From the IMG/VR virus record IMGVR_UViG_3300042556_001330, positions 1-64,000 of that record: a stretch of DNA of 64,000 bases. One strand, 5' to 3'. How positions within the stretch are numbered: position 1 is the first letter of the stretch; the number at the start of each line of letters is the position of its first letter. A program made the position numbers and the translations under genes. Under the pieces are notes generated by a model. The model was not told the origin of the DNA. It was given only the letters and a program-made list of their open reading frames with translations, and made no database searches. The DNA comes from a virus. Of this stretch, positions 1-64,000 are shown in pieces.

Positions 1-579
1 ACAAATGGTATGGATGTATTAACTATACAACATTTAATAAATGAATATAAATTAGATGTAGATATTGAAAAAATTAAATCATCGTATAGTATGTTTCCAC
101 ATAATCTACAAAGTGAAAGCGGAAATACTTATGGTGATATCAATGCATGGACTGATGTGCATTTTAAAGCTCATTTAGATTCTTATTTTGAAATATTATT
201 TGAGACATTAGTAGACGGAGAACACAAATCACTTACGGAAAAAATATTCAAACCAATTGCAAATTTTCAACCATTTATATTTGTAACATTTGCAGGTGGT
301 TTAAAATTATTAAGAGAATTAGGATTTAAAACATTTGATGGTTTTATAGATGAAACTTATGATACAATTGAATCAAAAGAAGATAGAATGTTGGCAATTC
401 ACAATGAAATTAAAAAATTATGTGCAATGTCAAATGAAGAATTGCATGATTGGTATTGGAAAATGGAAGACATATTAGTTCATAATCAGAAATTATTGTT
501 AGAGTATCATAAAGTAAAACCATATGGTGTTAACTTTATAAATGAACTTTATAATATACAAAACAATATCATTTTGTAA
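1..579 (+). CDS. Left-truncated hypothetical protein, glycosyltransferase-like C-terminal region
   Basis: The frame is open from the first base of the window, so the ATG at 10 is probably internal and the gene is cut by the left edge. The visible 189+ residues contain a TEKIFKPIANFQPFIF segment followed by a GFKTFDGFIDETYD segment. The first resembles the TEKlfda...P pattern near the sugar-nucleotide site of GT10-like transferases. The second is, from memory, a block that recurs in phage proteins of unknown function. The stop codon shares one base with the next ATG, which places it in the sugar-metabolism operon. A glycosyltransferase role is an inference from this partial motif and the neighbours; the catalytic N-terminal part is not in the window. 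Confidence 0.55.
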   Translation, partial: TNGMDVLTIQHLINEYKLDVDIEKIKSSYSMFPHNLQSESGNTYGDINAWTDVHFKAHLDSYFEILFETLVDGEHKSLTEKIFKPIANFQPFIFVTFAGGLKLLRELGFKTFDGFIDETYDTIESKEDRMLAIHNEIKKLCAMSNEELHDWYWKMEDILVHNQKLLLEYHKVKPYGVNFINELYNIQNNIIL

Positions 580-1361
580 TGATGGATGTAAATAAAATAT
601 TATCCGACAATGTTTTTGTATTTGAACAATATAAAAATAAAATATTATCAACACTTGCAAGTGATACAATAGATGACGGCACAATCCAATATAAAATGAA
701 TGAACATGGATATCGTTCCGATTCATTTAAAAATAAAACAAAATTTAATGTATTAACATTGGGTTGTTCTTGGACAATGGGTATTGGTGTCGATAATAAT
801 AAAATCTGGCCAAATCTAATTGGTAATAAATTTGGTAAAGTTTTTAACTATGGTATGTATGGAGTATCTACATCATTTATTGCAAAAACACTTTATAAAA
901 TAGTATCATCTGAATTTATACCGGATATGGTTTTAATAATGTGGCCTGGATTTAGTAGGAGAGATTATATAAGAGAAAATGGTTCATTTAAAAAAGTCGG
1001 AGGATTTAGAATTGCAAACGATAGTGATTTGGTTTGGAAAAATGAAAATGAAGATTTATTATTTATAGAATTGAGAAATGATTATCAAGATTTGATGACA
1101 TTTTGGGAAGCTTATACATTTGTCGAAACTATTGCAAAATTATATAACATTAAAATATTTCATACAATTGCAGGATATTATTATGATGTTTTCAAAGAAT
1201 TGGAAACCGAATTAAAATATACTATAAATTATGATAGATTTTTTGACCCAATTAATTGTTATAAAAATGATTTAAAGGGTAGGGATAATCACCATCCCGG
1301 TGAAATCTGGCATGAGAATTTTTCAAAACAATTTTATACTTATATTAAAAATAAGTTATGA
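579..1361 (+). CDS. SGNH/GDSL-like hydrolase
   Basis: The 260-residue protein has the hallmarks of an SGNH-fold esterase or acyl-transferring hydrolase. A block I-like LGCSWTMGIGV with the candidate nucleophile Ser lies at residues 62-72, and a C-terminal DNHHPGEIWHENF carries the candidate catalytic Asp/His. A NYGMYGVSTSF segment is consistent with block II. No signal peptide is seen, so the protein should act in the cytoplasm. Family members remove or add acyl groups on sugars and other substrates; the substrate here is unknown. The start overlaps the preceding stop by one base (TAATG) and the end overlaps the epimerase start (ATGA), so the genes are translationally coupled. A second SGNH-like protein is encoded two genes on. 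Confidence 0.75.
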   Translation: MMDVNKILSDNVFVFEQYKNKILSTLASDTIDDGTIQYKMNEHGYRSDSFKNKTKFNVLTLGCSWTMGIGVDNNKIWPNLIGNKFGKVFNYGMYGVSTSFIAKTLYKIVSSEFIPDMVLIMWPGFSRRDYIRENGSFKKVGGFRIANDSDLVWKNENEDLLFIELRNDYQDLMTFWEAYTFVETIAKLYNIKIFHTIAGYYYDVFKELETELKYTINYDRFFDPINCYKNDLKGRDNHHPGEIWHENFSKQFYTYIKNKL

Positions 1362-2329
1362 AAATTCTTATCACAGGTGGTGCAGGGTATTTGGGCTCAG
1401 TAATTACTGGAGTTATGTTAAATGCTGGATATAGTGTTACTGTTTTAGATAAATTACTATTTAATCAAACCTCTTTATTACAATATACATCTAATTCAAA
1501 ATTTAAATTCATATATGGTGATGTTCGTAATTTAACCGAATTGGAAAGATTATGTAAAGAACATGATGTAATAATCCCATTGGCAGCTATTGTGGGATTT
1601 CCTGCATGTGCAGCAGACCCCAAATTAGCAAAAGAAATTAATTTTGACCAAATTGTAAATATAGTTAGATTTACAAATGGTTTAGATAAAAAGATTCTAT
1701 ATCCAAACACAAATAGTGGTTATGGATTAGGAACGGGTGAATTGGAATGTAATGAAGAATCACCACTTACACCCATTTCAGTTTATGGACAAACTAAATG
1801 TGATGCTGAGAATTTTTTAAGAACTTCAACCGATGCAATTACTTTTAGATTAGCAACCGTATTTGGGGTTTCACCAAGAATGAGAACGGACTTGTTGGTA
1901 AATGATTTTGTTTACAAGGCAATCACAGACAAATATATTGTAGTATTTGAAAAATCCTTTAAAAGAAATTTTATTCATGTAGAAGATGTTGCATCTGCAT
2001 TTTTATTTATGTTAAAAAATTATAAAACATACAATAGTGAAGTTTTTAATGTAGGATTGACTTCTGCAAATTTAAATAAACAAGAACTATTGGAAAAAAT
2101 ACAAAAATATGTAAAAGATTTTGCAGTAGTATATGATGATTATTATCAAGACCCAGATAAAAGAAATTACATAGTTTCAAATAAAAAAATAGAAGATACT
2201 GGATGGAAACCTGAATGGGATTTGGATATGGGAATTAAACAATTAATTCAAGGATATCAAATGATTGTTCCAAAGATGGGTGCAGAATTCAGAAATGGGT
2301 TTCCGTTAGGTTATGCAAATTTGGGATAA
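1358..2329 (+). CDS. NAD-dependent sugar epimerase/dehydratase (extended SDR)
   Basis: This 323-residue protein is an extended short-chain dehydrogenase. The N-terminus MKILITGGAGYLGS carries the Rossmann GxxGxxG dinucleotide motif (residues 7-13). The YGQTK motif supplies the catalytic Tyr143 and Lys147, and the NTNSGYG stretch at 117-123 provides the upstream Ser/Thr. Length and motif spacing match NDP-sugar 4-epimerases and dehydratases such as GalE or RmlB relatives, but the sequence does not fix the substrate. It sits between two SGNH hydrolases and upstream of an RmlC-like epimerase, which suggests synthesis of a modified nucleotide sugar. The ATG overlaps the previous TGA. Confidence 0.9.
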   Translation: MKILITGGAGYLGSVITGVMLNAGYSVTVLDKLLFNQTSLLQYTSNSKFKFIYGDVRNLTELERLCKEHDVIIPLAAIVGFPACAADPKLAKEINFDQIVNIVRFTNGLDKKILYPNTNSGYGLGTGELECNEESPLTPISVYGQTKCDAENFLRTSTDAITFRLATVFGVSPRMRTDLLVNDFVYKAITDKYIVVFEKSFKRNFIHVEDVASAFLFMLKNYKTYNSEVFNVGLTSANLNKQELLEKIQKYVKDFAVVYDDYYQDPDKRNYIVSNKKIEDTGWKPEWDLDMGIKQLIQGYQMIVPKMGAEFRNGFPLGYANLG

Positions 2330-2330
2330 T

Positions 2331-3161
2331 ATGGATTTTAGTAAATATAAATTTTTTTATGTAAATGGTTGTTCACATAGTGAAGGTGGAGGCCTAGAAC
2401 CAAGTGAAATTAGGGGAATTGGTGTAATTCCAATATATAAAGAATTATATGGTATAGATTGGAAATCTACAAGTGAAGTTAATTTTGGAAAACGATTGGA
2501 AGAAATTATAGGAATAAAATGTATAAATGAAGCCAATTCAGGAGGAAGTACATCAAGAGTTGTAAGAATGACTTATGATTTTATTTACAATAATTGGGAA
2601 AATAAAGATAAATTTTTTCTAATTTTAGAAAAACCAGATTCATCTCGTTCAGATGTATTTAGTGCAAAACATAATGAATATTTTATTGTAAATTCCAAAG
2701 TTAATAATTCGATACACACATTTGCCGGTGCATCTAGAGATTATTTTAATTTATCATATAGAAAAGAGGATAGTTCATCAAAACATATATTTGAAAATTG
2801 GTATGAAAACCATTATAGTTTTGAAAATAATATTAGTCAAGATGAAAAGGCATTTATTGGATTATATTCTTTTTGTAAATTAAATAATATTAAAATTTTT
2901 ATAATGAATGGAAATTCATTATATTTTTGGGAAGTATTTGATAAATCCGATATTATAAAATTTTCAAATAAAGAAAATGAATCCGATGACATATACAGTT
3001 GGTGTCTTCGAAACAAAATGACAATACATGATGAAACGTTGGGTAAAATGACCGAATATGTAGATACTCATCCTGGATACTTTGGTCATATAGAATATGC
3101 TAAAAAACTGGCAAAATTTATAGGATGGAATCAAAAAAATAATAAAAATAAATTAATATGA
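2331..3161 (+). CDS. Second SGNH-like hydrolase
   Basis: I place the start at the ATG two bases after the epimerase stop. An in-frame ATG at 2313 would add six residues and overlap the epimerase. The product begins MDFSKYKFFYVNGCSHSEG, in which GCSHSEG is a block I-like nucleophile region, and ends with a DTHPGYFGHIEYAKKL segment resembling the block V Asp-x-x-His. A NEANSGGSTSR segment fits block II. It is clearly diverged from the hydrolase at 579-1361, so it is not a recent duplicate. Related SGNH-like proteins occur in T4-like environmental phages, usually without known function. The C-terminus overlaps the RmlC-like gene by four bases (ATGA). Confidence 0.7.
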   Translation: MDFSKYKFFYVNGCSHSEGGGLEPSEIRGIGVIPIYKELYGIDWKSTSEVNFGKRLEEIIGIKCINEANSGGSTSRVVRMTYDFIYNNWENKDKFFLILEKPDSSRSDVFSAKHNEYFIVNSKVNNSIHTFAGASRDYFNLSYRKEDSSSKHIFENWYENHYSFENNISQDEKAFIGLYSFCKLNNIKIFIMNGNSLYFWEVFDKSDIIKFSNKENESDDIYSWCLRNKMTIHDETLGKMTEYVDTHPGYFGHIEYAKKLAKFIGWNQKNNKNKLI

Positions 3162-3706
3162 GTTATAAAGATAAAAAGTGGAATGATATAGAAGTTTCAT
3201 TTTTAAAACCATTTGATAAAGATGTACCGGTATTTTCACCATCGGTATATAGAGAATATAGGGGAGAAATTTGGACAACATATCATCCGGAAGAACATCC
3301 TGTTCATAATTTTATGCACGGAGATTTGAAGGTACATGGTAGATTTTCAAAATCATACAAAGGTGTATTAAGAGGATTACATTGGGATAATAAGACTTGG
3401 AAATTAGTTCAAGCATTGGTGGGTGATATATTTTTAGTAGTTTTGGATGTTAGAAAAGATTCACCAACATATGGTGATTGGAATTCATATTTACTTACTG
3501 AAAAAACCAGAGACCAAGTATTAGTTCCACCGGGATTTGCAAACGGACATTATGCACTAACAGATTGTGTATTTCATTATAATTTATTTTATGAAGGTGA
3601 TTTTGTTGAAGAAAATGCACAAGGTGTTGTAAAGTGGAATGACCCTGAATTTCAAATCGAATGGCCAACCGATTCACCAATATTACAAAAAAGAGATAGA
3701 TGTTAA
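3158..3706 (+). CDS. RmlC-like dTDP-4-dehydrorhamnose 3,5-epimerase family protein
   Basis: The 182-residue protein matches the RmlC cupin family in length and motifs. LRGLHWD (71-77) carries the catalytic His75, the VPPGFANGHYAL segment (about 123-134) is the family's conserved cupin strand, and a Tyr follows at about 141 in HYNLFY. RmlC enzymes epimerise 4-keto-6-deoxy nucleotide sugars at C3 and/or C5. With the SDR gene upstream this suggests a deoxysugar branch, but RmlA, RmlB and RmlD equivalents are not all visible here, so the pathway may borrow host intermediates or continue left of the window. It overlaps both neighbours by a few bases. Confidence 0.88.
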   Translation: MSYKDKKWNDIEVSFLKPFDKDVPVFSPSVYREYRGEIWTTYHPEEHPVHNFMHGDLKVHGRFSKSYKGVLRGLHWDNKTWKLVQALVGDIFLVVLDVRKDSPTYGDWNSYLLTEKTRDQVLVPPGFANGHYALTDCVFHYNLFYEGDFVEENAQGVVKWNDPEFQIEWPTDSPILQKRDRC

Positions 3707-4329
3707 AAAATTTAGAACAATATCCAATAGTAAGAGATATCGATTGGACTGTAGAAAAACTTATTAAGTTTGAACAAGAAATTGTTGATATATGGGAAAG
3801 TGGAAAAATCAGAGGCCCGGTACATTTGTCAAATGGAAACGAAGAACAACTTATAGAGATATTCAAAAGAATTAAAACATCCGATTGGGTATTCAGTACA
3901 TGGCGTTCTCATTACCATTGGGTTTTAAAAGGATTATCCGCAGATTATGCAACCGAATTAATTAAAGAAGGTAAATCAATCACAATGTGTGAACACAACG
4001 AAAAATTCTACGCTTCTGCAATCGTAGGGGGTACTCTATCAATTGCTTTAGGAGTTGCAATGGGAATCAAACAGAGTGGTAGTGATGAAAAAGTATTTGT
4101 ATTCATTGGTGACATGTCATTCGAAAGTGGTATATTTTATGAAGTACATAAATATGCTAGAAATTTTGACTTACCAATTGTATTTGTTGTAGAAGATAAT
4201 GGGGTATCGACATATACTCCAACCGAATCAACTTGGAATAAAAAAAGAGACATCCCATCGGATGTTATTCATTACACTTATAAATCAAAATATCCACACT
4301 ACGGAAGTGGTAAATGGATAGCCTTTTAA
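3700..4329 (+). CDS. TPP-dependent dehydrogenase E1 alpha-like / transketolase N-terminal-like subunit
   Basis: The 209-residue protein looks like the thiamine-diphosphate-binding half of a 2-oxoacid dehydrogenase E1. FIGDMSFESG (about 135-144) followed by VEDNGVST around residue 167 is the GD...N diphosphate/Mg motif. STWRSHYHWVLKG (67-79) corresponds to the RdHxxxlakG region of E1 alpha. It is much shorter than a typical E1 alpha (over 320 residues). The partner pyrimidine-binding subunit is the next gene, so the pair should form one enzyme. There is no E2 or E3 gene nearby, so a non-redox C-C ligation or decarboxylation, for example in branched-sugar synthesis, is more plausible than a full dehydrogenase complex. 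That last point is an inference. Confidence 0.75.
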   Translation: MLKNLEQYPIVRDIDWTVEKLIKFEQEIVDIWESGKIRGPVHLSNGNEEQLIEIFKRIKTSDWVFSTWRSHYHWVLKGLSADYATELIKEGKSITMCEHNEKFYASAIVGGTLSIALGVAMGIKQSGSDEKVFVFIGDMSFESGIFYEVHKYARNFDLPIVFVVEDNGVSTYTPTESTWNKKRDIPSDVIHYTYKSKYPHYGSGKWIAF

Positions 4330-4331
4330 TT

Positions 4332-4874
4332 ATGAATAAACCAGAATATACACCATATAAAGATGCATTGAGTATTGCAATGAAAAACATATCCGATTTG
4401 GATAATTCTATTTTCATTGGCCAACAAATAGTTTATGCAGGAAATCCAATGAGTACAACATTGGGTGAAGTACCAAAAGAAAAAATGATTGAATTGCCTG
4501 TTATGGAAGAAACACAAATGGGAATGAGTTTGGGACTATCAATGACTGATAAATTGGTAGTAACATTTTATCCGCGTTGGGATTTTATAATATGTGCAAC
4601 AAACCAATTAATAAACCATATTGATAAATACGAATCCATGACAGGATTTAAACCACATATTATAATTAGATTGGGAAAGGGTTCGGATAAACCATTAGAC
4701 CCAGGACATCAACATAAGGGTAATTATTTTGAAGAATTTAAATCTATGTGTAAAAATATAGAATTATTGGATTTAAAAACACCAACCGATATAGAATTAT
4801 CATACAAATATGCTACACAAAACAAAGGAGTATATATATTAGTAGAATATCCAGAATTATATTATAAAAATTAA
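4332..4874 (+). CDS. TPP-dependent E1 beta-like / transketolase pyrimidine-domain subunit
   Basis: I choose the ATG two bases after the stop of the alpha-like gene; an in-frame ATG at 4314 would overlap it. The 180-residue product has the pyrimidine-domain signature: an early YKDALSIAM helix, an ELPVMEETQMGMSLGLS stretch with the Glu expected to activate the TPP aminopyrimidine, and TFYPRWDFIICATNQLIN, equivalent to the E1 beta 'F.dF...a.dqi.n' motif. GKGSDKPLDPGHQHKG fits the usual 'G...GpqHsq' block. The C-terminal transketolase domain (about 130 residues) of normal E1 beta proteins is missing, giving a minimal two-subunit enzyme. It ends the sugar operon. Confidence 0.75.
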   Translation: MNKPEYTPYKDALSIAMKNISDLDNSIFIGQQIVYAGNPMSTTLGEVPKEKMIELPVMEETQMGMSLGLSMTDKLVVTFYPRWDFIICATNQLINHIDKYESMTGFKPHIIIRLGKGSDKPLDPGHQHKGNYFEEFKSMCKNIELLDLKTPTDIELSYKYATQNKGVYILVEYPELYYKN

Positions 4875-4878
4875 TAAA

Positions 4879-5004
4879 ATGAAAAAATGGCCAATTATTT
4901 CTTTTTTTGTAAAATTATATGAAGAAAGAAAAAGAAAACAAAGATTTAAAAAGAAATTAGAAGAACTTAAAAAAAGAGACCCATTTGTTTATAAGAGTTT
5001 CTAA
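4879..5004 (+). CDS. Small basic hypothetical protein (41 aa)
   Basis: A 41-codon frame starts with ATG four bases after the E1 beta-like stop and ends just before the late-promoter-like element. The product starts MKKWPIISFFVKLYEERK and continues with a highly charged Lys/Arg/Glu helix. The N-terminal hydrophobic patch is too short to be a clear membrane span. The A-rich start region and snug fit between its neighbours make it a likely real gene. Function is unknown; an amphipathic nucleic-acid- or membrane-associated peptide would fit. Confidence 0.65.
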   Translation: MKKWPIISFFVKLYEERKRKQRFKKKLEELKKRDPFVYKSF

Positions 5005-5012
5005 TATTTTGA

Positions 5013-5022
5013 GATATTTATA
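5013..5022 (+). promoter_or_regulatory. Late-promoter-like element GATATTTATA
   Basis: GATATTTATA lies only 3 bases before the ATG at 5026. Such a short gap would force a leaderless transcript, or a start point inside the gene, if this is a -10 element. Confidence 0.5.
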
Positions 5023-5025
5023 CAC

Positions 5026-8000
5026 ATGAATTTGAACGAAGTAAATAAACCAATCATAGAAGGTGAGGTTGTGGTGTATGCTGGTAGATTCCAACCATTC
5101 CACAGAGGTCATTACGATGCATACCAAAGATTGGTAAGTGAATTTGGTTCTGCAAATGTTTACATTGCAACATCAAATGATACATCATCTGATAAATCTC
5201 CATTTTCTTTTAACGAGAAAAAGGAAATTGCAACTAAAATGTTTGGTGTTCCATCTACTAAATTTGTAAGAGTAAATAACCCATATAGACCTGTTGAAAT
5301 ATTAAAAAAATATGATGGTCAAACTATCGCATATATTGCAGCGGTAGGTGAAAAAGACGCAACGAGATTACAGGGTAAATATTTTAAACCATATAGAGGT
5401 AAAGCTGGGTATGGTTATGATGAAATAGGTTATACATATCCAATACCTGCCGAAAAGGACCCGATTAGTGGAACCGATGTTCGTAATGGATTGGGTAGTG
5501 GTGATAAAGAAAAAGCTAAAAAGTTTTTTCTTAAAGCATACCCAAAATTTGATAAAGATATTTTCAAAATGATAACAACTAAGTTAAGTGAAGGATTTCC
5601 AGGAGGAATAGGTGTTGGATTAAATTTACCTGGAGGATATATAAATGGTGCACCAACGGGTTCTGTGACTGAATTGGTTAGTGGTTATGAATTAAACCCA
5701 TATGACCCAATTGCAGAATTGTTAAACCAAGTAGTTACCGAAGAATTATTTCAAGAATTTACCAAACAATATTTTACAGAAGAATCTGATGCAAAAAAGA
5801 TGGGGTTAACCCATTTAGGTGGGGGATATTATGGTAAAGATAAAGGACAACCCGCAACACATAAATCAGATGGTGATAATATAAGAGCTTTAACACCCGC
5901 GGAAGCAGCAGCCGAAAAACAAAAACATATGGCAAAAGGCCCTTCGGATGCACCCGCAAACGAACCAAAACCATCTCAACCTGGACAACCTGTTAATAAG
6001 GATACAACTGTACAGGGTAAAACTGATACTGAAAAAGAAAAAGGTTCAGAAAATAAACCTGGAGAAGAAAAGCAAGAGGCACCACCAGAACAAAAATTAA
6101 GTGGAGATGAATTAAAATCATCGGCAGAAATGTCTCCGGAAGATAAAAAAGTTGCACAAACAAAAGAGGCATTAGATAAAGCCAGAAAAGAAATGTCTGC
6201 AGAAGATAATGGTATTATAGATTCACATAATAATCCTCAATCACCGGAAAGAAAGGGAATGGTTGACAATATGGTTGATGGTGTTAAAAAATTCGGTAAA
6301 GGTTTGAAAAATTGGTTTATTCACAAAAAAGAAATGGTTGGTGGAACAATGGATGGTATTGTATCAATAGCAACTACCGGTAAGATTGGTAGTGTGAAAG
6401 ATAAAGAAGGAAAACGTAGACATTGGAGTGAATTCACAGAAGTTGGTCGTGGTGGTAAGCACCAAATGGAATATGTTGAAACGGATGAATTGGATTCACA
6501 TGGTAAACCAACGGGTAAAAAAGTAGGGGAACATAGACCGAAAGTATCACAATACGCATTGGATGAAGAAAAACAATTGTTTGAAGCTTCTTGGAAAGAA
6601 AGCAAAAAACAAAAGAAAGATATGACTCATTTTGCAAAGGATATGGGACTTATATTAGGTTCTATGGCATTGGGTGGTGCAGGTGTTGGAGCAATCAAAG
6701 CAGCTGTTGCTGGTGCAGGTGCATCCGGTGTAGGAACGGCCGCAGCAGCCGGTGGGGCCGGTGCATTTACACATGGAGCGGCCGGTTTTGGTGTCCACTT
6801 AGCCAAAGATATTGCAAAACATGCATCTCTTGAAGCAATGGGATTGGGTGCATCACAAGCTGCCGGAGTTGGTGCAGGTTTATCTACTGCAACTTTAGGT
6901 TTATTAGAAATTCTTAAAGAAGAAAATGAACCAAATAATAATAGTAAATTTACTTCTAAATTTATTGGAAAAGTAATCGAAAAGATGAAAACCTATAAAT
7001 TATCAGATGAACAACTTCTTAAATCAATAGAAAGTTATAAAAAAAATAAACCAAAAAATGACGCGGCAGATTTATTAAAAGAAGATATATCTGAATCAAA
7101 ACAAAATTCTATAAATCATTTTGTAGAATACGCAACTAAAAAATTAAAATTAAAAGAACAACCAAAAATAACTTTGGTATCAGGTAGAGAATATTCGGAA
7201 GCAAAAACCAGTTTAGGTGGATATAATCCAATATCTAAAGAAATATTCGTTGCAATTGAAGGTAGATTAACGGCAGATATTTTAAGAACTCTTGCACACG
7301 AAATGGTTCATAGAAAACAAGATGAATTGGGATTGGTAAAAGATGAAGTTAAAGATGGTGCAACAGGTTCTCCAATAGAAAACCAAGCACACGCTGTAGC
7401 TGGAATCTTAATGAGAAATTATGGTAAAATAAATAAACAAATATATAACGAAAATGTTAATGTAGATGTTGATAAAGGTGATGAAGTTTTAATGGGTAAA
7501 TTTAAGAACAAAAAAGTTACCGTTAAAGATATTGGAAAAGATTCTCATGGGATGCCAACAATCAATGGTAAACAGGCAACTACATTTAGAACAATAGATG
7601 AAATGGGTAATAAAGATGTTCATTTTATAAACATTATAAAGTTGTATAGAAATGCAACATTCAGAAAAAGAATAAATGCATATCTGTTTGGTAGAGCAAA
7701 TATGCCATCAAATCCAAATATGGTTGCAAGAGCACTTCGTAATATGGGTTATGATGAAATAACTCAAATGGAAAAAGAGTTAAACATTCAACCTGACTTA
7801 AATGAAGTTAGTAACGTTCAAATATCTAATACAGCAGATATTCCAGATGGTTCATTTATTCAAAAAGGTAAAAAAAGAAAACTAAACACAGATAAGAGTG
7901 AAGATTGGTATAAAAATGGTGGATATACACAAACCGAATTTCCAAAAGCAGACGCAATATTTGGTGATGAGGATGCAGAAGAAAGAATTGTTACATATAG

Positions 8001-9258
8001 TATAGAAAATCTTCCAGATGTGAAGTATGTAAAAACCGATTTCATTAAAGAAGGTTTATTAATGGAAGGTGGTGCATATGGACATATGTCACATCCATTT
8101 GATGATATGGATTTAACTTTTGGTGATTTAAAAAATATAATTACAAAAGCACTTAATGGTGATTTGGGTATAGTTAGAGAAAAAACAGACGGACAAGCTT
8201 TGGCAATTAGTTGGAAAAATGGTAGATTAATTGCAGCAAGAAACAAAGGACATTTACAAAACGCAGGTGCAAATGCATTGGGTATAGAAGGTGTTGCATC
8301 TAAATTTGCCGGAAGAGGTGGATTAACCGATGCATACAATTACGCAATGAAAGATTTATCCGCAGCTATATCATCCTTATCAGAAAAACAAAGAGAAAAG
8401 ATTTTTGGTGAAGGTAAAAACTTTATGAATATTGAAGTAATTTGGCCAACATCGGTAAATGTAATTCCTTACGGACAAGCTTTATTGGTTTTCCATAATT
8501 GTATTCAGTATAACGAAAGTGGTGTTGCAGTAGGACAAGTAGATGGTGCAGAAAATATATTAGCCGGAATGATTAAACAAGTAAATGCAGACGTTCAATC
8601 AAAGTATACAATACAAGGCCCACCGATTACATCAATTCCAAAATCAGAAGATTTAAGTTCTAAACAAAGTAAATATCTTTCTAAGTTAAATAAATTACAA
8701 AATGAATTTGGATTGAAAGATTCTGATAATGTTGCAGACTATCATCAAAGCTGGTGGGATTGGTGGATTACATCAAATAGTCCAGTAAAAGTTGACAAAC
8801 TTACAAAAGAGGCATTAATTAGGAGATGGGCATTTGGAGATAAATCATTTAGATTAAATACAATCTCAAACCCAGAGTTACAAAAGTGGACAATTACACA
8901 AGATAAAGTAAATGTTATAAAACAACAAAAAGATAATATTAAACCATTCGAAGAATTATTTTTAGGAGTAGGTGCAGATGTTTTAGAATTTGTCAGTTCG
9001 GTATTAACAGTTCATCCTGACAAAGCGATTAGGTCAATGAAAGAAAAACTAAAGTCTGTTGCATCACAAGTTAGAAGTGGTGGAGACCCATCAAAAGTTC
9101 AAAAATTAAAACAAGAATTAAGTAGATTAAATGCTTTGGGTGGTATTGATAAAATAGTTGCAACCGAAGGATTGGTGTTCTTTTATAATGGAAAAACGTA
9201 TAAACTTACGGGTTCTTTTGCACCCCTAAACCAAATATTGGGTATTTTTTACGAATAA
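5026..9258 (+). CDS. Giant multidomain protein: nucleotidyltransferase + metallopeptidase + ligase-like nucleotidyltransferase
   Basis: The 1410-residue protein has at least three enzyme-like regions. (1) Residues about 14-185: a cytidylyltransferase/NMNAT-like domain with AGRFQPFHRGH (HxGH at 26-29) and ISGTDVR at about 146-152, equivalent to the family's ISSTxxR. (2) A Pro/Glu/Lys-rich linker (about 270-410), then an Ala/Gly-rich hydrophobic stretch around 545-630 that could insert in a membrane. (3) Residues about 695-800: a zinc-metallopeptidase signature LAHEMVHRKQ with HEMVH at 758-762. (4) Residues about 1020-1410: EKTDGQALAISWKNGRL, with K1053-T-D-G fitting motif I of ATP-dependent ligases and capping enzymes, and AARNKG downstream. 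The N-terminus contains PIIEGE, a possible gp21-type cleavage site, so packaging in the head is conceivable. Domain identities come from motifs only. Confidence 0.8.
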   Translation: MNLNEVNKPIIEGEVVVYAGRFQPFHRGHYDAYQRLVSEFGSANVYIATSNDTSSDKSPFSFNEKKEIATKMFGVPSTKFVRVNNPYRPVEILKKYDGQTIAYIAAVGEKDATRLQGKYFKPYRGKAGYGYDEIGYTYPIPAEKDPISGTDVRNGLGSGDKEKAKKFFLKAYPKFDKDIFKMITTKLSEGFPGGIGVGLNLPGGYINGAPTGSVTELVSGYELNPYDPIAELLNQVVTEELFQEFTKQYFTEESDAKKMGLTHLGGGYYGKDKGQPATHKSDGDNIRALTPAEAAAEKQKHMAKGPSDAPANEPKPSQPGQPVNKDTTVQGKTDTEKEKGSENKPGEEKQEAPPEQKLSGDELKSSAEMSPEDKKVAQTKEALDKARKEMSAEDNGIIDSHNNPQSPERKGMVDNMVDGVKKFGKGLKNWFIHKKEMVGGTMDGIVSIATTGKIGSVKDKEGKRRHWSEFTEVGRGGKHQMEYVETDELDSHGKPTGKKVGEHRPKVSQYALDEEKQLFEASWKESKKQKKDMTHFAKDMGLILGSMALGGAGVGAIKAAVAGAGASGVGTAAAAGGAGAFTHGAAGFGVHLAKDIAKHASLEAMGLGASQAAGVGAGLSTATLGLLEILKEENEPNNNSKFTSKFIGKVIEKMKTYKLSDEQLLKSIESYKKNKPKNDAADLLKEDISESKQNSINHFVEYATKKLKLKEQPKITLVSGREYSEAKTSLGGYNPISKEIFVAIEGRLTADILRTLAHEMVHRKQDELGLVKDEVKDGATGSPIENQAHAVAGILMRNYGKINKQIYNENVNVDVDKGDEVLMGKFKNKKVTVKDIGKDSHGMPTINGKQATTFRTIDEMGNKDVHFINIIKLYRNATFRKRINAYLFGRANMPSNPNMVARALRNMGYDEITQMEKELNIQPDLNEVSNVQISNTADIPDGSFIQKGKKRKLNTDKSEDWYKNGGYTQTEFPKADAIFGDEDAEERIVTYSIENLPDVKYVKTDFIKEGLLMEGGAYGHMSHPFDDMDLTFGDLKNIITKALNGDLGIVREKTDGQALAISWKNGRLIAARNKGHLQNAGANALGIEGVASKFAGRGGLTDAYNYAMKDLSAAISSLSEKQREKIFGEGKNFMNIEVIWPTSVNVIPYGQALLVFHNCIQYNESGVAVGQVDGAENILAGMIKQVNADVQSKYTIQGPPITSIPKSEDLSSKQSKYLSKLNKLQNEFGLKDSDNVADYHQSWWDWWITSNSPVKVDKLTKEALIRRWAFGDKSFRLNTISNPELQKWTITQDKVNVIKQQKDNIKPFEELFLGVGADVLEFVSSVLTVHPDKAIRSMKEKLKSVASQVRSGGDPSKVQKLKQELSRLNALGGIDKIVATEGLVFFYNGKTYKLTGSFAPLNQILGIFYE

Positions 9259-9262
9259 TTTT

Positions 9263-9274
9263 GATATATATAAT
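9263..9274 (+). promoter_or_regulatory. AT-rich promoter-like element (ATATATATAATA class)
   Basis: The intergenic gap of 46 bases contains GATATATATAATATAAAG, about 30 bases before the next ATG. It differs from the main ATATTTATA element but shares ATATATATAATA with the gap at 59182-59199. Confidence 0.3.
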
Positions 9275-9304
9275 ATAAAGAAACAGTTATAAAAGTATAG
9301 AAAT

Positions 9305-9973
9305 ATGGCAAAAAGAAAAAGTTTTGATGAGAAATCAAAAGGGATGCACAAATCTCGTAAACTCATCATTGACACGGTTTTTGGTAGAGTAGACAACACA
9401 CAAAGAGTACATGGGTATGAGGGTGAGGTTGAAGAAAAGAGAGAGGTTGGTGAAAGATGGACTGACAAAGAAGGAAAAGAGTGGGAGCAGAAAGACGGAT
9501 TTAAAGTTGCAGTCACTCAAATGGATGATGTAAGACAATTTTTACAAAAATTGAGTACATGTTCAAATGAAGATTGTAAAACGGAATCATATAGTAATGC
9601 AGACAAAAAACTAATTCGCAAAACAGGAATGTGTATTGTTTGTCTTGCTAAATTTGAACAAGGTTTAAAGGAAGATGGGACATATCCTTTCTATGAAGAT
9701 TATAAGATAACAAGAAACAAACTTGCTTATGTTAGAGAATTAAAGGATAGATATGAAGAAGCTTTAGGTGGTATTAGAAAACAAATGGAAATTATCACCG
9801 AAGATGGCAGAACTGAAACTTGGACATGGGATGTAGATATTGAAAAAGTAAAAACAGATTTGAAAAAAGACATTGATGGAGCATATGAAGCCATTGAATT
9901 GTTAATAGAAAGAAAAAGATTATTAGAAGAAAAATTGGTTGAGTTAAATCATCCAGAATTAATTAAAAAATAA
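9305..9973 (+). CDS. Conserved hypothetical protein with CxxC-type cysteine motifs
   Basis: The 222-residue protein has an N-terminal basic and charged region and a central pair of cysteine motifs, CSNEDC (about 86-91) and CIVC (about 110-113), spaced as for a zinc ribbon. The C-terminal half is predicted helical and probably coiled coil (ERKRLLEEKLVEL). It lies two kilobases upstream of the large terminase, where a T4-like genome could carry a small terminase or packaging factor, but I see no sequence support for calling it gp16. Function is unknown; a nucleic-acid-binding structural or packaging accessory is possible. Confidence 0.7.
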   Translation: MAKRKSFDEKSKGMHKSRKLIIDTVFGRVDNTQRVHGYEGEVEEKREVGERWTDKEGKEWEQKDGFKVAVTQMDDVRQFLQKLSTCSNEDCKTESYSNADKKLIRKTGMCIVCLAKFEQGLKEDGTYPFYEDYKITRNKLAYVRELKDRYEEALGGIRKQMEIITEDGRTETWTWDVDIEKVKTDLKKDIDGAYEAIELLIERKRLLEEKLVELNHPELIKK

Positions 9974-9979
9974 AAACAT

Positions 9980-10360
9980 ATGAAATATATAAAAAATATA
10001 ATATTAGTTCTGCTTATTATTTTAGTTGGGTACAATATCTTTACTAATAATAGTATTCGCACTGATGTTGAAACATATAATAGAAAGATTGATTCTTTAC
10101 AACACGAAATAGATTCAGTTGAAAATGTAAACGTAGTACTTGATGGTCATATTGACAAAGTGGATAATGAACTAACTCAAGTAGAAACAAGAGTAATAAC
10201 AATAAATAAAAACATAACCGAAATTAAAAATCAAACAAATGAAAAAGTTAATGCTGTTAATGATTATAATGCTTACGACCTTATCTGGTTTTTCACAAAC
10301 AGATACGAAAACAGACTCGATAGTACCATTAAAAGTACCGATAGCAAAGTTAGTCATTAA
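9980..10360 (+). CDS. Small membrane-anchored coiled-coil protein (spanin-like candidate)
   Basis: The 126-residue protein starts MKYIKNIILVLLIILVGYN, a clear N-terminal transmembrane segment with positive residues first, so N-in/C-out topology is expected. A coiled-coil region with repeated hydrophobic heptads (DSLQHEIDSVENV, DKVDNELTQVETRV) would lie in the periplasm. The last 122 bases overlap the start of the next gene in another frame. A membrane anchor plus periplasmic coiled coil with an embedded second secreted gene resembles the Rz/Rz1 spanin architecture, but sequence homology is not evident. Phage lysis or envelope function is an inference. Confidence 0.6.
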   Translation: MKYIKNIILVLLIILVGYNIFTNNSIRTDVETYNRKIDSLQHEIDSVENVNVVLDGHIDKVDNELTQVETRVITINKNITEIKNQTNEKVNAVNDYNAYDLIWFFTNRYENRLDSTIKSTDSKVSH

Positions 10361-10649
10361 GGATATCCTTAGTGGTGATGGAGCTAAAGTAGAGTTGAAA
10401 GAAGCATATAAAATGTTAGATGAAAAGAATCTACAAATTGGACTATACAAACAAAAGGATAGTTTGAAAGATGAAAAGATTGCTAACTTAAATGTTATTA
10501 TAGATAAAAAAGACCAACAATTTTCTTTAGAAAGAGAAAAATCAAATAGTCTATTAAAAGAACTTAAAGCTCAAAAATTTAAAACATTTATTTATAAAGC
10601 GGGTTCTGGTATTGGTTTAATAATGACCGTATTATTTTTAGTTAAGTAA
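10239..10649 (+). CDS. Secreted/membrane coiled-coil protein overlapping the upstream gene
   Basis: The 136-residue protein begins MKKLMLLMIIMLTTLSGFSQ, a good signal peptide with a likely signal peptidase I site after about residue 20. No Cys lies at the cleavage point, so it is not a lipoprotein. A charged helical region follows (KDSLKDEKIANLNVIIDKKD), and the C-terminus AGSGIGLIMTVLFLVK is a second hydrophobic segment. It starts 122 bases inside the preceding membrane-protein gene in a different frame, and its stop overlaps the next start (TAATG). Mature topology would be periplasmic with a C-terminal membrane anchor. This could be the partner of the preceding protein in a spanin-like pair; function is unproven. 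Confidence 0.6.
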   Translation: MKKLMLLMIIMLTTLSGFSQTDTKTDSIVPLKVPIAKLVIKDILSGDGAKVELKEAYKMLDEKNLQIGLYKQKDSLKDEKIANLNVIIDKKDQQFSLEREKSNSLLKELKAQKFKTFIYKAGSGIGLIMTVLFLVK

Positions 10650-11287
10650 TGAAAAAAATATTTGATATAAGACATATAGTAATTGCAATACTTTTAGTAT
10701 TAGTAGTTGTAGAATTTATTAATCCAAAAGGTATTATGCCAAATAGAACTATTGTCATGCATGATACGATTGGAATAGAAGTACCAGTTCATGATACTAT
10801 CCCAGAAGAAGTTGAAGTTGAAGTTGAAGTGCCAGTTATGGTTGAAAAACCAGTTCCATATGCGGTACACGATACTATTCAAACAATTGTAGATACTAAC
10901 CTTATTGTAAATCAATATTTGAATAGTAAGAACATATTTACAAACACATATAAGTTTGATAAAAAACAAGGTTCAATTACAATAACCGATACTATAAGTA
11001 ATAATAAAATAATCGGTAGAAAATATACAACTAAAATAACACCAATAATAGATACTATTAGAATACCAGAACCTTTCAAAAGAAAAGTTTTTGGTGGAGT
11101 TGAAGCATCATTTAATAAACCTGATGTTGTAAGTTCATTAGGAGTTGGATTTTTAATTAATAGTAAATCTAATAAAATATATCAATTAGGTTTGGGAGTT
11201 ACTAATCAAACAACCGATGGAACGAATGGTTCATTTACTCCATATATCAAAGGTGGTGTTTATTGGAAAATTAAATTAAAAAAATAA
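10649..11287 (+). CDS. Membrane-anchored envelope protein with C-terminal beta-strand region
   Basis: The 212-residue protein has an N-terminal transmembrane helix (RHIVIAILLVLVVVEF, about residues 8-23). A Val/Glu/Pro-rich stretch follows (PEEVEVEVEVPVMVEKPVP), with repeated HDTI motifs at about residues 32, 44 and 68. The C-terminal 80 residues alternate in beta-barrel style (GGVEASF, SLGVGFLI, QLGLGV, YIKGGVYWKI). The combination suggests a span from the inner membrane towards the outer membrane, as a unimolecular envelope protein might do. It forms an overlapping trio with the two upstream membrane genes and ends one base into the terminase ATG. Lysis or envelope disruption is an inference. 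Confidence 0.55.
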   Translation: MKKIFDIRHIVIAILLVLVVVEFINPKGIMPNRTIVMHDTIGIEVPVHDTIPEEVEVEVEVPVMVEKPVPYAVHDTIQTIVDTNLIVNQYLNSKNIFTNTYKFDKKQGSITITDTISNNKIIGRKYTTKITPIIDTIRIPEPFKRKVFGGVEASFNKPDVVSSLGVGFLINSKSNKIYQLGLGVTNQTTDGTNGSFTPYIKGGVYWKIKLKK

Positions 11288-12894
11288 TGGGAGTTCAAGG
11301 GCAACCTAAGAAAACCTTAAAAGAGATAATAGCTGAAGAATATCGTAAATGTGCATTAGACCCCATTTACTTTATGAAAAAGTATTGTATCATTCAGCAT
11401 CCGGTGAGAGGAAAAATACCCTTTCACCTTTATCCATTCCAGGAAGATTGTTTAACAGACTTTAAAGATAATCGTTTTAACATTATTCTTAAATCTCGTC
11501 AGTTAGGTTTATCAACTCTTTCTGCAGGATTTATTTTGTGGAAGATGATATTCAATCAGGACTTTAATGCATTGGTAATCGCAACGAAAGTAACTGTAGC
11601 TAAGAATCTGGTAGAGAAGGTAAGAGTTATGCACGATTTACTTCCTATTTGGTTGAGAGATGGTGGAACTGCAGCTGCAGAAGATAACAAACTTTCACTT
11701 AAATTAAAAAATGGTTCACAAGTAAAAGCAATCGCAAGTTCTCCAGACGCAGGTCGTTCTGAAGCCCTATCACTATTAGTTGTGGATGAGGCTGCATTCA
11801 TTAGAGATATTGATGAGATTTGGTTATCAGCACAATCAACCTTATCAACGGGTGGTTCTGCAATTGTATTATCTACTCCAAATGGTATCGGTAATTGGTT
11901 CCATAAAATGTGGGTAGATGGTGAGAGTGGACAAAATGGATTTAATAATATCAATTTACATTGGACTGTACACCCTGAAAGAAATCAAGCATGGAGAGAT
12001 GAACAAACTCGTATCTTAGGAGTTAAAGGTGCAGCACAAGAATGTGATTGTGACTTTGTTGGTTCCGGTGATACGGTATTTGAACCTGCATTATTGACAT
12101 GGTATAAAGATACATATGTGATGGAACCTGTACAAAAAAGAGGATTTGATAATAATCTTTGGGTATGGGAACATCCAAATTACAATAGAGCATATATGGT
12201 TTGTGCGGACGTTGCACGTGGCGACGGAGCTGACTATTCTACTGCACAAGTTATAGACATCGAAGATTCATCACAAGTTGCGGAATATAGAGGTAAAATT
12301 GATACAAAAGATTTTGGAAATTTTTTAACATCATTAGCAACCGAATATAATAATGCACTTTTGGTAGTGGAAAATTCAAATGTGGGTTGGGCCTGTATTC
12401 AACAAATTATTAATAGAGGATATCAAAACTTATTTTATATGAGTAATGATTTACAATATATTGATACCGAAAGACAAATGTCTAACAAATATTATAGAGA
12501 TGAAAGAAATATGGTTGCAGGATTTTCAACAACCAGTAAAACACGACCACTTATCATATCAGCTTTGGACACATATATGAATGATAAGGATATTTTAATT
12601 CGTTCAACGAGATTGATAGATGAAATGTTTACATTCATTTGGCATAATGGTAGAGCAGAAGCAATGAAAGGATATAATGATGACCTTATTATGGCGTTAG
12701 GTATTGGACTTTGGGTTCGTAATACTGCATTGAGATTGAAACAAGAGGGTATAGATTTGACAAAGAGTATGTTAAACTCGGCACAAATAAACAAATATGA
12801 AGGAATAATTACAACCAACCATTTAACTAAAAACCCATATGAAATGGATTTAGGTAGAGGTCAAACAGAAAACTTAACATGGTTACTTAAATAA
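11287..12894 (+). CDS. Terminase large subunit (gp17-like)
   Basis: The 535-residue protein is the DNA-packaging motor ATPase and headful nuclease. The N-terminal ATPase has a Walker A-type KSRQLGLST at 69-77 and Walker B LLVVDEAAF with D167/E168. The C-terminal RNase H-like nuclease begins with VCADVARGDGADYS, where D308 is the likely first metal ligand. T4 gp17 is about 610 residues, so this is a compact version. It would dock on the portal, encoded two genes downstream, and pump DNA into the prohead. The ATG overlaps the stop of the preceding membrane protein gene. No intein or frameshift is visible. Confidence 0.96.
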   Translation: MGVQGQPKKTLKEIIAEEYRKCALDPIYFMKKYCIIQHPVRGKIPFHLYPFQEDCLTDFKDNRFNIILKSRQLGLSTLSAGFILWKMIFNQDFNALVIATKVTVAKNLVEKVRVMHDLLPIWLRDGGTAAAEDNKLSLKLKNGSQVKAIASSPDAGRSEALSLLVVDEAAFIRDIDEIWLSAQSTLSTGGSAIVLSTPNGIGNWFHKMWVDGESGQNGFNNINLHWTVHPERNQAWRDEQTRILGVKGAAQECDCDFVGSGDTVFEPALLTWYKDTYVMEPVQKRGFDNNLWVWEHPNYNRAYMVCADVARGDGADYSTAQVIDIEDSSQVAEYRGKIDTKDFGNFLTSLATEYNNALLVVENSNVGWACIQQIINRGYQNLFYMSNDLQYIDTERQMSNKYYRDERNMVAGFSTTSKTRPLIISALDTYMNDKDILIRSTRLIDEMFTFIWHNGRAEAMKGYNDDLIMALGIGLWVRNTALRLKQEGIDLTKSMLNSAQINKYEGIITTNHLTKNPYEMDLGRGQTENLTWLLK

Positions 12895-12900
12895 TTTTTT

Positions 12901-12910
12901 TATATTTATA
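12901..12910 (+). promoter_or_regulatory. Late-promoter-like element TATATTTATA
   Basis: TATATTTATA lies directly after the terminase stop and 17 bases before the ATG at 12928, within a short AT-rich gap. Confidence 0.55.
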
Positions 12911-12927
12911 TGTTGAAACTCTTGTAG

Positions 12928-13875
12928 ATGAACGAAGATTTAAATAAATGGTTTAAAGAAAAATGGGTGAACATCGGAAAAAAAGTCGATGGAAAACACC
13001 CGCCATGTGGAACTTCGGGAGAAAAGAGTGGGTATGCAAAATGTGTTCCTGCTGCAAAAGCTGCTGGAATGAGTAAAAAAGAAAAAGAAAGTGCAACTCG
13101 TAGAAAAAGAGCTGCACAAAATGATGCAGGAAGAGGTGGAAAGGATAGTAGTGGACAAGGTAAAAAACCAATATATGTTTCAACAAAACCAAAAAATGAA
13201 ACTATGAACATAGAAGAAAAAATAAATTTATTTTTAGAAAAGAATTGCCCAACTGACCCTGGTAAATGGTCAGCATCTAAATCAGCAGCAAAATCTAAAT
13301 TTGATGTTTATCCATCGGCATATGCAAATGGATGGGCTGCAAAAAACTACAAAGAAAAAGGTGGTGGTTGGAAAACTTGTAATGAAGGTGAAACCAATGC
13401 ACTTTGTGAAGATTGTTGGGATGGATATAAAGCAGTTGGTGGCAAAATGAAAAATGGTAAGATGGTGCCAAATTGTGTTCCTGTAAATGAAGATATAGAT
13501 AGTGATGATGATGTAAATTATGGTTTAGTTGAACCAGAAGAATATGATGTTGAAGATGAGGATATGGAAGACTTCATTTCATTTATGAGAAATTACGCAA
13601 AAGACTTAAATGAAGCAGGTTGTCCATGTGTATTTGAAGCAGAATATCAAGGTAGAGAAGTTAAATTGGGAAAACCAATGGCCGGTGATGTTAAGAAATT
13701 TAAAGTATATGTAAAAAATCCAGCTGGTAATGTTGTTAAAGTAAACTTCGGTCAAAAGGGAGTAAAAATTAAAAAGAACAATCCTGATAGAAGAAGAAGT
13801 TTTAGAGCGAGACACAATTGTGATAATCCAGGACCAAGACATAAGGCAAGATATTGGAGTTGTAGAAAGTGGTAA
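12928..13875 (+). CDS. Conserved phage head-region protein with two Cys-rich basic domains
   Basis: The 315-residue protein has an N-terminal domain, KWVNIGKKVDGKHPPCG...KCVPAAKAAGMSKKEK, of a type seen in T4-like marine phages and annotated DUF5872 as I recall. A second cysteine-rich part follows (CEDCWDGYKAVGGKMKNGKM), then an acidic segment (about 190-220). The C-terminal domain is basic, with KIKKNNPDRRRSFRARHNC and a terminal ARYWSCRKW. An internal MNIEEKINLFLEKN at about 92-105 resembles the head-targeting leaders of neighbouring small proteins. Location between terminase and portal suggests a packaged or prohead-associated DNA-binding protein. Function is not established. Confidence 0.75.
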   Translation: MNEDLNKWFKEKWVNIGKKVDGKHPPCGTSGEKSGYAKCVPAAKAAGMSKKEKESATRRKRAAQNDAGRGGKDSSGQGKKPIYVSTKPKNETMNIEEKINLFLEKNCPTDPGKWSASKSAAKSKFDVYPSAYANGWAAKNYKEKGGGWKTCNEGETNALCEDCWDGYKAVGGKMKNGKMVPNCVPVNEDIDSDDDVNYGLVEPEEYDVEDEDMEDFISFMRNYAKDLNEAGCPCVFEAEYQGREVKLGKPMAGDVKKFKVYVKNPAGNVVKVNFGQKGVKIKKNNPDRRRSFRARHNCDNPGPRHKARYWSCRKW

Positions 13876-13900
13876 TATTTGGTAAATTCAAATATTTTCC

Positions 13901-13910
13901 ATATATTTAG
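13901..13910 (+). promoter_or_regulatory. Weak late-promoter-like element ATATATTTAG
   Basis: ATATATTTAG in the 55-base gap before the portal gene is a poor match to the ATATTTATA consensus. It is listed because it occupies the expected position, 20 bases before the ATG. Confidence 0.25.
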
Positions 13911-13930
13911 AAAAATAGAATTATATAAAA

Positions 13931-15673
13931 ATGGCAGATAAATCAATATTTAGTAGGTTACAAAAATTATTTTCAACTAACACCATAGTAAGAAAAACTG
14001 AAAATGGTGTAAAAGTTATCGATACGGATGAGTGGCAGAATATGACCACCAACCTTGTTGATAGATTTATGAAGTTGAAGGTAACAAACTATGGAACGGG
14101 CCAATTAGAATCATCAATGGCATATCAACAAGTTAGAATTGATTTGTTTAGAGATTATGATTCAATGGATATGGACCCGATACTATCATCAGCATTGGAT
14201 GTATATGCAGATGAATGTACTGCTAGAAATGAACAAGGAAATGTATTAAAAATACATCACGACGATGATAATGTTAAACAAATATTAGAAAATCTATTCT
14301 ATGATATTCTTAATGTTGAATTTAACTTATGGCCATGGACAAGAAACTTAGTAAAATATGGTGATTTCTTTTTACAATTAGAAATGGCAGAAAAAATTGG
14401 TATTGTAAATGTGATGCCGCTATCTACATATGAAGTTAGTAGAGTTGAAGGATTTGACCAACAAAATCCACAAAGAGTTAAATTTGTATACTCACCATAC
14501 CAAAATCCATTAGGAGCATACGGCCAAACTGCAAAGAAAGAATTTGAAAACTATGAAATGGCCCACTTCCGATTAAATTCAGATTCAAACTTTTTACCTT
14601 ACGGAAAATCTATGATTGAAGGTGCAAGAAGAGTTTGGAAACAATTGATGTTAATGGAAGATGCTATGTTGATTCATAGAGTAATGAGAGCTCCTGAAAA
14701 AAGAATATTTAAAATTGACGTAGGTAATATTCCACCAAATGAAGTGGATAACTACATGCAGAAAATTATCAACTCATCTAAAAAAGTTCCATTTGTTGAC
14801 GAAAGAACTGGTGAGTATAACTTAAAGTATAATGTACAAAATTTAATTGAAGATTACTATATGCCAGTACGTGGTAATGATAATGGTACTTCAATTGATA
14901 CTTTAAAAGGATTGGAATACAATATGATTGATGATATTAACTACCTAAAAGGTAAGTTGATGGCAGCATTGAAAATTCCAAAAGCATTTTTAGGTTATGA
15001 AGAAGAAACGAATGGTAAAGCAACTCTTGCATCAATGGATGTTAGATTTGCAAAAACAATTGAAAGAGTTCAAAGAGTTTTAATTTCAGAATTAACCAAA
15101 ATTGCAATTGTTCACTTATACGCACAAGGTATAGATGATGACAATTTGACTAACTTTACATTAGAATTAACTATTCCATCTAAAATCTATGAACAAGAAC
15201 AAGTTGAATTGTATACTTCAAAAGTAGCATTGATTCAACAAATGCAACAAACCAAAATGTTCTCAAAAGAGTGGATGTATGAGACTGTAATGAAAATGGC
15301 CAAGGATGAACAAGACGAATTAACACTTTCAGTATTAGAAGATACTAAACAGGCATTTAGATTAACTTCAATTGAAACACAAGGTGTAGACCCTGCAAAA
15401 GAAACTGGAACCGAAGGCCCTACCAATGTAGAAGAAGAATTAAATAGATTAAAAACTGAATTAGAGGAAGAAGGCAATGTAGGTAGACCAAAAGACCCAG
15501 TTAGATATGGTAAAGATGACCATCCAGAAGGGAGAGACCCGTTAGGTATTAAAACTCTAAAAGCAAAAGAAGGTTCGGTAAAATATAAACCAAGAAATAA
15601 TTATCAAGAAATATTTAAGGATATGAATGGTAATAAAAAAACTATTTTAACCGAAGATTTAACAAAAGAGTAA
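13931..15673 (+). CDS. Portal vertex protein (gp20-like)
   Basis: The 580-residue protein is the dodecameric portal through which DNA enters and leaves the head. Recognisable T4 gp20-type segments are RDYDSMDMDPILSSALDVYA near residues 76-95, GRAR-like SMIEGARRVWKQLMLMEDAM (about 224-243), and LKIPKAFLGYEEETNGKATL near residue 350. It is slightly longer than T4 gp20 (524 residues) because of a charged C-terminal tail rich in Glu/Lys. It lies downstream of the terminase and upstream of the protease, as expected for a T4-like head module. No membrane segments are seen. The start follows an A-rich leader without a Shine-Dalgarno sequence. Confidence 0.95.
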   Translation: MADKSIFSRLQKLFSTNTIVRKTENGVKVIDTDEWQNMTTNLVDRFMKLKVTNYGTGQLESSMAYQQVRIDLFRDYDSMDMDPILSSALDVYADECTARNEQGNVLKIHHDDDNVKQILENLFYDILNVEFNLWPWTRNLVKYGDFFLQLEMAEKIGIVNVMPLSTYEVSRVEGFDQQNPQRVKFVYSPYQNPLGAYGQTAKKEFENYEMAHFRLNSDSNFLPYGKSMIEGARRVWKQLMLMEDAMLIHRVMRAPEKRIFKIDVGNIPPNEVDNYMQKIINSSKKVPFVDERTGEYNLKYNVQNLIEDYYMPVRGNDNGTSIDTLKGLEYNMIDDINYLKGKLMAALKIPKAFLGYEEETNGKATLASMDVRFAKTIERVQRVLISELTKIAIVHLYAQGIDDDNLTNFTLELTIPSKIYEQEQVELYTSKVALIQQMQQTKMFSKEWMYETVMKMAKDEQDELTLSVLEDTKQAFRLTSIETQGVDPAKETGTEGPTNVEEELNRLKTELEEEGNVGRPKDPVRYGKDDHPEGRDPLGIKTLKAKEGSVKYKPRNNYQEIFKDMNGNKKTILTEDLTKE

Positions 15674-15689
15674 TAAACTAATATAAAAA

Positions 15690-15699
15690 CATATTTATA
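15690..15699 (+). promoter_or_regulatory. Late-promoter-like element CATATTTATA
   Basis: CATATTTATA lies in the 47-base gap after the portal gene, 21 bases before the ATG at 15721. Confidence 0.5.
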
Positions 15700-15720
15700 T
15701 CTGACAAATTAGACAAATTG

Positions 15721-16593
15721 ATGAAAAAAATAAAACATTCGAAGTTCAAAAATACTGGATTTATATTTGAATTATTAGTAAGACAAATTACGTCTGAAAT
15801 CATGTCTGCTAACAAATCAATTGCAGAAAAAATTTTAAAAGAACATTTTAACTCTAAAAAAGAGTTATCTAAAGAATTGAAGTTATATCAATATTTGATT
15901 AACGAAAAATATAATTCGGAATCAAAGGCTGAACAATTCATCAATACAATATTGGAAGCTCGTAAAAAAATTGACGAGAAAAAACTTACAAAAGAAAAGT
16001 ATAACCTTATTAAAGAAATTAAGGAAACTTATAATTTAGATGAGTTTATTAAATCTCCAATATCAAACTACAAAACTCTTGCATCTATCTATAAGATATT
16101 TGAAACGGTTACATCTGACGAATCATTTGACCCAACCGATGTAGTTAGTTCTAGATTTACTATTGCAGAAAATATTATCAATTCATCTATTCAAAATAAA
16201 GAAGCAAAAGTAAAAGATGCCGTTTTAGAAGAATATAGAAAACAAGATGATGATTTAAGAGCAGTATCATACAAATTATTAGTAGAATCTTTTAATAGCA
16301 AATACAAAAACTTAACGGAAGACCAAAAAAGCCTATTGAGAGAATATATTAACAACATCAATAACACTGGTAAATTGAATCAATATGTTAATGAAGAAGT
16401 AACTAAATTAGTAGATTCATTAAAAGAAGTTGGTTCTAAAATTGGTGATAAAGTAACTAAGATTAAATTGGCAGAAACGATTTCAAATATTAAGAAAATT
16501 AAGTCTGTAAAAAAGATTAAAGAACAACACCTATCAGCAATGATGATGACATATGAATTGTTAAAAGAATTAAAAGAATCAATAAAAAAATAA
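15721..16593 (+). CDS. Conserved hypothetical head-operon protein
   Basis: The 291-residue protein is almost entirely helical and rich in Lys, Glu and Ile, starting KKIKHSKFKNTGFIFELLVRQ. I use the ATG at 15721; a TTG three bases earlier is in frame but less likely. It has no signal peptide or membrane span. The sequence recalls uncharacterised proteins encoded beside the portal in T4-like environmental phages. Its place between portal and protease suggests a prohead core or assembly factor. I do not recognise a catalytic motif. Confidence 0.75.
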   Translation: MKKIKHSKFKNTGFIFELLVRQITSEIMSANKSIAEKILKEHFNSKKELSKELKLYQYLINEKYNSESKAEQFINTILEARKKIDEKKLTKEKYNLIKEIKETYNLDEFIKSPISNYKTLASIYKIFETVTSDESFDPTDVVSSRFTIAENIINSSIQNKEAKVKDAVLEEYRKQDDDLRAVSYKLLVESFNSKYKNLTEDQKSLLREYINNINNTGKLNQYVNEEVTKLVDSLKEVGSKIGDKVTKIKLAETISNIKKIKSVKKIKEQHLSAMMMTYELLKELKESIKK

Positions 16594-16596
16594 AAA

Positions 16597-17184
16597 ATGG
16601 TAAATTATAGAATATTTAACGCAAAAGAATTCACAACAGGACAATCTGGTTCTTTAACAAATGCATGGGGTGTAATGAGAGGTTCGGCAATCTGTTCGGG
16701 TTCGGTAACATTGGAAGGGATTGACCCAACATTGACATCAGTTTTAGTTAATGGAAAAACAATTGTAACCGCTTCTCTATCTGACATAAACAACGATTTA
16801 AGTAATACTGCAATTTCTGCAGCATATTCAGAAGCTAGACTTAAAAAAATTACAGTTCCATTTAGTGATTTAACAGGTGGTATATACTCACCTATCGAAT
16901 ATTTTGACGTATATAATTCTGGGTCTGGATTTGTTTTTTTATCTCAATATACTAACAAAGATGCATCGAATGTATATTTTTTAGCGTATACATCGGATAA
17001 AACTCAAACTGCATTTGGTGGAACCACTTCTACTGTATCTGCTAATATTAGTTATTTTCCATCATTATCACCAACCCCAACACGCTCTACTCTAAAATTA
17101 GAACATTTATCAGTTGGAGAACCAATACCAATGCATGTAAGAAGTATTACCGTAACGGCAGGTTCGGCATATCTATTATCATAA
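16597..17184 (+). CDS. Head-operon beta-rich protein resembling the capsid insertion region
   Basis: The 195-residue protein is rich in Ser, Thr and Gly and predicted mostly beta. Its residues about 59-130 line up by eye with residues about 180-250 of the major capsid protein. Both have L-[S/A]-D-I-x-x-D-L-S, then S-A-[A/S]-[Y/F], then LKK-[I/V]-T-V, and later QYT-x-K-[D/N]-x-x-N-V. In the capsid protein this stretch falls where T4 gp23 carries its surface insertion domain. This protein may therefore be a stand-alone relative of that domain and act as a capsid decoration or vertex protein. That role is an inference; the family is otherwise unknown to me. Confidence 0.75.
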   Translation: MVNYRIFNAKEFTTGQSGSLTNAWGVMRGSAICSGSVTLEGIDPTLTSVLVNGKTIVTASLSDINNDLSNTAISAAYSEARLKKITVPFSDLTGGIYSPIEYFDVYNSGSGFVFLSQYTNKDASNVYFLAYTSDKTQTAFGGTTSTVSANISYFPSLSPTPTRSTLKLEHLSVGEPIPMHVRSITVTAGSAYLLS

Positions 17185-17202
17185 AATTAAACGGAGAATA
17201 AA

Positions 17203-17799
17203 ATGCCAGCAGTATCAAAAGCACAACAAAGATTTATGGGTATGGTTCATGCAGCTCAAAAAGGTGATATGGAAAACCCATCACCGGAAGTTGCAAAAGT
17301 AGCTGCAGATATGTCTGATAAAGATGCTAAAGATTTTGCATCAACCAAACATAAAGGATTACCTAATAAAAAAGAAGAACAAATCAAACAACTTAAAGAA
17401 AAAATTCGTCAACTTGTAAGAGAAAAAATGATGGGTGAAATGAATGTAACTGGAAATGTACAAGGATACAATACACCGGCTGCATTTGGTAAACCTGAAA
17501 ACGAAAAGAAAAAAGGTAAAAGACAAGCAGACTTAACAGGATATAGTGTAGTAAGTGAAAATCGTTGGTTAGATTTAAAAAATGAAGAATCAACTGCACA
17601 AGCTAAAATAGGTAGAGGTATATCTAACATCAATAAACAATTAAAAGAAATGGAAAGATTTCTTAATTGGTATGGTAAAATTAAAAATGAAAGTGGTGTT
17701 GATAACAAATCTTATTGGAAAAGAACAAATGGTCATATTTATAGTATAAAAGAGAGATTGATAAAATTAGACCAAAAAATCAGACAAATATCAGAATAA
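17203..17799 (+). CDS. DUF3008-type phage head protein
   Basis: The first 65 residues (MPAVSKAQQRFMGMVHAAQK... to ...FASTKHKGLPNKK) match the DUF3008 signature as I know it from T4-like phages. The rest is charged, with a helical EEQIKQLKEKIRQLVREK segment, a GYNTPAAFGKPENEKKKG linker and a C-terminal helical region. The gene starts after a GGAG four-base Shine-Dalgarno-like sequence (17192-17195), unusual for this window. It lies upstream of the protease, so an internal head or core protein is plausible. The stop overlaps the next ATG (TAATG). Confidence 0.8.
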   Translation: MPAVSKAQQRFMGMVHAAQKGDMENPSPEVAKVAADMSDKDAKDFASTKHKGLPNKKEEQIKQLKEKIRQLVREKMMGEMNVTGNVQGYNTPAAFGKPENEKKKGKRQADLTGYSVVSENRWLDLKNEESTAQAKIGRGISNINKQLKEMERFLNWYGKIKNESGVDNKSYWKRTNGHIYSIKERLIKLDQKIRQISE

Positions 17800-18107
17800 T
17801 GAAACATACAGAATTAAAAGAACTTATTAGACAAGTGGTAAAAGAAGAAAATGATTATCAACAATTGTTTAAACATATGTTAGACAAGACTGGTAAATCA
17901 TTGGGAGATATGTCTGATGACGAAAAGAAAGCATTTTTTAATGCAGTAGATAAGGCATCAAAAGCAAAAAACGAAGGTAGATTAAAAGGATATAACGAAG
18001 CCGAATTAACTGCAGGACAAAAGAAATTAGATGTTGATAAGGATGGTGAGATTGAAGGTTCGGATTTAGCAGCATTAAGAGCTAAAAACGAAGAAAAAAA
18101 AAAGTAG
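17799..18107 (+). CDS. Small acidic/helical protein with an EF-hand-like loop
   Basis: The 102-residue protein contains LDVDKDGEIEGSDLAALR, a textbook EF-hand/dockerin calcium loop with Asp at 1, 3, 5 and 12, Gly at 6 and Ile at 8. The N-terminus KHTELKELIRQVVKEEN resembles the amphipathic leaders of other head-operon proteins here. The gene ends in a run of ten A residues followed by GTAG. The last codons form A AAA AAG directly before the TAG stop, a classical -1 slippery heptamer that would join this protein to the next frame. Calcium binding is inferred from the loop. Confidence 0.8.
   Translation: MKHTELKELIRQVVKEENDYQQLFKHMLDKTGKSLGDMSDDEKKAFFNAVDKASKAKNEGRLKGYNEAELTAGQKKLDVDKDGEIEGSDLAALRAKNEEKKK
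18098..18104 (+). other. Candidate -1 ribosomal frameshift site A AAA AAG
   Basis: The heptamer A AAA AAG is in the correct phase of the 102-residue EF-hand gene, immediately before its TAG. A -1 slip would continue as VDENLILGVMTT and into the following membrane protein without a stop. No stimulatory hairpin was identified by eye. Confidence 0.35.
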
Positions 18108-18130
18108 ATGAGAATCTTATATTGGGTGTA

Positions 18131-18514
18131 ATGACCACTATTGGTTCTATACTCATTGGTAAGATTATCTTTTATTATATTGTAGATTTGGCACAAAAAG
18201 GAATGAAATATTTCCAAGGAAAACCAAACTATAAAAAAGAGGTTAAAAGTATTTTAGATTCGATTGCAGATAATAAAAATGTAATTGAAGATATATCTAA
18301 AATGATTGACCCGAAAAAAGGAATTGACAATAGTACCGCTGAGGATATTGTTAATATGGGATATATTAAGACACAGATAATTAAAATGGTGGATAGTACA
18401 AATGGTGAGTTGGATGAAACTGAATTGAAAAATCAATTAAAGACCATACTTATCAAATCTTGGACACCAATGAGTAGTGTGGCAATTGAAAAAGTTAAAA
18501 AGGATTTAAAATAA
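18131..18514 (+). CDS. Small membrane protein of the head operon
   Basis: From the ATG at 18131 the product is 127 residues; the same frame is open back to the slippery run at 18098, and a TTG at 18122 is an alternative. The N-terminus MTTIGSILIGKIIFYYIVDL is a likely transmembrane helix. The remainder is a charged helical domain (KKEVKSILDSIADNKNVIEDISKMID). The upstream codons (VDENLILGV) extend the hydrophobic start naturally, which supports either an upstream non-ATG start or a frameshift fusion with the EF-hand protein. Its stop overlaps the ATG of the prohead protease. Function is unknown. Confidence 0.65.
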   Translation: MTTIGSILIGKIIFYYIVDLAQKGMKYFQGKPNYKKEVKSILDSIADNKNVIEDISKMIDPKKGIDNSTAEDIVNMGYIKTQIIKMVDSTNGELDETELKNQLKTILIKSWTPMSSVAIEKVKKDLK

Positions 18515-19104
18515 TGAGTAAAGGACTATTAATAGAAACACACCTATTTGAGGCAAAAATGGTGAAAGAAGAAAACGGAACTTATTTAGTTAAGGGTATT
18601 CTTCAAAGAGCAGGTGCACCAAATCAAAATCATAGAAGGTATCCTAAAGAAATCTTAGAAAGGGAGTGTAAAAAATACGAACAACTTATTAAAGAAAGAA
18701 GAGCATTGGGTGAATTAGACCACCCAGATTCTCCGGTTATCAACTTAAAAAATGTATCACATAACATTAGAGAAATTTGGTGGGATGGTGATGATGTTTG
18801 TGGTGTAGTAGAAATTCTTTCAACTCCTTCCGGAAATATTCTTAGAGAATTATTAAAGAATAATATTCGTTTAGGTATTAGTAGTAGAGGATTGGGTTCG
18901 GTAAAAGAACTTAGAGATGGTACTGTAATGGTTCAGGAAGACTTTGAATTGGTTGGATGGGACTTTGTATCAAATCCATCAACACATGGTGCATTTATGG
19001 CTCCTATGAACGAAAGTAAACAATGGGCAAAAGTAGCAGAGGAATGTGGTAAGTGGTGTAAGTCACAAGATTTAATGAGAGAAATTATAATAGAACTAAA
19101 TTAA
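18514..19104 (+). CDS. Prohead protease (gp21-like)
   Basis: The 196-residue protein is the T4 gp21-type serine protease that matures the prohead by cleaving scaffold, capsid and internal proteins. The catalytic His is in GELDHPDSP (H70) and the Ser in GISSRGLGS (121-129). The conserved LQRAGAPNQNHRRYP segment (30-44) and WDFVSNPSTHGA near residue 150 are also typical. Length is close to T4 gp21 (212). It lies upstream of the scaffold and capsid genes, separated by several small candidate internal proteins that may be its substrates. T4 gp21 cuts after L/I-x-E; matching sites occur in several neighbours. Confidence 0.95.
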   Translation: MSKGLLIETHLFEAKMVKEENGTYLVKGILQRAGAPNQNHRRYPKEILERECKKYEQLIKERRALGELDHPDSPVINLKNVSHNIREIWWDGDDVCGVVEILSTPSGNILRELLKNNIRLGISSRGLGSVKELRDGTVMVQEDFELVGWDFVSNPSTHGAFMAPMNESKQWAKVAEECGKWCKSQDLMREIIIELN

Positions 19105-19113
19105 TATAGAGAT

Positions 19114-19614
19114 ATGGTTAATGAAATGAGTTGGCATCAGTTTTCTACTTTGCCGTCAATGAATAAAGTCCCACAACACGAAGTTGAAAGACAATATAGA
19201 ATATATCTAAATGAAATTGCAGAACAAAGAATTGCAATCCATTTAATGCAAGAACAAATGACCAGAGCAGAAGCTATGGCAGTTGCAGCAGCAAGTAGTG
19301 GTGGTGGTGGATACATCCAACAAGAAGAGCAAGGAGGTAGTGGATGTATCGAATGTGTATTCAACACATCGGATGACACAAATTGTGTATTATGGATTGA
19401 AACATCTGAACCAACCAATTACACAATAACGTGGGGTGATGGTGAAACAACTACCGGCCAAACAACCGATGGAGATGGAGTAGGTAGTGGAGATGGTGAA
19501 TATAAACTTCGAATAGAACACTCTTACGCAGATGCAGATACAGAATATAGTGCTAGTTTATGCTTCGATGATGTAAGTTTAGTAACTAGATTAGAATTTA
19601 ACGGATTCGATTAA
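19114..19614 (+). CDS. PKD-like domain protein, candidate capsid surface protein
   Basis: The 166-residue protein has an N-terminal helical part (VERQYRIYLNEIAEQRI), a Gly-rich linker, and a beta domain with ITWGDGETTTG, the WGDG hallmark of PKD domains, continuing to HSYADADTEYSASLCF. The last residues, SLVTRLEFNGFD, look like the first strand of a leucine-rich repeat. The downstream LRR gene is in the same frame, separated by TAA AAA TAA AAT ATT. The two could have arisen by splitting one PKD-LRR protein. PKD and Ig-like domains decorate phage capsids (T4 Hoc has Ig-like domains), so a surface role is plausible but unproven. Confidence 0.7.
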   Translation: MVNEMSWHQFSTLPSMNKVPQHEVERQYRIYLNEIAEQRIAIHLMQEQMTRAEAMAVAAASSGGGGYIQQEEQGGSGCIECVFNTSDDTNCVLWIETSEPTNYTITWGDGETTTGQTTDGDGVGSGDGEYKLRIEHSYADADTEYSASLCFDDVSLVTRLEFNGFD

Positions 19615-19626
19615 AAATAAAATATT

Positions 19627-20490
19627 ATGGCAGCATTAACTTCAATAACAGGTTTACAAAACCTAACAAATATAGTACAATTCCACGCAGATGAAAATAG
19701 TTTAACATCTATTGATTTTTCTGGAATGTCATCACTTACTCTTATCGATATAAGTGATAACGATGTACCTGATAGTGGTACACCTTCTTTAACATCTGTT
19801 AATTTAAGTGGGTGTACATCTCTTGAAACACTTCGTATAGATGATAGTGATTTTTCAGCAGGATTTCCTGATTTATCAGATTGTACTTCTTTACAATGGA
19901 TAGATGCCGATGACTCCTATATGAGTGGTTCGGTAGATATATCAAATTTACCAGCATTAAGAGGTTTTGATTTTTCTCAAAATGGAGACTTAACCGAAAT
20001 AATTATATCAAAAGACCAACCATTGGGTAATGGAGAAGAAATTGATATAGAAAGTTGTACTTCACTTACTCAAACTTCATTAGATAATATTCTACAACAA
20101 TTATCAAGTGGTTCTATAAGTGAAGGGTATATAAATTTTTTAAATACGGTAGCCCCAAGCTTAAACAGAGGACTTCCGGCATTAAGAAATCTTGTTGATG
20201 ATAAGGGTTGGTCATATAGTTTAACTGCGAATTATAACCAACGTTTAGATAATGTAACGGATATATATCCATCATCGTCTGCAGCATGTGACGCAGCGGG
20301 GAATAATTTGTTAGAAACCAGATATATTTACAGTGGAAGTTATGTTGAAGTTGGAAATCGTGTATTTAGTGATGCTGAATTAGTGTACCCAATAGCAGAC
20401 GGATACTTTGGAGAATTAGGAGATGGAACATTTATTTATCAAGTATCAGGTGGAGATGGAACTATTGTAGCACAAACAACTTGTGGATAA
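19627..20490 (+). CDS. Leucine-rich-repeat protein
   Basis: The 287-residue protein carries about six BspA-like leucine-rich repeats in residues 1-150, such as LTSIDFSGMSSLTLIDISDN, SLTSVNLSGCTSLETLRIDD and SLQWIDADDSYMSGSVDISN. The C-terminal 100 residues form a separate beta-rich domain, including LLETRYIYSGSYVEVGNRVF. There is no signal peptide, which is unusual for BspA-like proteins and fits a virion component. LRR proteins are common on Bacteroidota surfaces, so the domain may be host-derived. It follows the PKD-like gene in the same frame after two stop codons. Confidence 0.75.
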   Translation: MAALTSITGLQNLTNIVQFHADENSLTSIDFSGMSSLTLIDISDNDVPDSGTPSLTSVNLSGCTSLETLRIDDSDFSAGFPDLSDCTSLQWIDADDSYMSGSVDISNLPALRGFDFSQNGDLTEIIISKDQPLGNGEEIDIESCTSLTQTSLDNILQQLSSGSISEGYINFLNTVAPSLNRGLPALRNLVDDKGWSYSLTANYNQRLDNVTDIYPSSSAACDAAGNNLLETRYIYSGSYVEVGNRVFSDAELVYPIADGYFGELGDGTFIYQVSGGDGTIVAQTTCG

Positions 20491-20504
20491 AAAAATAAAA
20501 TAAA

Positions 20505-20756
20505 ATGGCAAAATTAATAAATTTAGTACCTGTTAAAGAAATAAAAAAAGAATCCATAGAGGATATGGATACTACAATACCGGCTAAAGTTGAAAGATTT
20601 TTAGATAGAGCATTGAGTGTTATTAAATCATATAACTTATCCAGAAAAAAAGAACAATTGGTGATTGCAAAATTGGTAGATGCATTAGGTATGACACCAC
20701 AAGAATTGTCAATTGCAGTTCAAAAATTAAAAAAGAATAAAATCGTAAAGAGATAG
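20505..20756 (+). CDS. Small head-operon protein with amphipathic leader
   Basis: The 83-residue basic protein begins MAKLINLVPVKEIKKES, very like the MKLINLIPLKEEA start of the protein at 21980-22279. The rest is predicted helical, with ERFLDRALSVIKSYNLSRKK and a helix-turn-helix-like VDALGMTPQELSIAVQKL. The shared leader and the position between protease and scaffold suggest a packaged internal head protein whose leader is removed by the prohead protease. DNA binding is possible. No family is recognised. Confidence 0.7.
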   Translation: MAKLINLVPVKEIKKESIEDMDTTIPAKVERFLDRALSVIKSYNLSRKKEQLVIAKLVDALGMTPQELSIAVQKLKKNKIVKR

Positions 20757-20759
20757 TAT

Positions 20760-21194
20760 ATGTTAAAGTTAAGAGATTTATTAAAAGAAACCGAAGAGTT
20801 TGAGCAATTACCAACGGAATTGAAAAAACACTTTTTAGAAATTATTTCAACTTATAACCAACATAGAGAAGGTATGAGTAGAAAGTCCGATATTATGCAA
20901 ATTGCAGAAACATTGGGTGGTATTGCAGATGCTGCACAAGAATATACTTTGAGAGAAGGTGGTGATTGGTTTGATAGAGTTACTATTAAAAGAAATATGA
21001 ATGAGTTAAAGAAATTACAAACTTCATTTGAAAAGGAAGCAGTTGAAGCGAAATCACAACAACAAAGATTAGAAGCTCTTTATGAAGATATGGGTCATGT
21101 GTTAGGTAGATACTTTGAAATAGCAGATTTATCTGAAGAAGTGATGAAACAAAGATTAGGATTACAAGAATGTAAAACTTGCAATGGCAAATAA
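20760..21194 (+). CDS. Small helical head-operon protein
   Basis: The 144-residue protein begins MLKLRDLLKETEEFEQLP, again an amphipathic leader with a Leu/Glu pattern matching the T4 gp21 preference. The body is helical with a coiled-coil-like central segment (NELKKLQTSFEKEAVEAKSQQQRLEAL) and ends with a CKTC pair (QECKTCNGK). The gene overlaps the next one by 11 bases. Function is unknown; an internal head protein is the working inference. Confidence 0.7.
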   Translation: MLKLRDLLKETEEFEQLPTELKKHFLEIISTYNQHREGMSRKSDIMQIAETLGGIADAAQEYTLREGGDWFDRVTIKRNMNELKKLQTSFEKEAVEAKSQQQRLEALYEDMGHVLGRYFEIADLSEEVMKQRLGLQECKTCNGK

Positions 21195-21621
21195 ACAAAA
21201 ATTAAACGAATTTTCTTTGGTAGCCATACTGGGTGGTATAGCATTGTTTGCTTTTTTCAGTATGTTATTTGGAAGACTTGCGGATAATGTTGACGCTTAC
21301 TATAATGGTAGAAGTGTAGAAATACAAAGAGCTCTAAAAAAAATATTAAAATCATTATACAAAAATAATACATTTTTAGCAAGAATAGATGATGACGCAG
21401 AAAGAATGGGAGTTGGTGGTGGATTAATATCTGCAATCATGGGATACCCTGAATTAAAATCGGAATTAAATTCTTACAAAAATGACAAAAATATTAATTT
21501 TGAAGAACTTAAAAATGAATTAAGTAAAGTTTTAACAAAAGGAATATTTGAAGAAGCACAAGATAGAGGATTAATAGTTAATTTCGAAAAACAAATCAAA
21601 AATACAAAATGGAGCAATTAG
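21184..21621 (+). CDS. Small membrane-type head-operon protein
   Basis: The 145-residue protein has a strong hydrophobic segment, FSLVAILGGIALFAFFSMLF (about residues 9-28), followed by a charged helical domain with DDDAERMGVGGGLISAIMG. The first nine residues (MANKQKLNE) precede the span. The gene overlaps both neighbours by about a dozen bases. A membrane protein in a head operon might anchor the initiating prohead to the inner membrane, as T4 gp40 does, or be packaged and enter the membrane on injection. Neither is shown by the sequence. Confidence 0.65.
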   Translation: MANKQKLNEFSLVAILGGIALFAFFSMLFGRLADNVDAYYNGRSVEIQRALKKILKSLYKNNTFLARIDDDAERMGVGGGLISAIMGYPELKSELNSYKNDKNINFEELKNELSKVLTKGIFEEAQDRGLIVNFEKQIKNTKWSN

Positions 21622-21980
21622 CATCATTATTATTACATAGCAGAACACAGGCACATTCATTTCATTTAGGAGTTAAAGGTACAGGTGCACTATCTGCACA
21701 TTTGGCATTAGGAAATTATTACGATTCTATCGGTGGTATCGTTGATGGATTAGTAGAAGCATATCAAGGACAATATGGTTTAATTAAATTACAACCTGTT
21801 AGTGGTTTAGATACAAACAATGATATCAAAAATATAATTGCATACTTTGATAAATTAGTTGCAGCAGTTGCAAAATTGAGACAAGACGAAAAATTACAAA
21901 TGAGTTGGTTACAAAACGACATAGATACTATTGTAACTTTATTATATTCTACAAAATACAAATTAGTTAATTTACAATAA
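21609..21980 (+). CDS. Dps/ferritin-like-fold phage protein (DUF5856-type)
   Basis: The 123-residue protein has the segment SRTQAHSFHLGVKGTGALSA followed by HLALGNYYDSIGGIVDGLVE and AYQGQYGLI. This pattern belongs to a small T4-like phage family that I recall as DUF5856 and that resembles four-helix Dps/ferritin proteins. The His/Glu/Asp residues spaced along helices 1 and 2 could bind metal. Whether it stores iron, protects packaged DNA or is purely structural is unknown. The gene overlaps the preceding gene by 13 bases and shares one base with the next start. Confidence 0.7.
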   Translation: MEQLASLLLHSRTQAHSFHLGVKGTGALSAHLALGNYYDSIGGIVDGLVEAYQGQYGLIKLQPVSGLDTNNDIKNIIAYFDKLVAAVAKLRQDEKLQMSWLQNDIDTIVTLLYSTKYKLVNLQ

Positions 21981-22279
21981 TGAAATTAATAAATCTAATA
22001 CCATTAAAAGAGGAAGCTGTTAAACTAAGAGCTGGATTCAAAAGAGTATCGTCTGAATATATAGATGCCATAAGAAAATATGAAGGACTAACAACTCGTC
22101 AAAAAATGATGAGTAAATCATATTTTGATGAACAAGATGAAGATAGAAAAAATCAATATCTCTATCAATTAAAAAAACATCAAGAAGATATCAAAGATGC
22201 AAAAGATGAATTAAATAAAGTAGAAAAAGACTACGAAAGAGAATTAAAAAAACAATTGGAATACCAAAAACCATATTAA
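21980..22279 (+). CDS. Small charged coiled-coil head-operon protein
   Basis: The 99-residue protein begins MKLINLIPLKEEAVKLRAGF, sharing its leader with the protein at 20505-20756. The remainder is a long, highly charged helix (KKHQEDIKDAKDELNKVEKD), probably coiled coil. In T4, internal head proteins such as IPI-III carry a short N-terminal capsid-targeting sequence that gp21 removes; this leader is a candidate equivalent. It lies immediately upstream of the bS21 gene with a six-base gap. Confidence 0.7.
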   Translation: MKLINLIPLKEEAVKLRAGFKRVSSEYIDAIRKYEGLTTRQKMMSKSYFDEQDEDRKNQYLYQLKKHQEDIKDAKDELNKVEKDYERELKKQLEYQKPY

Positions 22280-22285
22280 TCAGTT

Positions 22286-22462
22286 ATGTTGATAGTTAGT
22301 GTTAAGAACGGAAATATAGAGTGGGCATTGAAGGATTATAAAAGAAAAGTTCAGGCAACAAAACAAATAGAAGAACTTAGAGATAGAAAGAATTTCACCA
22401 AACCTTCCATTAGAAAGAGATTACAAAAAGAAGAAACTATAAGAAAAAACAAACTATTTTAG
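22286..22462 (+). CDS. rpsU-like: Ribosomal protein bS21 homologue
   Basis: This 58-codon gene encodes a bS21-like protein. It begins MLIVSVKNGNIEWALKDYKR, then EELRDRKNFTKPSIRKR and a basic tail ending RKNKLF. This follows the bS21 plan of an N-terminal strand, the 'ALr.fKr' helix, the '.r....y.KPs..r.rk' segment and a Lys/Arg-rich C-terminus. bS21 binds the 30S platform near the 3' end of 16S rRNA and is known to be encoded by many phages. In Flavobacterium ribosomes bS21 helps hide the anti-Shine-Dalgarno tail, so a phage copy might tune initiation on its SD-less mRNAs. The gene sits directly before the structured leader of the scaffold gene. Confidence 0.88.
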   Translation: MLIVSVKNGNIEWALKDYKRKVQATKQIEELRDRKNFTKPSIRKRLQKEETIRKNKLF

Positions 22463-22648
22463 TAGTTTTCTTTAGTTTTCTAAAAATTTTAGATATATAT
22501 TATCAAATATCTCATTTTTTATTATGAGATTACAAGACATCGTTGATTAATGAATACCCTTCTCTATAAGGTGTGACCGAACAATCAACATAATTACATT
22601 GGAGTTCCCTACAAGAATAACTTCACAACAAAATTTAAGGAAAAAAAG
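22463..22648 (+). promoter_or_regulatory. Structured leader upstream of the scaffold gene
   Basis: This 186-base gap is the longest non-coding stretch in the window. It contains a 7-bp hairpin ATCTCAT/ATGAGAT (22509-22515 with 22524-22530). A second 7-bp stem GTTGATT/AATCAAC (22542-22548 with 22583-22589) encloses a small CCTT/AAGG hairpin. An 8-codon frame, ATG to TAA (22524-22550, MRLQDIVD), begins within the first hairpin. An AAGGA sequence lies 7 bases before the scaffold ATG. AGATATATATTATC at 22491-22504 may be a promoter. Together these look like a regulated leader for the scaffold and capsid genes, but no known riboswitch class is recognised. Confidence 0.5.
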
Positions 22649-23893
22649 ATGGCAAATTCAAAATTATTGAAAGAAGCAATCGCTGACGCTAAAGCCGTTA
22701 AAGAAACTGCATTAGCTAACGCTAAGTTAGCTTTGGAAGAGGCATTTACTCCTAGACTTCAATCTATCTTATCTCAAAAGATGAGAGCAGAAGCTGAAGT
22801 TGAAGATATGGAAGCTGACAAAGTTGACGAAGAATTAAACTCAACTGGTATCGGGTCTAAAGTAGACGCAGGATACGCTGAGACTCCAGGTGCAAACCCA
22901 ACTTTAGATGCACATACTGATTTATCAGTTGGTGTAAAACAAGATGGTGGTAAACCTGAACAAGCTGGTACTGACTATAAGAAAGTAGCAGACATTTCTG
23001 AAGAAGAAAATCCATTCGCTGACAAAGAAGATGACAAAGATGCAGAAATTGCAGAATTGAAAGCTAGATTGGCAGAATTAGAAGGTGAAGATTCTGAAGA
23101 AGAAAAAATGGAAGGTGAAGATGAAATGGGCATGGATGACATGGGCATGGATTCTGAAGATTCTATGGATATGGATTCTATGGACATGGGTTCTGATGAC
23201 GAAGAGTCTGAAGATGATATGGACTTAGAAGCAATCATCAGAGAATTAGAAGCTCAATTAGGTGATGACGATTCTGAAAAAGAAGAAGGCATGTACGAAG
23301 CAGAAGAAGAAGAAGAAGAAGCTAAAAACGAAAATTTAGCTGATGGTTCTGAAGCTGGAACTGACAAAGGTGAAGACCCTAAAGTTGTAGTAACTAATGA
23401 AGCTGAAGAAGATGACAAAAAAGACGATGTAATCGACTTAGAAGAAATCTTAAGAGAAATGGAAGCTGATATGAAAGGTGATGACAAAGAAAAAGTTGAC
23501 GAAGCTGAAGAAGAAGAAAAAGAAAAAGAACTTAACGAAGCTTACAAAACTATCAAGTCTTTACAAAAAACTATCAACGAAGTAAACTTATTAAACGCTA
23601 AGTTATTATTCGCAAACAAATTATTCAGAGCACACAACATGACTAACGAACAAAAAGTGAAAGTGATTGAAACTTTGGATAGAACAAACTCAGTTAGAGA
23701 AGTTAAATTGGTATACTCTACATTAGCAGAGAATTTCAAATACACATCTAACAAATCTACTAAAAAATCTATTTCTGAAGGAATTGCAAGCAAAGTAACA
23801 AAATCTACTAAGCCTGCAGTAGCTAAACAAGTAATTGCTGAATCTACAAATTTCGCTGACAGATTTAAGAAATTAGCAGGTATTATTAAATAA
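22649..23893 (+). CDS. Prohead core scaffold protein (gp22-like)
   Basis: The 414-residue protein is extremely acidic in its middle (about 130-310, dominated by Glu, Asp and Met). Its N-terminus is helical (MANSKLLKEAIADAKAVKET). Its C-terminal domain has KLLFANKLFRAHNMTNEQK followed by TNSVREVKLVYSTLAENFK, which matches the conserved C-terminal helices of T4-like scaffold proteins. The scaffold forms the core around which the capsid protein assembles and is degraded by the prohead protease. It is longer than T4 gp22 (269) because of the acidic repeats. It is preceded by a structured leader and an AAGGA Shine-Dalgarno-like sequence, and many codons end in C, as expected for high expression. 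Confidence 0.88.
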   Translation: MANSKLLKEAIADAKAVKETALANAKLALEEAFTPRLQSILSQKMRAEAEVEDMEADKVDEELNSTGIGSKVDAGYAETPGANPTLDAHTDLSVGVKQDGGKPEQAGTDYKKVADISEEENPFADKEDDKDAEIAELKARLAELEGEDSEEEKMEGEDEMGMDDMGMDSEDSMDMDSMDMGSDDEESEDDMDLEAIIRELEAQLGDDDSEKEEGMYEAEEEEEEAKNENLADGSEAGTDKGEDPKVVVTNEAEEDDKKDDVIDLEEILREMEADMKGDDKEKVDEAEEEEKEKELNEAYKTIKSLQKTINEVNLLNAKLLFANKLFRAHNMTNEQKVKVIETLDRTNSVREVKLVYSTLAENFKYTSNKSTKKSISEGIASKVTKSTKPAVAKQVIAESTNFADRFKKLAGIIK

Positions 23894-23916
23894 ATTAACA
23901 AATAAATTCATTGAAA

Positions 23917-25524
23917 ATGGACTTAAAAAAAATTATGACTGGCGCAAACCCTCAAAGCATTATGCTTGAGCAAACAAGAGGTTTGAAAGCTAAGTGGGAA
24001 AAAACAGGTTTGTTAGAGAACGCGGGTTCTGAAACAACTAAGCATGGTATGGCAGTAATGTTAGAAAACCAAGCAAAACAATTATTAGACGAAGCTACAA
24101 GAACAGGTACATCTGCAGGTTCTGAAGAGTGGGCTGGTGTGGCATTACCATTGGTAAGAAGAGTTTTCGGAAGCATCGCTTCTAAAGAATTCGTTTCTGT
24201 ACAACCAATGAACTTGCCTTCAGGTCTTATCTTCTACATGGACTTCAAATATGGTACTAACCCAGCAGGTAATCCAAACTTTACTGGTTCTTCATTATTC
24301 GGTAATGGTGGAACTTTCGGTAAAGATTCTTTATCTCCATCAGGTAACAAATTAGGTTCAACTCAAGTAGCTGAAGGTGGTTTGTATGGTGCAGGTAGAT
24401 TCGGATATACAATCAACAACGCTACTGCTGCAATCACTGCAACAGTTGCTTCTGCATCTTTAGCAGATATCGACTACGATTTATCAGTTTCAGCTGTTTC
24501 TGCATCTTTTGCAGCTAACACTTTGAAGAAAGTAACTGTAGCATTGCCTGCAGACGCTGATTTTAATGGTATTAGAGCATTCGAATTAACTATGTTGACT
24601 GGTTCAAACTTAGCTTATTTCCCTCAATACACTACTAAGAATGGTAACAATGTTGAATTCGTAGTAAGTGGAACAGCTACAGCTCCATCTGTTGGAACAT
24701 CTTTAGCATACCACGTACAACCAACTGATATCTCAAGAGGTGACTTCGAAGATAGAGGTAATGATTTGGCTATCCCAGAAATCGAATTAGAATTGAAATC
24801 TGAGCCTATCGTTGCTAAGACAAGAAAATTAAAAGCTATTTGGACTCCAGAATTAGCTCAAGACTTAAACGCTTACCATAGTGTAGACGCTGAAGCTGAG
24901 TTAACTCAAATGTTGTCTGAGTACATCTCTTTAGAAATCGATTTAGAAATCTTAGAAATGTTACAACAAAATGCTTTCACAACTGACTACTGGTCTTCTA
25001 AAGTAGGATATGACTGGAATGGTGCTGGATTCTCTATTGATTCTAACGCTGCTGCAGCATCTGCTTACACTAAGAGCACTTGGTATCAAACATTAGGTAT
25101 CAAATTACAAAAGGTATCTAACAAAATCCATCAGTTAACAATGAGAGGTGGTGCTAACTTCGTAGTAGTATCTCCAAACGTTGCAACTATTTTAGAATCA
25201 ATGAACGGATTCTCTGCAAACCCAGGTAAAGACGCTTTACAATTTGCAGCAGGTGTTTCTAACATCGGTTCAATCTCTAACAGATATGATGTTTACAAAA
25301 ACCCATACATGACTGAGAATGTAATCTTGTTAGGTTTCAAAGGTTCTAACTTCTTCGAAACAGGTGCTGTATACGCTCCATATGTTCCGTTGATTATGAC
25401 TCCATTAGTTTATGACCCAACTAACTTCACTCCAAGAAGAGGTGTTATGACTAGATACGCTAAGAAAATCGTAAGACCAGAGTTCTACGGTAAGATTATC
25501 GTTGATGGTTTAGATACTCTTTAA
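23917..25524 (+). CDS. Major capsid protein (gp23-like)
   Basis: I start at the ATG at 23917, giving 535 residues, close to T4 gp23 (521). Typical features are the cleavable N-terminal region, EEWAGVALPLVRRVFGSI, the QPMNLPSGLIFYMDFKYG segment, and the C-terminal TPRRGVMTRYAKKIVRPEFY. Residues about 150-260 are an inserted beta-rich domain; its core resembles the 195-residue protein encoded at 16597-17184. The protein assembles on the scaffold and is trimmed by the prohead protease. Many Phe, Asn, Asp and Tyr codons end in C, unlike most neighbours. A rho-independent terminator follows. Confidence 0.96.
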   Translation: MDLKKIMTGANPQSIMLEQTRGLKAKWEKTGLLENAGSETTKHGMAVMLENQAKQLLDEATRTGTSAGSEEWAGVALPLVRRVFGSIASKEFVSVQPMNLPSGLIFYMDFKYGTNPAGNPNFTGSSLFGNGGTFGKDSLSPSGNKLGSTQVAEGGLYGAGRFGYTINNATAAITATVASASLADIDYDLSVSAVSASFAANTLKKVTVALPADADFNGIRAFELTMLTGSNLAYFPQYTTKNGNNVEFVVSGTATAPSVGTSLAYHVQPTDISRGDFEDRGNDLAIPEIELELKSEPIVAKTRKLKAIWTPELAQDLNAYHSVDAEAELTQMLSEYISLEIDLEILEMLQQNAFTTDYWSSKVGYDWNGAGFSIDSNAAAASAYTKSTWYQTLGIKLQKVSNKIHQLTMRGGANFVVVSPNVATILESMNGFSANPGKDALQFAAGVSNIGSISNRYDVYKNPYMTENVILLGFKGSNFFETGAVYAPYVPLIMTPLVYDPTNFTPRRGVMTRYAKKIVRPEFYGKIIVDGLDTL

Positions 25525-25565
25525 TCTTTGAGTAGATTTTAGTAACTTAAACTAAAAACATAGAA

Positions 25566-25600
25566 AAAGGGGAAGTAGAAATACTTTCCCTTTTTTATTT
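25566..25600 (+). terminator. Rho-independent terminator after the capsid gene
   Basis: GGGGAAGTA pairs with TACTTTCCC (one G-U pair) around a GAA-type loop and is followed by TTTTTTATTTTT. It closes the scaffold-capsid unit, which should limit read-through into the fibre gene. Confidence 0.88.
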
Positions 25601-25602
25601 TT

Positions 25603-25612
25603 GATATTTATT
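25603..25612 (+). promoter_or_regulatory. Late-promoter-like element GATATTTATT
   Basis: GATATTTATT lies directly after the capsid terminator and 21 bases before the ATG at 25634; it continues as ATAAAT. Terminator followed by element is the arrangement expected of a new transcription unit. Confidence 0.6.
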
Positions 25613-25633
25613 ATAAATCATCTTAATATATAA

Positions 25634-26731
25634 ATGGAACCAAGATATACGGCTTTTGAAAAAGCTAAAAATTATACAAAACAATATGAATTAGATAGTG
25701 TTGATTCAATAGTAACTCGACAAGAGGATGATATGTTGGGGTATATTTCTGCAGGTCAATTTGCAACAACTGGTTCAAATATATTTGATGGTGGACAAAT
25801 CATATTGGGAAATTTGAATATTGATGGTGATATTAATGCAAATCAATTTTTAGTAACAACATCATCGGTAAATCATTATACTGCATCTACTAATTTCGGA
25901 TTGGATGATGGGGATACACATACATTCACAGGTTCGGTTAGAATTACGGGTTCATTAAATACTATTGGAACTACAACTATGACGGGTTCACTTTTAGTAA
26001 GTGGTTCAACTACTCAAATTGGAAATAACACATTATTGGGTAATACGATTTTAAGTGGTTCAATTGGAATTAGTGGTTCTACACTTATAGAAGGAAATAC
26101 TAATATAAAAGGAATGTTATTTGTAAGCGGTTCGACAAATTTTTCAAACCACACAATTACAATGACGGGTTCAATGTTTACAAGTGGTTCTCAAGTAATC
26201 ACAGGTTCATTGGATATTAAAGGAAATGTAAATGTAGCAAGTGGTTCTGAATTTTATTTAGCAGGAAACAAATTATTCAATTACGGACAGTTTAGTGATA
26301 CAACTACACAAAGTGGTTCACAAAATACCGCATATGCAAAACGATTTAACACAATTGATTTTGCACACGAAGTTTCAATCGTAAGTGGAAGTAGAATAAC
26401 AGTTACAAACACCGGAATATACAATTTACAATTCTCATCTCAATTAGAAAATACTGCAAATTCAAATATTACATTTGATATATGGTTAGCATATACGGGT
26501 AGTAATGTTGCAAATTCAAATACACAAATTGATGTAACAAAGGTAACAGGCCTATTGGGTAAGCAAGTAGCAGCTTGGAACTTTATGTTACCAATCAAAG
26601 CAAACGATTATGTGGAGTTGATGTGGAGTTGTAATGCAAATACAGGTCAATTACACGCTTCGGGTGTACAATCAAATCCTAATAGACCTGCAATCCCATC
26701 GGTAATTGCAACATTGACACAAATCGGATAA
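25634..26731 (+). CDS. Fibre-type protein with GS beta-repeats and C1q-like C-terminus
   Basis: The 365-residue protein has a short helical N-terminus (EPRYTAFEKAKNYTKQYEL). Residues about 75-215 are a run of GSLxVxGS-type beta-solenoid repeats (MTGSLLVSGSTTQIGNNTLL is one). The C-terminal region (about 215-365, AKRFNTIDFAHEVSIVSGS onward) resembles the C1q/TNF-like trimeric jelly roll used as a fibre head. Lying between the capsid and neck genes, it could be a head- or neck-attached whisker fibre (like T4 fibritin) rather than a tail fibre. The domain calls are pattern-based. Confidence 0.7.
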   Translation: MEPRYTAFEKAKNYTKQYELDSVDSIVTRQEDDMLGYISAGQFATTGSNIFDGGQIILGNLNIDGDINANQFLVTTSSVNHYTASTNFGLDDGDTHTFTGSVRITGSLNTIGTTTMTGSLLVSGSTTQIGNNTLLGNTILSGSIGISGSTLIEGNTNIKGMLFVSGSTNFSNHTITMTGSMFTSGSQVITGSLDIKGNVNVASGSEFYLAGNKLFNYGQFSDTTTQSGSQNTAYAKRFNTIDFAHEVSIVSGSRITVTNTGIYNLQFSSQLENTANSNITFDIWLAYTGSNVANSNTQIDVTKVTGLLGKQVAAWNFMLPIKANDYVELMWSCNANTGQLHASGVQSNPNRPAIPSVIATLTQIG

Positions 26732-26748
26732 CATTCTTTTTTTATTCT

Positions 26749-26758
26749 TATATTTATA
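26749..26758 (+). promoter_or_regulatory. Late-promoter-like element TATATTTATA
   Basis: TATATTTATA lies 18 bases after the fibre stop and 25 bases before the ATG at 26784, following a T-rich stretch. Confidence 0.55.
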
Positions 26759-26783
26759 GTAGTAAAACTATAAATTTTAAGTA

Positions 26784-27995
26784 ATGTCTATAAACACATA
26801 TTGGACGGGTTCATCTGCATCAGAATTTTCAGAATCAGTAACATTATCAATTGCAACTCCATTTGGAATATATGATAACGACCCTGATTTTAGAAGTGAT
26901 GCACCTAAAACATCAGTTTGGGTGGCAAAAAGATTAGGACATCCTATTGTAAACATTGAATTAGATAATCAACAAATTTGGGCATGTTTTGAAGAATCTG
27001 TTTCGGAATATTCTGCACAAGTAAATCAATTCAACCTTAGAAACAATTTGGATATACTTAGAGGTCAACCTAAAGGTAAAGTTGCAAATTATTCACAAAC
27101 ACTTGTAGATGGTTCATTCTTGCCAACAACGGTTCGTATGTCTCAACAATATGGAACACTTGCCGGAGTTGGAGGTGCAACAGCTATAAAAAAGGCATAT
27201 GTCAATTTAAGTTCATCGGTTCAAATATACGATTTAATAAATCAAGCAATTGATGTTCAAACGGGAAATACAATTTCATCATCATTAGCGGGTTCGGCAT
27301 CTACAATAGATGTTACAAGAGTATATCACGAAGCAATTCCTGCAATTACAAGGTTCTTTGACCCATATTCAGTAGGTGCACAGGGAACTTTAAACTTAAT
27401 TTCTGAATTGGGATTTGGTAACTATTCACCCGCGGCACAATTCTTAATGATGCCTTTATATGAGGATGTTCTAAGAATGCAACAAATTGAATTTAATGAC
27501 CACATTCGTAAGTCGGCACATACATTTAATATTGTAGATAATAAATTAGAAATATTTCCAGTTCCAACAAACAATACTGTTAAGAAAGTGTATTTTGAAT
27601 ATATGAATAGAGATGAATTTGAACATGATTCTCAAACCGTTCAATCCGATTCACTTTCAGATTATTCCGATATTCCATACGATTTTATCCAATATGGTAA
27701 TATAAATGAAGTTGGTAAACAATGGATTAGAAAATATACTCTTGCACTTGCAAAAGAACTATTAGGTGCTATTAGAGAAAAATATAATTCTATTCCAATT
27801 CCAGATGGTGAGGTTAGTTTGGATGGTGCGGCATTGAGAGCGGAAGCACAAGTAGAGAAAGATGCACTTATTACACAATTAAGAGAGAACTTAGAAGAGA
27901 TGAGTAGAATAAAAGTGATGGAAAATAAAGCACATGAATCAACTCACCAACAAGAAATGTTAAGAAAAGTTCCTTTAAAATTATATGTAGGATAA
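26784..27995 (+). CDS. Neck protein (gp13-like)
   Basis: The 403-residue protein matches the T4 gp13 head-completion family by sequence features. These include HEAIPAITRFFDPYSVGAQG near residues 177-196, FGNYSPAAQFLMMPLYEDVL, and a C-terminal WIRKYTLALAKELLGAIREKY followed by a charged helix. It is longer than T4 gp13 (309). gp13 with gp14 closes the filled head and forms the site for tail attachment. The next gene is gp14-like, one base away, reproducing T4 order. Confidence 0.85.
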   Translation: MSINTYWTGSSASEFSESVTLSIATPFGIYDNDPDFRSDAPKTSVWVAKRLGHPIVNIELDNQQIWACFEESVSEYSAQVNQFNLRNNLDILRGQPKGKVANYSQTLVDGSFLPTTVRMSQQYGTLAGVGGATAIKKAYVNLSSSVQIYDLINQAIDVQTGNTISSSLAGSASTIDVTRVYHEAIPAITRFFDPYSVGAQGTLNLISELGFGNYSPAAQFLMMPLYEDVLRMQQIEFNDHIRKSAHTFNIVDNKLEIFPVPTNNTVKKVYFEYMNRDEFEHDSQTVQSDSLSDYSDIPYDFIQYGNINEVGKQWIRKYTLALAKELLGAIREKYNSIPIPDGEVSLDGAALRAEAQVEKDALITQLRENLEEMSRIKVMENKAHESTHQQEMLRKVPLKLYVG

Positions 27996-27996
27996 T

Positions 27997-28464
27997 ATGC
28001 CAAAGTTTATGTTAGGGAGAGACTTGCAACTCTTCAGAAGTATTGCAAGAGAATTGGTAGATACAGTAATTGAAAATACTTGTGTATTATTTAAAGTAAA
28101 TTTAAATGAAACCAAAGTAAACATTTATGGTGAAGCTATGAATAAAACTTGGCATCCTGGTGTTGAATTATTTGTGTTGATTGATAAAGAACCCGACAAC
28201 GCTACATATGAGGGATTTGGTCCAGAAGAACAACAAAATATAACTTTCAAATTTGATAGATTATTATGTGAAGAGAGAAATGTATATCCAGAAATTGGTG
28301 ATGTTATATATTTTGATGATTCATATTATGAAATAGATAATACAAATGAAATTCAATTTGTCGGTGGTTTACCTGGTGAAAATAGTGATAGAAAATGGAG
28401 TATTGTGTGTTCTACATTTATGGTATCTAAATCTAATTTAAATATTGAAGAAAGAATAAAGTAA
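27997..28464 (+). CDS. Neck protein (gp14-like)
   Basis: The 155-residue protein begins PKFMLGRDLQLFRSIARELV and contains NIYGEAMNKTWHPGVELFVL, PEIGDVIYFDDSYYEIDN and an FVGGLPGENSDRKWSI stretch. All are typical of T4-like gp14 neck proteins in environmental phages. It is shorter than T4 gp14 (256). With gp13 it forms the collar to which the tail joins. Gene spacing is one base on each side. Confidence 0.85.
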   Translation: MPKFMLGRDLQLFRSIARELVDTVIENTCVLFKVNLNETKVNIYGEAMNKTWHPGVELFVLIDKEPDNATYEGFGPEEQQNITFKFDRLLCEERNVYPEIGDVIYFDDSYYEIDNTNEIQFVGGLPGENSDRKWSIVCSTFMVSKSNLNIEERIK

Positions 28465-28465
28465 T

Positions 28466-29575
28466 ATGTCTATAAATCCACTAAGACAAAACCCAAATAG
28501 GGCAAACGAAATAAAATCAAACAAAGGAGATTTAAAACAAAGTATTTCTTTGTTTGATATTGACTATGCAATGATGTCATATTTGGAAGATACTGCATTA
28601 CCTACTTTAGATGATAATGGTAAAGCTTTAAAAATACCTGTTATATATGGTAATTCGGAAAGATGGAATGGTTCACGTAGACAGGGTGTATTTAGAGATT
28701 CAAAAGGTAAAATTCAATTACCTTTAATGATGATAAGAAGAACATCTATTACAAAGGATGAAACTATGCCAATGTTAAATAGACATGTTTCATATCAAGG
28801 AATTACAAAATATTCAAAAGATAATAGATACGATAGATTTTCTGCATTGGGTGGAAATGTTAAACCAAAATATGAAATATACAAAATTCAAATGCCAGAA
28901 TATGTGGAATTGAATTATGATTGTATGGTGTGGACAAACTATACCGAACAACTAAATGCAGTAATAGAACAATTACAATATGCATCATCATATTGGGGTG
29001 ACAAAGAAAAGTTTAAATTTAGAACATCATTAGGTGAATTTAATGTTATAAACGAAGTTGGTGAAGGAACCGAAAGAATTAATAGAATTGAATTTAGTTT
29101 ATCAGTTAAAGCATATTTACTTCCTGAAAAATTTGACGGAGAGAATATGGTTAAAAAATCAATGTCGACAAAAAGAGTTGTAGTTGCAACCGAAGTGGAT
29201 GTAACCGGAAATGGTAGATTGGAAGGAATGTTAACAACACCATCACCATATTATGACAATAAAGATTTAATTGATTTTTTATCTTTAAATAATAGTAAAA
29301 TAGTAGATGGTGGAACAAATACTGCAACATTTACAGGAATAAAATTAATACAAGCACCTGCACAATTATCGGGAGTAATTACTTCTGGATTAACATATGA
29401 TGGAAAATCTTATGATGTTAAAGTATATATAAATGGTGTTAGGTATTATCAAACATCACATTTTACAATAACATCATATACAAATAATACATTAACATTG
29501 GCATTGTCTCCTGGATTTCCGGTAGATAGTGGTGATGAAATTACTATTACAGGTAAATTTATTGATATTGTATAA
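28466..29575 (+). CDS. Probable tail completion / sheath stabiliser protein (gp15-like)
   Basis: The 369-residue protein follows gp13 and gp14 as gp15 does in T4. The core (residues 1-240) includes ERWNGSRRQGVFRDSKGKI, EYVELNYDCMVWTNYTEQLN and AYLLPEKFDGENMVKKS, features of the phage family placed at the head-proximal end of the tail. The C-terminal 70 residues form a separate beta domain (KVYINGVRYYQTSHFTITSY...DEITITGKF) that recurs in the next two proteins. T4 gp15 is 272 residues, and the extra length is about this domain. The gp15 assignment rests partly on gene order. Confidence 0.7.
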   Translation: MSINPLRQNPNRANEIKSNKGDLKQSISLFDIDYAMMSYLEDTALPTLDDNGKALKIPVIYGNSERWNGSRRQGVFRDSKGKIQLPLMMIRRTSITKDETMPMLNRHVSYQGITKYSKDNRYDRFSALGGNVKPKYEIYKIQMPEYVELNYDCMVWTNYTEQLNAVIEQLQYASSYWGDKEKFKFRTSLGEFNVINEVGEGTERINRIEFSLSVKAYLLPEKFDGENMVKKSMSTKRVVVATEVDVTGNGRLEGMLTTPSPYYDNKDLIDFLSLNNSKIVDGGTNTATFTGIKLIQAPAQLSGVITSGLTYDGKSYDVKVYINGVRYYQTSHFTITSYTNNTLTLALSPGFPVDSGDEITITGKFIDIV

Positions 29576-29904
29576 TGAAACGAAGTTTATTAGATATAAC
29601 TCAAAAAATCAGTAGAAAACCTGGCAAAACTAATTTAATTCCAAAAGATTTAAATGATTCTACTTATTGGATTTATGAAGCTACGGGTTGGAGATTTGTT
29701 TCTATATTAAGGGAAATCGAATATAGAACTACACAAGATAGATTAAAGATTTACATTAATACACAAAGTATAAGTGCAAGAGATTATATTATTGAAGAAG
29801 CTGGAAATGGTTTATTAATTAAATTTATAAAAACAAATTTTGAATTTAATTTAGATAATGAAGATTATATTCAAATTGAAGGAGATATAGAACAATATGC
29901 TTAA
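29575..29904 (+). CDS. Small neck/tail protein with shared beta domain
   Basis: The 109-residue protein begins with a basic segment (KRSLLDITQKISRKPGK) and then has a beta domain, LKIYINTQSISARDYIIEE...DNEDYIQIEGDI. This aligns by pattern with the C-termini of both neighbouring proteins. The ATG overlaps the previous stop (TAATG), and the gene overlaps the next by eight bases. Function is unknown; a tail-neck adaptor or peripheral decoration is possible. Confidence 0.65.
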   Translation: MKRSLLDITQKISRKPGKTNLIPKDLNDSTYWIYEATGWRFVSILREIEYRTTQDRLKIYINTQSISARDYIIEEAGNGLLIKFIKTNFEFNLDNEDYIQIEGDIEQYA

Positions 29905-30604
29905 TAGATTTAATTCAAATACAAGAAAATTAAATAGAGTAATCAAACAAATTAATTTAAATAATTTGAGTGGGTCTGGTTATTTGGATAACCTAATAGA
30001 TGATTATAAAATACAAATAAATTTATCAGCATCATTGGATGGTAGAGGAACTATATTAAACCCTTTATCAGAAATAGAAACGGGTTCTGCAGGACAAGAT
30101 GGATATTCTTATTTACCAAATGAATTAAGTGCATCAATAGAATATACTTACACCTCATCATTGGATGTAAGAATACCTACTAAATTTGGTGGTAGAACCC
30201 GTTCAAATCCAAATCCAATTAAATTAGTAAATAACAAAACAAAAATATCAGATTTTTATCAAGAAATATTGGAAAATAGTGCAAGATACAATCAAAGAAT
30301 AATTGATGAATTTGACAATGTTAAAAATACATTAACAATATATAATGTTACTTTGGATTATGGAACCGAAGGAGCATCTCCTAATAATTTTGAAGTATTA
30401 GTATTTGGTTTACATATTCCAGGAGATTATACAATTAAAGAAGTTGGAAATAATGTAGTAATAACTTTAAATGAACGATACATAGATTACGATAATGTGA
30501 CTATAAATGATATTTATGTTATGGGAAAATTATTAGATATACCAATTGCAACCGAAAATGATTCAATAATAATAACCGAAAGTGGTTTAGATATAATAAT
30601 ATAA
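29897..30604 (+). CDS. Hypothetical neck/tail protein with shared beta domain
   Basis: The 235-residue protein is rich in Asn, Ile and Ser. Residues 1-30 are basic helix (RFNSNTRKLNRVIKQINLNN). The middle includes DFYQEILENSARYNQRIIDE. The C-terminal region (about 155-225) is the beta domain shared with the two upstream proteins (FEVLVFGLHIPGDYTIKEVG...TINDIYVMGKL). The gene ends four bases before a large fibre gene. It may connect the neck region to a fibre; that is an inference from order only. Confidence 0.65.
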   Translation: MLNRFNSNTRKLNRVIKQINLNNLSGSGYLDNLIDDYKIQINLSASLDGRGTILNPLSEIETGSAGQDGYSYLPNELSASIEYTYTSSLDVRIPTKFGGRTRSNPNPIKLVNNKTKISDFYQEILENSARYNQRIIDEFDNVKNTLTIYNVTLDYGTEGASPNNFEVLVFGLHIPGDYTIKEVGNNVVITLNERYIDYDNVTINDIYVMGKLLDIPIATENDSIIITESGLDIII

Positions 30605-30607
30605 TAA

Positions 30608-33439
30608 ATGGCAAACTCAAGAAAAAGAATATCAGAATTACCTCCATTAAATGTTGCAACACTAGACACAACTTTTGTACTTGGTATTTCGGGTAGTACA
30701 ACATATAAAATTTCTATAAACAATTTAACATCTTCATTGGATGGTGCATTTGCAACCGATTTGGTAACTAATGCATTGAGTACATCATTGGATAGTAAAT
30801 TATCTACATCTTCATTTCAGTCGTTCAGTTCATCGGTTCATCAAAGAATATTAGATGCAACCAACGAACAATCTTTTAATGGATTGATTAGTGGTTCATC
30901 ACAATTGACAAGTTCATACGATGCAAGATATGTAATTAGTGGAAGTATTACTCAAACAACTTGGGATAATATTGCAAACAAACCATCTGGTATAGTCTCA
31001 CAATCTACGGATTTAAGTTCTTTGAATTCAAAAACAGGAAGTTATGCAACGACAGGTTCAAATGAATTTAATGGTAATCAAACTATAAATGGTATCATAC
31101 AAGGAACTGGTTCGTTATATTTAAAAGCCGATTCAAATGATAATAGACATTTTGAAATATATAATACATCTCCAACCGATGTACATATTAAATCTAATGG
31201 TGGATTAAGTTTTTTTGGTGATGATACTAACTACTTAAAAATTGATGATTCTGCCGGAGATGTTACCATAGCTGCATTTAGTGATATAATCCTAACTGCC
31301 GATGATGGTGGTGTTTATATAGGTTCATACGGAAGTGATAATGGAGTGATTACCAATGGTTATTTGAATACAATCATTGGAGATACTGATATAATCAATG
31401 GTGCTACGGGAAATTCTATTACTGACAATCTTAATAACATAATTAATAATAGAGGGATTGTAAGTTCATCTGCACAAATATCAGATTTAGGATTTGTAAC
31501 GGGTTCATACACTACTATAAACACATTTAATAGTTTAACACAATCTTTCAATTCAATATCTCAATCATTTACAACAATAAGTGGTAGTGTTGGAACAATT
31601 GATTTTAGTGGAATTAATGCAGTTACTGCATCTTATTTAACATTCACACAATCATATACAAACGATAGTTCATCTTTTAATAATAGAATAACAACTGAAA
31701 AAAATAGAATAGATGCAATTTTATCGGCATCAAATGCAAATGGTGATACCTTTGCAGAAGTTGTATCTTTGATAAATTCGGTAGATTTGACAAATGATAA
31801 TGCGTTTGCAACATTTTATACTGCAAGTAATAGTAGAATTACATCATTAGAAAATTCAACGGGTTCTTATTTAACAACATTAAATGGTGCAATAAGTTCT
31901 TCATCTCAATTAACATCATCATACGATGTAAGATATACATTAAGTGGTAGTGTTCAACCATTACCTTCAAATTTAGTAAGTTCATCTGCACAAATAACTG
32001 CATTTGGATTTATCAGTTCGTCAGCAACGATAAACACATCTTCATTTGCAACAACTGGTTCAAACTCATTTAACGGAAATCAAAATATTACGGGTTCGTT
32101 AGTAGTAAGTTCGGTAGCAGTTGTAGCAGGTGCATTAACTATACCATCGGCATCGGTAATATCTTTGACAAGTGGTAGTAGTATTTCAATAGATGCAAGT
32201 GGAGCAATCACAGGTTCATTGACTGGTTCTGTTTTTGGAATTGGTGATGTTGTAACATTTAGTGCATCACTTAATAGTAGAATTATTAGTGGTAGTGCAG
32301 TAGCAGGAACTATAAGTGGTTCATCACAATTGACAAGTTCATATGATGGTAGATATGTTCAAACGGGTTCATTCAATACATTTACTGCAAGTGTAAATAC
32401 ACTAAGTTCATCAGTAGATAGTAGATTTGATACATTGGAAGGAACTATCATAAGTGGAAGTCCAAATTATACACAAGTATTAGGAAATAAAAGAACCGGA
32501 ATTACAACAACTGGTTCAGTAATTATAAGTGGAAGTATTACTACAACAGGTAATCCTGTTCAAATTATGGTGACCGGTGATGCAAACCCAGTAAATGTTT
32601 CATCTTGGACTAGATTACAAATTTATAGAGATGAAACTGCAATTGGAAATATTGTTCAAGTTGAAAATAGTTCAAACTTAAATGTACCATATTGTGTAAA
32701 TGTAATAGATACGGCATCGGCTGGAACTTACACATATAGTATGAGAACTGTTAGTGGTATTTCAGGTCTTTTTGACTTTGGTGAATCAATGGGCCCTACT
32801 TTAACAATGGTAGAATTAAACACAAATACAAACTTACCATCTACGAATAATGTATTTACGGGTACAAATAGATTTAATGGACAAGTAACAATAGGTGGTG
32901 TTGGTGGTGATGAAGGTGGTGAACTACGATTAGTAACGGCACAAACTAATACTACTCTAACAGGAGGATATGTTTCGGCAGACATTTACCAAAACCGATT
33001 AAGATTTTTTGAAGGTGGTGGAAATAACAAAGGTGTATATGTTGATTTGAGTAAAACACCAGATGGTAATGCAGGTGAATTGATGTGGAAAGTAAGTGGG
33101 TTTGTAAACGCAGGAACATTCTTAACATTGGATAACTTAAAAGTATCAGTAACAACAGGTGGTACAAGAGGATTAAGTGTAGGTGCAGTATCAACAAATT
33201 TTACCGCTAACATATCGGGTTTGCTTGGATGGGCTGGAGGTGGTGGAGGTGCATCGGCAGTTAATATTGGATATGGAACTACGGGTTCTACATCGGCATT
33301 TGGTTGGAATTTTACAACCGAAGGTGATGGTTCGTACTATACAATATTAGATAAAACAAATAGTAGATTTTATCGTGTTACTCTAATGATAGGTGGTGGA
33401 TACAACAATAACTTCATTTCAATAGAAAGATTATTTTAA
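30608..33439 (+). CDS. Large fibre protein (943 aa)
   Basis: The protein begins ANSRKRISELPPLNVATLDT, an N-terminal region often seen on phage adhesins. It continues with Ser/Thr/Asn-rich fibrous segments containing the recurrent SGSSQLTSSYDxRY motif (about residues 97, 435, 575). Short heptad-like coiled-coil stretches (TINTFNSLTQSFNSISQSF) alternate with beta segments. Residues about 620-740 contain a C1q-like beta domain (NPVQIMVTGDANPVNVSSWT). The C-terminus (FISIERLF) ends a Gly-rich region, GLLGWAGGGGGASAVN. It is the first gene of a 25-kb adhesin locus. Trimeric fibre structure is inferred from composition. Confidence 0.78.
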   Translation: MANSRKRISELPPLNVATLDTTFVLGISGSTTYKISINNLTSSLDGAFATDLVTNALSTSLDSKLSTSSFQSFSSSVHQRILDATNEQSFNGLISGSSQLTSSYDARYVISGSITQTTWDNIANKPSGIVSQSTDLSSLNSKTGSYATTGSNEFNGNQTINGIIQGTGSLYLKADSNDNRHFEIYNTSPTDVHIKSNGGLSFFGDDTNYLKIDDSAGDVTIAAFSDIILTADDGGVYIGSYGSDNGVITNGYLNTIIGDTDIINGATGNSITDNLNNIINNRGIVSSSAQISDLGFVTGSYTTINTFNSLTQSFNSISQSFTTISGSVGTIDFSGINAVTASYLTFTQSYTNDSSSFNNRITTEKNRIDAILSASNANGDTFAEVVSLINSVDLTNDNAFATFYTASNSRITSLENSTGSYLTTLNGAISSSSQLTSSYDVRYTLSGSVQPLPSNLVSSSAQITAFGFISSSATINTSSFATTGSNSFNGNQNITGSLVVSSVAVVAGALTIPSASVISLTSGSSISIDASGAITGSLTGSVFGIGDVVTFSASLNSRIISGSAVAGTISGSSQLTSSYDGRYVQTGSFNTFTASVNTLSSSVDSRFDTLEGTIISGSPNYTQVLGNKRTGITTTGSVIISGSITTTGNPVQIMVTGDANPVNVSSWTRLQIYRDETAIGNIVQVENSSNLNVPYCVNVIDTASAGTYTYSMRTVSGISGLFDFGESMGPTLTMVELNTNTNLPSTNNVFTGTNRFNGQVTIGGVGGDEGGELRLVTAQTNTTLTGGYVSADIYQNRLRFFEGGGNNKGVYVDLSKTPDGNAGELMWKVSGFVNAGTFLTLDNLKVSVTTGGTRGLSVGAVSTNFTANISGLLGWAGGGGGASAVNIGYGTTGSTSAFGWNFTTEGDGSYYTILDKTNSRFYRVTLMIGGGYNNNFISIERLF

Positions 33440-33440
33440 T

Positions 33441-34115
33441 ATGCCAATCTCATTTTCAAAAGGATTTAGTATATTGCCTACCATAATAACCAATGGATTA
33501 TTACTTCAATTAGATGCAAATAATTCAACAAGTTATCCTGGTAGTGGAACAACGGTTTTTGATTTAACCAATTCGTATAATCATACATTGACTGGTGCTA
33601 CATTTAGCACATTGAATGGAATAAAATGTTTTGATTGCACATCAGGAAATAATAGAGTTGTTGTAAATGGAACAGGCCCAACTTTACCAACAACAGGATA
33701 CACCTATGTAACTTGGGCAAGATTGATAAATAATAATTCCGGATATAGAACATTACTTTATACAAACTCACCTAAATACACACCAATTACTATTCCTAAT
33801 GGAACAAACACATTAGGATATTGGGATAGTGCATTTAGAAGTTCAACATTTGACCTTACATCTTTTGTCGGGGTTTGGACTCAATATGCGGTAGTTGGAG
33901 ATAGTGTATCTCAAACATTCTACATAAATGGTTCACAAGCAGGAAATACAATTGCTTTCGGTTCAGGTGGAAGAACACATTGGGGGTGGGGTAATAATGA
34001 TACCGCCGGTCAACCTTTTGGGCATGTTGCAAATCTTTATTTGTATAATAGAAAATTATCGATTGCAGAAATAACACAAAATTATAATGCAATAAAACCG
34101 ACTTACGGATTATAA
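33441..34115 (+). CDS. LamG/concanavalin-like lectin-domain protein
   Basis: The 224-residue protein is essentially one LamG-like jelly roll. It starts with a short leader (MPISFSKGFSILPTIITNG), then LLLQLDANNSTSYPGSG, WTQYAVVGDSVSQTFYINGS and a terminal VANLYLYNRKLSIAEITQNY. This is the pattern of carbohydrate-binding LamG-3-type domains. Four more copies occur downstream (44785, 45509, 46213 and the C-terminus of the Hint protein at 54554). It would sit on or beside the fibre encoded one base upstream and bind host surface glycan. Confidence 0.8.
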   Translation: MPISFSKGFSILPTIITNGLLLQLDANNSTSYPGSGTTVFDLTNSYNHTLTGATFSTLNGIKCFDCTSGNNRVVVNGTGPTLPTTGYTYVTWARLINNNSGYRTLLYTNSPKYTPITIPNGTNTLGYWDSAFRSSTFDLTSFVGVWTQYAVVGDSVSQTFYINGSQAGNTIAFGSGGRTHWGWGNNDTAGQPFGHVANLYLYNRKLSIAEITQNYNAIKPTYGL

Positions 34116-34123
34116 GAATATAA

Positions 34124-34133
34124 GATATTTATA
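34124..34133 (+). promoter_or_regulatory. Late-promoter-like element GATATTTATA
   Basis: GATATTTATA lies 4 bases before the ATG at 34138, so close that a transcript from it would be almost leaderless. It parallels the site at 5013-5022. Confidence 0.5.
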
Positions 34134-34137
34134 GGAT

Positions 34138-34611
34138 ATGGCAAGTTTAATAAGATTAAAACAAATAGAGAGTGGTTCAGCACTTCAAACATCGGCTGAA
34201 ATTGGTACTGATTTTTCACAATCGGTAATTGATATCATACAAGATAATGTAGCGGCTACTTTACCTGATGGAGTTGTATCGGGTTCATCTCAAATATTTA
34301 TTACGGGGACAATTGGATATAATGATATAGCAACGGATTTAGAAGTAGCAGTTATAAGTTCATCTTTATCTGCATCACAGGTTTTAATATCTTCATCAAT
34401 AAGTTCTTCAATTGCAGCAACATTGAGTGGAAGTGTATTATCAGTAACGGCATTAAGTCAGTCGGTGAGTGCAAGTTTACGAGTTATAACTACATCTTAT
34501 ACAACAACTGCATCTTTCCATTCTTACACCGCATCTTTAGGAGATACATTTGCAACCGACATAGAAGTTTATCTTACTGCATCAAATATTATTGACCAGG
34601 GTGAGTTTTAA
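34138..34611 (+). CDS. Small fibre-associated protein with conserved C-terminal tail
   Basis: The 157-residue protein starts MASLIRLKQIESGSALQTSA, contains LPDGVVSGSSQIFITGTIG and a Ser-rich heptad segment, and ends TASNIIDQGEF. The terminal D-x-G-E-F is shared with the proteins at 36733 (LDAGEF) and 41231 (PDAGQF). Each of these small genes directly precedes a large fibre gene with a GEL-type N-terminus. A connector or trimerisation role for the partner fibre is plausible. No enzymatic motif is seen. Confidence 0.7.
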   Translation: MASLIRLKQIESGSALQTSAEIGTDFSQSVIDIIQDNVAATLPDGVVSGSSQIFITGTIGYNDIATDLEVAVISSSLSASQVLISSSISSSIAATLSGSVLSVTALSQSVSASLRVITTSYTTTASFHSYTASLGDTFATDIEVYLTASNIIDQGEF

Positions 34612-34620
34612 TTAAAAATT

Positions 34621-34630
34621 TATATTTATA
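34621..34630 (+). promoter_or_regulatory. Late-promoter-like element TATATTTATA
   Basis: TATATTTATA lies 9 bases after the preceding stop and 29 bases before the ATG at 34660. Confidence 0.55.
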
Positions 34631-34659
34631 CATAATAAAGTAAATTAAGAATAGTATAG

Positions 34660-36717
34660 ATGGCTCAATTAATACAACATAAAAGGGGTGCCTTAGAAAG
34701 ATTATCCAATATTACAGGTTCCCTGAAAAAGGGTGAAATCTTAATTGTAACCGGTTCATCTAATATTACATCTTCAAATGGTTCATCTATTGTATTTGCA
34801 GCAACTGAAAGTGGTTCTGTTCAAGCTACTAATAGATTTATAATAGGTAGTTCGGCACCAAATGAATTTCCAACATCGACTTATGGTGGTTTAGTAAACG
34901 GAGTTCCTTATTACGATAGTGGTAGTGGAACTTTATATTTGTTAGGAAATGATGGTAATACCCCAATCAACTTAACAGGTAACATTAGTACATTTAGTGC
35001 ATCGGTGGCAACATCATTTTCGGCGAGTCAAGCTTCTCAAAATTTATTAAGTGCAAGTGTTGCGAGTGTAACTGGTGATTTTAGTTCTTCGGTAGCAACT
35101 TCATTTAGTGCAAGTCAAGCTTCTCAAACGGCATTAAGTTCATCTATAAGTCAAACTATTGGTTCTTTAAGTTCTTCTATTTCACAATCAATTATTGATG
35201 TAGTAAGTGCATCATTGAGTAGTTCTTTATCTGTGATAGCAACCGATATTGAAATATCAGTAATAAGTTCATCTCTGTCCGCATCACAAGAATTAATATC
35301 TTCTTCTATAAGTGCATCAATTGCATCAACTTTAAGTGGAAGTGTGGCATCAATAAGTAGTTTGAGTTCATCAGTAGCAACATCAATTAGTGCAAGTAAT
35401 GCAAGTATAACAACATTAAGTTCTTCTATTTCACAATCTATTGTTGACATAGTAAGTGCATCATTGAGTAGTTCTTTATCAGTTATTGCAACCGATTTTG
35501 AAGTAGCAATAGTTAGTGCATCATTATCTTCATCACAAGAATTAATATCTTCTTCTATAAGTGCATCAATTGCATCAACTTTAAGTGGAAGTGTTGCATC
35601 AATTACAAGTTTAAGTTCATCGGTATCAGCTTCATTGGCAAGTTTGAGTGCAAGTAGTGGATTTATACAATATGTAACAAATAGTGTTCAAAATCTAACA
35701 GGAATAGAAGTTGCAGATTATAGTTCGGATGTTGCAGTAACTTTTGTGAATGGAACATTAAAATTTATATTTGGAACACCTGCAACACCAACATCGGTAG
35801 CGGCATCTATAACTGGATTTGTATCTGACAGATTTAATAATGTAACAGACAACTATACAGTTAATGCAAGTTGGAACAATCAGGGGTATACATTGGTAAG
35901 TGCATCACTTTATGAGGGAAGTGCATTATTAACACAAGTTGGTAGTGGAACAACTTTAACATATAATACAACAACATCGGGTTCTCATACATATAGATTA
36001 GAATACACAGCTAGTTCTCCATTGGATAATAGTTTATATAAAACATCAACTACAACAACGGGAACAGTTTCTAAAACTAACCCAGCGTCACCAACATTAA
36101 CACCAACTGCAACAATTCAATTAGGAGTTGGTTCTAATCAAATTGAACAAGGTGCAACGGGTAGTATTTCTTTTGTATCATCTTCTGCAAATCCTTCTAA
36201 TGGTTGGAATTTGACAAGTGTGACAACAAACGTTGCAACCCCATATTTTGTAACGGGTTCGGCAACAGGTTCTACTTCAATTAGTATAACTGCAACTGCA
36301 AACTACGCGTCTCCTACTGGTGAGAATATTCCTGATACTACAACAACATCAACTACAACTACTACATATACTAAGATTAGAAGTTTAAGACATGGAGCAA
36401 GTTCGGCAACATCATTCACTGCCGGAGAATTGGAAAATATTAGTATATGGGATACAACATTGGGTGGAACAATAGGAACGATTGTAAAAGGAACAACAAC
36501 TGCAAGTGGACAAAGTGTAACAATTAGTTGGACTGGTGATAAATTCCATTATATTGTATTTGATTCGGCAAGAGCAAACTTAACAAACATCACAACAAGT
36601 GGATTTGGAGTATTGGGTCAATTTACATTAAGTACGGTTGGACAATATAAAGTTTACAAATCAAACACACTACAAGCGGGTGGTGCTGGAAGTAGTATAA
36701 CATATACATTAACATAA
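34660..36717 (+). CDS. Tail fibre protein with GEL-type N-terminal domain (685 aa)
   Basis: Residues 1-105 (AQLIQHKRGALERLSNITGS, then LKKGEILIVTGSSNIT) form an N-terminal domain nearly duplicated in the fibre at 37210. They are related to the 'GELAxNTxDGK' adhesin domains at 41231 and 41908. Residues about 108-335 are a Ser/Ala/Val-rich heptad array built from units like SSVATSFSASQAS and SSSISQSI, probably a trimeric coiled coil. The C-terminal 340 residues are Ig/fibronectin-like beta domains rich in Thr (VTDNYTVNASWNNQGYTLVS). This is an adhesin shaft plus tip. Confidence 0.78.
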   Translation: MAQLIQHKRGALERLSNITGSLKKGEILIVTGSSNITSSNGSSIVFAATESGSVQATNRFIIGSSAPNEFPTSTYGGLVNGVPYYDSGSGTLYLLGNDGNTPINLTGNISTFSASVATSFSASQASQNLLSASVASVTGDFSSSVATSFSASQASQTALSSSISQTIGSLSSSISQSIIDVVSASLSSSLSVIATDIEISVISSSLSASQELISSSISASIASTLSGSVASISSLSSSVATSISASNASITTLSSSISQSIVDIVSASLSSSLSVIATDFEVAIVSASLSSSQELISSSISASIASTLSGSVASITSLSSSVSASLASLSASSGFIQYVTNSVQNLTGIEVADYSSDVAVTFVNGTLKFIFGTPATPTSVAASITGFVSDRFNNVTDNYTVNASWNNQGYTLVSASLYEGSALLTQVGSGTTLTYNTTTSGSHTYRLEYTASSPLDNSLYKTSTTTTGTVSKTNPASPTLTPTATIQLGVGSNQIEQGATGSISFVSSSANPSNGWNLTSVTTNVATPYFVTGSATGSTSISITATANYASPTGENIPDTTTTSTTTTTYTKIRSLRHGASSATSFTAGELENISIWDTTLGGTIGTIVKGTTTASGQSVTISWTGDKFHYIVFDSARANLTNITTSGFGVLGQFTLSTVGQYKVYKSNTLQAGGAGSSITYTLT

Positions 36718-36732
36718 ATAGAAGGATAAGAA

Positions 36733-37113
36733 ATGGCAATTATATTACCTGGTGGATTTAACATAACAAACAATGAACCTGTTGATGCTAGAATGAGTTT
36801 AGCAGACCAGTCAGCACGTTATGCATTATCATCGGCTAATGTATATGAGGGATTACAAGTTTATCAAAGAGATAATAATACAATTTGGGTATTAACTGAT
36901 ACTACAAATGTTGGAAATTCAAATGGTTGGACACAATTGGTAATAGGTAGTTTAGAAGGAAACTTACCAAGTGGTGTTATAAGTAGTTCTCAACAAGTAA
37001 TTGATATTATATTAAATAACTTTACTCAGTTTACACAATCAATTGATAACACATTTGCAACCGACCAGGAGTTGTATGTTACATCTTCGAATTTGGATGC
37101 AGGAGAATTTTAA
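36733..37113 (+). CDS. Small fibre-associated protein (126 aa)
   Basis: The N-terminal half (MAIILPGGFNITNNEPVDAR, then NVYEGLQVYQRDNNTIWVLT) is a compact beta domain of a kind common in phage structural proteins. The C-terminal half (VISSSQQVIDIILNN, TFATDQELYVTSSN) ends LDAGEF, the tail shared with the products at 34138 and 41231. The gene has a strong AAGGA six bases before the ATG, one of only three clear Shine-Dalgarno-like sites in the window. It precedes the 1330-residue fibre. A connector role is inferred. Confidence 0.72.
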   Translation: MAIILPGGFNITNNEPVDARMSLADQSARYALSSANVYEGLQVYQRDNNTIWVLTDTTNVGNSNGWTQLVIGSLEGNLPSGVISSSQQVIDIILNNFTQFTQSIDNTFATDQELYVTSSNLDAGEF

Positions 37114-37163
37114 TATAATAATAAAAAATATATAGAACAAAATCGGGATTAGATAGTAAAACT

Positions 37164-37173
37164 AATATTTATT
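37164..37173 (+). promoter_or_regulatory. Late-promoter-like element AATATTTATT
   Basis: AATATTTATT lies in the 96-base gap between the small protein at 36733 and the fibre, 36 bases before the ATG at 37210. Confidence 0.5.
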
Positions 37174-37209
37174 ACCGAATAACCTTAATTAAGAGAATAA
37201 CATTACAAT

Positions 37210-40200
37210 ATGGCACAAATCATTAGACACAGACGTGGTAGTTTAGAAGCCCTTTCGGCAGCAACCTCATCGTTTCAAAAAGGTGAATTAATAATCGTAT
37301 CGGGTTCGTCAAACATTACCTCAACCAATGGTTCAGGTATGGTGTTTGCAGCTGTAGAAAGCGGTTCAATACAAGCAGTAAATAGATTTTTAGTAGGAAC
37401 AAATGCACCAAATGTATTTAGTTCTTCTGCTTATAATGGGTTAGTTAAAGGTGTTCCTTACTATGCAAGTGGTAGTTCAACTTTATACTTACTTGGTTCT
37501 GACAAAAATGATATTCCAGATTTAACGGGTAACATTACTAACTTTAGTTCATCAGTTGTAACTTCATTCTCGGCAAGTAATGCAAGTATAACAGCATTAT
37601 CTGCTTCGGTTGCATCGGTAACTGGTGATTTTAGTTCTTCAGTAGCAACGTCATTCTCTGCAAGTAATGCAAGTTTAGTTGCTTTATCTGCTTCAGTTGC
37701 ATCGGTAACAGGTGATTTCAGTGCTTCAGTTGCAACTTCATTCTCAGCAAGTTCTGCAAGTTTAACTGCATTATCTGCATCAGTTGCATCAGTAACAGGA
37801 GACTTCAGTGCTTCAGTTGCTCAAACATTTACAACTCAAAGCCAAAGAATTTCTTCATTAGAATCATTTAGTGGTTCACAATTAACTCAAAATAGTGATT
37901 TAGCAACTATTACAGGTTCTTTAATTAGTTCTGCATCAACTGCAAAATCTACAAATGATACACAAGATGGTAGATTAACTAATATTGAATCATTTAGTGC
38001 AAGTGTAAACACATCAGTTTCTAACTTAAATTCAACAACTGCAAGTTTAAATACTTCAGTTGCAAATATAAACTCATTCACATCTTCTCAATTAACTCAA
38101 AATAGTGATTTAGCAACTATTACAGGTTCTTTGATTAGTTCTGCATCTGCAGCAAAAACTACAAATGACTCACAAGATGTTTCAATAACAAACTTAAACT
38201 CATTCAGTTCTTCTGTTAATACAAAGATGACTGAAATTGGTGTTGTAAGTGGAAGCTTGATTTCATCAGCATCGTCTGCAGCAATCGCAATTGCAAATTT
38301 AAATGCAAATAGTGGTTCTTACGCATTATTAAGTGGTTCAAATGTATTCTATGGTAACCAAATAATCACTGGTTCTGTTTATGTAGCATATGACTTAATA
38401 GTACAAGGTTCATCTTCATTACAATACATTACTGCAAGTCAAGTTGATTTAGGAACAAATACAATTATCCTTAATAACGACTCCCCTGCGGTTAGATTTG
38501 GTGGTATATCAGTAGTAGATAGTGGTAGTAATGCAGGAGCAAGTGGTTCATTATTCTGGGATTCATTAAATAATAACTGGATTTACCAACACCCATCAGG
38601 TGGTGCTGAATCTGGAATGACAGCTATATTGATATCTGGTCCTAAAAATAGTGGTTCAATGGGTGATGAAGCTCATATCACTCCAGGTAAAATTATGGTT
38701 GCAGTTGGTGATGACCACATTGGTGATTCAATCATTACACAAGCAACTGATAATAGTAAAATTTCAGTAGCGGGTGACATAATCGTAACTGGTTCAGTAA
38801 ACGCAACTTCGTTTAATGGTACAATTAACTCAACAAATGGTGTAGTTAGTGGTTCATCTCAAATAACAATTTCTGACACAACTGGATATACAGACTTTAG
38901 TGGTTCAATATCAGCATCATTTGCATCAGTAATTGCAAACGTAGGTAGTGGTGTAGGAGTTTCAATAACAAACTTAAACTCATTCAGTGCTTCTACATTA
39001 ACTAGATTATCTAATATAGAATCATTTAGTTCTTCTGTTGAAAGTAAATTAACTGAAATAGGTGTAGTAAGTGGTTCATTGATAGCTTCAGCATCAACCG
39101 CTAAGACTACAAACGATACACAAGATGGTAGATTAACAAATTTAGAAGCAACTTCTGCAAGTGTTAACACTTCAGTAAGTAATTTAAATTTAACAACTGC
39201 AAGTTTAAACACTTCAGTAACAGCATTAAATACTTCATCTGCATCTCAACAAGTATCATTAGATAATTTAAATACATTTAGTGGTTCTACATTGGGTAGA
39301 TTAACTAATTTGGAATCAACTTCTGCAAGTGTAAATACTTCTGTATCGGCTTTAAATAGTTCATCTGCTTCTCAACAAATTAGCATTGACGCTTTAAATA
39401 CGGTAAGTGGTTCAAATTTAGGTAGATTATCTAATTTAGAAAGTACATCTGCAAGTGTTAATATCTCTATAACTAATATAAACTCATTCACATCTTCGGT
39501 TGATACTAAGATGACTGAAATAGGGGTAGTTAGTGGTTCATTATTTGCATCTGCATCAACTGCAAAATCTACAAATGATACACAAGATGGTAGATTAACA
39601 AACTTAGAATCTAAATCTGCAAGTGTTGATACATCAATAACTAATATAAACTCATTCACATCTTCAGTTGATACAAAAATGACTGAGATTGGAAGTGTTA
39701 CAGGTTCATTGATTTCTTCAGCATCAGCAGCAAGTATTTCAATAGCAGCTTTAAACTCATATACTTCTTCAAATACATCTACAAACGCATTAAATGCATT
39801 TACTGCATCTGCAAATGAAAGATTTACAGAAATTGGTATAGTTAGTGGAAGTTTAATATCTTCAGCATCAGCTGCTAAATCTACAAATGATACACAAGAT
39901 GGTAGATTAACAAACTTAGAAAGTACTTCTGCAAGTGTTAATACATCTATTTCTAACTTAAACTCATTCAGTTCTTCTCAATTAACTCAAAATTCAACAT
40001 TAGCAACTTATACAGGTTCAGTTGAAACAAGATTGACTGAGATTGGTGTTGTTAGTGGAAGTTTAATAGCTTCGGCATCAACTGCAAAAACAACAAATGA
40101 TACACAAGATGGTAGATTAACAAACTTAGAAGCAACAACTGCAAGTTTAAACATTTCAGTTACAAATATCAATTCGTTTACATCATCTGCAACTGGTAGA

Positions 40201-41202
40201 TTATCTAACTTAGAATCTACATCCGCAAGTGTAAATACTTCAATATCCGCATTAAATAGTTCATCTGCATCTCAACAAGTTAGCATCGATGAGTTGAATA
40301 CATTTAGTGGTTCTACATTGGGTAGATTATCACAATTAGAAACTGCAAGTGGAAGTGCAAAGGTTGCAATTGGTGAATTGAATAATTTTACATCTTCATT
40401 CAACCAGGCAATTATTTTAAGTGGTCAGAATGTTGAAATACAAGGTGATTTTACCGTAAGAGGTACATCAACTATCGTAGATTCTACAACGATTCAATTA
40501 GGTGATAATATTATAGAATTAAATGGCACAGGAGCAGCAAATGGTGGTTTGATTGTTAAAGACCCAACTGCACCTTCAACATTATCTGGTTCTTTATTGT
40601 GGGATACTACAAATGATTATTGGAAAGCTGGTACATTTGGAAACGAATCTAAAGTATTGGTAGCAGGTGGTGATAGTGTAGTAAGTGGTTCATCTCAAAT
40701 TACAATTTCGGATACTACTGGATTTAGTACATTTAGTGGTTCAATTGCAACTTCATTCTCTGCAAGTGCAGCAAGTGTAACATCATTATCTGCGAGTGTA
40801 GCGAGTGTAACTGGAGACTTCAGTTCATCAGTAGCAACTTCATTCTCACAATCAGCATATAACTTAAATCAATTATCTGCAAGTGTGGCAAGTGTAACTG
40901 GAGACTTTAGTTCATCGGTAGCAACTTCGTTCTCCGCAAGTGCAGCAAGTGTAACATTATTAAGTTCATCTTTCTCAGCATCACAAGCAGTACAAGATGG
41001 TAGATTGGGATTATTGGAAATATCAACTGGAAGTTTAAATTCATTTACTTCTTCAATTGATACTACAATCAAAACTAAATTAGACGCTGAAACCGTTGTA
41101 AGTGGTTCATCTCAAATTGACATAACTGCAACTACCGGATTTACAACATTTAGTTCATCAATTGAGACAAGAATATCAATAATAGACGGAGGAACATATT
41201 AA
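37210..41202 (+). CDS. Very long coiled-coil tail fibre (1330 aa)
   Basis: Residues 1-110 (AQIIRHRRGSLEALSAATSS, GELIIVSGSSNITS) are paralogous to the N-terminus of the fibre at 34660. Most of the rest is a repetitive shaft of imperfect 14- to 56-residue units. Examples are NDTQDGRLTNLESTSASVN and MTEIGVVSGSLISSAS, repeated at least five times with heptad spacing typical of trimeric coiled coils. Two beta modules interrupt it: LIVQGSSSLQYITASQVDLG (about 400) and DFTVRGTSTIVDSTTIQLG (about 1080). Related modules occur in the fibres at 41908, 47030 and 51766. The C-terminus ends IIDGGTY, like the D-x-G tails of the small proteins. Confidence 0.82.
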   Translation: MAQIIRHRRGSLEALSAATSSFQKGELIIVSGSSNITSTNGSGMVFAAVESGSIQAVNRFLVGTNAPNVFSSSAYNGLVKGVPYYASGSSTLYLLGSDKNDIPDLTGNITNFSSSVVTSFSASNASITALSASVASVTGDFSSSVATSFSASNASLVALSASVASVTGDFSASVATSFSASSASLTALSASVASVTGDFSASVAQTFTTQSQRISSLESFSGSQLTQNSDLATITGSLISSASTAKSTNDTQDGRLTNIESFSASVNTSVSNLNSTTASLNTSVANINSFTSSQLTQNSDLATITGSLISSASAAKTTNDSQDVSITNLNSFSSSVNTKMTEIGVVSGSLISSASSAAIAIANLNANSGSYALLSGSNVFYGNQIITGSVYVAYDLIVQGSSSLQYITASQVDLGTNTIILNNDSPAVRFGGISVVDSGSNAGASGSLFWDSLNNNWIYQHPSGGAESGMTAILISGPKNSGSMGDEAHITPGKIMVAVGDDHIGDSIITQATDNSKISVAGDIIVTGSVNATSFNGTINSTNGVVSGSSQITISDTTGYTDFSGSISASFASVIANVGSGVGVSITNLNSFSASTLTRLSNIESFSSSVESKLTEIGVVSGSLIASASTAKTTNDTQDGRLTNLEATSASVNTSVSNLNLTTASLNTSVTALNTSSASQQVSLDNLNTFSGSTLGRLTNLESTSASVNTSVSALNSSSASQQISIDALNTVSGSNLGRLSNLESTSASVNISITNINSFTSSVDTKMTEIGVVSGSLFASASTAKSTNDTQDGRLTNLESKSASVDTSITNINSFTSSVDTKMTEIGSVTGSLISSASAASISIAALNSYTSSNTSTNALNAFTASANERFTEIGIVSGSLISSASAAKSTNDTQDGRLTNLESTSASVNTSISNLNSFSSSQLTQNSTLATYTGSVETRLTEIGVVSGSLIASASTAKTTNDTQDGRLTNLEATTASLNISVTNINSFTSSATGRLSNLESTSASVNTSISALNSSSASQQVSIDELNTFSGSTLGRLSQLETASGSAKVAIGELNNFTSSFNQAIILSGQNVEIQGDFTVRGTSTIVDSTTIQLGDNIIELNGTGAANGGLIVKDPTAPSTLSGSLLWDTTNDYWKAGTFGNESKVLVAGGDSVVSGSSQITISDTTGFSTFSGSIATSFSASAASVTSLSASVASVTGDFSSSVATSFSQSAYNLNQLSASVASVTGDFSSSVATSFSASAASVTLLSSSFSASQAVQDGRLGLLEISTGSLNSFTSSIDTTIKTKLDAETVVSGSSQIDITATTGFTTFSSSIETRISIIDGGTY

Positions 41203-41230
41203 TAAAAAAATAAAGAATAAATAGAAATAT

Positions 41231-41791
41231 ATGGCAACAAATAATCCAACTTCATCGATTTTACTGAAACGTTCAGGTGTCGCAGGTTCAGTACCTACAA
41301 CCACATCGTTACAGGTAGGTGAAATCGCGTTAAACACCTATGATGGTAAAGCGTTTTTACACAAGTCTGGTTCAACCGATGAAGTAGTAGAAATCGTAGT
41401 TGCCGGTGCAAATGTAACCGGGTCAATTAGTCTTACTGGAGCAGTTAGTGCATCAATAGTATCTGCGTCTACTTTTATTGGTAATGGTTCTCAATTGACA
41501 GGTGTAACTGCATCAATGAGACCAGATGATTTCGATTTTAATTCGGAACCATTTGCAGGAACAATTGGATATATTCAAGGTAGTGGTTCTCTTTACAAAG
41601 TAGCAACTACTGAAAATGCAATTGATTTTAGATACAACGATGTAACAATTGCAACTATTACAACTGCAAACGGATTTAGTGGTTCATTATTCGGAATTGG
41701 TGATGTGTTACAATTTAGTGGTTCGGTTCACAATAGATTATATCAATTAGAACTTTCAGCATCATTTGGACCAGATGCAGGTCAATTCTAA
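41231..41791 (+). CDS. Small adhesin with GEL-type domain and D-x-G-Q-F tail
   Basis: The 186-residue protein begins with SSILLKRSGVAGSVPTTTSL and QVGEIALNTYDGKAFLHKSG, the 'GElaxNtxDGk' domain of phage receptor-binding proteins (similar in layout to the Mtd N-terminal domain). It then has a beta segment (FIGNGSQLTGVTASM) and ends FGPDAGQF, the C-terminal tail shared with two other small fibre proteins. A rho-independent terminator follows. It is probably a short fibre or the connector of the fibre encoded downstream. Confidence 0.74.
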   Translation: MATNNPTSSILLKRSGVAGSVPTTTSLQVGEIALNTYDGKAFLHKSGSTDEVVEIVVAGANVTGSISLTGAVSASIVSASTFIGNGSQLTGVTASMRPDDFDFNSEPFAGTIGYIQGSGSLYKVATTENAIDFRYNDVTIATITTANGFSGSLFGIGDVLQFSGSVHNRLYQLELSASFGPDAGQF

Positions 41792-41812
41792 AATTCAATA
41801 AAATTATAATAG

Positions 41813-41839
41813 AAACCCCTCATAGTAGGGGTTTTTCAT
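41813..41839 (+). terminator. Rho-independent terminator
   Basis: AAACCCCT pairs perfectly with AGGGGTTT around CATAGT and is followed by TTCATTTT. It separates the small adhesin from the next fibre unit. Confidence 0.85.
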
Positions 41840-41846
41840 TTTATAA

Positions 41847-41856
41847 TATATTTATG
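41847..41856 (+). promoter_or_regulatory. Late-promoter-like element TATATTTATG
   Basis: TATATTTATG follows the terminator and lies 51 bases before the ATG at 41908. An inverted repeat GTAGTATATACTAC (41860-41873) lies immediately downstream and could form a 5' hairpin on the transcript. Confidence 0.5.
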
Positions 41857-41907
41857 TTTGTAGTATATACTACCTTGTTGTTAAATAACTTTAAATAAAT
41901 AGGCCAT

Positions 41908-44781
41908 ATGGCATCAATTGTTCAACTGAAACGCTCTGCGTTATCGGGAAAGGTACCTGATACAGGTTCATTAAATTTAGGAGAATTAGCTGTAAATACT
42001 TACGATGGTAAGATTTACTTTAAAAAGTCGGGTTCAATTGAATCGGTTGAAAGTGTAGTAACAACAAATTCGGTAGTAACTGGTTCTATTAGATTGGAAG
42101 GAACTGGTTCGTTTGGTTCATTAAAAGTAAACGATACACTTACAGTTAATCATGGTGTTAGTGTAATAAGTGGTTCTTTGGGAATCACATCAGATTTGAC
42201 TGTTTTAGGTGCAGTTAATGCAAGACAATTCAATATTTCTATAATTTCATCTTCTACATTATTTGAAAGTGGTTCATCTAATTTCGGTAATAGTTTTGAT
42301 GATACACATACATTTACAGGGTCAGTAAACATTACGGGTTCATTTTTATTAAACGGACAAGAAGTAGGTGGTGGAACAACATCGGGTTCATTTACTGGTT
42401 CATTTACTGGAGATGGTAGTGGATTGAGAGGGGTAGTTAGTGATGATTTACCAATTGATGGTTGGGATTATAATTCAAATAGTTCTGCATCTATTAGTGA
42501 ATTTAATGTAACATCATCAAAATATTTAATAGATTTTCAATGGGAACAAGAAGTTGGAACCGCTGTTGGTTTAAAGGCATTCCTTTCAAACACAACTGGT
42601 AGTTCACAAATTGTTCCAACGGAAGAAGGTATTAAATTTATTGTAGGAAATCAACAAGTTGCATTAGTAGGGCCAAATGGTATACAATCTGTGGTACCTG
42701 CAGGAACTGTAAGTGGTTCATCTCAATTGACATCTTCATACGACCAAAGATATGTTTTGAGTGGAAGTATTACTCAAACAACTTGGGATAATATTGCAAG
42801 CAAACCTTCCGGAATCATAAGTGGTTCGTCACAATTAACATCATCGGTATTAGCCACAACTGGTTCTAATTTATTTGTAGGAACTCAAACTCATAGTGGT
42901 TCAATTATACCTGCAACGGATAATACATACGATTTGGGGTCACCTACATATCAATGGAGAGATATATATGTTTCATCTGGTTCACTTTATATAGATGGAA
43001 CAAAAGTTTTAAGTTCAACCAATCAGGAATTACAAATCACAACCGATGTAGGTCAATCAATTAAGATTTTAGAAGCAGGAAGTGATAGTATTATTTTACA
43101 ATCTGCAGATGGTGATATTCAATTAAAAACATCTGGTGGAGGTAATTTATTATTTGACCCAACAACTGGTTTAATTGATGTTAGAGGAACATTACAAATA
43201 CAAGATGGAAATAAAGTAACATCTTCAGGAGGAAATGGTGTTGTTTTTGGAAATAATATAGTAGTAAGTGGTTCATTAGAAAGTACTGGAAATATAAATG
43301 GTGTAAATATATCAACATTTAGTTCTTCAGTTGTAACACAAATATCTACAATACAAACTAAAACAGGAAGTTTTGCAACAACGGGTTCTAATACTTTCTA
43401 TGGTACACAAACATTTAGTGGTTCACTTTATGTTGCAAATGACTTAATTGTACAAGGTAGTTCCTCAATTCAATATATTTCGGCATCATCAGTATCAATT
43501 GGAACCAATATTGTTCAACTAAATACGGCAAACCCATCGGTTAGATATGCTGGTTTAAGTATAATAGATAGTGGTTCAGTTGGAGGTTCTGGTTCATTCT
43601 TATATGATTCGGTACAAGATGAATTTATATTTGTACATAGAGGAAATGGTGCAAATGTAACATCATCTCATTTTGTATTAGGACCTGAAACATACGATGA
43701 TTTGGGAAATGAAATATATCTTACAAATAATAAATTACCGAAAGGAACTGGCAAAGAACATTTAGTTGATTCAAATATTACCGATAATGGTACATTGATT
43801 AATTTGGGTTCAAACACAACAATAACAGGTACATTAGTTGCAAGTGGAACAACATTGGTTAGTGGTTCATCACAAATAACTTTTAGTGGAATAAGTTCAC
43901 TTCCTACATTAGTAAGTGGTAGTTCTCAAGTTGATGTAATGTCTACAACAAATATTGCAAGATTGGCAACCACTGGTTCAAACACATTTATAGGTAATCA
44001 AATAATAAGTGGTTCAAGTACTTTTAGAAATAACTCAAATGGTGCAAGTGTATCAATTGGTGGAACTGCATTTGGTATAAGAATAGATAATGGTGGAACA
44101 TTTAGTAGTGGAAGGTCTACTATTTATGGAGTAGATAATACATTTGTTGGTTCATATCAACCATTGGGATTACAAGGTTCTGTTGTATATATCGGAACAT
44201 CTAATACCGATATTATGACTGTTGCATCAACGGGTGCATCGGTAGTTGGAAATATATCATTGGGAGCATCAAATACATCATATGTCGGCCCATCTCAATA
44301 TGGTGCACTTATGATGCCAAGAGGTGGTATATTATTCTCAAATACCAATAGCCAAAACCAAATGTATATGGTATCAAATGCATATTTGAATGGAAGTGGT
44401 GTATGGTCGTATAGAAACTCAGGACAACCGGCCGGATGGATGGCCATCGATAATGGTGGATTTAGTGTTGCATTGGCCGGTAATGGAACTGCAGATAGTG
44501 CAATAACATTTACTTCACCACTTTCGATATCAAATGCCGGAGTTACAACATTTGGTGGTAATGTAATACCTAATACAAATGGTACCAGAGATTTAGGTTC
44601 GGCATCGGCAAGATGGTCTACGATTTATACATCGGATTTATCATTAAATAACGGAATTGGTGATTGGACAATTGTAGAGGGTGAAGATGATTTATTCTTA
44701 TACAATAATAAAAAAGGAAAAGTTTATAAATTTGCTTTAACCGAAGTTGACCCAAATGTGGCAACTCCTAAAAAATCATAA
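41908..44781 (+). CDS. Large tail fibre with GEL-type N-terminus (957 aa)
   Basis: The N-terminus (ASIVQLKRSALSGKVPDTGS, LGELAVNTYDGKIYFKKSG) is the adhesin domain also found at 41231. Middle modules include SGSITQTTWDNIASKPSG, shared almost exactly with the fibre at 30608, and LIVQGSSSIQYISASSVSIG. The latter begins a long module (about 510-640) shared with the fibre at 51766, containing YAGLSIIDSGSVGGSGSFLY. The C-terminal 150 residues (WSTIYTSDLSLNNGIGDWTI, DDLFLYNNKKGKVYKFALTE) are a compact tip domain seen in phage fibres. No S74 domain is present. Confidence 0.82.
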   Translation: MASIVQLKRSALSGKVPDTGSLNLGELAVNTYDGKIYFKKSGSIESVESVVTTNSVVTGSIRLEGTGSFGSLKVNDTLTVNHGVSVISGSLGITSDLTVLGAVNARQFNISIISSSTLFESGSSNFGNSFDDTHTFTGSVNITGSFLLNGQEVGGGTTSGSFTGSFTGDGSGLRGVVSDDLPIDGWDYNSNSSASISEFNVTSSKYLIDFQWEQEVGTAVGLKAFLSNTTGSSQIVPTEEGIKFIVGNQQVALVGPNGIQSVVPAGTVSGSSQLTSSYDQRYVLSGSITQTTWDNIASKPSGIISGSSQLTSSVLATTGSNLFVGTQTHSGSIIPATDNTYDLGSPTYQWRDIYVSSGSLYIDGTKVLSSTNQELQITTDVGQSIKILEAGSDSIILQSADGDIQLKTSGGGNLLFDPTTGLIDVRGTLQIQDGNKVTSSGGNGVVFGNNIVVSGSLESTGNINGVNISTFSSSVVTQISTIQTKTGSFATTGSNTFYGTQTFSGSLYVANDLIVQGSSSIQYISASSVSIGTNIVQLNTANPSVRYAGLSIIDSGSVGGSGSFLYDSVQDEFIFVHRGNGANVTSSHFVLGPETYDDLGNEIYLTNNKLPKGTGKEHLVDSNITDNGTLINLGSNTTITGTLVASGTTLVSGSSQITFSGISSLPTLVSGSSQVDVMSTTNIARLATTGSNTFIGNQIISGSSTFRNNSNGASVSIGGTAFGIRIDNGGTFSSGRSTIYGVDNTFVGSYQPLGLQGSVVYIGTSNTDIMTVASTGASVVGNISLGASNTSYVGPSQYGALMMPRGGILFSNTNSQNQMYMVSNAYLNGSGVWSYRNSGQPAGWMAIDNGGFSVALAGNGTADSAITFTSPLSISNAGVTTFGGNVIPNTNGTRDLGSASARWSTIYTSDLSLNNGIGDWTIVEGEDDLFLYNNKKGKVYKFALTEVDPNVATPKKS

Positions 44782-44784
44782 GTT

Positions 44785-45498
44785 ATGCCTTTAGATATTG
44801 GTGGAAATACAATTGATTCTAACATTGTAAGAAGATATCCTACTACAAAAACATTGACGGGTGGATTAATGTTACATGTAGATGCATACGTTCCAGAATC
44901 TTATCCTGGAAGTGGTGGAACTTTTTATGATTTATCAGGCAATGGAAATAATTTTTCAATAACAGGAGCAACTTGGAATAGTGCTGGATTTTTTTCGTTT
45001 AATGGTTCATCATATATGGCAAACACTTCATTTAGTGTTCCTGGATTAACAAATATGGCAAGTTGTATTGTTTGGCTAAAACCTGACGCGGGACAAAATG
45101 ACGGAACATATAATGGATTATTTTCATATGGCCCACGAGCTTGTAATGGTCAAACTTTTTTAATGAGTATGAATAATAGTTTCGGCCCGACAATGGCTAA
45201 ATGGTGCGATGATTTTACATCTCCAACGGCTACTATGAATACATCAACTTGGTGGCAATATACATTAGTTTTAAATGGTAGTTCCGTTAATTTTTATTTA
45301 AATGATTATGGTGCGGGTAGTGGAACATTAGCAGCTGCAAATAATATAGGAACAGGCACTGCAGCAATTGGTTCGACTGATTTATATGGTAGAATTTTTA
45401 AAGGAAGTATAGCTTCTGTTAAATTTTATAATAGAGTATTATCATTGACTGAAATTGCAAACAATTATAATATTGAGAGATTAAAATTTGGAATATAA
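44785..45498 (+). CDS. LamG-like lectin protein, tandem copy 1
   Basis: The 237-residue protein starts MPLDIGGNTIDSNIVRRYPT, a leader with an I/V-G-G motif shared by the next two genes. It then has LMLHVDAYVPESYPGSGG, FYDLSGNGNNFSITGATW and a terminal IASVKFYNRVLSLTEIANNY, the LamG-3-type jelly-roll pattern. It is the first of three tandem paralogues downstream of the 957-residue fibre. Carbohydrate binding to the host envelope is the likely role; the leader probably docks each lectin on the same fibre or baseplate site. Confidence 0.8.
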   Translation: MPLDIGGNTIDSNIVRRYPTTKTLTGGLMLHVDAYVPESYPGSGGTFYDLSGNGNNFSITGATWNSAGFFSFNGSSYMANTSFSVPGLTNMASCIVWLKPDAGQNDGTYNGLFSYGPRACNGQTFLMSMNNSFGPTMAKWCDDFTSPTATMNTSTWWQYTLVLNGSSVNFYLNDYGAGSGTLAAANNIGTGTAAIGSTDLYGRIFKGSIASVKFYNRVLSLTEIANNYNIERLKFGI

Positions 45499-45508
45499 AA
45501 TATAAATT

Positions 45509-46201
45509 ATGCCAATAGATGTAGGTGGATTTAATATAAATAGTAATGTAGCTAAATCATTTAAATATAGAGATATTATAACAAATGGTTTAGTAATGCA
45601 TTTAGATGCAGACTCACCTGAATCTTATCCAGGAAGTGGTACAAGATGGTATGATTTGAGTAATAACAATAATAATGGTACATTGAATGGTGGTACTACA
45701 TATACTACAAATGGTGGGTATGGTGTTATTCAATTAAATGGTACGAATTCGACAGTGACTGTACCATCTTTAAATTTGAGTAGTAGTAATTTTACTGTTG
45801 TAGGTGCAACAAGATATACATCAACAGGTGGTGGTAGAATACTATCTGCATTGAATAACAACTGGTTATTAGGACATTGGAGTAATTCCGTTGCAAATTA
45901 TTATTCCGAAGGATGGGTTACGGGTGCAGGAGTAGGTGGTACTGATACAAATTGGAGAATGTATGCTGGTACTGGAAATTTATCGACAGATAATTATTCC
46001 ATTTATATTAATGGAACACTAAATACATCAAATAGTGGTGGTGCAGCTGGCCCAAATGGATTATCAATTGGTTCATATGCACCAGCTAATATTGAATTTT
46101 CTAATGCACAAGTTAGTTTTGTATTAGCATATAATAGAGTTTTATCTGCAGCTGAAATTACAAGAATTTATAATGCATTTAAATTTAGAATAGGATTGTA
46201 A
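45509..46201 (+). CDS. LamG-like lectin protein, tandem copy 2
   Basis: The 230-residue protein starts MPIDVGGFNINSNVAKSFKY and continues LVMHLDADSPESYPGSGT, WYDLSNNNNNGTLNGG and VSFVLAYNRVLSAAEITRIY. The first 30 residues match copies 1 and 3 in layout, while the loops of the jelly roll differ, as expected if binding specificity has diverged. The gap to the neighbours is about ten bases and no promoter element is seen, so the three lectins should be co-transcribed. Confidence 0.8.
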   Translation: MPIDVGGFNINSNVAKSFKYRDIITNGLVMHLDADSPESYPGSGTRWYDLSNNNNNGTLNGGTTYTTNGGYGVIQLNGTNSTVTVPSLNLSSSNFTVVGATRYTSTGGGRILSALNNNWLLGHWSNSVANYYSEGWVTGAGVGGTDTNWRMYAGTGNLSTDNYSIYINGTLNTSNSGGAAGPNGLSIGSYAPANIEFSNAQVSFVLAYNRVLSAAEITRIYNAFKFRIGL

Positions 46202-46212
46202 AATAAATTATT

Positions 46213-46980
46213 ATGGGATTTGATATAGGTGGACATACTTTTAGTGCTGAAATGGCAAGAAATCAATTTGATAATAGAATTGTAAATAAAAATTTAATAT
46301 TTCATGTTGATGCTGGCAATACAAATAGTTATGGTGGAAGTGGTACAACTTGGTATGATTTGAGTGGTAGAGATAATCATGGTACATTGGAAAATTCACC
46401 TATATATAGTTCTTCCGATGGTTTGGGTAGTTTAAATTTCAATGGTTCAAATCAATCAATGGTTGCAAATATAAACTCAACCGAATTAGATGGTGACCCA
46501 AATTTTACAATGGAAATGTGGGTAAAAAGAACAGCGGAACTGGTAGGAACAACTGGTGGATATTGGGGTATAGGTGGTGCAGGACAAGGTTATTCCGTAG
46601 AAGGATGGACACCTATTACAAATAGAATACATATGGATTTGTATGATTCATCCAGAATTGATAGTGGACAAGATTATCCATTAAATACTTGGGTTCATGT
46701 AGCTTGGGCAAAAAACGGAACGGCAATCACAACCGACACCGTAAAAGTTTATATAAATGGTGTATCATATTCCGTAACAAGTGGTAGAGGGCAAACATCA
46801 GGACCAAGATATAATACATCAACCCCCGGTAAGGGTATTGCATTGGGTAGATTAAACCAAGATGCTGCAAGTTACTATGGTGCATGTAAAATTGGTGTTG
46901 CAAGAATTTATAATAGAGCCTTAACACAGGGTGAAGTTTTACAAAATTATAATTTACAAAGAAGTAGATTCGGACTTTAA
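46213..46980 (+). CDS. LamG-like lectin protein, tandem copy 3
   Basis: The 255-residue protein starts MGFDIGGHTFSAEMARNQFD and continues LIFHVDAGNTNSYGGSGT, WYDLSGRDNHGTLENSP, NFTMEMWVKRTAELVG and IGVARIYNRALTQGEVLQNY. It is the longest and most canonical LamG copy. It ends the tandem array; the next gap holds a promoter-like element. Expression of three related lectins together suggests hetero-assembly or broad receptor range. Confidence 0.82.
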   Translation: MGFDIGGHTFSAEMARNQFDNRIVNKNLIFHVDAGNTNSYGGSGTTWYDLSGRDNHGTLENSPIYSSSDGLGSLNFNGSNQSMVANINSTELDGDPNFTMEMWVKRTAELVGTTGGYWGIGGAGQGYSVEGWTPITNRIHMDLYDSSRIDSGQDYPLNTWVHVAWAKNGTAITTDTVKVYINGVSYSVTSGRGQTSGPRYNTSTPGKGIALGRLNQDAASYYGACKIGVARIYNRALTQGEVLQNYNLQRSRFGL

Positions 46981-47000
46981 TAAAAGAAAAAAGATATTAT

Positions 47001-47010
47001 TATATTTATA
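47001..47010 (+). promoter_or_regulatory. Late-promoter-like element TATATTTATA
   Basis: TATATTTATA lies 20 bases after the third lectin and 19 bases before the ATG at 47030. Confidence 0.55.
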
Positions 47011-47029
47011 AGAAACATAATAGAATTAA

Positions 47030-50000
47030 ATGGCAGCTATATTTCAATTAAGAAGAGGTTCGGGTTCAGTATCTTTAGTGGATGGTGAATTATATGTAAA
47101 CAAAGGTATAGATTCTTTACAATATGCCGTAGGTGATAGAGAGATTACTTTAGCTAAGTTAAATGAACTTAATACAGGTACATTAAATTTAAACGGAGGA
47201 ATTTCTGCATCCGGAGATATTACTGCATCTAATGCATATATTAGTGGTAATATTGTATTAGGTGGAACGATTACAATTGGTGATACTACAAATGATAGTG
47301 TTATTTTTAATGCGGATTTAAGTTCTTCAATTATACCTGACGCAACTAGTACATACGATTTGGGTTCTACATCTAAAGTATATAGAAATATATACGCGAG
47401 TAATATATCAGCATCAGCGTTTACTGGTTCTCTTTTTGGTATGGGTGACCCGACATCATTTAGTACATCGGTAGATACTAGATTAGATTATTTAGAAGGC
47501 CCTTTTAGTACATCCGTTGATAGTAGAATGGATTTATTAGAAAACGCAATGAGTGGTTCTAAGAGATTATATGTTTCTCCGGAAGGAAATGATACTAATA
47601 CTGGTACTCAACAAAGTCCATTTAAAACAATTAAGGCAGCAGTTGAATCGTTGGGTTCAGCGATTTATACAAATGTAAAAAGATATACAATATTTGTAGG
47701 TAGTGGTGAATATACTGAACAAAACCCAATAGTAGTTCCTCCTGGAGTTTCTATTGTTGGTGATACATTGAGAACAGTAAGATTAACCGCTGCAAATCCA
47801 ACAAAAGATTTCTTCCATTGTCACGATTCAAACTATTTTTATGGTTTGAGATTTTTAGACTTAAGGAATCCCGCATTTGCATTTTCATTTCCATCATCTA
47901 CCGCAACCGGTTCTATTAGTGCAGGTGGTATTGGTTCTATTGGTTTGGTACATTCAATGACGGGATATACAGATGGAAATAATCAGGATTTGGGAATTAT
48001 TATAGAAGGACCTGATAATAGTGGTAGTATAGCAACTGCAACTGCAAATGTTGTTGGTGGTGTTATTACTCAAATAAATGTAGTAAATGCCGGAACAAAC
48101 TATTCGGCAAACGAAAAACCACATATTTCAATACCTGCACCTGTTGCACAAAGACCAGTAATTACAACATCACCATATGTTCAAAACTGTTCTTCAATCA
48201 CAGGTCCATTTAATACATCCGGTGTTAAAGTTTTACAAGCTTTACCATACGATGAAGCAACTTTTAATATTGATGAACAAGGAGCCGGTGGTGGTATAAG
48301 AATAGATGGTAATTTAGTTCACCCACTATCACCATTAGAATCATTTGTAGCGGATGCATTTACACAAGTTAATCAGGGTGGACCTGGTCACTTAGTAATT
48401 AACAAAGGATATGCACAATTCGTATCTTGTTTTACTACATTCTGTACTTATGGTTTTAAAGTAGCAAATGGTGGTTTTGCAAATATTTCAAATTCGGTAA
48501 TAGATTTTGGTAAATATGGTTTAGTATCTAAAACTTATTTCCCAACAACATATAATACGGGTTCATCTTTAGAAACAAAAACTTCACAAGTAAGTGGATT
48601 TATTATAGATGAAAATGGAGCAGGTTATACTGGTTCAATTGCAGGTGTAACAATTTCAGGTGGTGGTGCAAGTGTTCAAGCAACTGCAGAAGCAACTGTA
48701 AATGCAAATGGTTCAATTGATGAGATAGTATTGTTAACCGGAGGAAGTGGATATACATCACAACCATCTGTAACAATAGATTCACCAACGGGACCTGGAG
48801 CAATACAAGCTACAACGGTTGCAGGTAAAGCATTAATTACGGGTGTTACTGAAATGTTAATGTCATTAGAAAGTGGTAGTAGAGGTGTTGATATTTCTTC
48901 TAATATGATTTTGAATGGTGTTGATTACTTAGTAACTGATGTAATAGATGTAAGTGGTCAACCAAACCAAAGAAGAATAACAACTTACCCAGCACCTCCT
49001 TCAATTACAACAAACGACCAAATTAAATTTCACCAATTATCAAACATCTCAACAGGTGGATTGGTAATGGAATATGTTGGTAGTGGTGTAACATATAACG
49101 CACTTCCAAAATTTGGTGGAGTTCCAATTAGAACAAGAGAAATAAATGAATTTGCACCTGGTAGAGTATTCTATTCAACGGTGGATAATATTGGTAATTT
49201 AAAGATTGGAGATTTCTTTGCGGTAAATCAATTGACTGGAGAAGTTACAATTGATGCAAACTCATTTAATTTATCAGGTTTAAATGCAATAGGGCCATTT
49301 AGAAGAAATGGAGTTGCGGTAGGTGTGGTATTACAAGAAGTAAGTAATAATGTAACTTTATTAAACTCACAGGGTTTATATGGTGAAGACACCACACCAA
49401 CACAATATGCAGTTAAAGAATATATTGATGTAATAAGTCAATCATTTGATAGTAGAGTGGATTCATTAGAACAAACTGCAATTGACTATGATGGTAGATT
49501 AGATTCTTTAGAAATTTCATCTGCATCTGTTAATTCGTTTACATCATCTACAAATGGTAGATTAAATAATTTAGAATCTAAATCCGCAAGTGTAGATGTT
49601 TCAATTTCGAATTTACATTCATATACTTCATCATTAAATAACGCAATACAATTAACGGGTTCAACTGTTTCATTCTTAGGAAATATTGTAGTGTATGGTA
49701 CTCAATCTGTACTTAATTCAACTAATTTACAAATTGGTGATAATTTAATTTATTTAGCAACTGCATCGGTTGCAAATATTGACTTTGGTATTATCGGACA
49801 TTATAATGATGGTACAAATAGACATGGTGGTGTTTTCAGAAGCGGAACAGATGGTGCATGGAGAGTATTTAAAAATTATGAACCTGAAATAAGTGGAACT
49901 ATTAATTTGACAGAAACAACTTTTGCATATGCTGACTTTTACGCAAATGCATTAAGTGCATCAACATTAAGTGGTATTGGAAATGTAACAACATATTCTA

Positions 50001-51706
50001 CATCCGTAGATAGTAGGTTGGTTAGTTTACAAACAAATTCAACAAATGTTGATACTTCTATTTTAAACTTAAATCAATTTAGTGCAAGTGTAACATCTTC
50101 ATTAGAAAAAATATATCAAACAACATCTTCATTAAATACTACAACTGCAAGTTTATATACTTCGGCATCTTTAATGACGGCATCGATTGTCTCATTAACA
50201 TCATCCGTTGTTGTATTACAAGATTTTAGTGGAAATGTTAATAGTAGATTTACAACTTTAGGAACTTATACTGGTTCAGTCGATAGTAGATTTACAACTT
50301 TAGGAACTTATACGGGTTCGATTGAAACAAGATTGACTCAAATCGGAGTAGTAAGTGGTTCATTGATAACAACTGCATCTAACCACGAACAAAGGTTAGG
50401 ACAATTAGAAAATAAATCTGCAAGTGTAGATACATCTATAACAAATATAAATACATTTACTCAATCGGTTGATGGTAGATTTACAACATTGGCAACATAT
50501 ACTGGTTCTGTCGATACTGATTTAAATAAAATACATGAATCAACTGCAAGTTTAAATTTATTTACTGCAAGTGCATATGTATCATTCTCATTGATGACCG
50601 CTTCAATTGAAGACCACGAAGAAAGAGTTGCTTATTTGGAAGGTATTGGTGGAATTACTGGTGGCAACCCATTAACACCATTGAATCAATTTTCTGCATC
50701 TGCAAAAATTTCAATTGCAAATTTAGAATCATATACATCTTCTGCAAATACAAGATTAGGCCAAATTGAATCATATACATCTTCTGCAAATACAAGATTA
50801 GGCCAAATTGAATCATATACATCTTCTTTAAAGAATGCAATTACTGTAACTGGTACCGATGTATCAATTGCTGGTAACTTAAGTGTATTGGGTACTACAA
50901 CGATAGTTGATACTACGACATTATCGATTAAAGATAATATTATTGAATTAAATTATGGTGCATCTCAAACTACTGCTGGTATTTATGTAAAAGATGCAAC
51001 AGGAACATCAACCACTTCTGGTTCTCTAATTTGGGATTCGGCAAATGGTGCAGATTATTGGAAAGCAGGAAAATTGGGAAGTGAAGCAAAAGTATTGACC
51101 GATGGAATGGGTGTAATTTCTGGGTCGGGTCAATTAACAAACTATGAAACTACGGGTAGAGGAATCGTTTCGGGTTCATCTCAAATAAATGTTGAATCAA
51201 CAACCGGTGATATTACATTAGGAACTAGAACATTTGGTAACTATGTTGCGTCATTGGTTGCGGGTACGGGTGTAATTTTATCTAATAATGGTGGTGAAAC
51301 AGCAACTCCAACAATTGCAATCGGACAAAGTGTTGCAACTTCAGCATCACCAACATTTGCAGGTTTGACTATCAACGGAGCAATTACTGCAACTGGTGAT
51401 ATTACCGCATTCTTCACATCGGATGAAAGATTAAAAGAAAATATTCAACCTATCACGGATGCATTATCAAAAGTAGAAAATATTAGTGGTAATGAGTATG
51501 ATTGGAAAGATGGATTTGAAAATGTTCATAATAAAAAGGGAAATGATGTCGGTGTAATTGCACAAGAAATTCAAAAAATACTTCCACAAGCAGTAATAGA
51601 AAGAGACAATGGATATTTGGCAGTTAATTACGAAAAAATAATTCCACTATTAATTGAATCTATAAAAGAATTATCGGCAAAAATAGATAGATTGGAAAAG
51701 AAATAG
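47030..51706 (+). CDS. Giant tail fibre with beta-helix and S74 chaperone domain (1558 aa)
   Basis: The N-terminus (AAIFQLRRGSGSVSLVDGEL) is an adhesin-type domain. A module at about 80-130 (GGTITIGDTTNDSVIFNADL, YDLGSTSKVYRNIY) recurs in the fibre at 51766. Residues about 180-650 resemble a pectate-lyase-like parallel beta-helix, beginning KRLYVSPEGNDTNTGTQQSP with KTIKAAVESLG, and may be a depolymerase or a structural helix. A coiled-coil shaft of 14-residue units follows (about 800-1260). The C-terminus carries a peptidase S74 intramolecular chaperone: SDERLKENIQPI, then NDVGVIAQEIQKILPQAV. S74 domains trimerise the fibre and cut themselves off at the Ser of the SD-RLK motif. Confidence 0.85.
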   Translation: MAAIFQLRRGSGSVSLVDGELYVNKGIDSLQYAVGDREITLAKLNELNTGTLNLNGGISASGDITASNAYISGNIVLGGTITIGDTTNDSVIFNADLSSSIIPDATSTYDLGSTSKVYRNIYASNISASAFTGSLFGMGDPTSFSTSVDTRLDYLEGPFSTSVDSRMDLLENAMSGSKRLYVSPEGNDTNTGTQQSPFKTIKAAVESLGSAIYTNVKRYTIFVGSGEYTEQNPIVVPPGVSIVGDTLRTVRLTAANPTKDFFHCHDSNYFYGLRFLDLRNPAFAFSFPSSTATGSISAGGIGSIGLVHSMTGYTDGNNQDLGIIIEGPDNSGSIATATANVVGGVITQINVVNAGTNYSANEKPHISIPAPVAQRPVITTSPYVQNCSSITGPFNTSGVKVLQALPYDEATFNIDEQGAGGGIRIDGNLVHPLSPLESFVADAFTQVNQGGPGHLVINKGYAQFVSCFTTFCTYGFKVANGGFANISNSVIDFGKYGLVSKTYFPTTYNTGSSLETKTSQVSGFIIDENGAGYTGSIAGVTISGGGASVQATAEATVNANGSIDEIVLLTGGSGYTSQPSVTIDSPTGPGAIQATTVAGKALITGVTEMLMSLESGSRGVDISSNMILNGVDYLVTDVIDVSGQPNQRRITTYPAPPSITTNDQIKFHQLSNISTGGLVMEYVGSGVTYNALPKFGGVPIRTREINEFAPGRVFYSTVDNIGNLKIGDFFAVNQLTGEVTIDANSFNLSGLNAIGPFRRNGVAVGVVLQEVSNNVTLLNSQGLYGEDTTPTQYAVKEYIDVISQSFDSRVDSLEQTAIDYDGRLDSLEISSASVNSFTSSTNGRLNNLESKSASVDVSISNLHSYTSSLNNAIQLTGSTVSFLGNIVVYGTQSVLNSTNLQIGDNLIYLATASVANIDFGIIGHYNDGTNRHGGVFRSGTDGAWRVFKNYEPEISGTINLTETTFAYADFYANALSASTLSGIGNVTTYSTSVDSRLVSLQTNSTNVDTSILNLNQFSASVTSSLEKIYQTTSSLNTTTASLYTSASLMTASIVSLTSSVVVLQDFSGNVNSRFTTLGTYTGSVDSRFTTLGTYTGSIETRLTQIGVVSGSLITTASNHEQRLGQLENKSASVDTSITNINTFTQSVDGRFTTLATYTGSVDTDLNKIHESTASLNLFTASAYVSFSLMTASIEDHEERVAYLEGIGGITGGNPLTPLNQFSASAKISIANLESYTSSANTRLGQIESYTSSANTRLGQIESYTSSLKNAITVTGTDVSIAGNLSVLGTTTIVDTTTLSIKDNIIELNYGASQTTAGIYVKDATGTSTTSGSLIWDSANGADYWKAGKLGSEAKVLTDGMGVISGSGQLTNYETTGRGIVSGSSQINVESTTGDITLGTRTFGNYVASLVAGTGVILSNNGGETATPTIAIGQSVATSASPTFAGLTINGAITATGDITAFFTSDERLKENIQPITDALSKVENISGNEYDWKDGFENVHNKKGNDVGVIAQEIQKILPQAVIERDNGYLAVNYEKIIPLLIESIKELSAKIDRLEKK
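50243..50326 (+). repeat. 42-bp direct repeat, two copies, in-frame
   Basis: A 42-base unit starting AGTAGATTTACAACTTTAGG occurs at 50243 and 50285 and differs at very few positions. It encodes the 14-residue unit RFTTLGTYTGSVDS, two heptads of the fibre shaft. Confidence 0.85.
50726..50827 (+). repeat. 42-bp direct repeat, two full copies plus partial third, in-frame
   Basis: A 42-base unit starting GAATCATATACATCTTCTGC occurs identically at 50726 and 50768, with an 18-base partial copy at 50810. It encodes ESYTSSANTRLGQI. The identity suggests recent expansion by slippage or recombination. Confidence 0.9.
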
Positions 51707-51715
51707 ATATTTATA
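51706..51715 (+). promoter_or_regulatory. Late-promoter-like element GATATTTATA
   Basis: GATATTTATA begins at the last base of the preceding TAG stop and lies 50 bases before the ATG at 51766. Confidence 0.5.
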
Positions 51716-51765
51716 GAGGTATAATGAATTTATTATACTTTAACTAAAAAAAAGAGTAAACTAAA

Positions 51766-53535
51766 ATGGGACTTAAATTTAGACGCGGTACGACCGCACA
51801 ACAATCCGGTTCATTAGCATTCGGAGAACCATATGTGAATACCACATTGGGAACATTGATAGTAGGTGGACAAAGTGGAGATATCGTATTATCAGCAGGA
51901 GGTACAGGAAGTACCGGAAACTTCGGAGCAATTTCAGGTTCTGGATTAGATATTACCGGAAATGCAAATATTGCGGGTAATTTAACATTGGGTGGTACTA
52001 TTACAATCGGTGATAATTCATCTGATAATGTAGTTGTAAACGCTGATTTAAGTTCTTCAATTATTCCAAACAATGATAACTCATTTGATTTGGGTAGTAC
52101 ATCATTTAGATATAGAGCAATTCATGGTACAAATATACATGGTGCTATAAATGCAACAAATGGTGTAGTTTCCGGTTCATCACAAGTGATTGGAATATTG
52201 GATTCATTAAATACATTTAGTGGTTCTCAATTAACTCAAAATAGTAATTTAGCAACTATCACCGGTTCATTGATTTCAACTGCAAGTTTAAATGTTGGAA
52301 GATTAACTGCAATTGAAGCAGTTAGTGGAACTTTTGCAAGAACCAATTCAACAAATATATTTAACGGAAATCAAACTGTAAGTGGTTCATTATATGTAAC
52401 ACAAGATTTGGTAGTCGGTGGTTCTTCATCGATTCAAAATATTAGTTCTTCTAATTTAGTAATTGGAACGGCATTTGTAACTTTAAATACATCAACTCCA
52501 TCATCTAGATTCGCAGGATTACAAATAATAGATAGTGGTTCATCTGGAGGTTCTGGTTCATTCTTATATGACGCAGTACAAGATGAGTTCATATTTATCC
52601 ACAGAGGAAATGGTACGAACATAACATCATCTCATTTCCTATTAGGTCCTGAAACTTATGATAACTTAGGTAACGAATCTTACTTAACAAATAATAGAGT
52701 ATCAAAAGGAACTGGTAAGGAACATTTGGTTGATTCAAATATTACAGATGATGGTTCATTGATTACATTGGGTTCAAATACAACAATAACCGGTACATTG
52801 GTTGCAAGTGGAACAACATTAGTATCAGGTTCATCTCAAATAAACGCAACTGCAACTACAAACTGGTCAACCGGTATTAAAACAAGATTAGATGCGGAAA
52901 CCGTTGTTTCTGGTTCTAAAACAATTAGTGGTATTACATTGGGTTCTAACTTAGCAACTTTGACAATTGGTACCGGATTAAGTGGAACATCTTATAATGG
53001 TTCAACCGGTGTAACAATTGCAAATACGGGGGTAACTTCAATTACAGCAGGAACGGGTGTAAGTAGAGATAGTGCAACAGGTACAGTAACAATTTCAATA
53101 GGACAAGCAGTAGCAACATCTGATAACGTAAGATTTGCATCTATTGGTGTTGGTATGGCTGCAAGTGGAACATCTGGTAGAATAGACGCAGCAAATGATA
53201 TTGTGGCATTCTCAACTTCGGATGTTCGTTTGAAAGAAAATATCAAACCAATCGAAAATGCATTGGATAAAATTTCTAAGATTAGTGGTAACACATATGA
53301 TTGGAGAGCTGAATTTAAAGATGTTCATGGATACGAAGGAAATGATGTGGGTGTAATTGCACAAGAAGTTGAAGCAGTATTACCACAATTAGTTCAAGAC
53401 AGAGACAATGGATATAAGGCAGTTAAATATGACAAATTAGTTGCATTATTGATTGAAGGTATTAAAGAACAACAAACACAAATACACAATTTAACTTTAG
53501 AAATTGAAAATCTAAAGAAGAACAATAGCTTATAA
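51766..53535 (+). CDS. Tail fibre with S74 chaperone domain (589 aa)
   Basis: The protein starts MGLKFRRGTTAQQSGSLAFG with a short adhesin domain. It then has a module (GGTITIGDNSSDNVVVNADL, NDNSFDLGSTSFRYRAIH) shared with the 1558-residue fibre, and a second module (LVVGGSSSIQNISSSNLVIG, FAGLQIIDSGSSGGSGSFLY) shared with the 957-residue fibre. The last 120 residues are an S74 chaperone: SDVRLKENIKPIENAL and NDVGVIAQEVEAVLPQLV, with a C-terminal coiled coil. It therefore reads as a mosaic of its neighbours and would be proteolytically matured at the SD-RLK site. Confidence 0.85.
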   Translation: MGLKFRRGTTAQQSGSLAFGEPYVNTTLGTLIVGGQSGDIVLSAGGTGSTGNFGAISGSGLDITGNANIAGNLTLGGTITIGDNSSDNVVVNADLSSSIIPNNDNSFDLGSTSFRYRAIHGTNIHGAINATNGVVSGSSQVIGILDSLNTFSGSQLTQNSNLATITGSLISTASLNVGRLTAIEAVSGTFARTNSTNIFNGNQTVSGSLYVTQDLVVGGSSSIQNISSSNLVIGTAFVTLNTSTPSSRFAGLQIIDSGSSGGSGSFLYDAVQDEFIFIHRGNGTNITSSHFLLGPETYDNLGNESYLTNNRVSKGTGKEHLVDSNITDDGSLITLGSNTTITGTLVASGTTLVSGSSQINATATTNWSTGIKTRLDAETVVSGSKTISGITLGSNLATLTIGTGLSGTSYNGSTGVTIANTGVTSITAGTGVSRDSATGTVTISIGQAVATSDNVRFASIGVGMAASGTSGRIDAANDIVAFSTSDVRLKENIKPIENALDKISKISGNTYDWRAEFKDVHGYEGNDVGVIAQEVEAVLPQLVQDRDNGYKAVKYDKLVALLIEGIKEQQTQIHNLTLEIENLKKNNSL

Positions 53536-53537
53536 GA

Positions 53538-54542
53538 ATGTATGATGTATATTATACAACAGGTTTTGGAAATAAAGTAGGTGCTGGTAGTGATGTTTGG
53601 GTGAATAACTTCGTAAAGTATGTTGTTCCTCACTTAAAAGTAAAACCTATCCTACTTATACATAGAAAGAAACCCGATGATTTTGAGGGGGATAACTTCC
53701 CCCTTGAAATTTATTGGCAAGTAGATGATAATGAAAAGTTCGATGAACTTATAGATAATGCTCGGCGAATTCACATACTACACGGACATTATCACCCAAA
53801 TTCAGCCATTCTAAGAAATTTAGATAGAATAGAGAGTTATGTTATGCATAATTCAATAGATATGTCTATGAAAGCCGGTATGTTTTCCGACTCACCGGGA
53901 GTTCAACATTATGGTGCAGATACGGAATGGGAATATTCTATAATAAAATCAGTAAAAAAAAGAATTTGGATTGGTTTATTTAAAACACCAACCCATGCTG
54001 ATTATGATTTTATAGATATTCCAAATTATTACGATTTTCAACATAATTTAGAATTAAGTGATAGTACAAAAGTAGGATTTGCAGCAAGAACGGAAACAAG
54101 AAAAAGAGTTTGGTATTTGGAAAATATAGAATGTTATTTATTCACTACCTTAAAGATTTTGAATAATGTGTGGGAGAAGGGATATGGTGTGAATTTCAAA
54201 CGAGCTAAACGATATATGTTTGATTATGGTAAATTAGATTGGTTTTATCGTTTAGATTGGGGAATTTCACATAGTTGTTTTAATTATGAACCATTTGGAT
54301 ATTCAATATTTCAAGCGGTTGATTATGGAAAACTACCCATATTGAGTAAAGATTGGATGAAAGAATGGGAATATCCATATAGAGCAGAAAGTAAAACGGA
54401 ATTTGAAAATATAGTAAAAGAAATAAAAAATACCGATTACGAAACAAAAAAACAATGGTTTGAAAAATTAAAATCAGAAATGATGATATTTACAAATCGA
54501 AATAAATGGGTAAAAGATTTATTAGATATTTATAATAGTTAA
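53538..54542 (+). CDS. Glycosyltransferase, GT-B/GT4-like
   Basis: The 334-residue protein has a GT-B layout. N-terminal GAGSDVWVNNFVKYVVPHLK is followed by IHILHGHYHPNSAIL. The C-terminal half has SHSCFNYEPFGYSIFQAVDY followed by GKLPILSKDW, which fits the GT4 'E.fG....EA...G.Pvi' nucleotide-sugar site. It is encoded two bases after an S74 fibre and just before the Hint fibre, so the simplest inference is that it glycosylates fibre proteins, which are Ser/Thr-rich. It could instead modify the host surface to block superinfection. The 3' end of the gene contains a GATATTTATA element. Confidence 0.72.
   Translation: MYDVYYTTGFGNKVGAGSDVWVNNFVKYVVPHLKVKPILLIHRKKPDDFEGDNFPLEIYWQVDDNEKFDELIDNARRIHILHGHYHPNSAILRNLDRIESYVMHNSIDMSMKAGMFSDSPGVQHYGADTEWEYSIIKSVKKRIWIGLFKTPTHADYDFIDIPNYYDFQHNLELSDSTKVGFAARTETRKRVWYLENIECYLFTTLKILNNVWEKGYGVNFKRAKRYMFDYGKLDWFYRLDWGISHSCFNYEPFGYSIFQAVDYGKLPILSKDWMKEWEYPYRAESKTEFENIVKEIKNTDYETKKQWFEKLKSEMMIFTNRNKWVKDLLDIYNS
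54525..54534 (+). promoter_or_regulatory. Late-promoter-like element inside the glycosyltransferase 3' end
   Basis: GATATTTATA overlaps the last codons of the glycosyltransferase gene and lies 19 bases before the ATG at 54554, the same distance as at 47001. Its retention within coding sequence supports a function. Confidence 0.5.
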
Positions 54543-54553
54543 AACAAAAAAAT

Positions 54554-56305
54554 ATGGCATTATTTAACAAGAGATTAAGTGAATTATATAGAGCTGTGAG
54601 TGGTTCGAGTAGAACTTCACAGGCAGTATCAATTAGTGGTTTGGCAGGTGGTGGTTCAAATCTATCATTTAGTGGATTCTCATTTGATTCTGCATCTGCA
54701 ACATTACCATTTACATATATTGTAGAAAACACAACAGAAAATGTAGTATTTTCATTTACTAGTGCTGGTACATTATTTAATAATAAAGTTAAAGATGTTA
54801 GTAACAATTATCAATTTAGTATTACTCCTGGTGATGGAGCTATAACATTTGGAACAAATACAAATGGTAATGATGGTGTTAAAGCATCAACTACTAAAAT
54901 CGGAGTTACAAATATTTCAAATGGAGTATATGGTGGAAACACTGCATATCTATTAGCAGCTTCCTATAATGATGGTGGTTGGTCATCAAATCAAGATGGT
55001 TTCAACAGAGTCTTTTCAAAAGAAATTTATAATGTTGATTCGTACAACACAATAAATTCGGATTCACTTTGTGTTGATATAAACACTTTAATTTTATTAT
55101 CTGATGGTAGTGAAGTATCGGCTGAAGACTTATATATTGGTGATGTAATTAAAACATATGTACCAACAGATATGCCTACTTGGTTACCAGAAAACGATAC
55201 CGAAGACTGGTATTGGTGGTATCAAACGGGTTCATCTGGAGAAATAGTAGATGCAGAGATTACTAATATTTATTATTCATTTGTTGATTCGTATATTTCT
55301 ATCAATGATGATTTATTAAAATGTACTCATGCACATCCATTATTTATTTTTGATAATGAAACCTCTACTTATCAATTTGTAAGAGCAGAAGATATCACTA
55401 TTGGTGACAAATTGATTAAATATAATAAGACAACTTTTGAAATGGAAGAAATCGAAGTTGTTAATATTGAAACTAAAAACGAAACATTAGAAATTGCAAC
55501 AATTACAGTAGATGTAGCACACACATATTTATCTAATGGATTTGTATCACATAATAAAGGTAGTAATACAGTTGGAGCAATACCATCCGCAAACTTAGTT
55601 TGTTATTTAGATGCAGAAAAAACACAATCATACGCTGCCGCAAACTCATTAGTTTGGCATGATTTAACAGGTAGAGCTACCGGATTTAATGTTAAACCAG
55701 CTCTTAGTGGTGGTGGTTCGGCATTTCCAACATTTACAAATACCACACCTAAACACTTAACATTTTTTGGAAATGGTAACACTGCATGGAAAGATAATAC
55801 AATCTACCCTGGAACAGGAGTAGGCCTAACGAATTTTAGTTTAACCGCTAATGGAGGAGTGACGGTAGTTTGGTGGCAATTTGGAAACGCATCACTTTTT
55901 GCAGGTATTATGAACATAGAGGATAATGTAAGTAAAGCTTTTAGAGTATCGTGGAACCCCAATGGTGCAAGTAATGGTTCACTTAGAATTAAGCTTCCTA
56001 GTGGCCCAACTAGATACACAACTAGTAACATATTTTCTAATATTAGTACTAGTTGGAATATGTATGCATTTTCTGTAATTGGACAAACCGGATATGTTTA
56101 TAGAGATGGTTCATTGGTGGACACCGTAGCGGGGAATTTAAGTGATTTTGAAGCATTGACTGCAGCAAGAGCCTCGTTTGGTGGAGCTGCATCATCGGAT
56201 TCACCAGGAATAAGACTTGCAGCATTATTATATTATACGAGAGGTTTGAGTGGAACAGAAATTTCAAATATCTACAATAATATGAGAAGTAGGTTTGGTA
56301 AATAG
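54554..56305 (+). CDS. Adhesin with internal Hint (intein-like) domain and C-terminal LamG lectin
   Basis: The 583-residue protein has three parts. Residues 1-172 are a beta domain (ALFNKRLSELYRAVSGSSRT at the start) with an Ig-like or tail-protein look. Residues 173-334 are a Hint domain. Block A starts at Cys173 (LCVDINTLILLSDGSE, LYIGDVI), block B is CTHAHPLF with the T-x-x-H motif, and the end is VDVAHTYLSNGFVSHN, with the His-Asn pair at 333-334. The residue after Asn is Lys335, not Cys, Ser or Thr, so complete splicing is unlikely. Residues about 345-583 are a LamG lectin related to the four other copies (CYLDAEKTQSYAAANSLVWH, LAALLYYTRGLSGTEISNIY). Hint autocleavage could release the lectin or attach it elsewhere. 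Confidence 0.85.
   Translation: MALFNKRLSELYRAVSGSSRTSQAVSISGLAGGGSNLSFSGFSFDSASATLPFTYIVENTTENVVFSFTSAGTLFNNKVKDVSNNYQFSITPGDGAITFGTNTNGNDGVKASTTKIGVTNISNGVYGGNTAYLLAASYNDGGWSSNQDGFNRVFSKEIYNVDSYNTINSDSLCVDINTLILLSDGSEVSAEDLYIGDVIKTYVPTDMPTWLPENDTEDWYWWYQTGSSGEIVDAEITNIYYSFVDSYISINDDLLKCTHAHPLFIFDNETSTYQFVRAEDITIGDKLIKYNKTTFEMEEIEVVNIETKNETLEIATITVDVAHTYLSNGFVSHNKGSNTVGAIPSANLVCYLDAEKTQSYAAANSLVWHDLTGRATGFNVKPALSGGGSAFPTFTNTTPKHLTFFGNGNTAWKDNTIYPGTGVGLTNFSLTANGGVTVVWWQFGNASLFAGIMNIEDNVSKAFRVSWNPNGASNGSLRIKLPSGPTRYTTSNIFSNISTSWNMYAFSVIGQTGYVYRDGSLVDTVAGNLSDFEALTAARASFGGAASSDSPGIRLAALLYYTRGLSGTEISNIYNNMRSRFGK
55070..55555 (+). other. Hint/bacterial-intein-like domain coding segment
   Basis: Codons from Cys173 to Asn334 encode a 162-residue mini-intein-size domain without an endonuclease. 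Blocks A, B, F and G are recognisable. The +1 position is Lys, as in B-type bacterial intein-like domains, which favour cleavage over splicing. Confidence 0.8.
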
Positions 56306-56327
56306 TTAATGTTTTGAATTAAAATAT

Positions 56328-56337
56328 TATATTTATA
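56328..56337 (+). promoter_or_regulatory. Late-promoter-like element TATATTTATA
   Basis: TATATTTATA lies in the 67-base gap before the sheath gene, 35 bases before the ATG at 56373. Confidence 0.55.
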
Positions 56338-56372
56338 TTGAGAATTACTAAATTTAAATTAAAACATATAAA

Positions 56373-58583
56373 ATGGCAGAAAAGATAGTATCACCGGGTG
56401 TTTTCACTAGAGAAAACGACCTTTCATTTTTACAACAAGGTGTTGCTGAGATAGGTGCGGCATTCATTGGCCCTTTCAAAGAAGGACCAGTAGTTCCAAC
56501 AATTGTAAATTCACAAGCTGAGTTTAATGAATTATTTGGAGCAGCTGATGGAACATATTACACACCATTAGCAGTACAAAATTATTTAAGAGAAGCAGGA
56601 ACTGCAACTATTTGTAGAGTAGCGGGTGTTGGTGGATATACTGCACAAAGACCTTTAATATTATTGGGAACATCTGGGTCAGTAACATCATCAATTGGAT
56701 TTTTATTTTCAACATCAGAAAATTTAAGTGGATTAAGTACAGCATCTGCAGTTACAGGTGGAATTTCAAGTAATGTGTGGTCATTTGACCCATCTAGTCC
56801 AGATTATATCGAATCTGAATTTGGTACAAACCCATTGAATCCAAAAGTAGCATACATCTATGGATACTTTAAAAATGCATATTCTTCATCTGCAGAAGAG
56901 TGGTCAACTTTGGCACAATCTGCAGTAGTATTATCTTCACAAGTATTTTCTGGAGATGCACAAGAGGCATTGACACCAATGATTCAATCTCAATTAATCG
57001 GTGGTGATAGATTTGATTTATTCCAATTTGAAACATTGGGTGTGGGTAATTCTACAAATACTAAAGTTAAAATTGGTATTACAAATATTAAAGCAGCAGG
57101 TACTATAAATGGAACGGATTATGGTACATTTACGGTTGTTGTTAGAGATTTTAATGACACAAACAAAAAGAAAATTGTATTAGAAACATTTGCAAATGTA
57201 ACTTTAGACCCTAATTCTCCAAACTTTATTAGTAGAGTAATTGGTGATAGAAAATTATTAATAGATGAATTTGGTAAAATTACTGAAATTGGTGATTGGG
57301 TAAACAATTCTAAATATGTTAGAATTAATTCGGAAACATTTAACTATACGGCACCTGTACAGGCAGTACCTTTTGGACATCATCCATATACATTACCTGT
57401 AAATGCAGGAGTATATAATAACTCAATACCAGTAGTAACTTTCGTAAGTTCTTCTACAACTGTATATGGTGGTATTGATTTAGATTTTAACAATGATAAC
57501 AAAGTATATTTAAAACCAATTCCAAATGGTGCAGTACATGGTTTAAACACCGAATTTGGATTGGATGTAGAAAATGGTGGTGAATACTCAGTTGGAGACG
57601 CTGGAACACAATTCGTTGTAGCATTTCAAAGTGGATTTGATGGTATGAGTCCATTAACACCGATTAATTTAGGTTCTGATATTTCACAAACTAACACACA
57701 AGGTTTTAACTTATCTTCTTCTACTACAAGTGGTTCTGTTGCATATATGAAAGCAATTAACGCTTTATCTAACGCAGATGAATTTGATATTAATATGGTT
57801 GTAGCACCTGGTGTTACAAAAAATGACCATTTGTATATACATACAGCAATTGTTGATATGGTAGAACAAAGAGCAGATGCATTTTTCATTACTGAAATGG
57901 GTGATTCTGATTTAAGTTTAGAAACAACAATTACTAAAGCTGGTGAATTAGACACAAACTACGCAGCAACTTATTATCCTTGGATTAAAACAATTGATAT
58001 TAATACAAACAAATTAATCACAGTTCCACCATCGGTATTACTTCCAGGTGTATTCGCAGCAAACGATAGAGTAGCGGCAGAATGGTTCGCACCAGCAGGT
58101 TTGAATAGAGGTGGTTTAGTAGGAGCAGTTAGTGTATTAAATAGATTAACTCAATCCGAAAAAGATGAATTATACGAAGGTAAAGTAAACCCAATCGTAC
58201 AATTCCCAGGACAAGGTATTGTAGTATTCGGACAAAAAACATTACAAGATAAACCATCGGCATTAGATAGAATCAACGTAAGAAGATTATTATTGAGTGT
58301 TAGAAAGTATATCGCATCTACTTCAAGATTCTTGGTATTTGAACAAAATACTTCTGAAACAAGAAATAGATTCTTAAATATTGTTAACCCTTATTTAGAA
58401 TCAATCCAACAAAGACAAGGTTTGTACGCATTCCGTGTTGTAATGGATGATACTAATAACACACCAGATGTAGTTGATAGAAACATTATGAAAGGAGCTA
58501 TCTACTTACAACCAACTAAGACAGCTGAATTCATTCAAATTGATTTCAACATCTTACCAACTGGAGCAGCATTTAACGGATAA
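56373..58583 (+). CDS. Tail sheath protein (gp18-like)
   Basis: The 736-residue protein is the contractile sheath subunit. It begins AEKIVSPGVFTRENDLSFLQ with GAAFIGPFKEGPVVPTIVNS, the conserved N-terminus of T4-like sheath proteins. It ends with the subtilisin-like core region common to sheaths: GLNRGGLVGAVSVLNRLTQS, VFGQKTLQDKPSALDRINVR and SRFLVFEQNTSETRNRFLN. It is longer than T4 gp18 (659) owing to an enlarged middle. The tail tube gene follows, as in T4. Codons towards the 3' end use more C-ending forms, as in the capsid gene. Confidence 0.95.
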   Translation: MAEKIVSPGVFTRENDLSFLQQGVAEIGAAFIGPFKEGPVVPTIVNSQAEFNELFGAADGTYYTPLAVQNYLREAGTATICRVAGVGGYTAQRPLILLGTSGSVTSSIGFLFSTSENLSGLSTASAVTGGISSNVWSFDPSSPDYIESEFGTNPLNPKVAYIYGYFKNAYSSSAEEWSTLAQSAVVLSSQVFSGDAQEALTPMIQSQLIGGDRFDLFQFETLGVGNSTNTKVKIGITNIKAAGTINGTDYGTFTVVVRDFNDTNKKKIVLETFANVTLDPNSPNFISRVIGDRKLLIDEFGKITEIGDWVNNSKYVRINSETFNYTAPVQAVPFGHHPYTLPVNAGVYNNSIPVVTFVSSSTTVYGGIDLDFNNDNKVYLKPIPNGAVHGLNTEFGLDVENGGEYSVGDAGTQFVVAFQSGFDGMSPLTPINLGSDISQTNTQGFNLSSSTTSGSVAYMKAINALSNADEFDINMVVAPGVTKNDHLYIHTAIVDMVEQRADAFFITEMGDSDLSLETTITKAGELDTNYAATYYPWIKTIDINTNKLITVPPSVLLPGVFAANDRVAAEWFAPAGLNRGGLVGAVSVLNRLTQSEKDELYEGKVNPIVQFPGQGIVVFGQKTLQDKPSALDRINVRRLLLSVRKYIASTSRFLVFEQNTSETRNRFLNIVNPYLESIQQRQGLYAFRVVMDDTNNTPDVVDRNIMKGAIYLQPTKTAEFIQIDFNILPTGAAFNG

Positions 58584-58594
58584 TTTAGAAAATA

Positions 58595-58604
58595 GATATT
58601 TATA
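58595..58604 (+). promoter_or_regulatory. Late-promoter-like element GATATTTATA
   Basis: GATATTTATA lies 11 bases after the sheath stop and 25 bases before the ATG at 58630, giving the tube gene its own start signal. Confidence 0.55.
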
Positions 58605-58629
58605 TAAAAGAATTAAAAAATAAAGTAAA

Positions 58630-59118
58630 ATGCCAGAAATATTAGAGTTTGATAAAATGTTCTATAAGAATTTTGAACCAAAATTGGGTAATAGATTCAT
58701 TATGGAAATAAATGGTATAGAATCGTATATCATCAAAACGGCGAATAGACCTACATTCACATCGGAAGTTGTTGAATTAGACCATATCAATGTAAAAAGA
58801 AAGATTAAAGGAAAGTCTACGTGGGATGATGTTACTATCACTCTTTATGACCCAATTGTACCATCAGGTGCACAACAAGTTATGGAGTGGGTTAGACAAT
58901 CACATGAATCATTAACCGGTAGAGATGGATATTCTGCTTTCTATAAGAAAGATGTTACGTTCTATCTATTAGGACCAGTAGGTGATAAAGTTGAACAATG
59001 GACTTTGAAAGGTGCATTTATCAGTTCGGCAAACTTTGGTGAATTGGATTGGGCTTCAAATGACCCGTTATCAATTGAATTAACATTAGCATACGATTAC
59101 GCTATTTTAGAGTACTAA
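58630..59118 (+). CDS. Tail tube protein (gp19-like)
   Basis: The 162-residue protein is the size of T4 gp19 (163). It contains EPKLGNRFIMEINGIESYII near the start, then VVELDHINVKRKIKGKSTWD and DVTITLYDPIVPSGAQQVME, and a C-terminal ANFGELDWASNDPLSIELTL. All are typical of myovirus tube proteins. Hexameric rings of this protein form the inner tail tube around the tape measure. A strong terminator follows directly. Confidence 0.95.
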   Translation: MPEILEFDKMFYKNFEPKLGNRFIMEINGIESYIIKTANRPTFTSEVVELDHINVKRKIKGKSTWDDVTITLYDPIVPSGAQQVMEWVRQSHESLTGRDGYSAFYKKDVTFYLLGPVGDKVEQWTLKGAFISSANFGELDWASNDPLSIELTLAYDYAILEY

Positions 59119-59138
59119 TCTAAATAAAATTATAAAAG

Positions 59139-59171
59139 AAAGGGATACCCACAAAGTATCCCTTTTTTTAT
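59139..59171 (+). terminator. Rho-independent terminator after the tube gene
   Basis: AAAGGGATAC pairs with GTATCCCTTT around CCACAAA and is followed by a T-rich tail (TTTTTTTATTTTTTT). It separates the abundant sheath and tube messages from the chaperone and tape-measure unit. Confidence 0.9.
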
Positions 59172-59186
59172 TTTTTTGAAAACATA

Positions 59187-59199
59187 ATATATATAATAA
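59187..59199 (+). promoter_or_regulatory. AT-rich promoter-like element (ATATATATAATA class)
   Basis: TAATATATATAATAAAC follows the tube terminator, about 17 bases before the ATG at 59216. It resembles the element at 9263-9274 rather than the ATATTTATA class. Confidence 0.35.
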
Positions 59200-59215
59200 A
59201 CACAAAAGTTATATT

Positions 59216-60034
59216 ATGGAACAACAAAATGTAGAACAACAAGTTACTAGAGGATTAAGTGGATTTCAACAACAAGGACAAAAGTCATATCCATTTCCAA
59301 CCGAAGTAATATCTTTACCATCAAAAGGATTATGTTATCCTGAAACATCTCCATTGTCAAAAGGAGAGATTACAATCAAATTAATGACTGCTAGAGAAGA
59401 GGATATTTTAACTTCTACAAATTTATTAAGAAAAGGAATTGTATTGGATAAGTTATTAGAATCAATTATAGTAGAATCAAATGTAAATGTTGGTGATTTA
59501 TTAATTGGTGACAAAAATGCAATATTAATTTCTAGTAGAATATTAGCATATGGACCAGAATATAATGTAACTATAAATGACCCAAATGAAAATGAATCGG
59601 TTGATGTTAAGGTTGATATGTCTAAATTGAAAATAAAAGAAATAGATGAATCACTATTGAGTAGAACAAACGAATACCAATATGTGTTACCAAAAACCGG
59701 AGTATCTGTTAAATTTAAATTATTAACTCATTTTGATGAACTTGCAATACAAAAGGATATTGAGGCTAGTGAAAAGGCCTTAAAACAATCCAATGAAATT
59801 ACTACAAGATTAAGAAGAGTTTTAATCGAAGTTGACGGAAATAGAGATTTAGGATATATTAGTAATTTTGTTATAAATCAATTACAGGCAGCAGACTCTC
59901 GTTCTTTGAGAAAATATATTCAAACATTAACACCGGATATTGATTTATCATTTGATTATACCTCACCATTTACGGGAGAGACGGAGGCTCTTAAAGTCCC
60001 AATAGGACTTGACTTTTTTTACCCTGCCGACTAA
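59216..60034 (+). CDS. Tail assembly chaperone / baseplate hub protein (gp26-like)
   Basis: The 272-residue protein has EVISLPSKGLCYPETSPLSK, ITIKLMTAREEDILTSTNLL and a C-terminal SPFTGETEALKVPIGLDFFY. This is the pattern of T4-like gp26 proteins, usually ending in a FFxP motif. gp26 proteins act in hub and tail assembly and resemble the tail chaperones of other phages. The last 26 bases overlap the next gene in the +1 frame across a run of seven T. T4 order (26, 51, 29, 48) is preserved, with 27 and 28 absent here. Confidence 0.82.
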   Translation: MEQQNVEQQVTRGLSGFQQQGQKSYPFPTEVISLPSKGLCYPETSPLSKGEITIKLMTAREEDILTSTNLLRKGIVLDKLLESIIVESNVNVGDLLIGDKNAILISSRILAYGPEYNVTINDPNENESVDVKVDMSKLKIKEIDESLLSRTNEYQYVLPKTGVSVKFKLLTHFDELAIQKDIEASEKALKQSNEITTRLRRVLIEVDGNRDLGYISNFVINQLQAADSRSLRKYIQTLTPDIDLSFDYTSPFTGETEALKVPIGLDFFYPAD

Positions 60035-60239
60035 TTATTCAACGGTATTACACCAACAAATATTTAATCTAATTTATAATTCCAATGGTGGTTTTACTTG
60101 GAATGATGTATATTATATGCCTATTAAACTTAGAGAGTTTTATTGGAGAGAATTGTTAAAAGCAAAAGATGCAGAAGCTGGTGTTTATGAAAAAGCAATG
60201 AACAAAAATACAACCTCAAAGACATCAAGAAGAAGATAA
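60009..60239 (+). CDS. gp51-like tail assembly chaperone partner, probably expressed by frameshift
   Basis: The 76-residue frame has no ATG before residue 37 (MPIKLREFYWRELLKAK). The only upstream starts are the TTG at 60009 and other non-ATG codons, because a TAG lies just before. The core FNLIYNSNGGFTWNDVYYMP, then LREFYWRELL, is typical of the second chaperone in T4-like phages, where gp51 acts in hub assembly. The frame lies +1 relative to the gp26-like gene and starts within its last codons, at GAC TTT TTT TAC. A +1 slip there would give a fused protein of about 340 residues. Internal TTG initiation is the alternative. Confidence 0.7.
   Translation: MTFFTLPTNYSTVLHQQIFNLIYNSNGGFTWNDVYYMPIKLREFYWRELLKAKDAEAGVYEKAMNKNTTSKTSRRR
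60011..60022 (+). other. Candidate +1 (or -2) frameshift site GAC TTT TTT TAC
   Basis: In the gp26-like frame the codons are Asp-Phe-Phe-Tyr. Skipping one T reads GAC TTT TTT ACC and continues in the gp51-like frame. The zero frame stops at TAA, 60032-60034, so the overlap is only 26 bases. Confidence 0.45.
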
Positions 60240-60251
60240 AAAAGTATATCT

Positions 60252-60261
60252 AATATTTATT
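60252..60261 (+). promoter_or_regulatory. Late-promoter-like element AATATTTATT
   Basis: AATATTTATT lies 12 bases after the gp51-like stop and 18 bases before the ATG at 60280. Confidence 0.5.
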
Positions 60262-60279
60262 ATAGAATAACTTTATTTA

Positions 60280-63072
60280 ATGGCTAAAAGTACAAAAAAA
60301 TACAAACCAGTAACTACCGATAGTAGTGATAATTCTATGGAAAGAAGTATAACTTATTTCAATAAAAATGTCACCAACTTTACCGATTCAACAAATGACC
60401 TTATAAGAAGTATAAATACATTTACTAAATCGGTAGATTCTTTTAAAAGTAGTGTAGAAGAACATAAAAAGGTTTCTAACAAAAAAGAAAAAGAAGATAA
60501 ATCAAATTCATCCGGAGGAAAAAAGAAAAAAGAATTTACAGAAAATAAAGCTTGGGCAAATAGAACACAAAAAGGATTAGACAAATTCCAAGCTCAAGCA
60601 AGTAAGTTAGGATTAAGTAGACTACAACAATTCACAACGGATGTATTTGGAAAGAATGCAACCAAAAGAATGACCAGAGGTATGGCTAAATTTGCCGGTT
60701 CTATTGGTCAAAAAGGTGGTGCCGGTGGATTGGGTAAAGCGGGTATTGGTAGAGCTATGAGTGGTTTGGGTAGTATGGCAGGTGGTATGCTTCGTATGGC
60801 AGGTCCTGTTGGTGCTGTTGCGGGAGTTGCAAAAATGGCATTTGATTTTTGGGATAGTGGTGGACTTGCAAAATTGCAAACTTCCATGAAAATGCTTGGT
60901 GGAAATAAAATGCAGGGTTTGGGTGATTTGAAAGATGTAGAAGCTTCATTGGAAGGAACCGAACAAATGCGTAAACTAAACGCGGATTACAATTATAAGG
61001 TACCTGTACAACTTAGACAACAAGCTGAGGATGATATGTTCAATTATAGAAAAGGAATTGAACAAGACCAATTAGGATATGACCAGAGTTTGGTTAAGGA
61101 TAAGTTAGACCATGAACTGGGATTGAGAAAAGATGCATTACAATTCCAATTCTCACAGGCTATGGAAACATTGGATGCAGAGATAGATAAAAGAAAGGCA
61201 ATAGCGGCATCCGGAATGTCTTTTATTAGTAAATACTCATCGATTTCAGAAAGAGCATTAAGAGCAATTGGTTCTTCAACCAAAGCTATAGTAGAAGGTA
61301 TTGGTAAATTTCAATCTATATTTGGTGGAAGTGTAAAAGAAAGTTTTAAATTAAATGAAAATGCAGCTGGATTGGCATATCATTTTGGTGGAAGTGCAGA
61401 TGATGTAATGAATATGACAAACCTATTTCGTTTGATGGGTAAAACCTCTGCAGAAATGGCACAAAATTTAATCAATGGTATAACTAAATTTTCTGAAGAT
61501 AATTTATTGGCACCTCAAGTTATATTCAATCAAATTAAAGATGCGGGAGAAGATATATACAAATTTAGTAGTGGAACTGCCGAAAACTTTGCAAGACAGG
61601 CCGGACTACTTACTAAAATGAGTGTATCTATGTCTCAAATGATGAAGGCATCGGATTCAATGGTTTTAAATTACAAAGATAGTATTAAAGCAGAAATGAG
61701 TCTATCGGCTATGCTCGGAAAGAATGTAAACTTATCCGAAGTAAGAGCTAAGTTAATGTCTGGAGACCAAGCGGGAGCAGCATCCGCACTTAAGACCGCT
61801 TTGGGTGGAGTAGACATAAATGCAATGAACGCCTTCCAAAAACAAGCACTTACTCAGGCTACCGGAATGGATGTATCGGCATTGATGGGATTACAACAAG
61901 GTAAAGGTGGTGGATTGACGGCTGACTTAACTGCTGAAAAAAATAAAGGTAAAGCATTTGCAGAAGGTGCATTGCAAGCTGATATAAATGGTGCAGCTGC
62001 AAAATTAGCATTAGAACAAAAACAAAGAGAAAAATTATTAGCGTTTGAACAAAGGCAACGTTTAATTATGTTGCAATTAGAACAAGCTCAAAGACTTGAT
62101 GGTATTGCCTTAGAACAAAAGTATAGAGCATTGGCAGCAGAAAAAGATTACAACTTTGCAAAACAAACTATGGCAGCAGAAGTGCAGGCAGACGCCGCAT
62201 CAAGTTTTCTTACAAATGCAATGACAGGTAATGCATCTGCCTTAAATATTGCTGGTTTAAAGGACGCCGCGATGCAACAACCAATTCTTGATAAAATTGC
62301 AGGAGTAGACAATGATGTAAGTAATTTAATAAAGGCAGGCCAAATTAAAGGGACGGATATGAAATTGGTTGAATATCTTACAAAAAAAGATGATATTCTT
62401 GCCAATGTCCAAAACAAAACTCCTGAACAAATTCAAGCAGCTATAACAGCGGCATACGATAAAGTTTTTGCGGTTGAAAAGTCAAATTTAGAAAAAGCAG
62501 CAATCGCAGAGGAAAAAAGACAAGAAAGAATAGCAAATATTGCGAAGGCAAATGCCGAGTTAATGAACTCAGGTGCATCTGATAGAGCTCAAAATTATCA
62601 AAAGTATAAAGATAAATACAAAGTTACTGAGGCTGAAGAAAAAGAAGCACAAGGCCTAGTTAAAAAGGGTGACCGCGGATATCAAGTAACGCAACCTGTC
62701 AAACCTACCATCACAACAAAACCTACTGTACAAACTAATGTTAATAAACCCGCTGCTAAAGATAAACCAGTTGTAAAACCTGAAGTAGCTAGTAAACCAG
62801 TTGTAGACACACTTAAAACTACCGGTGAGAAACAACTAACAACTGTAACAAAGGGAATAGACATACAAAACAAAGAGTTAAGTGAAGCCCAATATAGTAT
62901 AAAATTACAAAAAGAAATGGTTGCAATGTTGGGATTATCTGCAACTGCGTTAGCACTAATAGTAGAAAATACAAAGGGAGAAACCGGAAATGTTACATTG
63001 AATGGAAGATATTTAACTCAAAGTTTATTAAACTCAGCCCGTAGACAATATGGTGTAGCAAGAACTGCATAA
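60280..63072 (+). CDS. Tail tape measure protein (gp29-like)
   Basis: The 930-residue protein is helical and rich in Ala, Lys and Gln, as expected for the protein that sets tail length inside the tube. The N-terminus has a coiled coil (NDLIRSINTFTKSVDSFKSS). A Gly/Ala/Met-rich hydrophobic stretch (GMLRMAGPVGAVAGVAKMAF, about 170-190) could interact with the membrane during DNA entry. A conserved region around 355-460 contains GLAYHFGGSADDVMNMTNLF. Long Glu/Gln helices (EQKQREKLLAFEQRQRLIML) follow, and the C-terminal 100 residues include a Lys/Pro-rich linker (about 800-845). Assignment rests on composition, size and position between the gp26/51 genes and the baseplate gene. Confidence 0.8.
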   Translation: MAKSTKKYKPVTTDSSDNSMERSITYFNKNVTNFTDSTNDLIRSINTFTKSVDSFKSSVEEHKKVSNKKEKEDKSNSSGGKKKKEFTENKAWANRTQKGLDKFQAQASKLGLSRLQQFTTDVFGKNATKRMTRGMAKFAGSIGQKGGAGGLGKAGIGRAMSGLGSMAGGMLRMAGPVGAVAGVAKMAFDFWDSGGLAKLQTSMKMLGGNKMQGLGDLKDVEASLEGTEQMRKLNADYNYKVPVQLRQQAEDDMFNYRKGIEQDQLGYDQSLVKDKLDHELGLRKDALQFQFSQAMETLDAEIDKRKAIAASGMSFISKYSSISERALRAIGSSTKAIVEGIGKFQSIFGGSVKESFKLNENAAGLAYHFGGSADDVMNMTNLFRLMGKTSAEMAQNLINGITKFSEDNLLAPQVIFNQIKDAGEDIYKFSSGTAENFARQAGLLTKMSVSMSQMMKASDSMVLNYKDSIKAEMSLSAMLGKNVNLSEVRAKLMSGDQAGAASALKTALGGVDINAMNAFQKQALTQATGMDVSALMGLQQGKGGGLTADLTAEKNKGKAFAEGALQADINGAAAKLALEQKQREKLLAFEQRQRLIMLQLEQAQRLDGIALEQKYRALAAEKDYNFAKQTMAAEVQADAASSFLTNAMTGNASALNIAGLKDAAMQQPILDKIAGVDNDVSNLIKAGQIKGTDMKLVEYLTKKDDILANVQNKTPEQIQAAITAAYDKVFAVEKSNLEKAAIAEEKRQERIANIAKANAELMNSGASDRAQNYQKYKDKYKVTEAEEKEAQGLVKKGDRGYQVTQPVKPTITTKPTVQTNVNKPAAKDKPVVKPEVASKPVVDTLKTTGEKQLTTVTKGIDIQNKELSEAQYSIKLQKEMVAMLGLSATALALIVENTKGETGNVTLNGRYLTQSLLNSARRQYGVARTA

Positions 63073-63085
63073 TATTTAGAATAAA

Positions 63086-63095
63086 GATATTTATA
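63086..63095 (+). promoter_or_regulatory. Late-promoter-like element GATATTTATA
   Basis: GATATTTATA lies 13 bases after the tape-measure stop and 20 bases before the ATG at 63116. Confidence 0.55.
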
Positions 63096-63115
63096 GTAAA
63101 TACTACTATTTATAA

Positions 63116-64000
63116 ATGGCAACAATACAAGATTTATTTAAATCACAACAAAAAGAACTTTACGGAAAGACTGAAAATATCAGAATTGAAAGTAGAGGTT
63201 TGATTAATCCACAAAGAGGAGCTGCATTACTTGCATCATCTCCGGATGCCATTGCAGATTTAATTGGAGGACAAATTGGTGGTGCAATAGGTGGAAGTGC
63301 AAATAGACCATCAGATACTATATTTAGAGGAAAGGGTGTTTTTAATAAACCAATATCACTAGGAAGAACACAACAGGGATTAAGAAATGCAATAGAACCA
63401 GGAAAGGATTATTTTGTAAAACAATCACCATCACCTGCATCAATTTTAGCAACTTTAAATCAAGGTGCATCAAATTTACAAGGTGTTGCAACCAATCTTG
63501 CAATTAATGCTGTTACAAAAGGTGGGTTGAAAAATTTGGCAAATTCATTAAAAAAACCAAAACCACAATTATATAGTAATAAGAATAAATTTTCAAAAAC
63601 CATAGATATAAATAAACAGTGGGATACTGATTTGGTTCAAAATATTGATAAAATTGAAGCTGATAAGTTAAGTGAGTTTATACAAAATTATACAGGTAAA
63701 AATCAAGTATTGGTTTTGTTTAAAAAGTATGGTACATCAACTACAATACCATTTGAAGGAACTATTAATGGATTGAGTGAAGATGTTCAACCAGAATGGA
63801 CTAATTTTAGATATTTGGGTTCACCATTTAAAGTAAATAGATATCAGGGTGTTGAAAGAAGTTTAAAATTTAATTTAAAATTGTATTATCAAACCAATGG
63901 CCAAAAACAAAATATGGTTAAAAAGATAAACTATTTAAAATCATTGGCATTTCCATATGAACAAATTTCTGAAATGACATATGGTGGTGAAAAACAAATA
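63116..64000 (+). CDS. Baseplate tube-cap-like protein (gp48/gp54-like), cut by the right edge
   Basis: The gene is open to the end of the window; 295 residues are visible from ATG. It begins MATIQDLFKSQQKELYGKTE, has a Gly/Ala-rich stretch (LIGGQIGGAIGGSANRPS), then a conserved beta region with PFEGTINGLSEDVQPEWTNF, YLGSPFKVNRYQGVERSLKF and KINYLKSLAFPY. This 'G.i.gls.d..p.w....ylG.p...y.Y.gv.R.l.f' pattern is typical of proteins at the tube-baseplate junction of contractile tails. Its position after the tape measure fits T4 gene 48. The C-terminal part is missing. Confidence 0.72.
   Translation, partial: MATIQDLFKSQQKELYGKTENIRIESRGLINPQRGAALLASSPDAIADLIGGQIGGAIGGSANRPSDTIFRGKGVFNKPISLGRTQQGLRNAIEPGKDYFVKQSPSPASILATLNQGASNLQGVATNLAINAVTKGGLKNLANSLKKPKPQLYSNKNKFSKTIDINKQWDTDLVQNIDKIEADKLSEFIQNYTGKNQVLVLFKKYGTSTTIPFEGTINGLSEDVQPEWTNFRYLGSPFKVNRYQGVERSLKFNLKLYYQTNGQKQNMVKKINYLKSLAFPYEQISEMTYGGEKQI

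Follow-up and report, generated by a model that had tools for sequence, protein, structure and literature searches.

In the window (the whole 64,000-nucleotide stretch of viral DNA analyzed here), positions 5026 to 9258 hold an intact open reading frame for a 1410-residue protein. Sequence comparison supports the presence in this single chain of three enzyme-like domains, each with conserved catalytic motifs. The best reading is a multi-enzyme protein of the "polyvalent" kind that would be delivered to the host. We infer that it is a polyprotein packaged in the phage head, cut by the gp21-type head protease at [LI]xE sites, injected, and catalytically active, likely in RNA or nucleotide repair, and we hold this reading to be, on balance, probable. 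All features described below lie on the plus strand.

Two scans of IMG/VR confirmed 470 and 591 relatives of the protein. Conservation was counted over 68 distinct full-length relatives, and a smaller set comprised 40 non-redundant sequences. The initial annotation had placed HRGH at residues 26 to 29, HEMVH at 758 to 762, and KTDG at 1053 to 1056 in one frame with an Ala/Gly-rich hydrophobic stretch. The motifs stand at these positions, and the stretch was located at about residues 540 to 628 (positions 6643 to 6909), where it ends in LLE. Given the composition of the protein, a shuffled version should contain HxGH 0.04 times on average, HExxH equally often, and KxDG 0.89 times. KxDG is present three times (K95, K280, and K1053) and therefore carries no meaning alone; as sole evidence it was rejected. 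We accepted the three motifs as real because they are conserved among the relatives: EKxDG in 68/68, HxGH in 64/68 (with GxHH in another 2), and HE[ML]xH in all 57 that carry the peptidase. The initial annotation had named variation of catalytic residues in homologues as a refuting result; this check came out in its favor.

The nucleotidyltransferase and KxDG domains occur together in 68 of 68 relatives and in nearly every complete protein found; in one huge phage they are encoded by adjacent separate genes. The metallopeptidase domain is present in 57 of the 68 and missing from 11. BLAST coverage of relatives and alignment gaps define a variable linker at residues 190 to 683 (positions 5593 to 7074), which is mostly missing from six complete short forms (L029, L031, L037, L041, L052, and L054). 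Another sequence, L055, is an apparent copy of L054. An Ala-plus-Gly content of at least 42% in a 60-residue segment was found in 42 of the 57 relatives with the peptidase and in none of the 11 without it. A small repeated module (residues 807 to 858; positions 7444 to 7599) gave zero to three HMM matches per protein among the relatives.

The N-terminal domain (residues 15 to 186; positions 5068 to 5583) belongs by its matches to the HIGH superfamily of nucleotidyltransferases, with Pfam PF01467 above cut-off (1.8e-7; 31.9 bits versus a gathering score of 21) and phrog_395 at 2e-11. HRGH lies within GRFQPFHRGH (positions 5083 to 5112), and the second superfamily motif, ISGTDVR (residues 147 to 153; positions 5464 to 5484), recurs as SxTxxR in 67/68 relatives. 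The closest families are NMN adenylyltransferases (NadM/NadR and NatV), which have GRFQPFHxGH and SGTxxR in common with the phage domain. However, the phage domain is fused to different partners and falls far below the NMNAT equivalog cut-offs (28.3 bits versus 449 for the NCBIfam NMN adenylyltransferase equivalog).

Structure modeling and Foldseek searches suggest that residues 690 to 806 (positions 7093 to 7443) form a zinc metallopeptidase domain of the ImmA/IrrE or minigluzincin type. The model has a pLDDT mostly of 70 to 94 in its core, and its top matches were IrrE/PprI-type proteins and abylysin (probability, 0.95 to 0.99); across the matches, E values were 6e-3 to 3e-2 and probabilities 0.89 to 0.99, with low TM-scores. 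HEMVH (positions 7297 to 7311) is followed by ENxA (residues 785 to 788; positions 7378 to 7389), in which E785 is the candidate third zinc ligand. This combination of HExxH and a downstream glutamate, found in all 57 relatives with the peptidase (E102 and N103 invariant), is shared with ImmA/IrrE and minigluzincin peptidases and is also present in the predicted phage fold. Unlike those peptidases, the phage domain is embedded in a polyprotein and has no sequence-family match, with no Pfam peptidase family above cut-off among curated profiles. Direct family or PDB sequence matches were not credible for either this domain or the ligase-like domain; we attribute to chance the weak PDB sequence matches that RNase III and ribosomal protein S6 gave.

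The C-terminal domain (residues 1015 to 1410; positions 8068 to 9255) resembles RNA ligase 1. Its candidate nucleophile, K1053 of KTDG (motif I; positions 8182 to 8193), aligns with K99 of T4 Rnl1 in profile alignment. NIEV (motif III, with E1137; positions 8428 to 8439; 67/68 relatives) aligns with NFE of the T4 enzyme, and both EGLVF (motif IV; positions 9166 to 9180) and YKLTG (motif V; positions 9199 to 9213; K[LF]TG) are conserved in 68/68. Motifs I, Ia, III, IV, and V occur in Rnl1 order in 67 to 68 of the 68 relatives, IV and V having been assigned by eye. Common to T4 RNA ligase 1 (gp63) and the phage domain are KxDG, a basic motif Ia, an NxE motif III followed by PT...V..Y, EG in motif IV, and the motif V lysine; in contrast to the T4 enzyme, the phage domain has a helical insert of ∼190 residues between motifs IIIa and IV and is fused to other enzymes. 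The profile alignment, in register at K99 and the motif III glutamate, reached a P of only 0.007 to 0.04. In Foldseek searches with a poor model (mean pLDDT, 66), T4 Rnl1 ranked first of 350,542 PDB chains (E, 0.27), and in a viral library RNA ligases ranked 11 to 16, after the domain's own family (best E, 7e-3). Taken together, the motifs and these weak similarities in profile and fold suggest kinship with T4 RNA ligase 1. Rnl2 was rejected as the closest ligase; against it, the score of the full domain lay within the range given by shuffled columns (35/150).

Alternatively, the C-terminal domain could be a ligase relative that modifies protein or DNA and is not an RNA ligase, for example, an assembly factor resembling T4 gp63 in its tail-fibre role. 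Several observations are in keeping with this idea: the KxDG domain matches no Pfam family (RNA_lig_T4_1/PF09511 gave no match at E 10 or 5), the helical insert is large, the chain stops 17 residues past the motif V lysine with nothing like the helical C-terminal domain, and T4 Rnl1 itself carries an annotation as a tail-fibre attachment catalyst. Nevertheless, we consider it unlikely in view of the retained nucleotidyl-transfer motifs and of a CCA/poly(A)-polymerase fusion in one relative, described below.

The gene lies just upstream of T4-like head genes: terminase large subunit (positions 11287 to 12894; PF03237, 2.8e-8), portal protein gp20 (positions 13931 to 15673; PF07230, 8e-72), a gp21-type head maturation protease predicted to cut the polyprotein (positions 18514 to 19104; phrog_207, 2.9e-54), and major capsid protein gp23 (positions 23911 to 25524; phrog_138, 2e-72). 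Its conserved downstream neighbor (positions 9305 to 9973) encodes a Cys-containing protein, zinc-ribbon-like by eye, with a counterpart immediately following the homologous gene in L081, L082, and the divergent relative L230. In L230 and in Microcystis phage Mel-JY01, on which a literature search found no published data, the homologous gene, whose product in Mel-JY01 is WWT39297.1, likewise precedes terminase, portal, and head protease genes. The L230 homologue also contains a head domain of the CCA/poly(A)-polymerase type (1.5e-29), a fusion seen in this relative only, which points to RNA or tRNA repair. No tRNA genes were found within the window.

The LxE cleavage rule of the T4 head protease rests on T4 gp23 and general knowledge, [LI]xE matching the sequence at which the T4 capsid protein is cut. 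The propeptide of T4 gp23 has 65 residues (PMC9958956), and the glutamate of LTE occupies residue 65. By comparison with T4 gp23, the gp23 of the window has a candidate cleavage site after residue 61, between LLDE and ATR. The polyprotein itself starts with the leader MNLNE (positions 5026 to 5040), a predicted capsid-targeting or prohead-protease site whose conserved [LI]xE ends at residue 5. Within the first 16 residues, [LI]xE was found in 65 of 68 relatives versus 8.2 expected (38/39 when aligned). Leaders start with MNLITE in relatives and MELITE in T4 Alt; divergent leaders also exist, such as MKGLTQYLIETILGE followed by AA. Further sites are LSE where the nucleotidyltransferase domain ends (positions 5584 to 5592; [LI]xE in 37/40 non-redundant relatives) and LME directly before the ligase-like domain (residues 1012 to 1014; positions 8059 to 8067; 40/40). 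PIIEGE, initially proposed as the gp21-like site, occurs only in the window and three close relatives among the 40 non-redundant sequences and was rejected as the cleavage site; the relevant sites lie elsewhere.

Among the relatives, [LI]xE density was 17.0 per 1000 residues in junctions versus 3.2 in domains, and in L230 all 12 sites lie outside domains. One explanation would be an ordinary late cytoplasmic enzyme that is never packaged, the pattern reflecting the composition of its E-rich linkers. Composition indeed predicts 10.0 per 1000 in linkers and 7.4 in domains; however, the observed values depart from both, the reversed motif shows little contrast (14.7 versus 11.1), Rnl1/2 relatives, taken as cytoplasmic, give 15.3 versus 11.6, and the leader is kept in nearly all relatives. 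We therefore regard this explanation as improbable. Similarly doubtful is a classic packaged and injected polyvalent protein in which the zinc peptidase domain, and not the head protease, does the processing. The peptidase is within the chain with intact motifs, and embedded zincin-like peptidases have been proposed to process polyvalent proteins (PMC5512222), but the 11 relatives without it keep the junction pattern (24.4 versus 4.3 per 1000), and [LI]xE fits the T4 head-protease cleavage point and no known gluzincin site.

Under the favored reading of head-protease cleavage, the polyprotein would be synthesized along with late head proteins, and its short leader would bring it into the prohead. 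The gp21-type protease would then cleave at [LI]xE, both within the leader and at domain borders, and the freed enzymes would leave the head with the DNA on ejection. The core cargo would be the nucleotidyltransferase and the RNA-ligase-1-like enzyme, the latter working via lysine-AMP at K1053; most likely, both would restore nucleotides or broken RNA ends, for example, in tRNAs cut by host defense nucleases, before phage gene expression. The zinc peptidase and other modules would be lineage-specific additions. The initial annotation had suggested that the protein could be packaged and injected, as T4 Alt is, and that it might be split into individual enzymes; both ideas are supported indirectly. 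The adenylylating takeover factor that it proposed gives way to RNA repair as the better guess because of the Rnl1 resemblance and the CCA/poly(A)-polymerase domain in a relative. A packaged NAD-restoring factor that regenerates NAD+ out of NMN once host NADase defenses have acted, with the ligase-like domain using or sensing adenylated cofactors, would suit the NMN adenylyltransferase kinship but is the least likely alternative, since all NMNAT models score far under cut-offs, just 2 of the 15 genomes or genome fragments of relatives (many being fragments) carry the salvage partner NadV, and the CCA-type fusion indicates RNA.

Polyvalent proteins of phages and conjugative elements have MPTase, ART, ParB, and similar domains as hubs (Iyer et al. 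2017, PMC5512222). The phage polyprotein resembles them as a large chain of at least two unrelated enzyme domains, with metallopeptidase and ParB-like modules, beside late virion genes and with predicted injection; it differs in that head-protease-like sites mark its junctions. In a text search of the main text of PMC5512222, RNA ligase was named solely to say that it does not associate with polyvalent 2H domains, and CCA did not appear; we found no literature report of this set of nucleotidyltransferase, zinc peptidase, and RNA-ligase-like domains. We tentatively propose a new class of polyprotein, in which a protease acting in the prohead cuts one chain at junction-confined motifs and one gene supplies the host, at infection, with individual enzymes for RNA repair and cofactors at a constant ratio. 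If so, the capsid protease would double as a polyprotein protease, and these phages would inject a ready-made kit to repair RNA damaged by host defenses before expressing any gene of their own, answering fast tRNA-cutting defenses.

T4 Alt is a packaged protein that gp21 trims and the phage injects. Like T4 internal proteins, it shares with the phage polyprotein a short N-terminal leader ending in LxE; in contrast, Alt is an ADP-ribosyltransferase and lacks a junction pattern of multiple sites. The folded parts of T4 Alt, gp23, and gp24, which survive gp21, show no [LI]xE depletion; depletion is therefore not a general mark of packaging and was rejected as a universal one. Within T4-like phages, the junction rule could mark other injected enzymes computationally, and an undescribed RNA-ligase-like family with such a large insert would, if confirmed, be useful to nucleic-acid enzymologists. 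An ordinary Rnl1 is also present in 3 of 15 phages carrying the ligase-like domain, which is therefore not the sole RNA ligase there.

The open reading frame (ORF) at 5026-9258 (+) is unbroken, and its 1410-residue translation has HRGH (residues 26-29), HEMVH (758-762), and KTDG (1053-1056) exactly where the initial annotation placed them. It lies in a viral fragment of 64,396 bases (the IMG/VR record). 3' of the ORF are the terminase and T4-type portal genes, followed by those for the head maturation protease and major head protein and then by the tail sheath and other tail genes; the central 24 kb has no close relative in the annotated phage collection. The slot ahead of the terminase is shared with counterparts in Microcystis phage Mel-JY01 and in L230, a contig listed with a Flavobacteriales genome, and both carry the same Cys-containing neighbor directly 3' of the multi-enzyme gene. 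In the cassette 5' of the ORF (579-4874), an apparent sugar epimerase at 1358-2329 is followed at 3158-3706 by a protein resembling sugar 3,5-epimerases (both by eye), and a thiamine-diphosphate enzyme is split between two overlapping genes (3700-4329 and 4314-4874; E1_dh, 2.6e-17).

Two of the three motifs, HxGH and HExxH, are improbable at random (0.04 expected by chance for each). KxDG is unremarkable (0.89 expected, three present), and its weight must therefore rest on conservation. Residues 15 to 186 matched Pfam CTP_transf_like above the cut-off, as well as phrog_395; NMN adenylyltransferases were nearest, yet scores fell far under their equivalog levels. GIHH or GPHH replaces HxGH in the relatives at L081 and L230. 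The predicted structure of residues 690 to 806 has a confident core, for which IrrE/PprI-type regulators and the minigluzincin abylysin were the best solved-structure matches; all relatives with this domain keep HExxH and, downstream of it, ENxA.

Residues 1015 to 1410 had no credible sequence match in Pfam and PDB searches. The order of its invariant residues (EKxDG, AARNK, N[IL]E[VI], EGxVF, and K[LF]TG) is that of the covalent nucleotidyltransferase motifs. In a profile alignment with RNA ligase 1 (Rnl1), K1053 fell opposite K99 of the T4 enzyme, and E1137 fell opposite its motif III glutamate. The first alignment gave a P value of 0.044 (equal or higher scores in 8 of 150 column shuffles); a second version, with Rnl1 proteins of the same phages added and a helical insert omitted, gave 0.0069 (a higher score in 1 of 120). 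Although the domain model was poor (mean pLDDT, 66), a fold search with it ranked T4 Rnl1 first among 350,542 solved chains (E = 0.27), and in a viral library known RNA ligases occupied ranks 11 to 16, after the protein's own family. Unlike Rnl1, the phage domain carries a long helical insert, located between motifs IIIa and IV, and it stops right after motif V. It probably represents an RNA-ligase-like family, hundreds of members strong, that is new within the literature searched. The domain model also matched, by fold, A0A218ML49, a 971-residue viral protein annotated as SET domain-containing, which suggests a further fusion partner.

In IMG/VR, at least 470 relatives of the whole protein and at least 591 of the C-terminal domain were confirmed; in the annotated phage collection, this domain occurs only in Mel-JY01 and two uncultured huge phages. 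It accompanies the nucleotidyltransferase in 68 distinct full-length proteins, a pairing that is new within the literature searched. The complete proteins found with one of the two alone were limited to a split pair in huge phage LR756500, where the C-terminal domain stands alone as a 421-residue protein and the adjacent gene encodes the nucleotidyltransferase, to L049 (a chain from a broken contig, with a late start of the open frame at the contig edge), and to L229 (a partial match). By eye, the adjacent LR756500 product (L157:5262-7220) begins with a ligase-like part ahead of its nucleotidyltransferase; since N replaces the motif I lysine (ENLDG) and Q the motif III glutamate, this part may be an inactive copy. 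A homologue of this part, from huge phage LR756502 (L231), has no KxDG either, and four more huge-phage records match.

The remaining architecture varies. Among the 68 proteins, 57 have the peptidase domain, and a small module of ∼50 residues matched zero to three times per protein. Six complete relatives (L029, L031, L037, L041, L052, and L054) are missing most of the long linker (190-683), an LR756508 relative has an extra ParB-like domain (weak match, below the cut-off), and the L230 relative has an extra CCA/poly(A)-polymerase head domain together with the associated RNA-binding domain. In this 1907-residue protein (L230:516-6236) the fused head domain appears intact, residues 737 to 1026 form a further domain, and a ParB-like stretch was seen by eye near residues 240 to 290. 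The Ala/Gly-rich hydrophobic stretch (window 6643-6909), which could be a membrane-inserting segment, is present in 42 of 57 relatives with the peptidase versus 0 of 11 without it.

The proposal that PIIEGE is a gp21-like cleavage site fared poorly, the sequence being found in just 4 of 40 relatives. The shorter pattern [LI]xE, however, fell within the first 16 residues of 65 of 68 proteins (8.2 expected). Divergent members have leaders such as MKGLTQYLIETILGE/AA and MGNLIKEWVRGILVE/E (slash, candidate cleavage point). T4 Alt begins MELITE, and several relatives begin MNLITE. From T4 gp23, a 65-residue propeptide is removed (PMC9958956); residue 65 ends an LTE, and the window's gp23 has LLDE/ATR in the corresponding position. 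Across the 68 proteins, [LI]xE occurred 17.0 times per 1,000 residues outside the three enzyme domains versus 3.2 inside (10.0 and 7.4 expected from composition); the reversed motif gave 14.7 and 11.1, and other controls were about equal. Rnl1/2 relatives, assumed cytoplasmic, had 15.3 versus 11.6 predicted. These pooled counts are not independent because the sequences are related, and an earlier, stricter column test gave only P = 0.019 with ten residue types tried. The idea arose from close relatives of the window's protein, so a fairer test is provided by L230: with the limits of its two extra domains set by eye once the sequence had been seen, [LI]xE numbered 12 outside and 0 inside domains, and the reversed motif 9 and 12 (P = 0.0017). 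The bodies of T4 Alt, gp23, and gp24 are not depleted in [LI]xE, and the T4 scaffold proteins, which are digested, are enriched. A candidate scaffold protein before gp23 (22649-23893) has no PHROG match and carries 13 sites (31.4 per 1,000), a richness like that of digested T4 gp22.

The general idea is that of polyvalent proteins, in which unrelated enzymes are joined in one chain and thought to be injected (PMC5512222). The site distribution suggests that parts may be released by the phage head protease and not only by the internal peptidase; this evidence is new within the literature searched. We infer that the chain is most likely targeted to the prohead and cut by the head protease at domain junctions, and that the parts most likely leave the head with the DNA. 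The conserved nucleotidyltransferase/ligase-like pair would then act at once on RNA or nucleotides. Both the CCA-type fusion and the likeness to Rnl1 suggest a role in mending RNA that host nucleases have cut. The known RNA-repair enzymes of phages include CCA-adding enzymes and Rnl1 (PMC7824862). For the peptidase, the substrates may be host proteins or its own chain. A second modular protein of the head region (12928-13875) consists of short conserved blocks with LxE-like motifs between them, and its C-terminal block reappears within a separate protein, L230:84-509.

Follow-up and report, generated by a model that had tools for sequence, protein, structure and literature searches.

A phage ribosomal protein bS21 encoded directly before the scaffold gene carries arginine in place of the tyrosine that steers the 16S rRNA tail in Flavobacterium johnsoniae

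Among the head genes of a T4-like myovirus we find a real phage bS21, ordinary in kind, whose unusual features are a sense-strand slot directly before the scaffold gene and the loss, throughout the phage's lineage, of the tyrosine at position 54 (F. johnsoniae numbering; Arg53 in the phage protein). In F. johnsoniae, Tyr54 stacks on A1534 and steers the 3' tail of 16S rRNA into a pocket of bS18 and bS6, and either Y54A or truncation of the bS21 C-terminus de-represses mRNAs bearing a Shine-Dalgarno (SD) sequence, Y54A costing SD-less mRNAs little (McNutt et al., 2023, PMC9976891). As judged from aligned sequences, lineage-wide loss of Tyr54 is new, earlier work on phage bS21 having reported an aromatic residue at this position. 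Should it unmask the anti-SD, a phage would be uncovering that element in hosts of a phylum whose ribosomes normally keep it masked, which bears on a question open since 2019, namely whether phage bS21 affects the choice of mRNAs by the ribosome at all.

The window is a stretch of 64,000 nucleotides (positions 1 to 64,000) of the IMG/VR virus record IMGVR_UViG_3300042556_001330, which comprises 64,396 bases in all and holds one copy of bS21 (Table 1). The earlier note recognized the bS21 plan in the 58-residue product (MLIVSVKNGNIEWALKDYKRKVQATKQIEELRDRKNFTKPSIRKRLQKEETIRKNKLF), and profile searches bear this out: Pfam PF01165 (Ribosomal_S21) matches residues 4-55 with 50.6 bits (E 1.6e-13) and the NCBIfam S21p equivalog (TIGR00030) scores 42.9 bits (E 3.1e-11), exceeding the curated cut-offs of 27 and 28.95 bits, respectively, over nearly the whole protein. 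The top PDB sequence matches are the bS21 chains of 9i5v (38 bits), which from its sequence we read as a Bacteroidota chain, and of F. johnsoniae 7jil (36 bits), followed by Bacillota (27-28 bits); by this search the phage protein is of Bacteroidota type. It resembles F. johnsoniae bS21 in its three predicted helices and, along most of its length, in sequence (about 45-50% identity), and differs by Arg for Tyr54 and a one-residue deletion near position 10. An AlphaFold2 model (pLDDT 80) places the helices at residues 11-24, 27-35 and 40-57, and Foldseek/VIA comparison of this model with the PDB returned 11 matches, all of them bS21 or mitochondrial S21 chains and all weak (E at least 0.3, Z 3.1-4.4), the F. 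johnsoniae chain not being among them. A scan of viral sequences in IMG/VR found 79 bS21 loci with 73-95% identity to the window's protein, and gene order and strand around bS21 are identical in those with flanking sequence. The gene is under purifying selection, with a pN/pS of 0.143 overall and 0.101 in residues 35-58 (52 distinct coding sequences); given the related loci, the conserved order and strand and this ratio, the reading frame is not a chance one.

Table 1. Features of the head-gene region of the window and the evidence for each.
Feature	Position	Strand	Evidence or remark
TerL	11287 (start)	+	
T4-like portal protein (gp20 type)	13931..15673	+	PHROG 213, E 4e-64
T4-like prohead protease (gp21 type)	18514..19104	+	PHROG 207, E 3e-54
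DUF5856 / PHROG 858 protein	21609..21980	+	usually just upstream of bS21
99-aa protein	21980 (start)	+	between the DUF5856 gene and bS21
Phage ribosomal protein bS21, 58 aa	22286..22462	+	start ATG 22286, stop TAG 22462; Pfam, NCBIfam and PDB matches, synteny in relatives, pN/pS
AGA codon of Arg53, aligned to Tyr54 of F. johnsoniae bS21	22442..22444	+	alignments, residue table
ATATATTAT, variant of motif ATATTTAT, between bS21 and scaffold	22495..22503	+	putative function
Structured RNA leader of scaffold gene	22539..22629	+	covariation; model R1, 109 bits in the window; no Rfam family
Leader helix P1	22542-22548/22583-22589	+	
Leader helix P2	22555-22561/22568-22575	+	
Leader helix P3	22600-22606/22619-22625	+	
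AAGGA, SD-like sequence of scaffold gene	22637..22641	+	conserved in close relatives
Prohead core scaffold protein, 414 aa	22649..23893	+	position before MCP; homology to immuto and Mel-JY01 counterparts
T4-like major capsid protein, MCP (gp23 type)	23917..25524	+	PHROG 138, E 2e-72; 54% to Flavobacterium phage immuto

The position within the head-gene cluster, also claimed in the earlier note, holds both in the window and in its relatives: portal, protease, scaffold and MCP lie on one strand in T4 order, as PHROG matches and the gene order indicate, and bS21 directly precedes the scaffold gene with a gap of 186 nt. The scaffold protein itself has no Pfam or PHROG match and is identified by position and homology. 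No near DNA match to the window was present in the phage collection; among named phages, Microcystis phage Mel-JY01 and the immuto phages of Flavobacterium come closest by MCP and TerL (51-55% identity). Since the immuto phages, which infect Flavobacterium sp. LMO8, rank with the closest relatives in culture by these two proteins and the bS21 is nearest to those of Bacteroidota, the host is probably a member of the Bacteroidota, in agreement with the Bacteroidota setting assumed in the earlier note.

Phage bS21 genes near head genes and the hypothesis of a late takeover of translation are both published already (Mizuno et al., 2019, PMC6375957; Chen et al., 2022, PMC9723584). No other ribosomal protein is as frequent in phages as bS21, which occurs mostly in aquatic ones, and the copy of HTVC008M enters E. 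coli ribosomes (70S) (PMC6375957); that phage infects Pelagibacter, and its bS21 is of the alphaproteobacterial type, from the host. Among 900 published phages, bS21 often lies 2-4 genes from the protease and MCP genes, and in Bacteroidetes phages, where it is antisense among head genes and expressed late, preferential translation of phage mRNA has been proposed (Chen et al., 2022, PMC9723584); the takeover suggested for the window in the earlier note is essentially this mechanism. Like the freshwater Bacteroidetes clades a-e of that study, for which Bacteroidota hosts were predicted and late expression was shown, the window has a Bacteroidota-type bS21 near TerL, portal, protease and MCP, within about ten genes of the latter three. 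Unlike those clades, whose genomes reach 331 kb, whose bS21 is antisense and in which residue 54 is aromatic (61/61 phage bS21s), the window and its syntenic relatives have bS21 on the strand of the head genes, directly before the scaffold gene, with Arg in the window's protein. In the antisense Tyr54 examples that we found (L153/L374, L375), the MCP is very distantly related.

The earlier note also drew an analogy to anti-SD masking in Flavobacterium. This analogy needs correction: the protein is a Bacteroidota-type bS21, but the masking residue, aromatic in a Bacteroidia-type masking bS21, is Arg here. Of the two findings that the note named as refuting its reading, a missing family match and loss of the contacts with 16S rRNA, bS18 and bS6, the former does not apply, but one key contact, Tyr54-A1534, is lost. 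Counted as distinct sequences in a sampling seeded with the window sequence, and thus not as population frequencies, residue 54 in the window phage's lineage is Arg in 73, His in five and Gln in one, and the sense head-slot phages as a whole have 73 Arg, five His and one each of Gln, Lys, Met and Tyr. Phage bS21s encoded outside the head module, or on the strand opposite to it, are all Tyr (17/17), as are 79 of the cellular Bacteroidota proteins, the remaining one having His; this cellular set is mostly Flavobacterium with a sample of the phylum, and the phage's own host may differ from it at residue 54. E. coli bS21 has Lys at the aligned position. Within the lineage Arg is retained via AGA, CGA and AGG codons. 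Masking by an Arg54 bS21 cannot be assumed, and unmasking is our best guess. An arginine at the SD-controlling residue in a large, conserved natural lineage poses a one-residue question for F. johnsoniae, in which the residue is known and mutants exist.

For grouping we preferred the MCP tree, which has far more columns than the bS21 tree (63 columns, many unresolved forks). It places the 55 Arg/His/Gln rows on one side of a branch with support 99, and the neighboring group (support 98) comprises eight head-slot Tyr54 bS21s together with a large set of phages that showed no bS21; immuto is one of these, and its complete record has none. Where the slot is visible in this sister lineage, 47 of 55 loci show no bS21 and eight carry the Tyr54 form. 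Such phages therefore need neither Arg54 nor bS21, and the related Tyr54 and bS21-less phages are natural controls. The bS21s of sister T4-like phages L460, L461, L462, L463, L467, L469, L471 and L475, in the same head slot, are longer, with an N-terminal extension and Tyr54. A rule that the head slot implies a non-Tyr residue was dropped on account of the eight sister-lineage proteins and L403.

We tentatively favor a mechanism in which a late, ribosome-entering bS21 loosens anti-SD masking. The paralogue would be produced with the head proteins and would replace host bS21 in the 30S subunit, the only demonstrated incorporation being that of a different phage bS21 into E. coli ribosomes. With Arg in place of the A1534-stacking Tyr54, the 16S 3' tail is predicted to be held less firmly than in host ribosomes, and a weaker hold would leave the anti-SD easier to reach, comparable to the situation in F. 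johnsoniae Y54A, while SD-less mRNAs would still be translated. Late initiation might then be tilted modestly to the benefit of SD-bearing mRNAs, including that of the scaffold gene in the window's subgroup. In favor of unmasking we count the identity of the protein, its slot and strand, the low pN/pS, the loss of Tyr54 and the MCP grouping, together with the Y54A effect, the entry of HTVC008M bS21 into E. coli ribosomes, and the scaffold SD and the SD excess in Arg54 genomes described below. It should be noted that an arginine might likewise stack on A1534 or be held to it by electrostatic pairing, and that the optional nature of Arg54 and of bS21 itself in the sister lineage speaks against unmasking.

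SD use gives this mechanism a mixed reception. In keeping with the earlier observation that most starts are A-rich and SD-less, 6/55 gene starts in the window reach an SD pairing of -4.5 kcal/mol or better, with 5.7% expected from shuffles, and positions -10 to -14 and -3 upstream of phage gene starts are A-rich. The scaffold gene alone among 14 head-region genes has an SD conserved in close relatives, found at -4.5 kcal/mol or better in 15/15 distinct upstream sequences (MCP, 0/17); it is absent in more distant Arg54 phages (e.g. L129, L131-L136, L138-L142). As several Arg54 lineages lack this SD, we dropped the idea that Arg54 always goes together with it. Strong SDs precede 44/752 starts (5.9%) in six Arg54 genomes, a number that none of 60 permuted anti-SDs attained (mean 20.5, maximum 32), and 17/536 starts (3.2%) in seven Tyr54 genomes, where 3/60 permutations were as high (mean 12.6); immuto has 3/142. 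The Arg54 excess over Tyr54 yields a Fisher p of 0.03 with relatedness ignored, the Arg54 phages being one lineage with little independence. Conservation of SDs over ortholog groups was not significant (8 groups, 4.5 expected, maximum 8). A genome-wide shift to SD use was not observed; the excess is small and the genomes are SD-poor overall. This SD-poverty, the patchy scaffold SD in Arg54 phages and the lack of significant ortholog conservation weigh against unmasking; the SD data are compatible with a mild form of it and do not demonstrate it. The phage bS21 gene also differs from cellular rpsU, which in the sampled Flavobacteriales mostly carries GAGAGGAGGT upstream, an extended SD: at -4.5 kcal/mol or better, 0/22 distinct bS21 upstreams have one, and the phage gene thus lacks the mark of Bacteroidia-type rpsU autoregulation. 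In 3/4 relatives (G005, G007, G008), whose genomes are otherwise SD-poor, an 85-aa open reading frame (MKCLKNKETGNIIRVDDKQ...) has a conserved, near-perfect extended SD of the ATGGAGGTAAACT type.

Timing can be approached through a motif in the intergenic gaps. On the coding strand, ATAT(T/A)TAT occurs in 15/16 intergenic gaps of the window against 1.2 in dinucleotide shuffles, and exact ATATTTAT occurs in 12/16 against 0.7 expected, its reverse complement in 0/16. Copies lie at e.g. 15691, 25604, 26750, 34622, 47002 and 56329 and, since many stand ~30 nt before start codons, the motif is probably the phage's late promoter. The nearest intergenic-gap copy upstream of bS21 is that at 15691; with the variant that follows bS21, this suggests that the protease unit would end with bS21 and that a new unit would start with scaffold-MCP. 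From this arrangement we infer late timing for bS21.

Upstream of the scaffold gene, the gap contains an apparently undescribed RNA leader structure, supported by covariation. Its three helices of 7 bp are paired in 98% of cells (36-51% in sliding controls), and 10/21 pairs are altered on both sides, which 0/500 shuffles equalled. None of 4227 Rfam models matched the 64 kb at gathering, and nothing meaningful appeared at E<=1 in 22200-22900. Searches with the covariance model detect a single strong copy in each of ten Arg54 records and Mel-JY01 (53.7 bits), located before the scaffold gene; Tyr54 records and immuto have no significant copy, and weak second matches in G009, G010 and G415 are treated as chance. 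Four phages that showed no bS21 (L412, L419, L427, L488) have weak, well-paired matches ~1.1 kb before MCP, at the scaffold start, and these diverged copies suggest that the leader belongs with scaffold rather than with bS21. The idea of a bS21-dependent element was abandoned for the same reason, and an upstream reading frame within the leader (MNTLLYKV*) was discarded by eye, its frame and start being unconserved. Mel-JY01 and LR756508 have bS21 in the same protease-scaffold interval as the window, with a clear leader match in the former and a weak one in the latter. Residue 54 is Lys and Met, respectively; the Mel-JY01 protein is just 26% identical to the window's, and Mel-JY01 genes are SD-led.

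The main rival to unmasking is a neutral substitution, in which phage bS21 tops up or replaces the host protein during late protein synthesis with masking unchanged and Arg54 tolerated or equivalent. Most conserved positions are kept and the fold probably is too, phage genes are SD-less like those of the host, with the A-rich positions given above, the sister lineage has Tyr54, and Chen et al. (2022, PMC9723584) favor a host-like function. The near-fixation of Arg54 against 79/80 Tyr in cellular Bacteroidota and 17/17 in other phage bS21s suggests a changed contact, however, and together with the small SD excess in Arg54 genomes leads us to consider this explanation rather unlikely, if a serious one. 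At the other extreme, the lineage might build phage-specialized ribosomes with an uncovered anti-SD through a one-residue switch (Arg for Tyr54), the mRNA of the scaffold gene, bearing its new leader and conserved SD, being one of the preferred clients; we regard this as unlikely.

Displacement of host bS21 could instead serve to cut initiation on host messages. HTVC008M bS21 did lower in vitro translation in the E. coli system, to about 5% (PMC6375957), and the window's gene is located with late genes, but the authors of that study noted that their result possibly reflects host mismatch, and a shut-off would harm the phage at the peak of capsid synthesis, its genes being as SD-less as those of the host; we find it improbable. 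An extra-ribosomal role, with this basic protein binding the adjoining leader or being packed in the virion, draws on the strong conservation of the leader and its start <80 nt after the bS21 stop, and virion packaging was raised by Chen et al. (PMC9723584). Yet the diverged leaders in the four phages in which no bS21 was found imply that the leader is independent of bS21, and in Mel-JY01 two genes separate the two, making such a role very improbable.

Some further observations concern the relatives and the window at large. Mel-JY01 (L283) is assigned to Microcystis, yet its MCP and TerL are near those of Flavobacterium phages and it combines an SD-led genome with bS21 and the same RNA leader; the host assignment may merit re-examination. 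Two or three bS21 genes occur in some Bacteroidota genomes (G100, G115, G130, G210, G324, G379). Two relatives with longer sequences, G005 (L302-L303) and G007 (L288-L289), have about 18-25 tRNA genes as well as a tmRNA whose tag is ...DLMAFVG.DYAVAA, the window having neither. At 1358-3706, the window carries genes for an NAD-dependent epimerase and a dTDP-4-dehydrorhamnose 3,5-epimerase, likely for sugar or surface modification.
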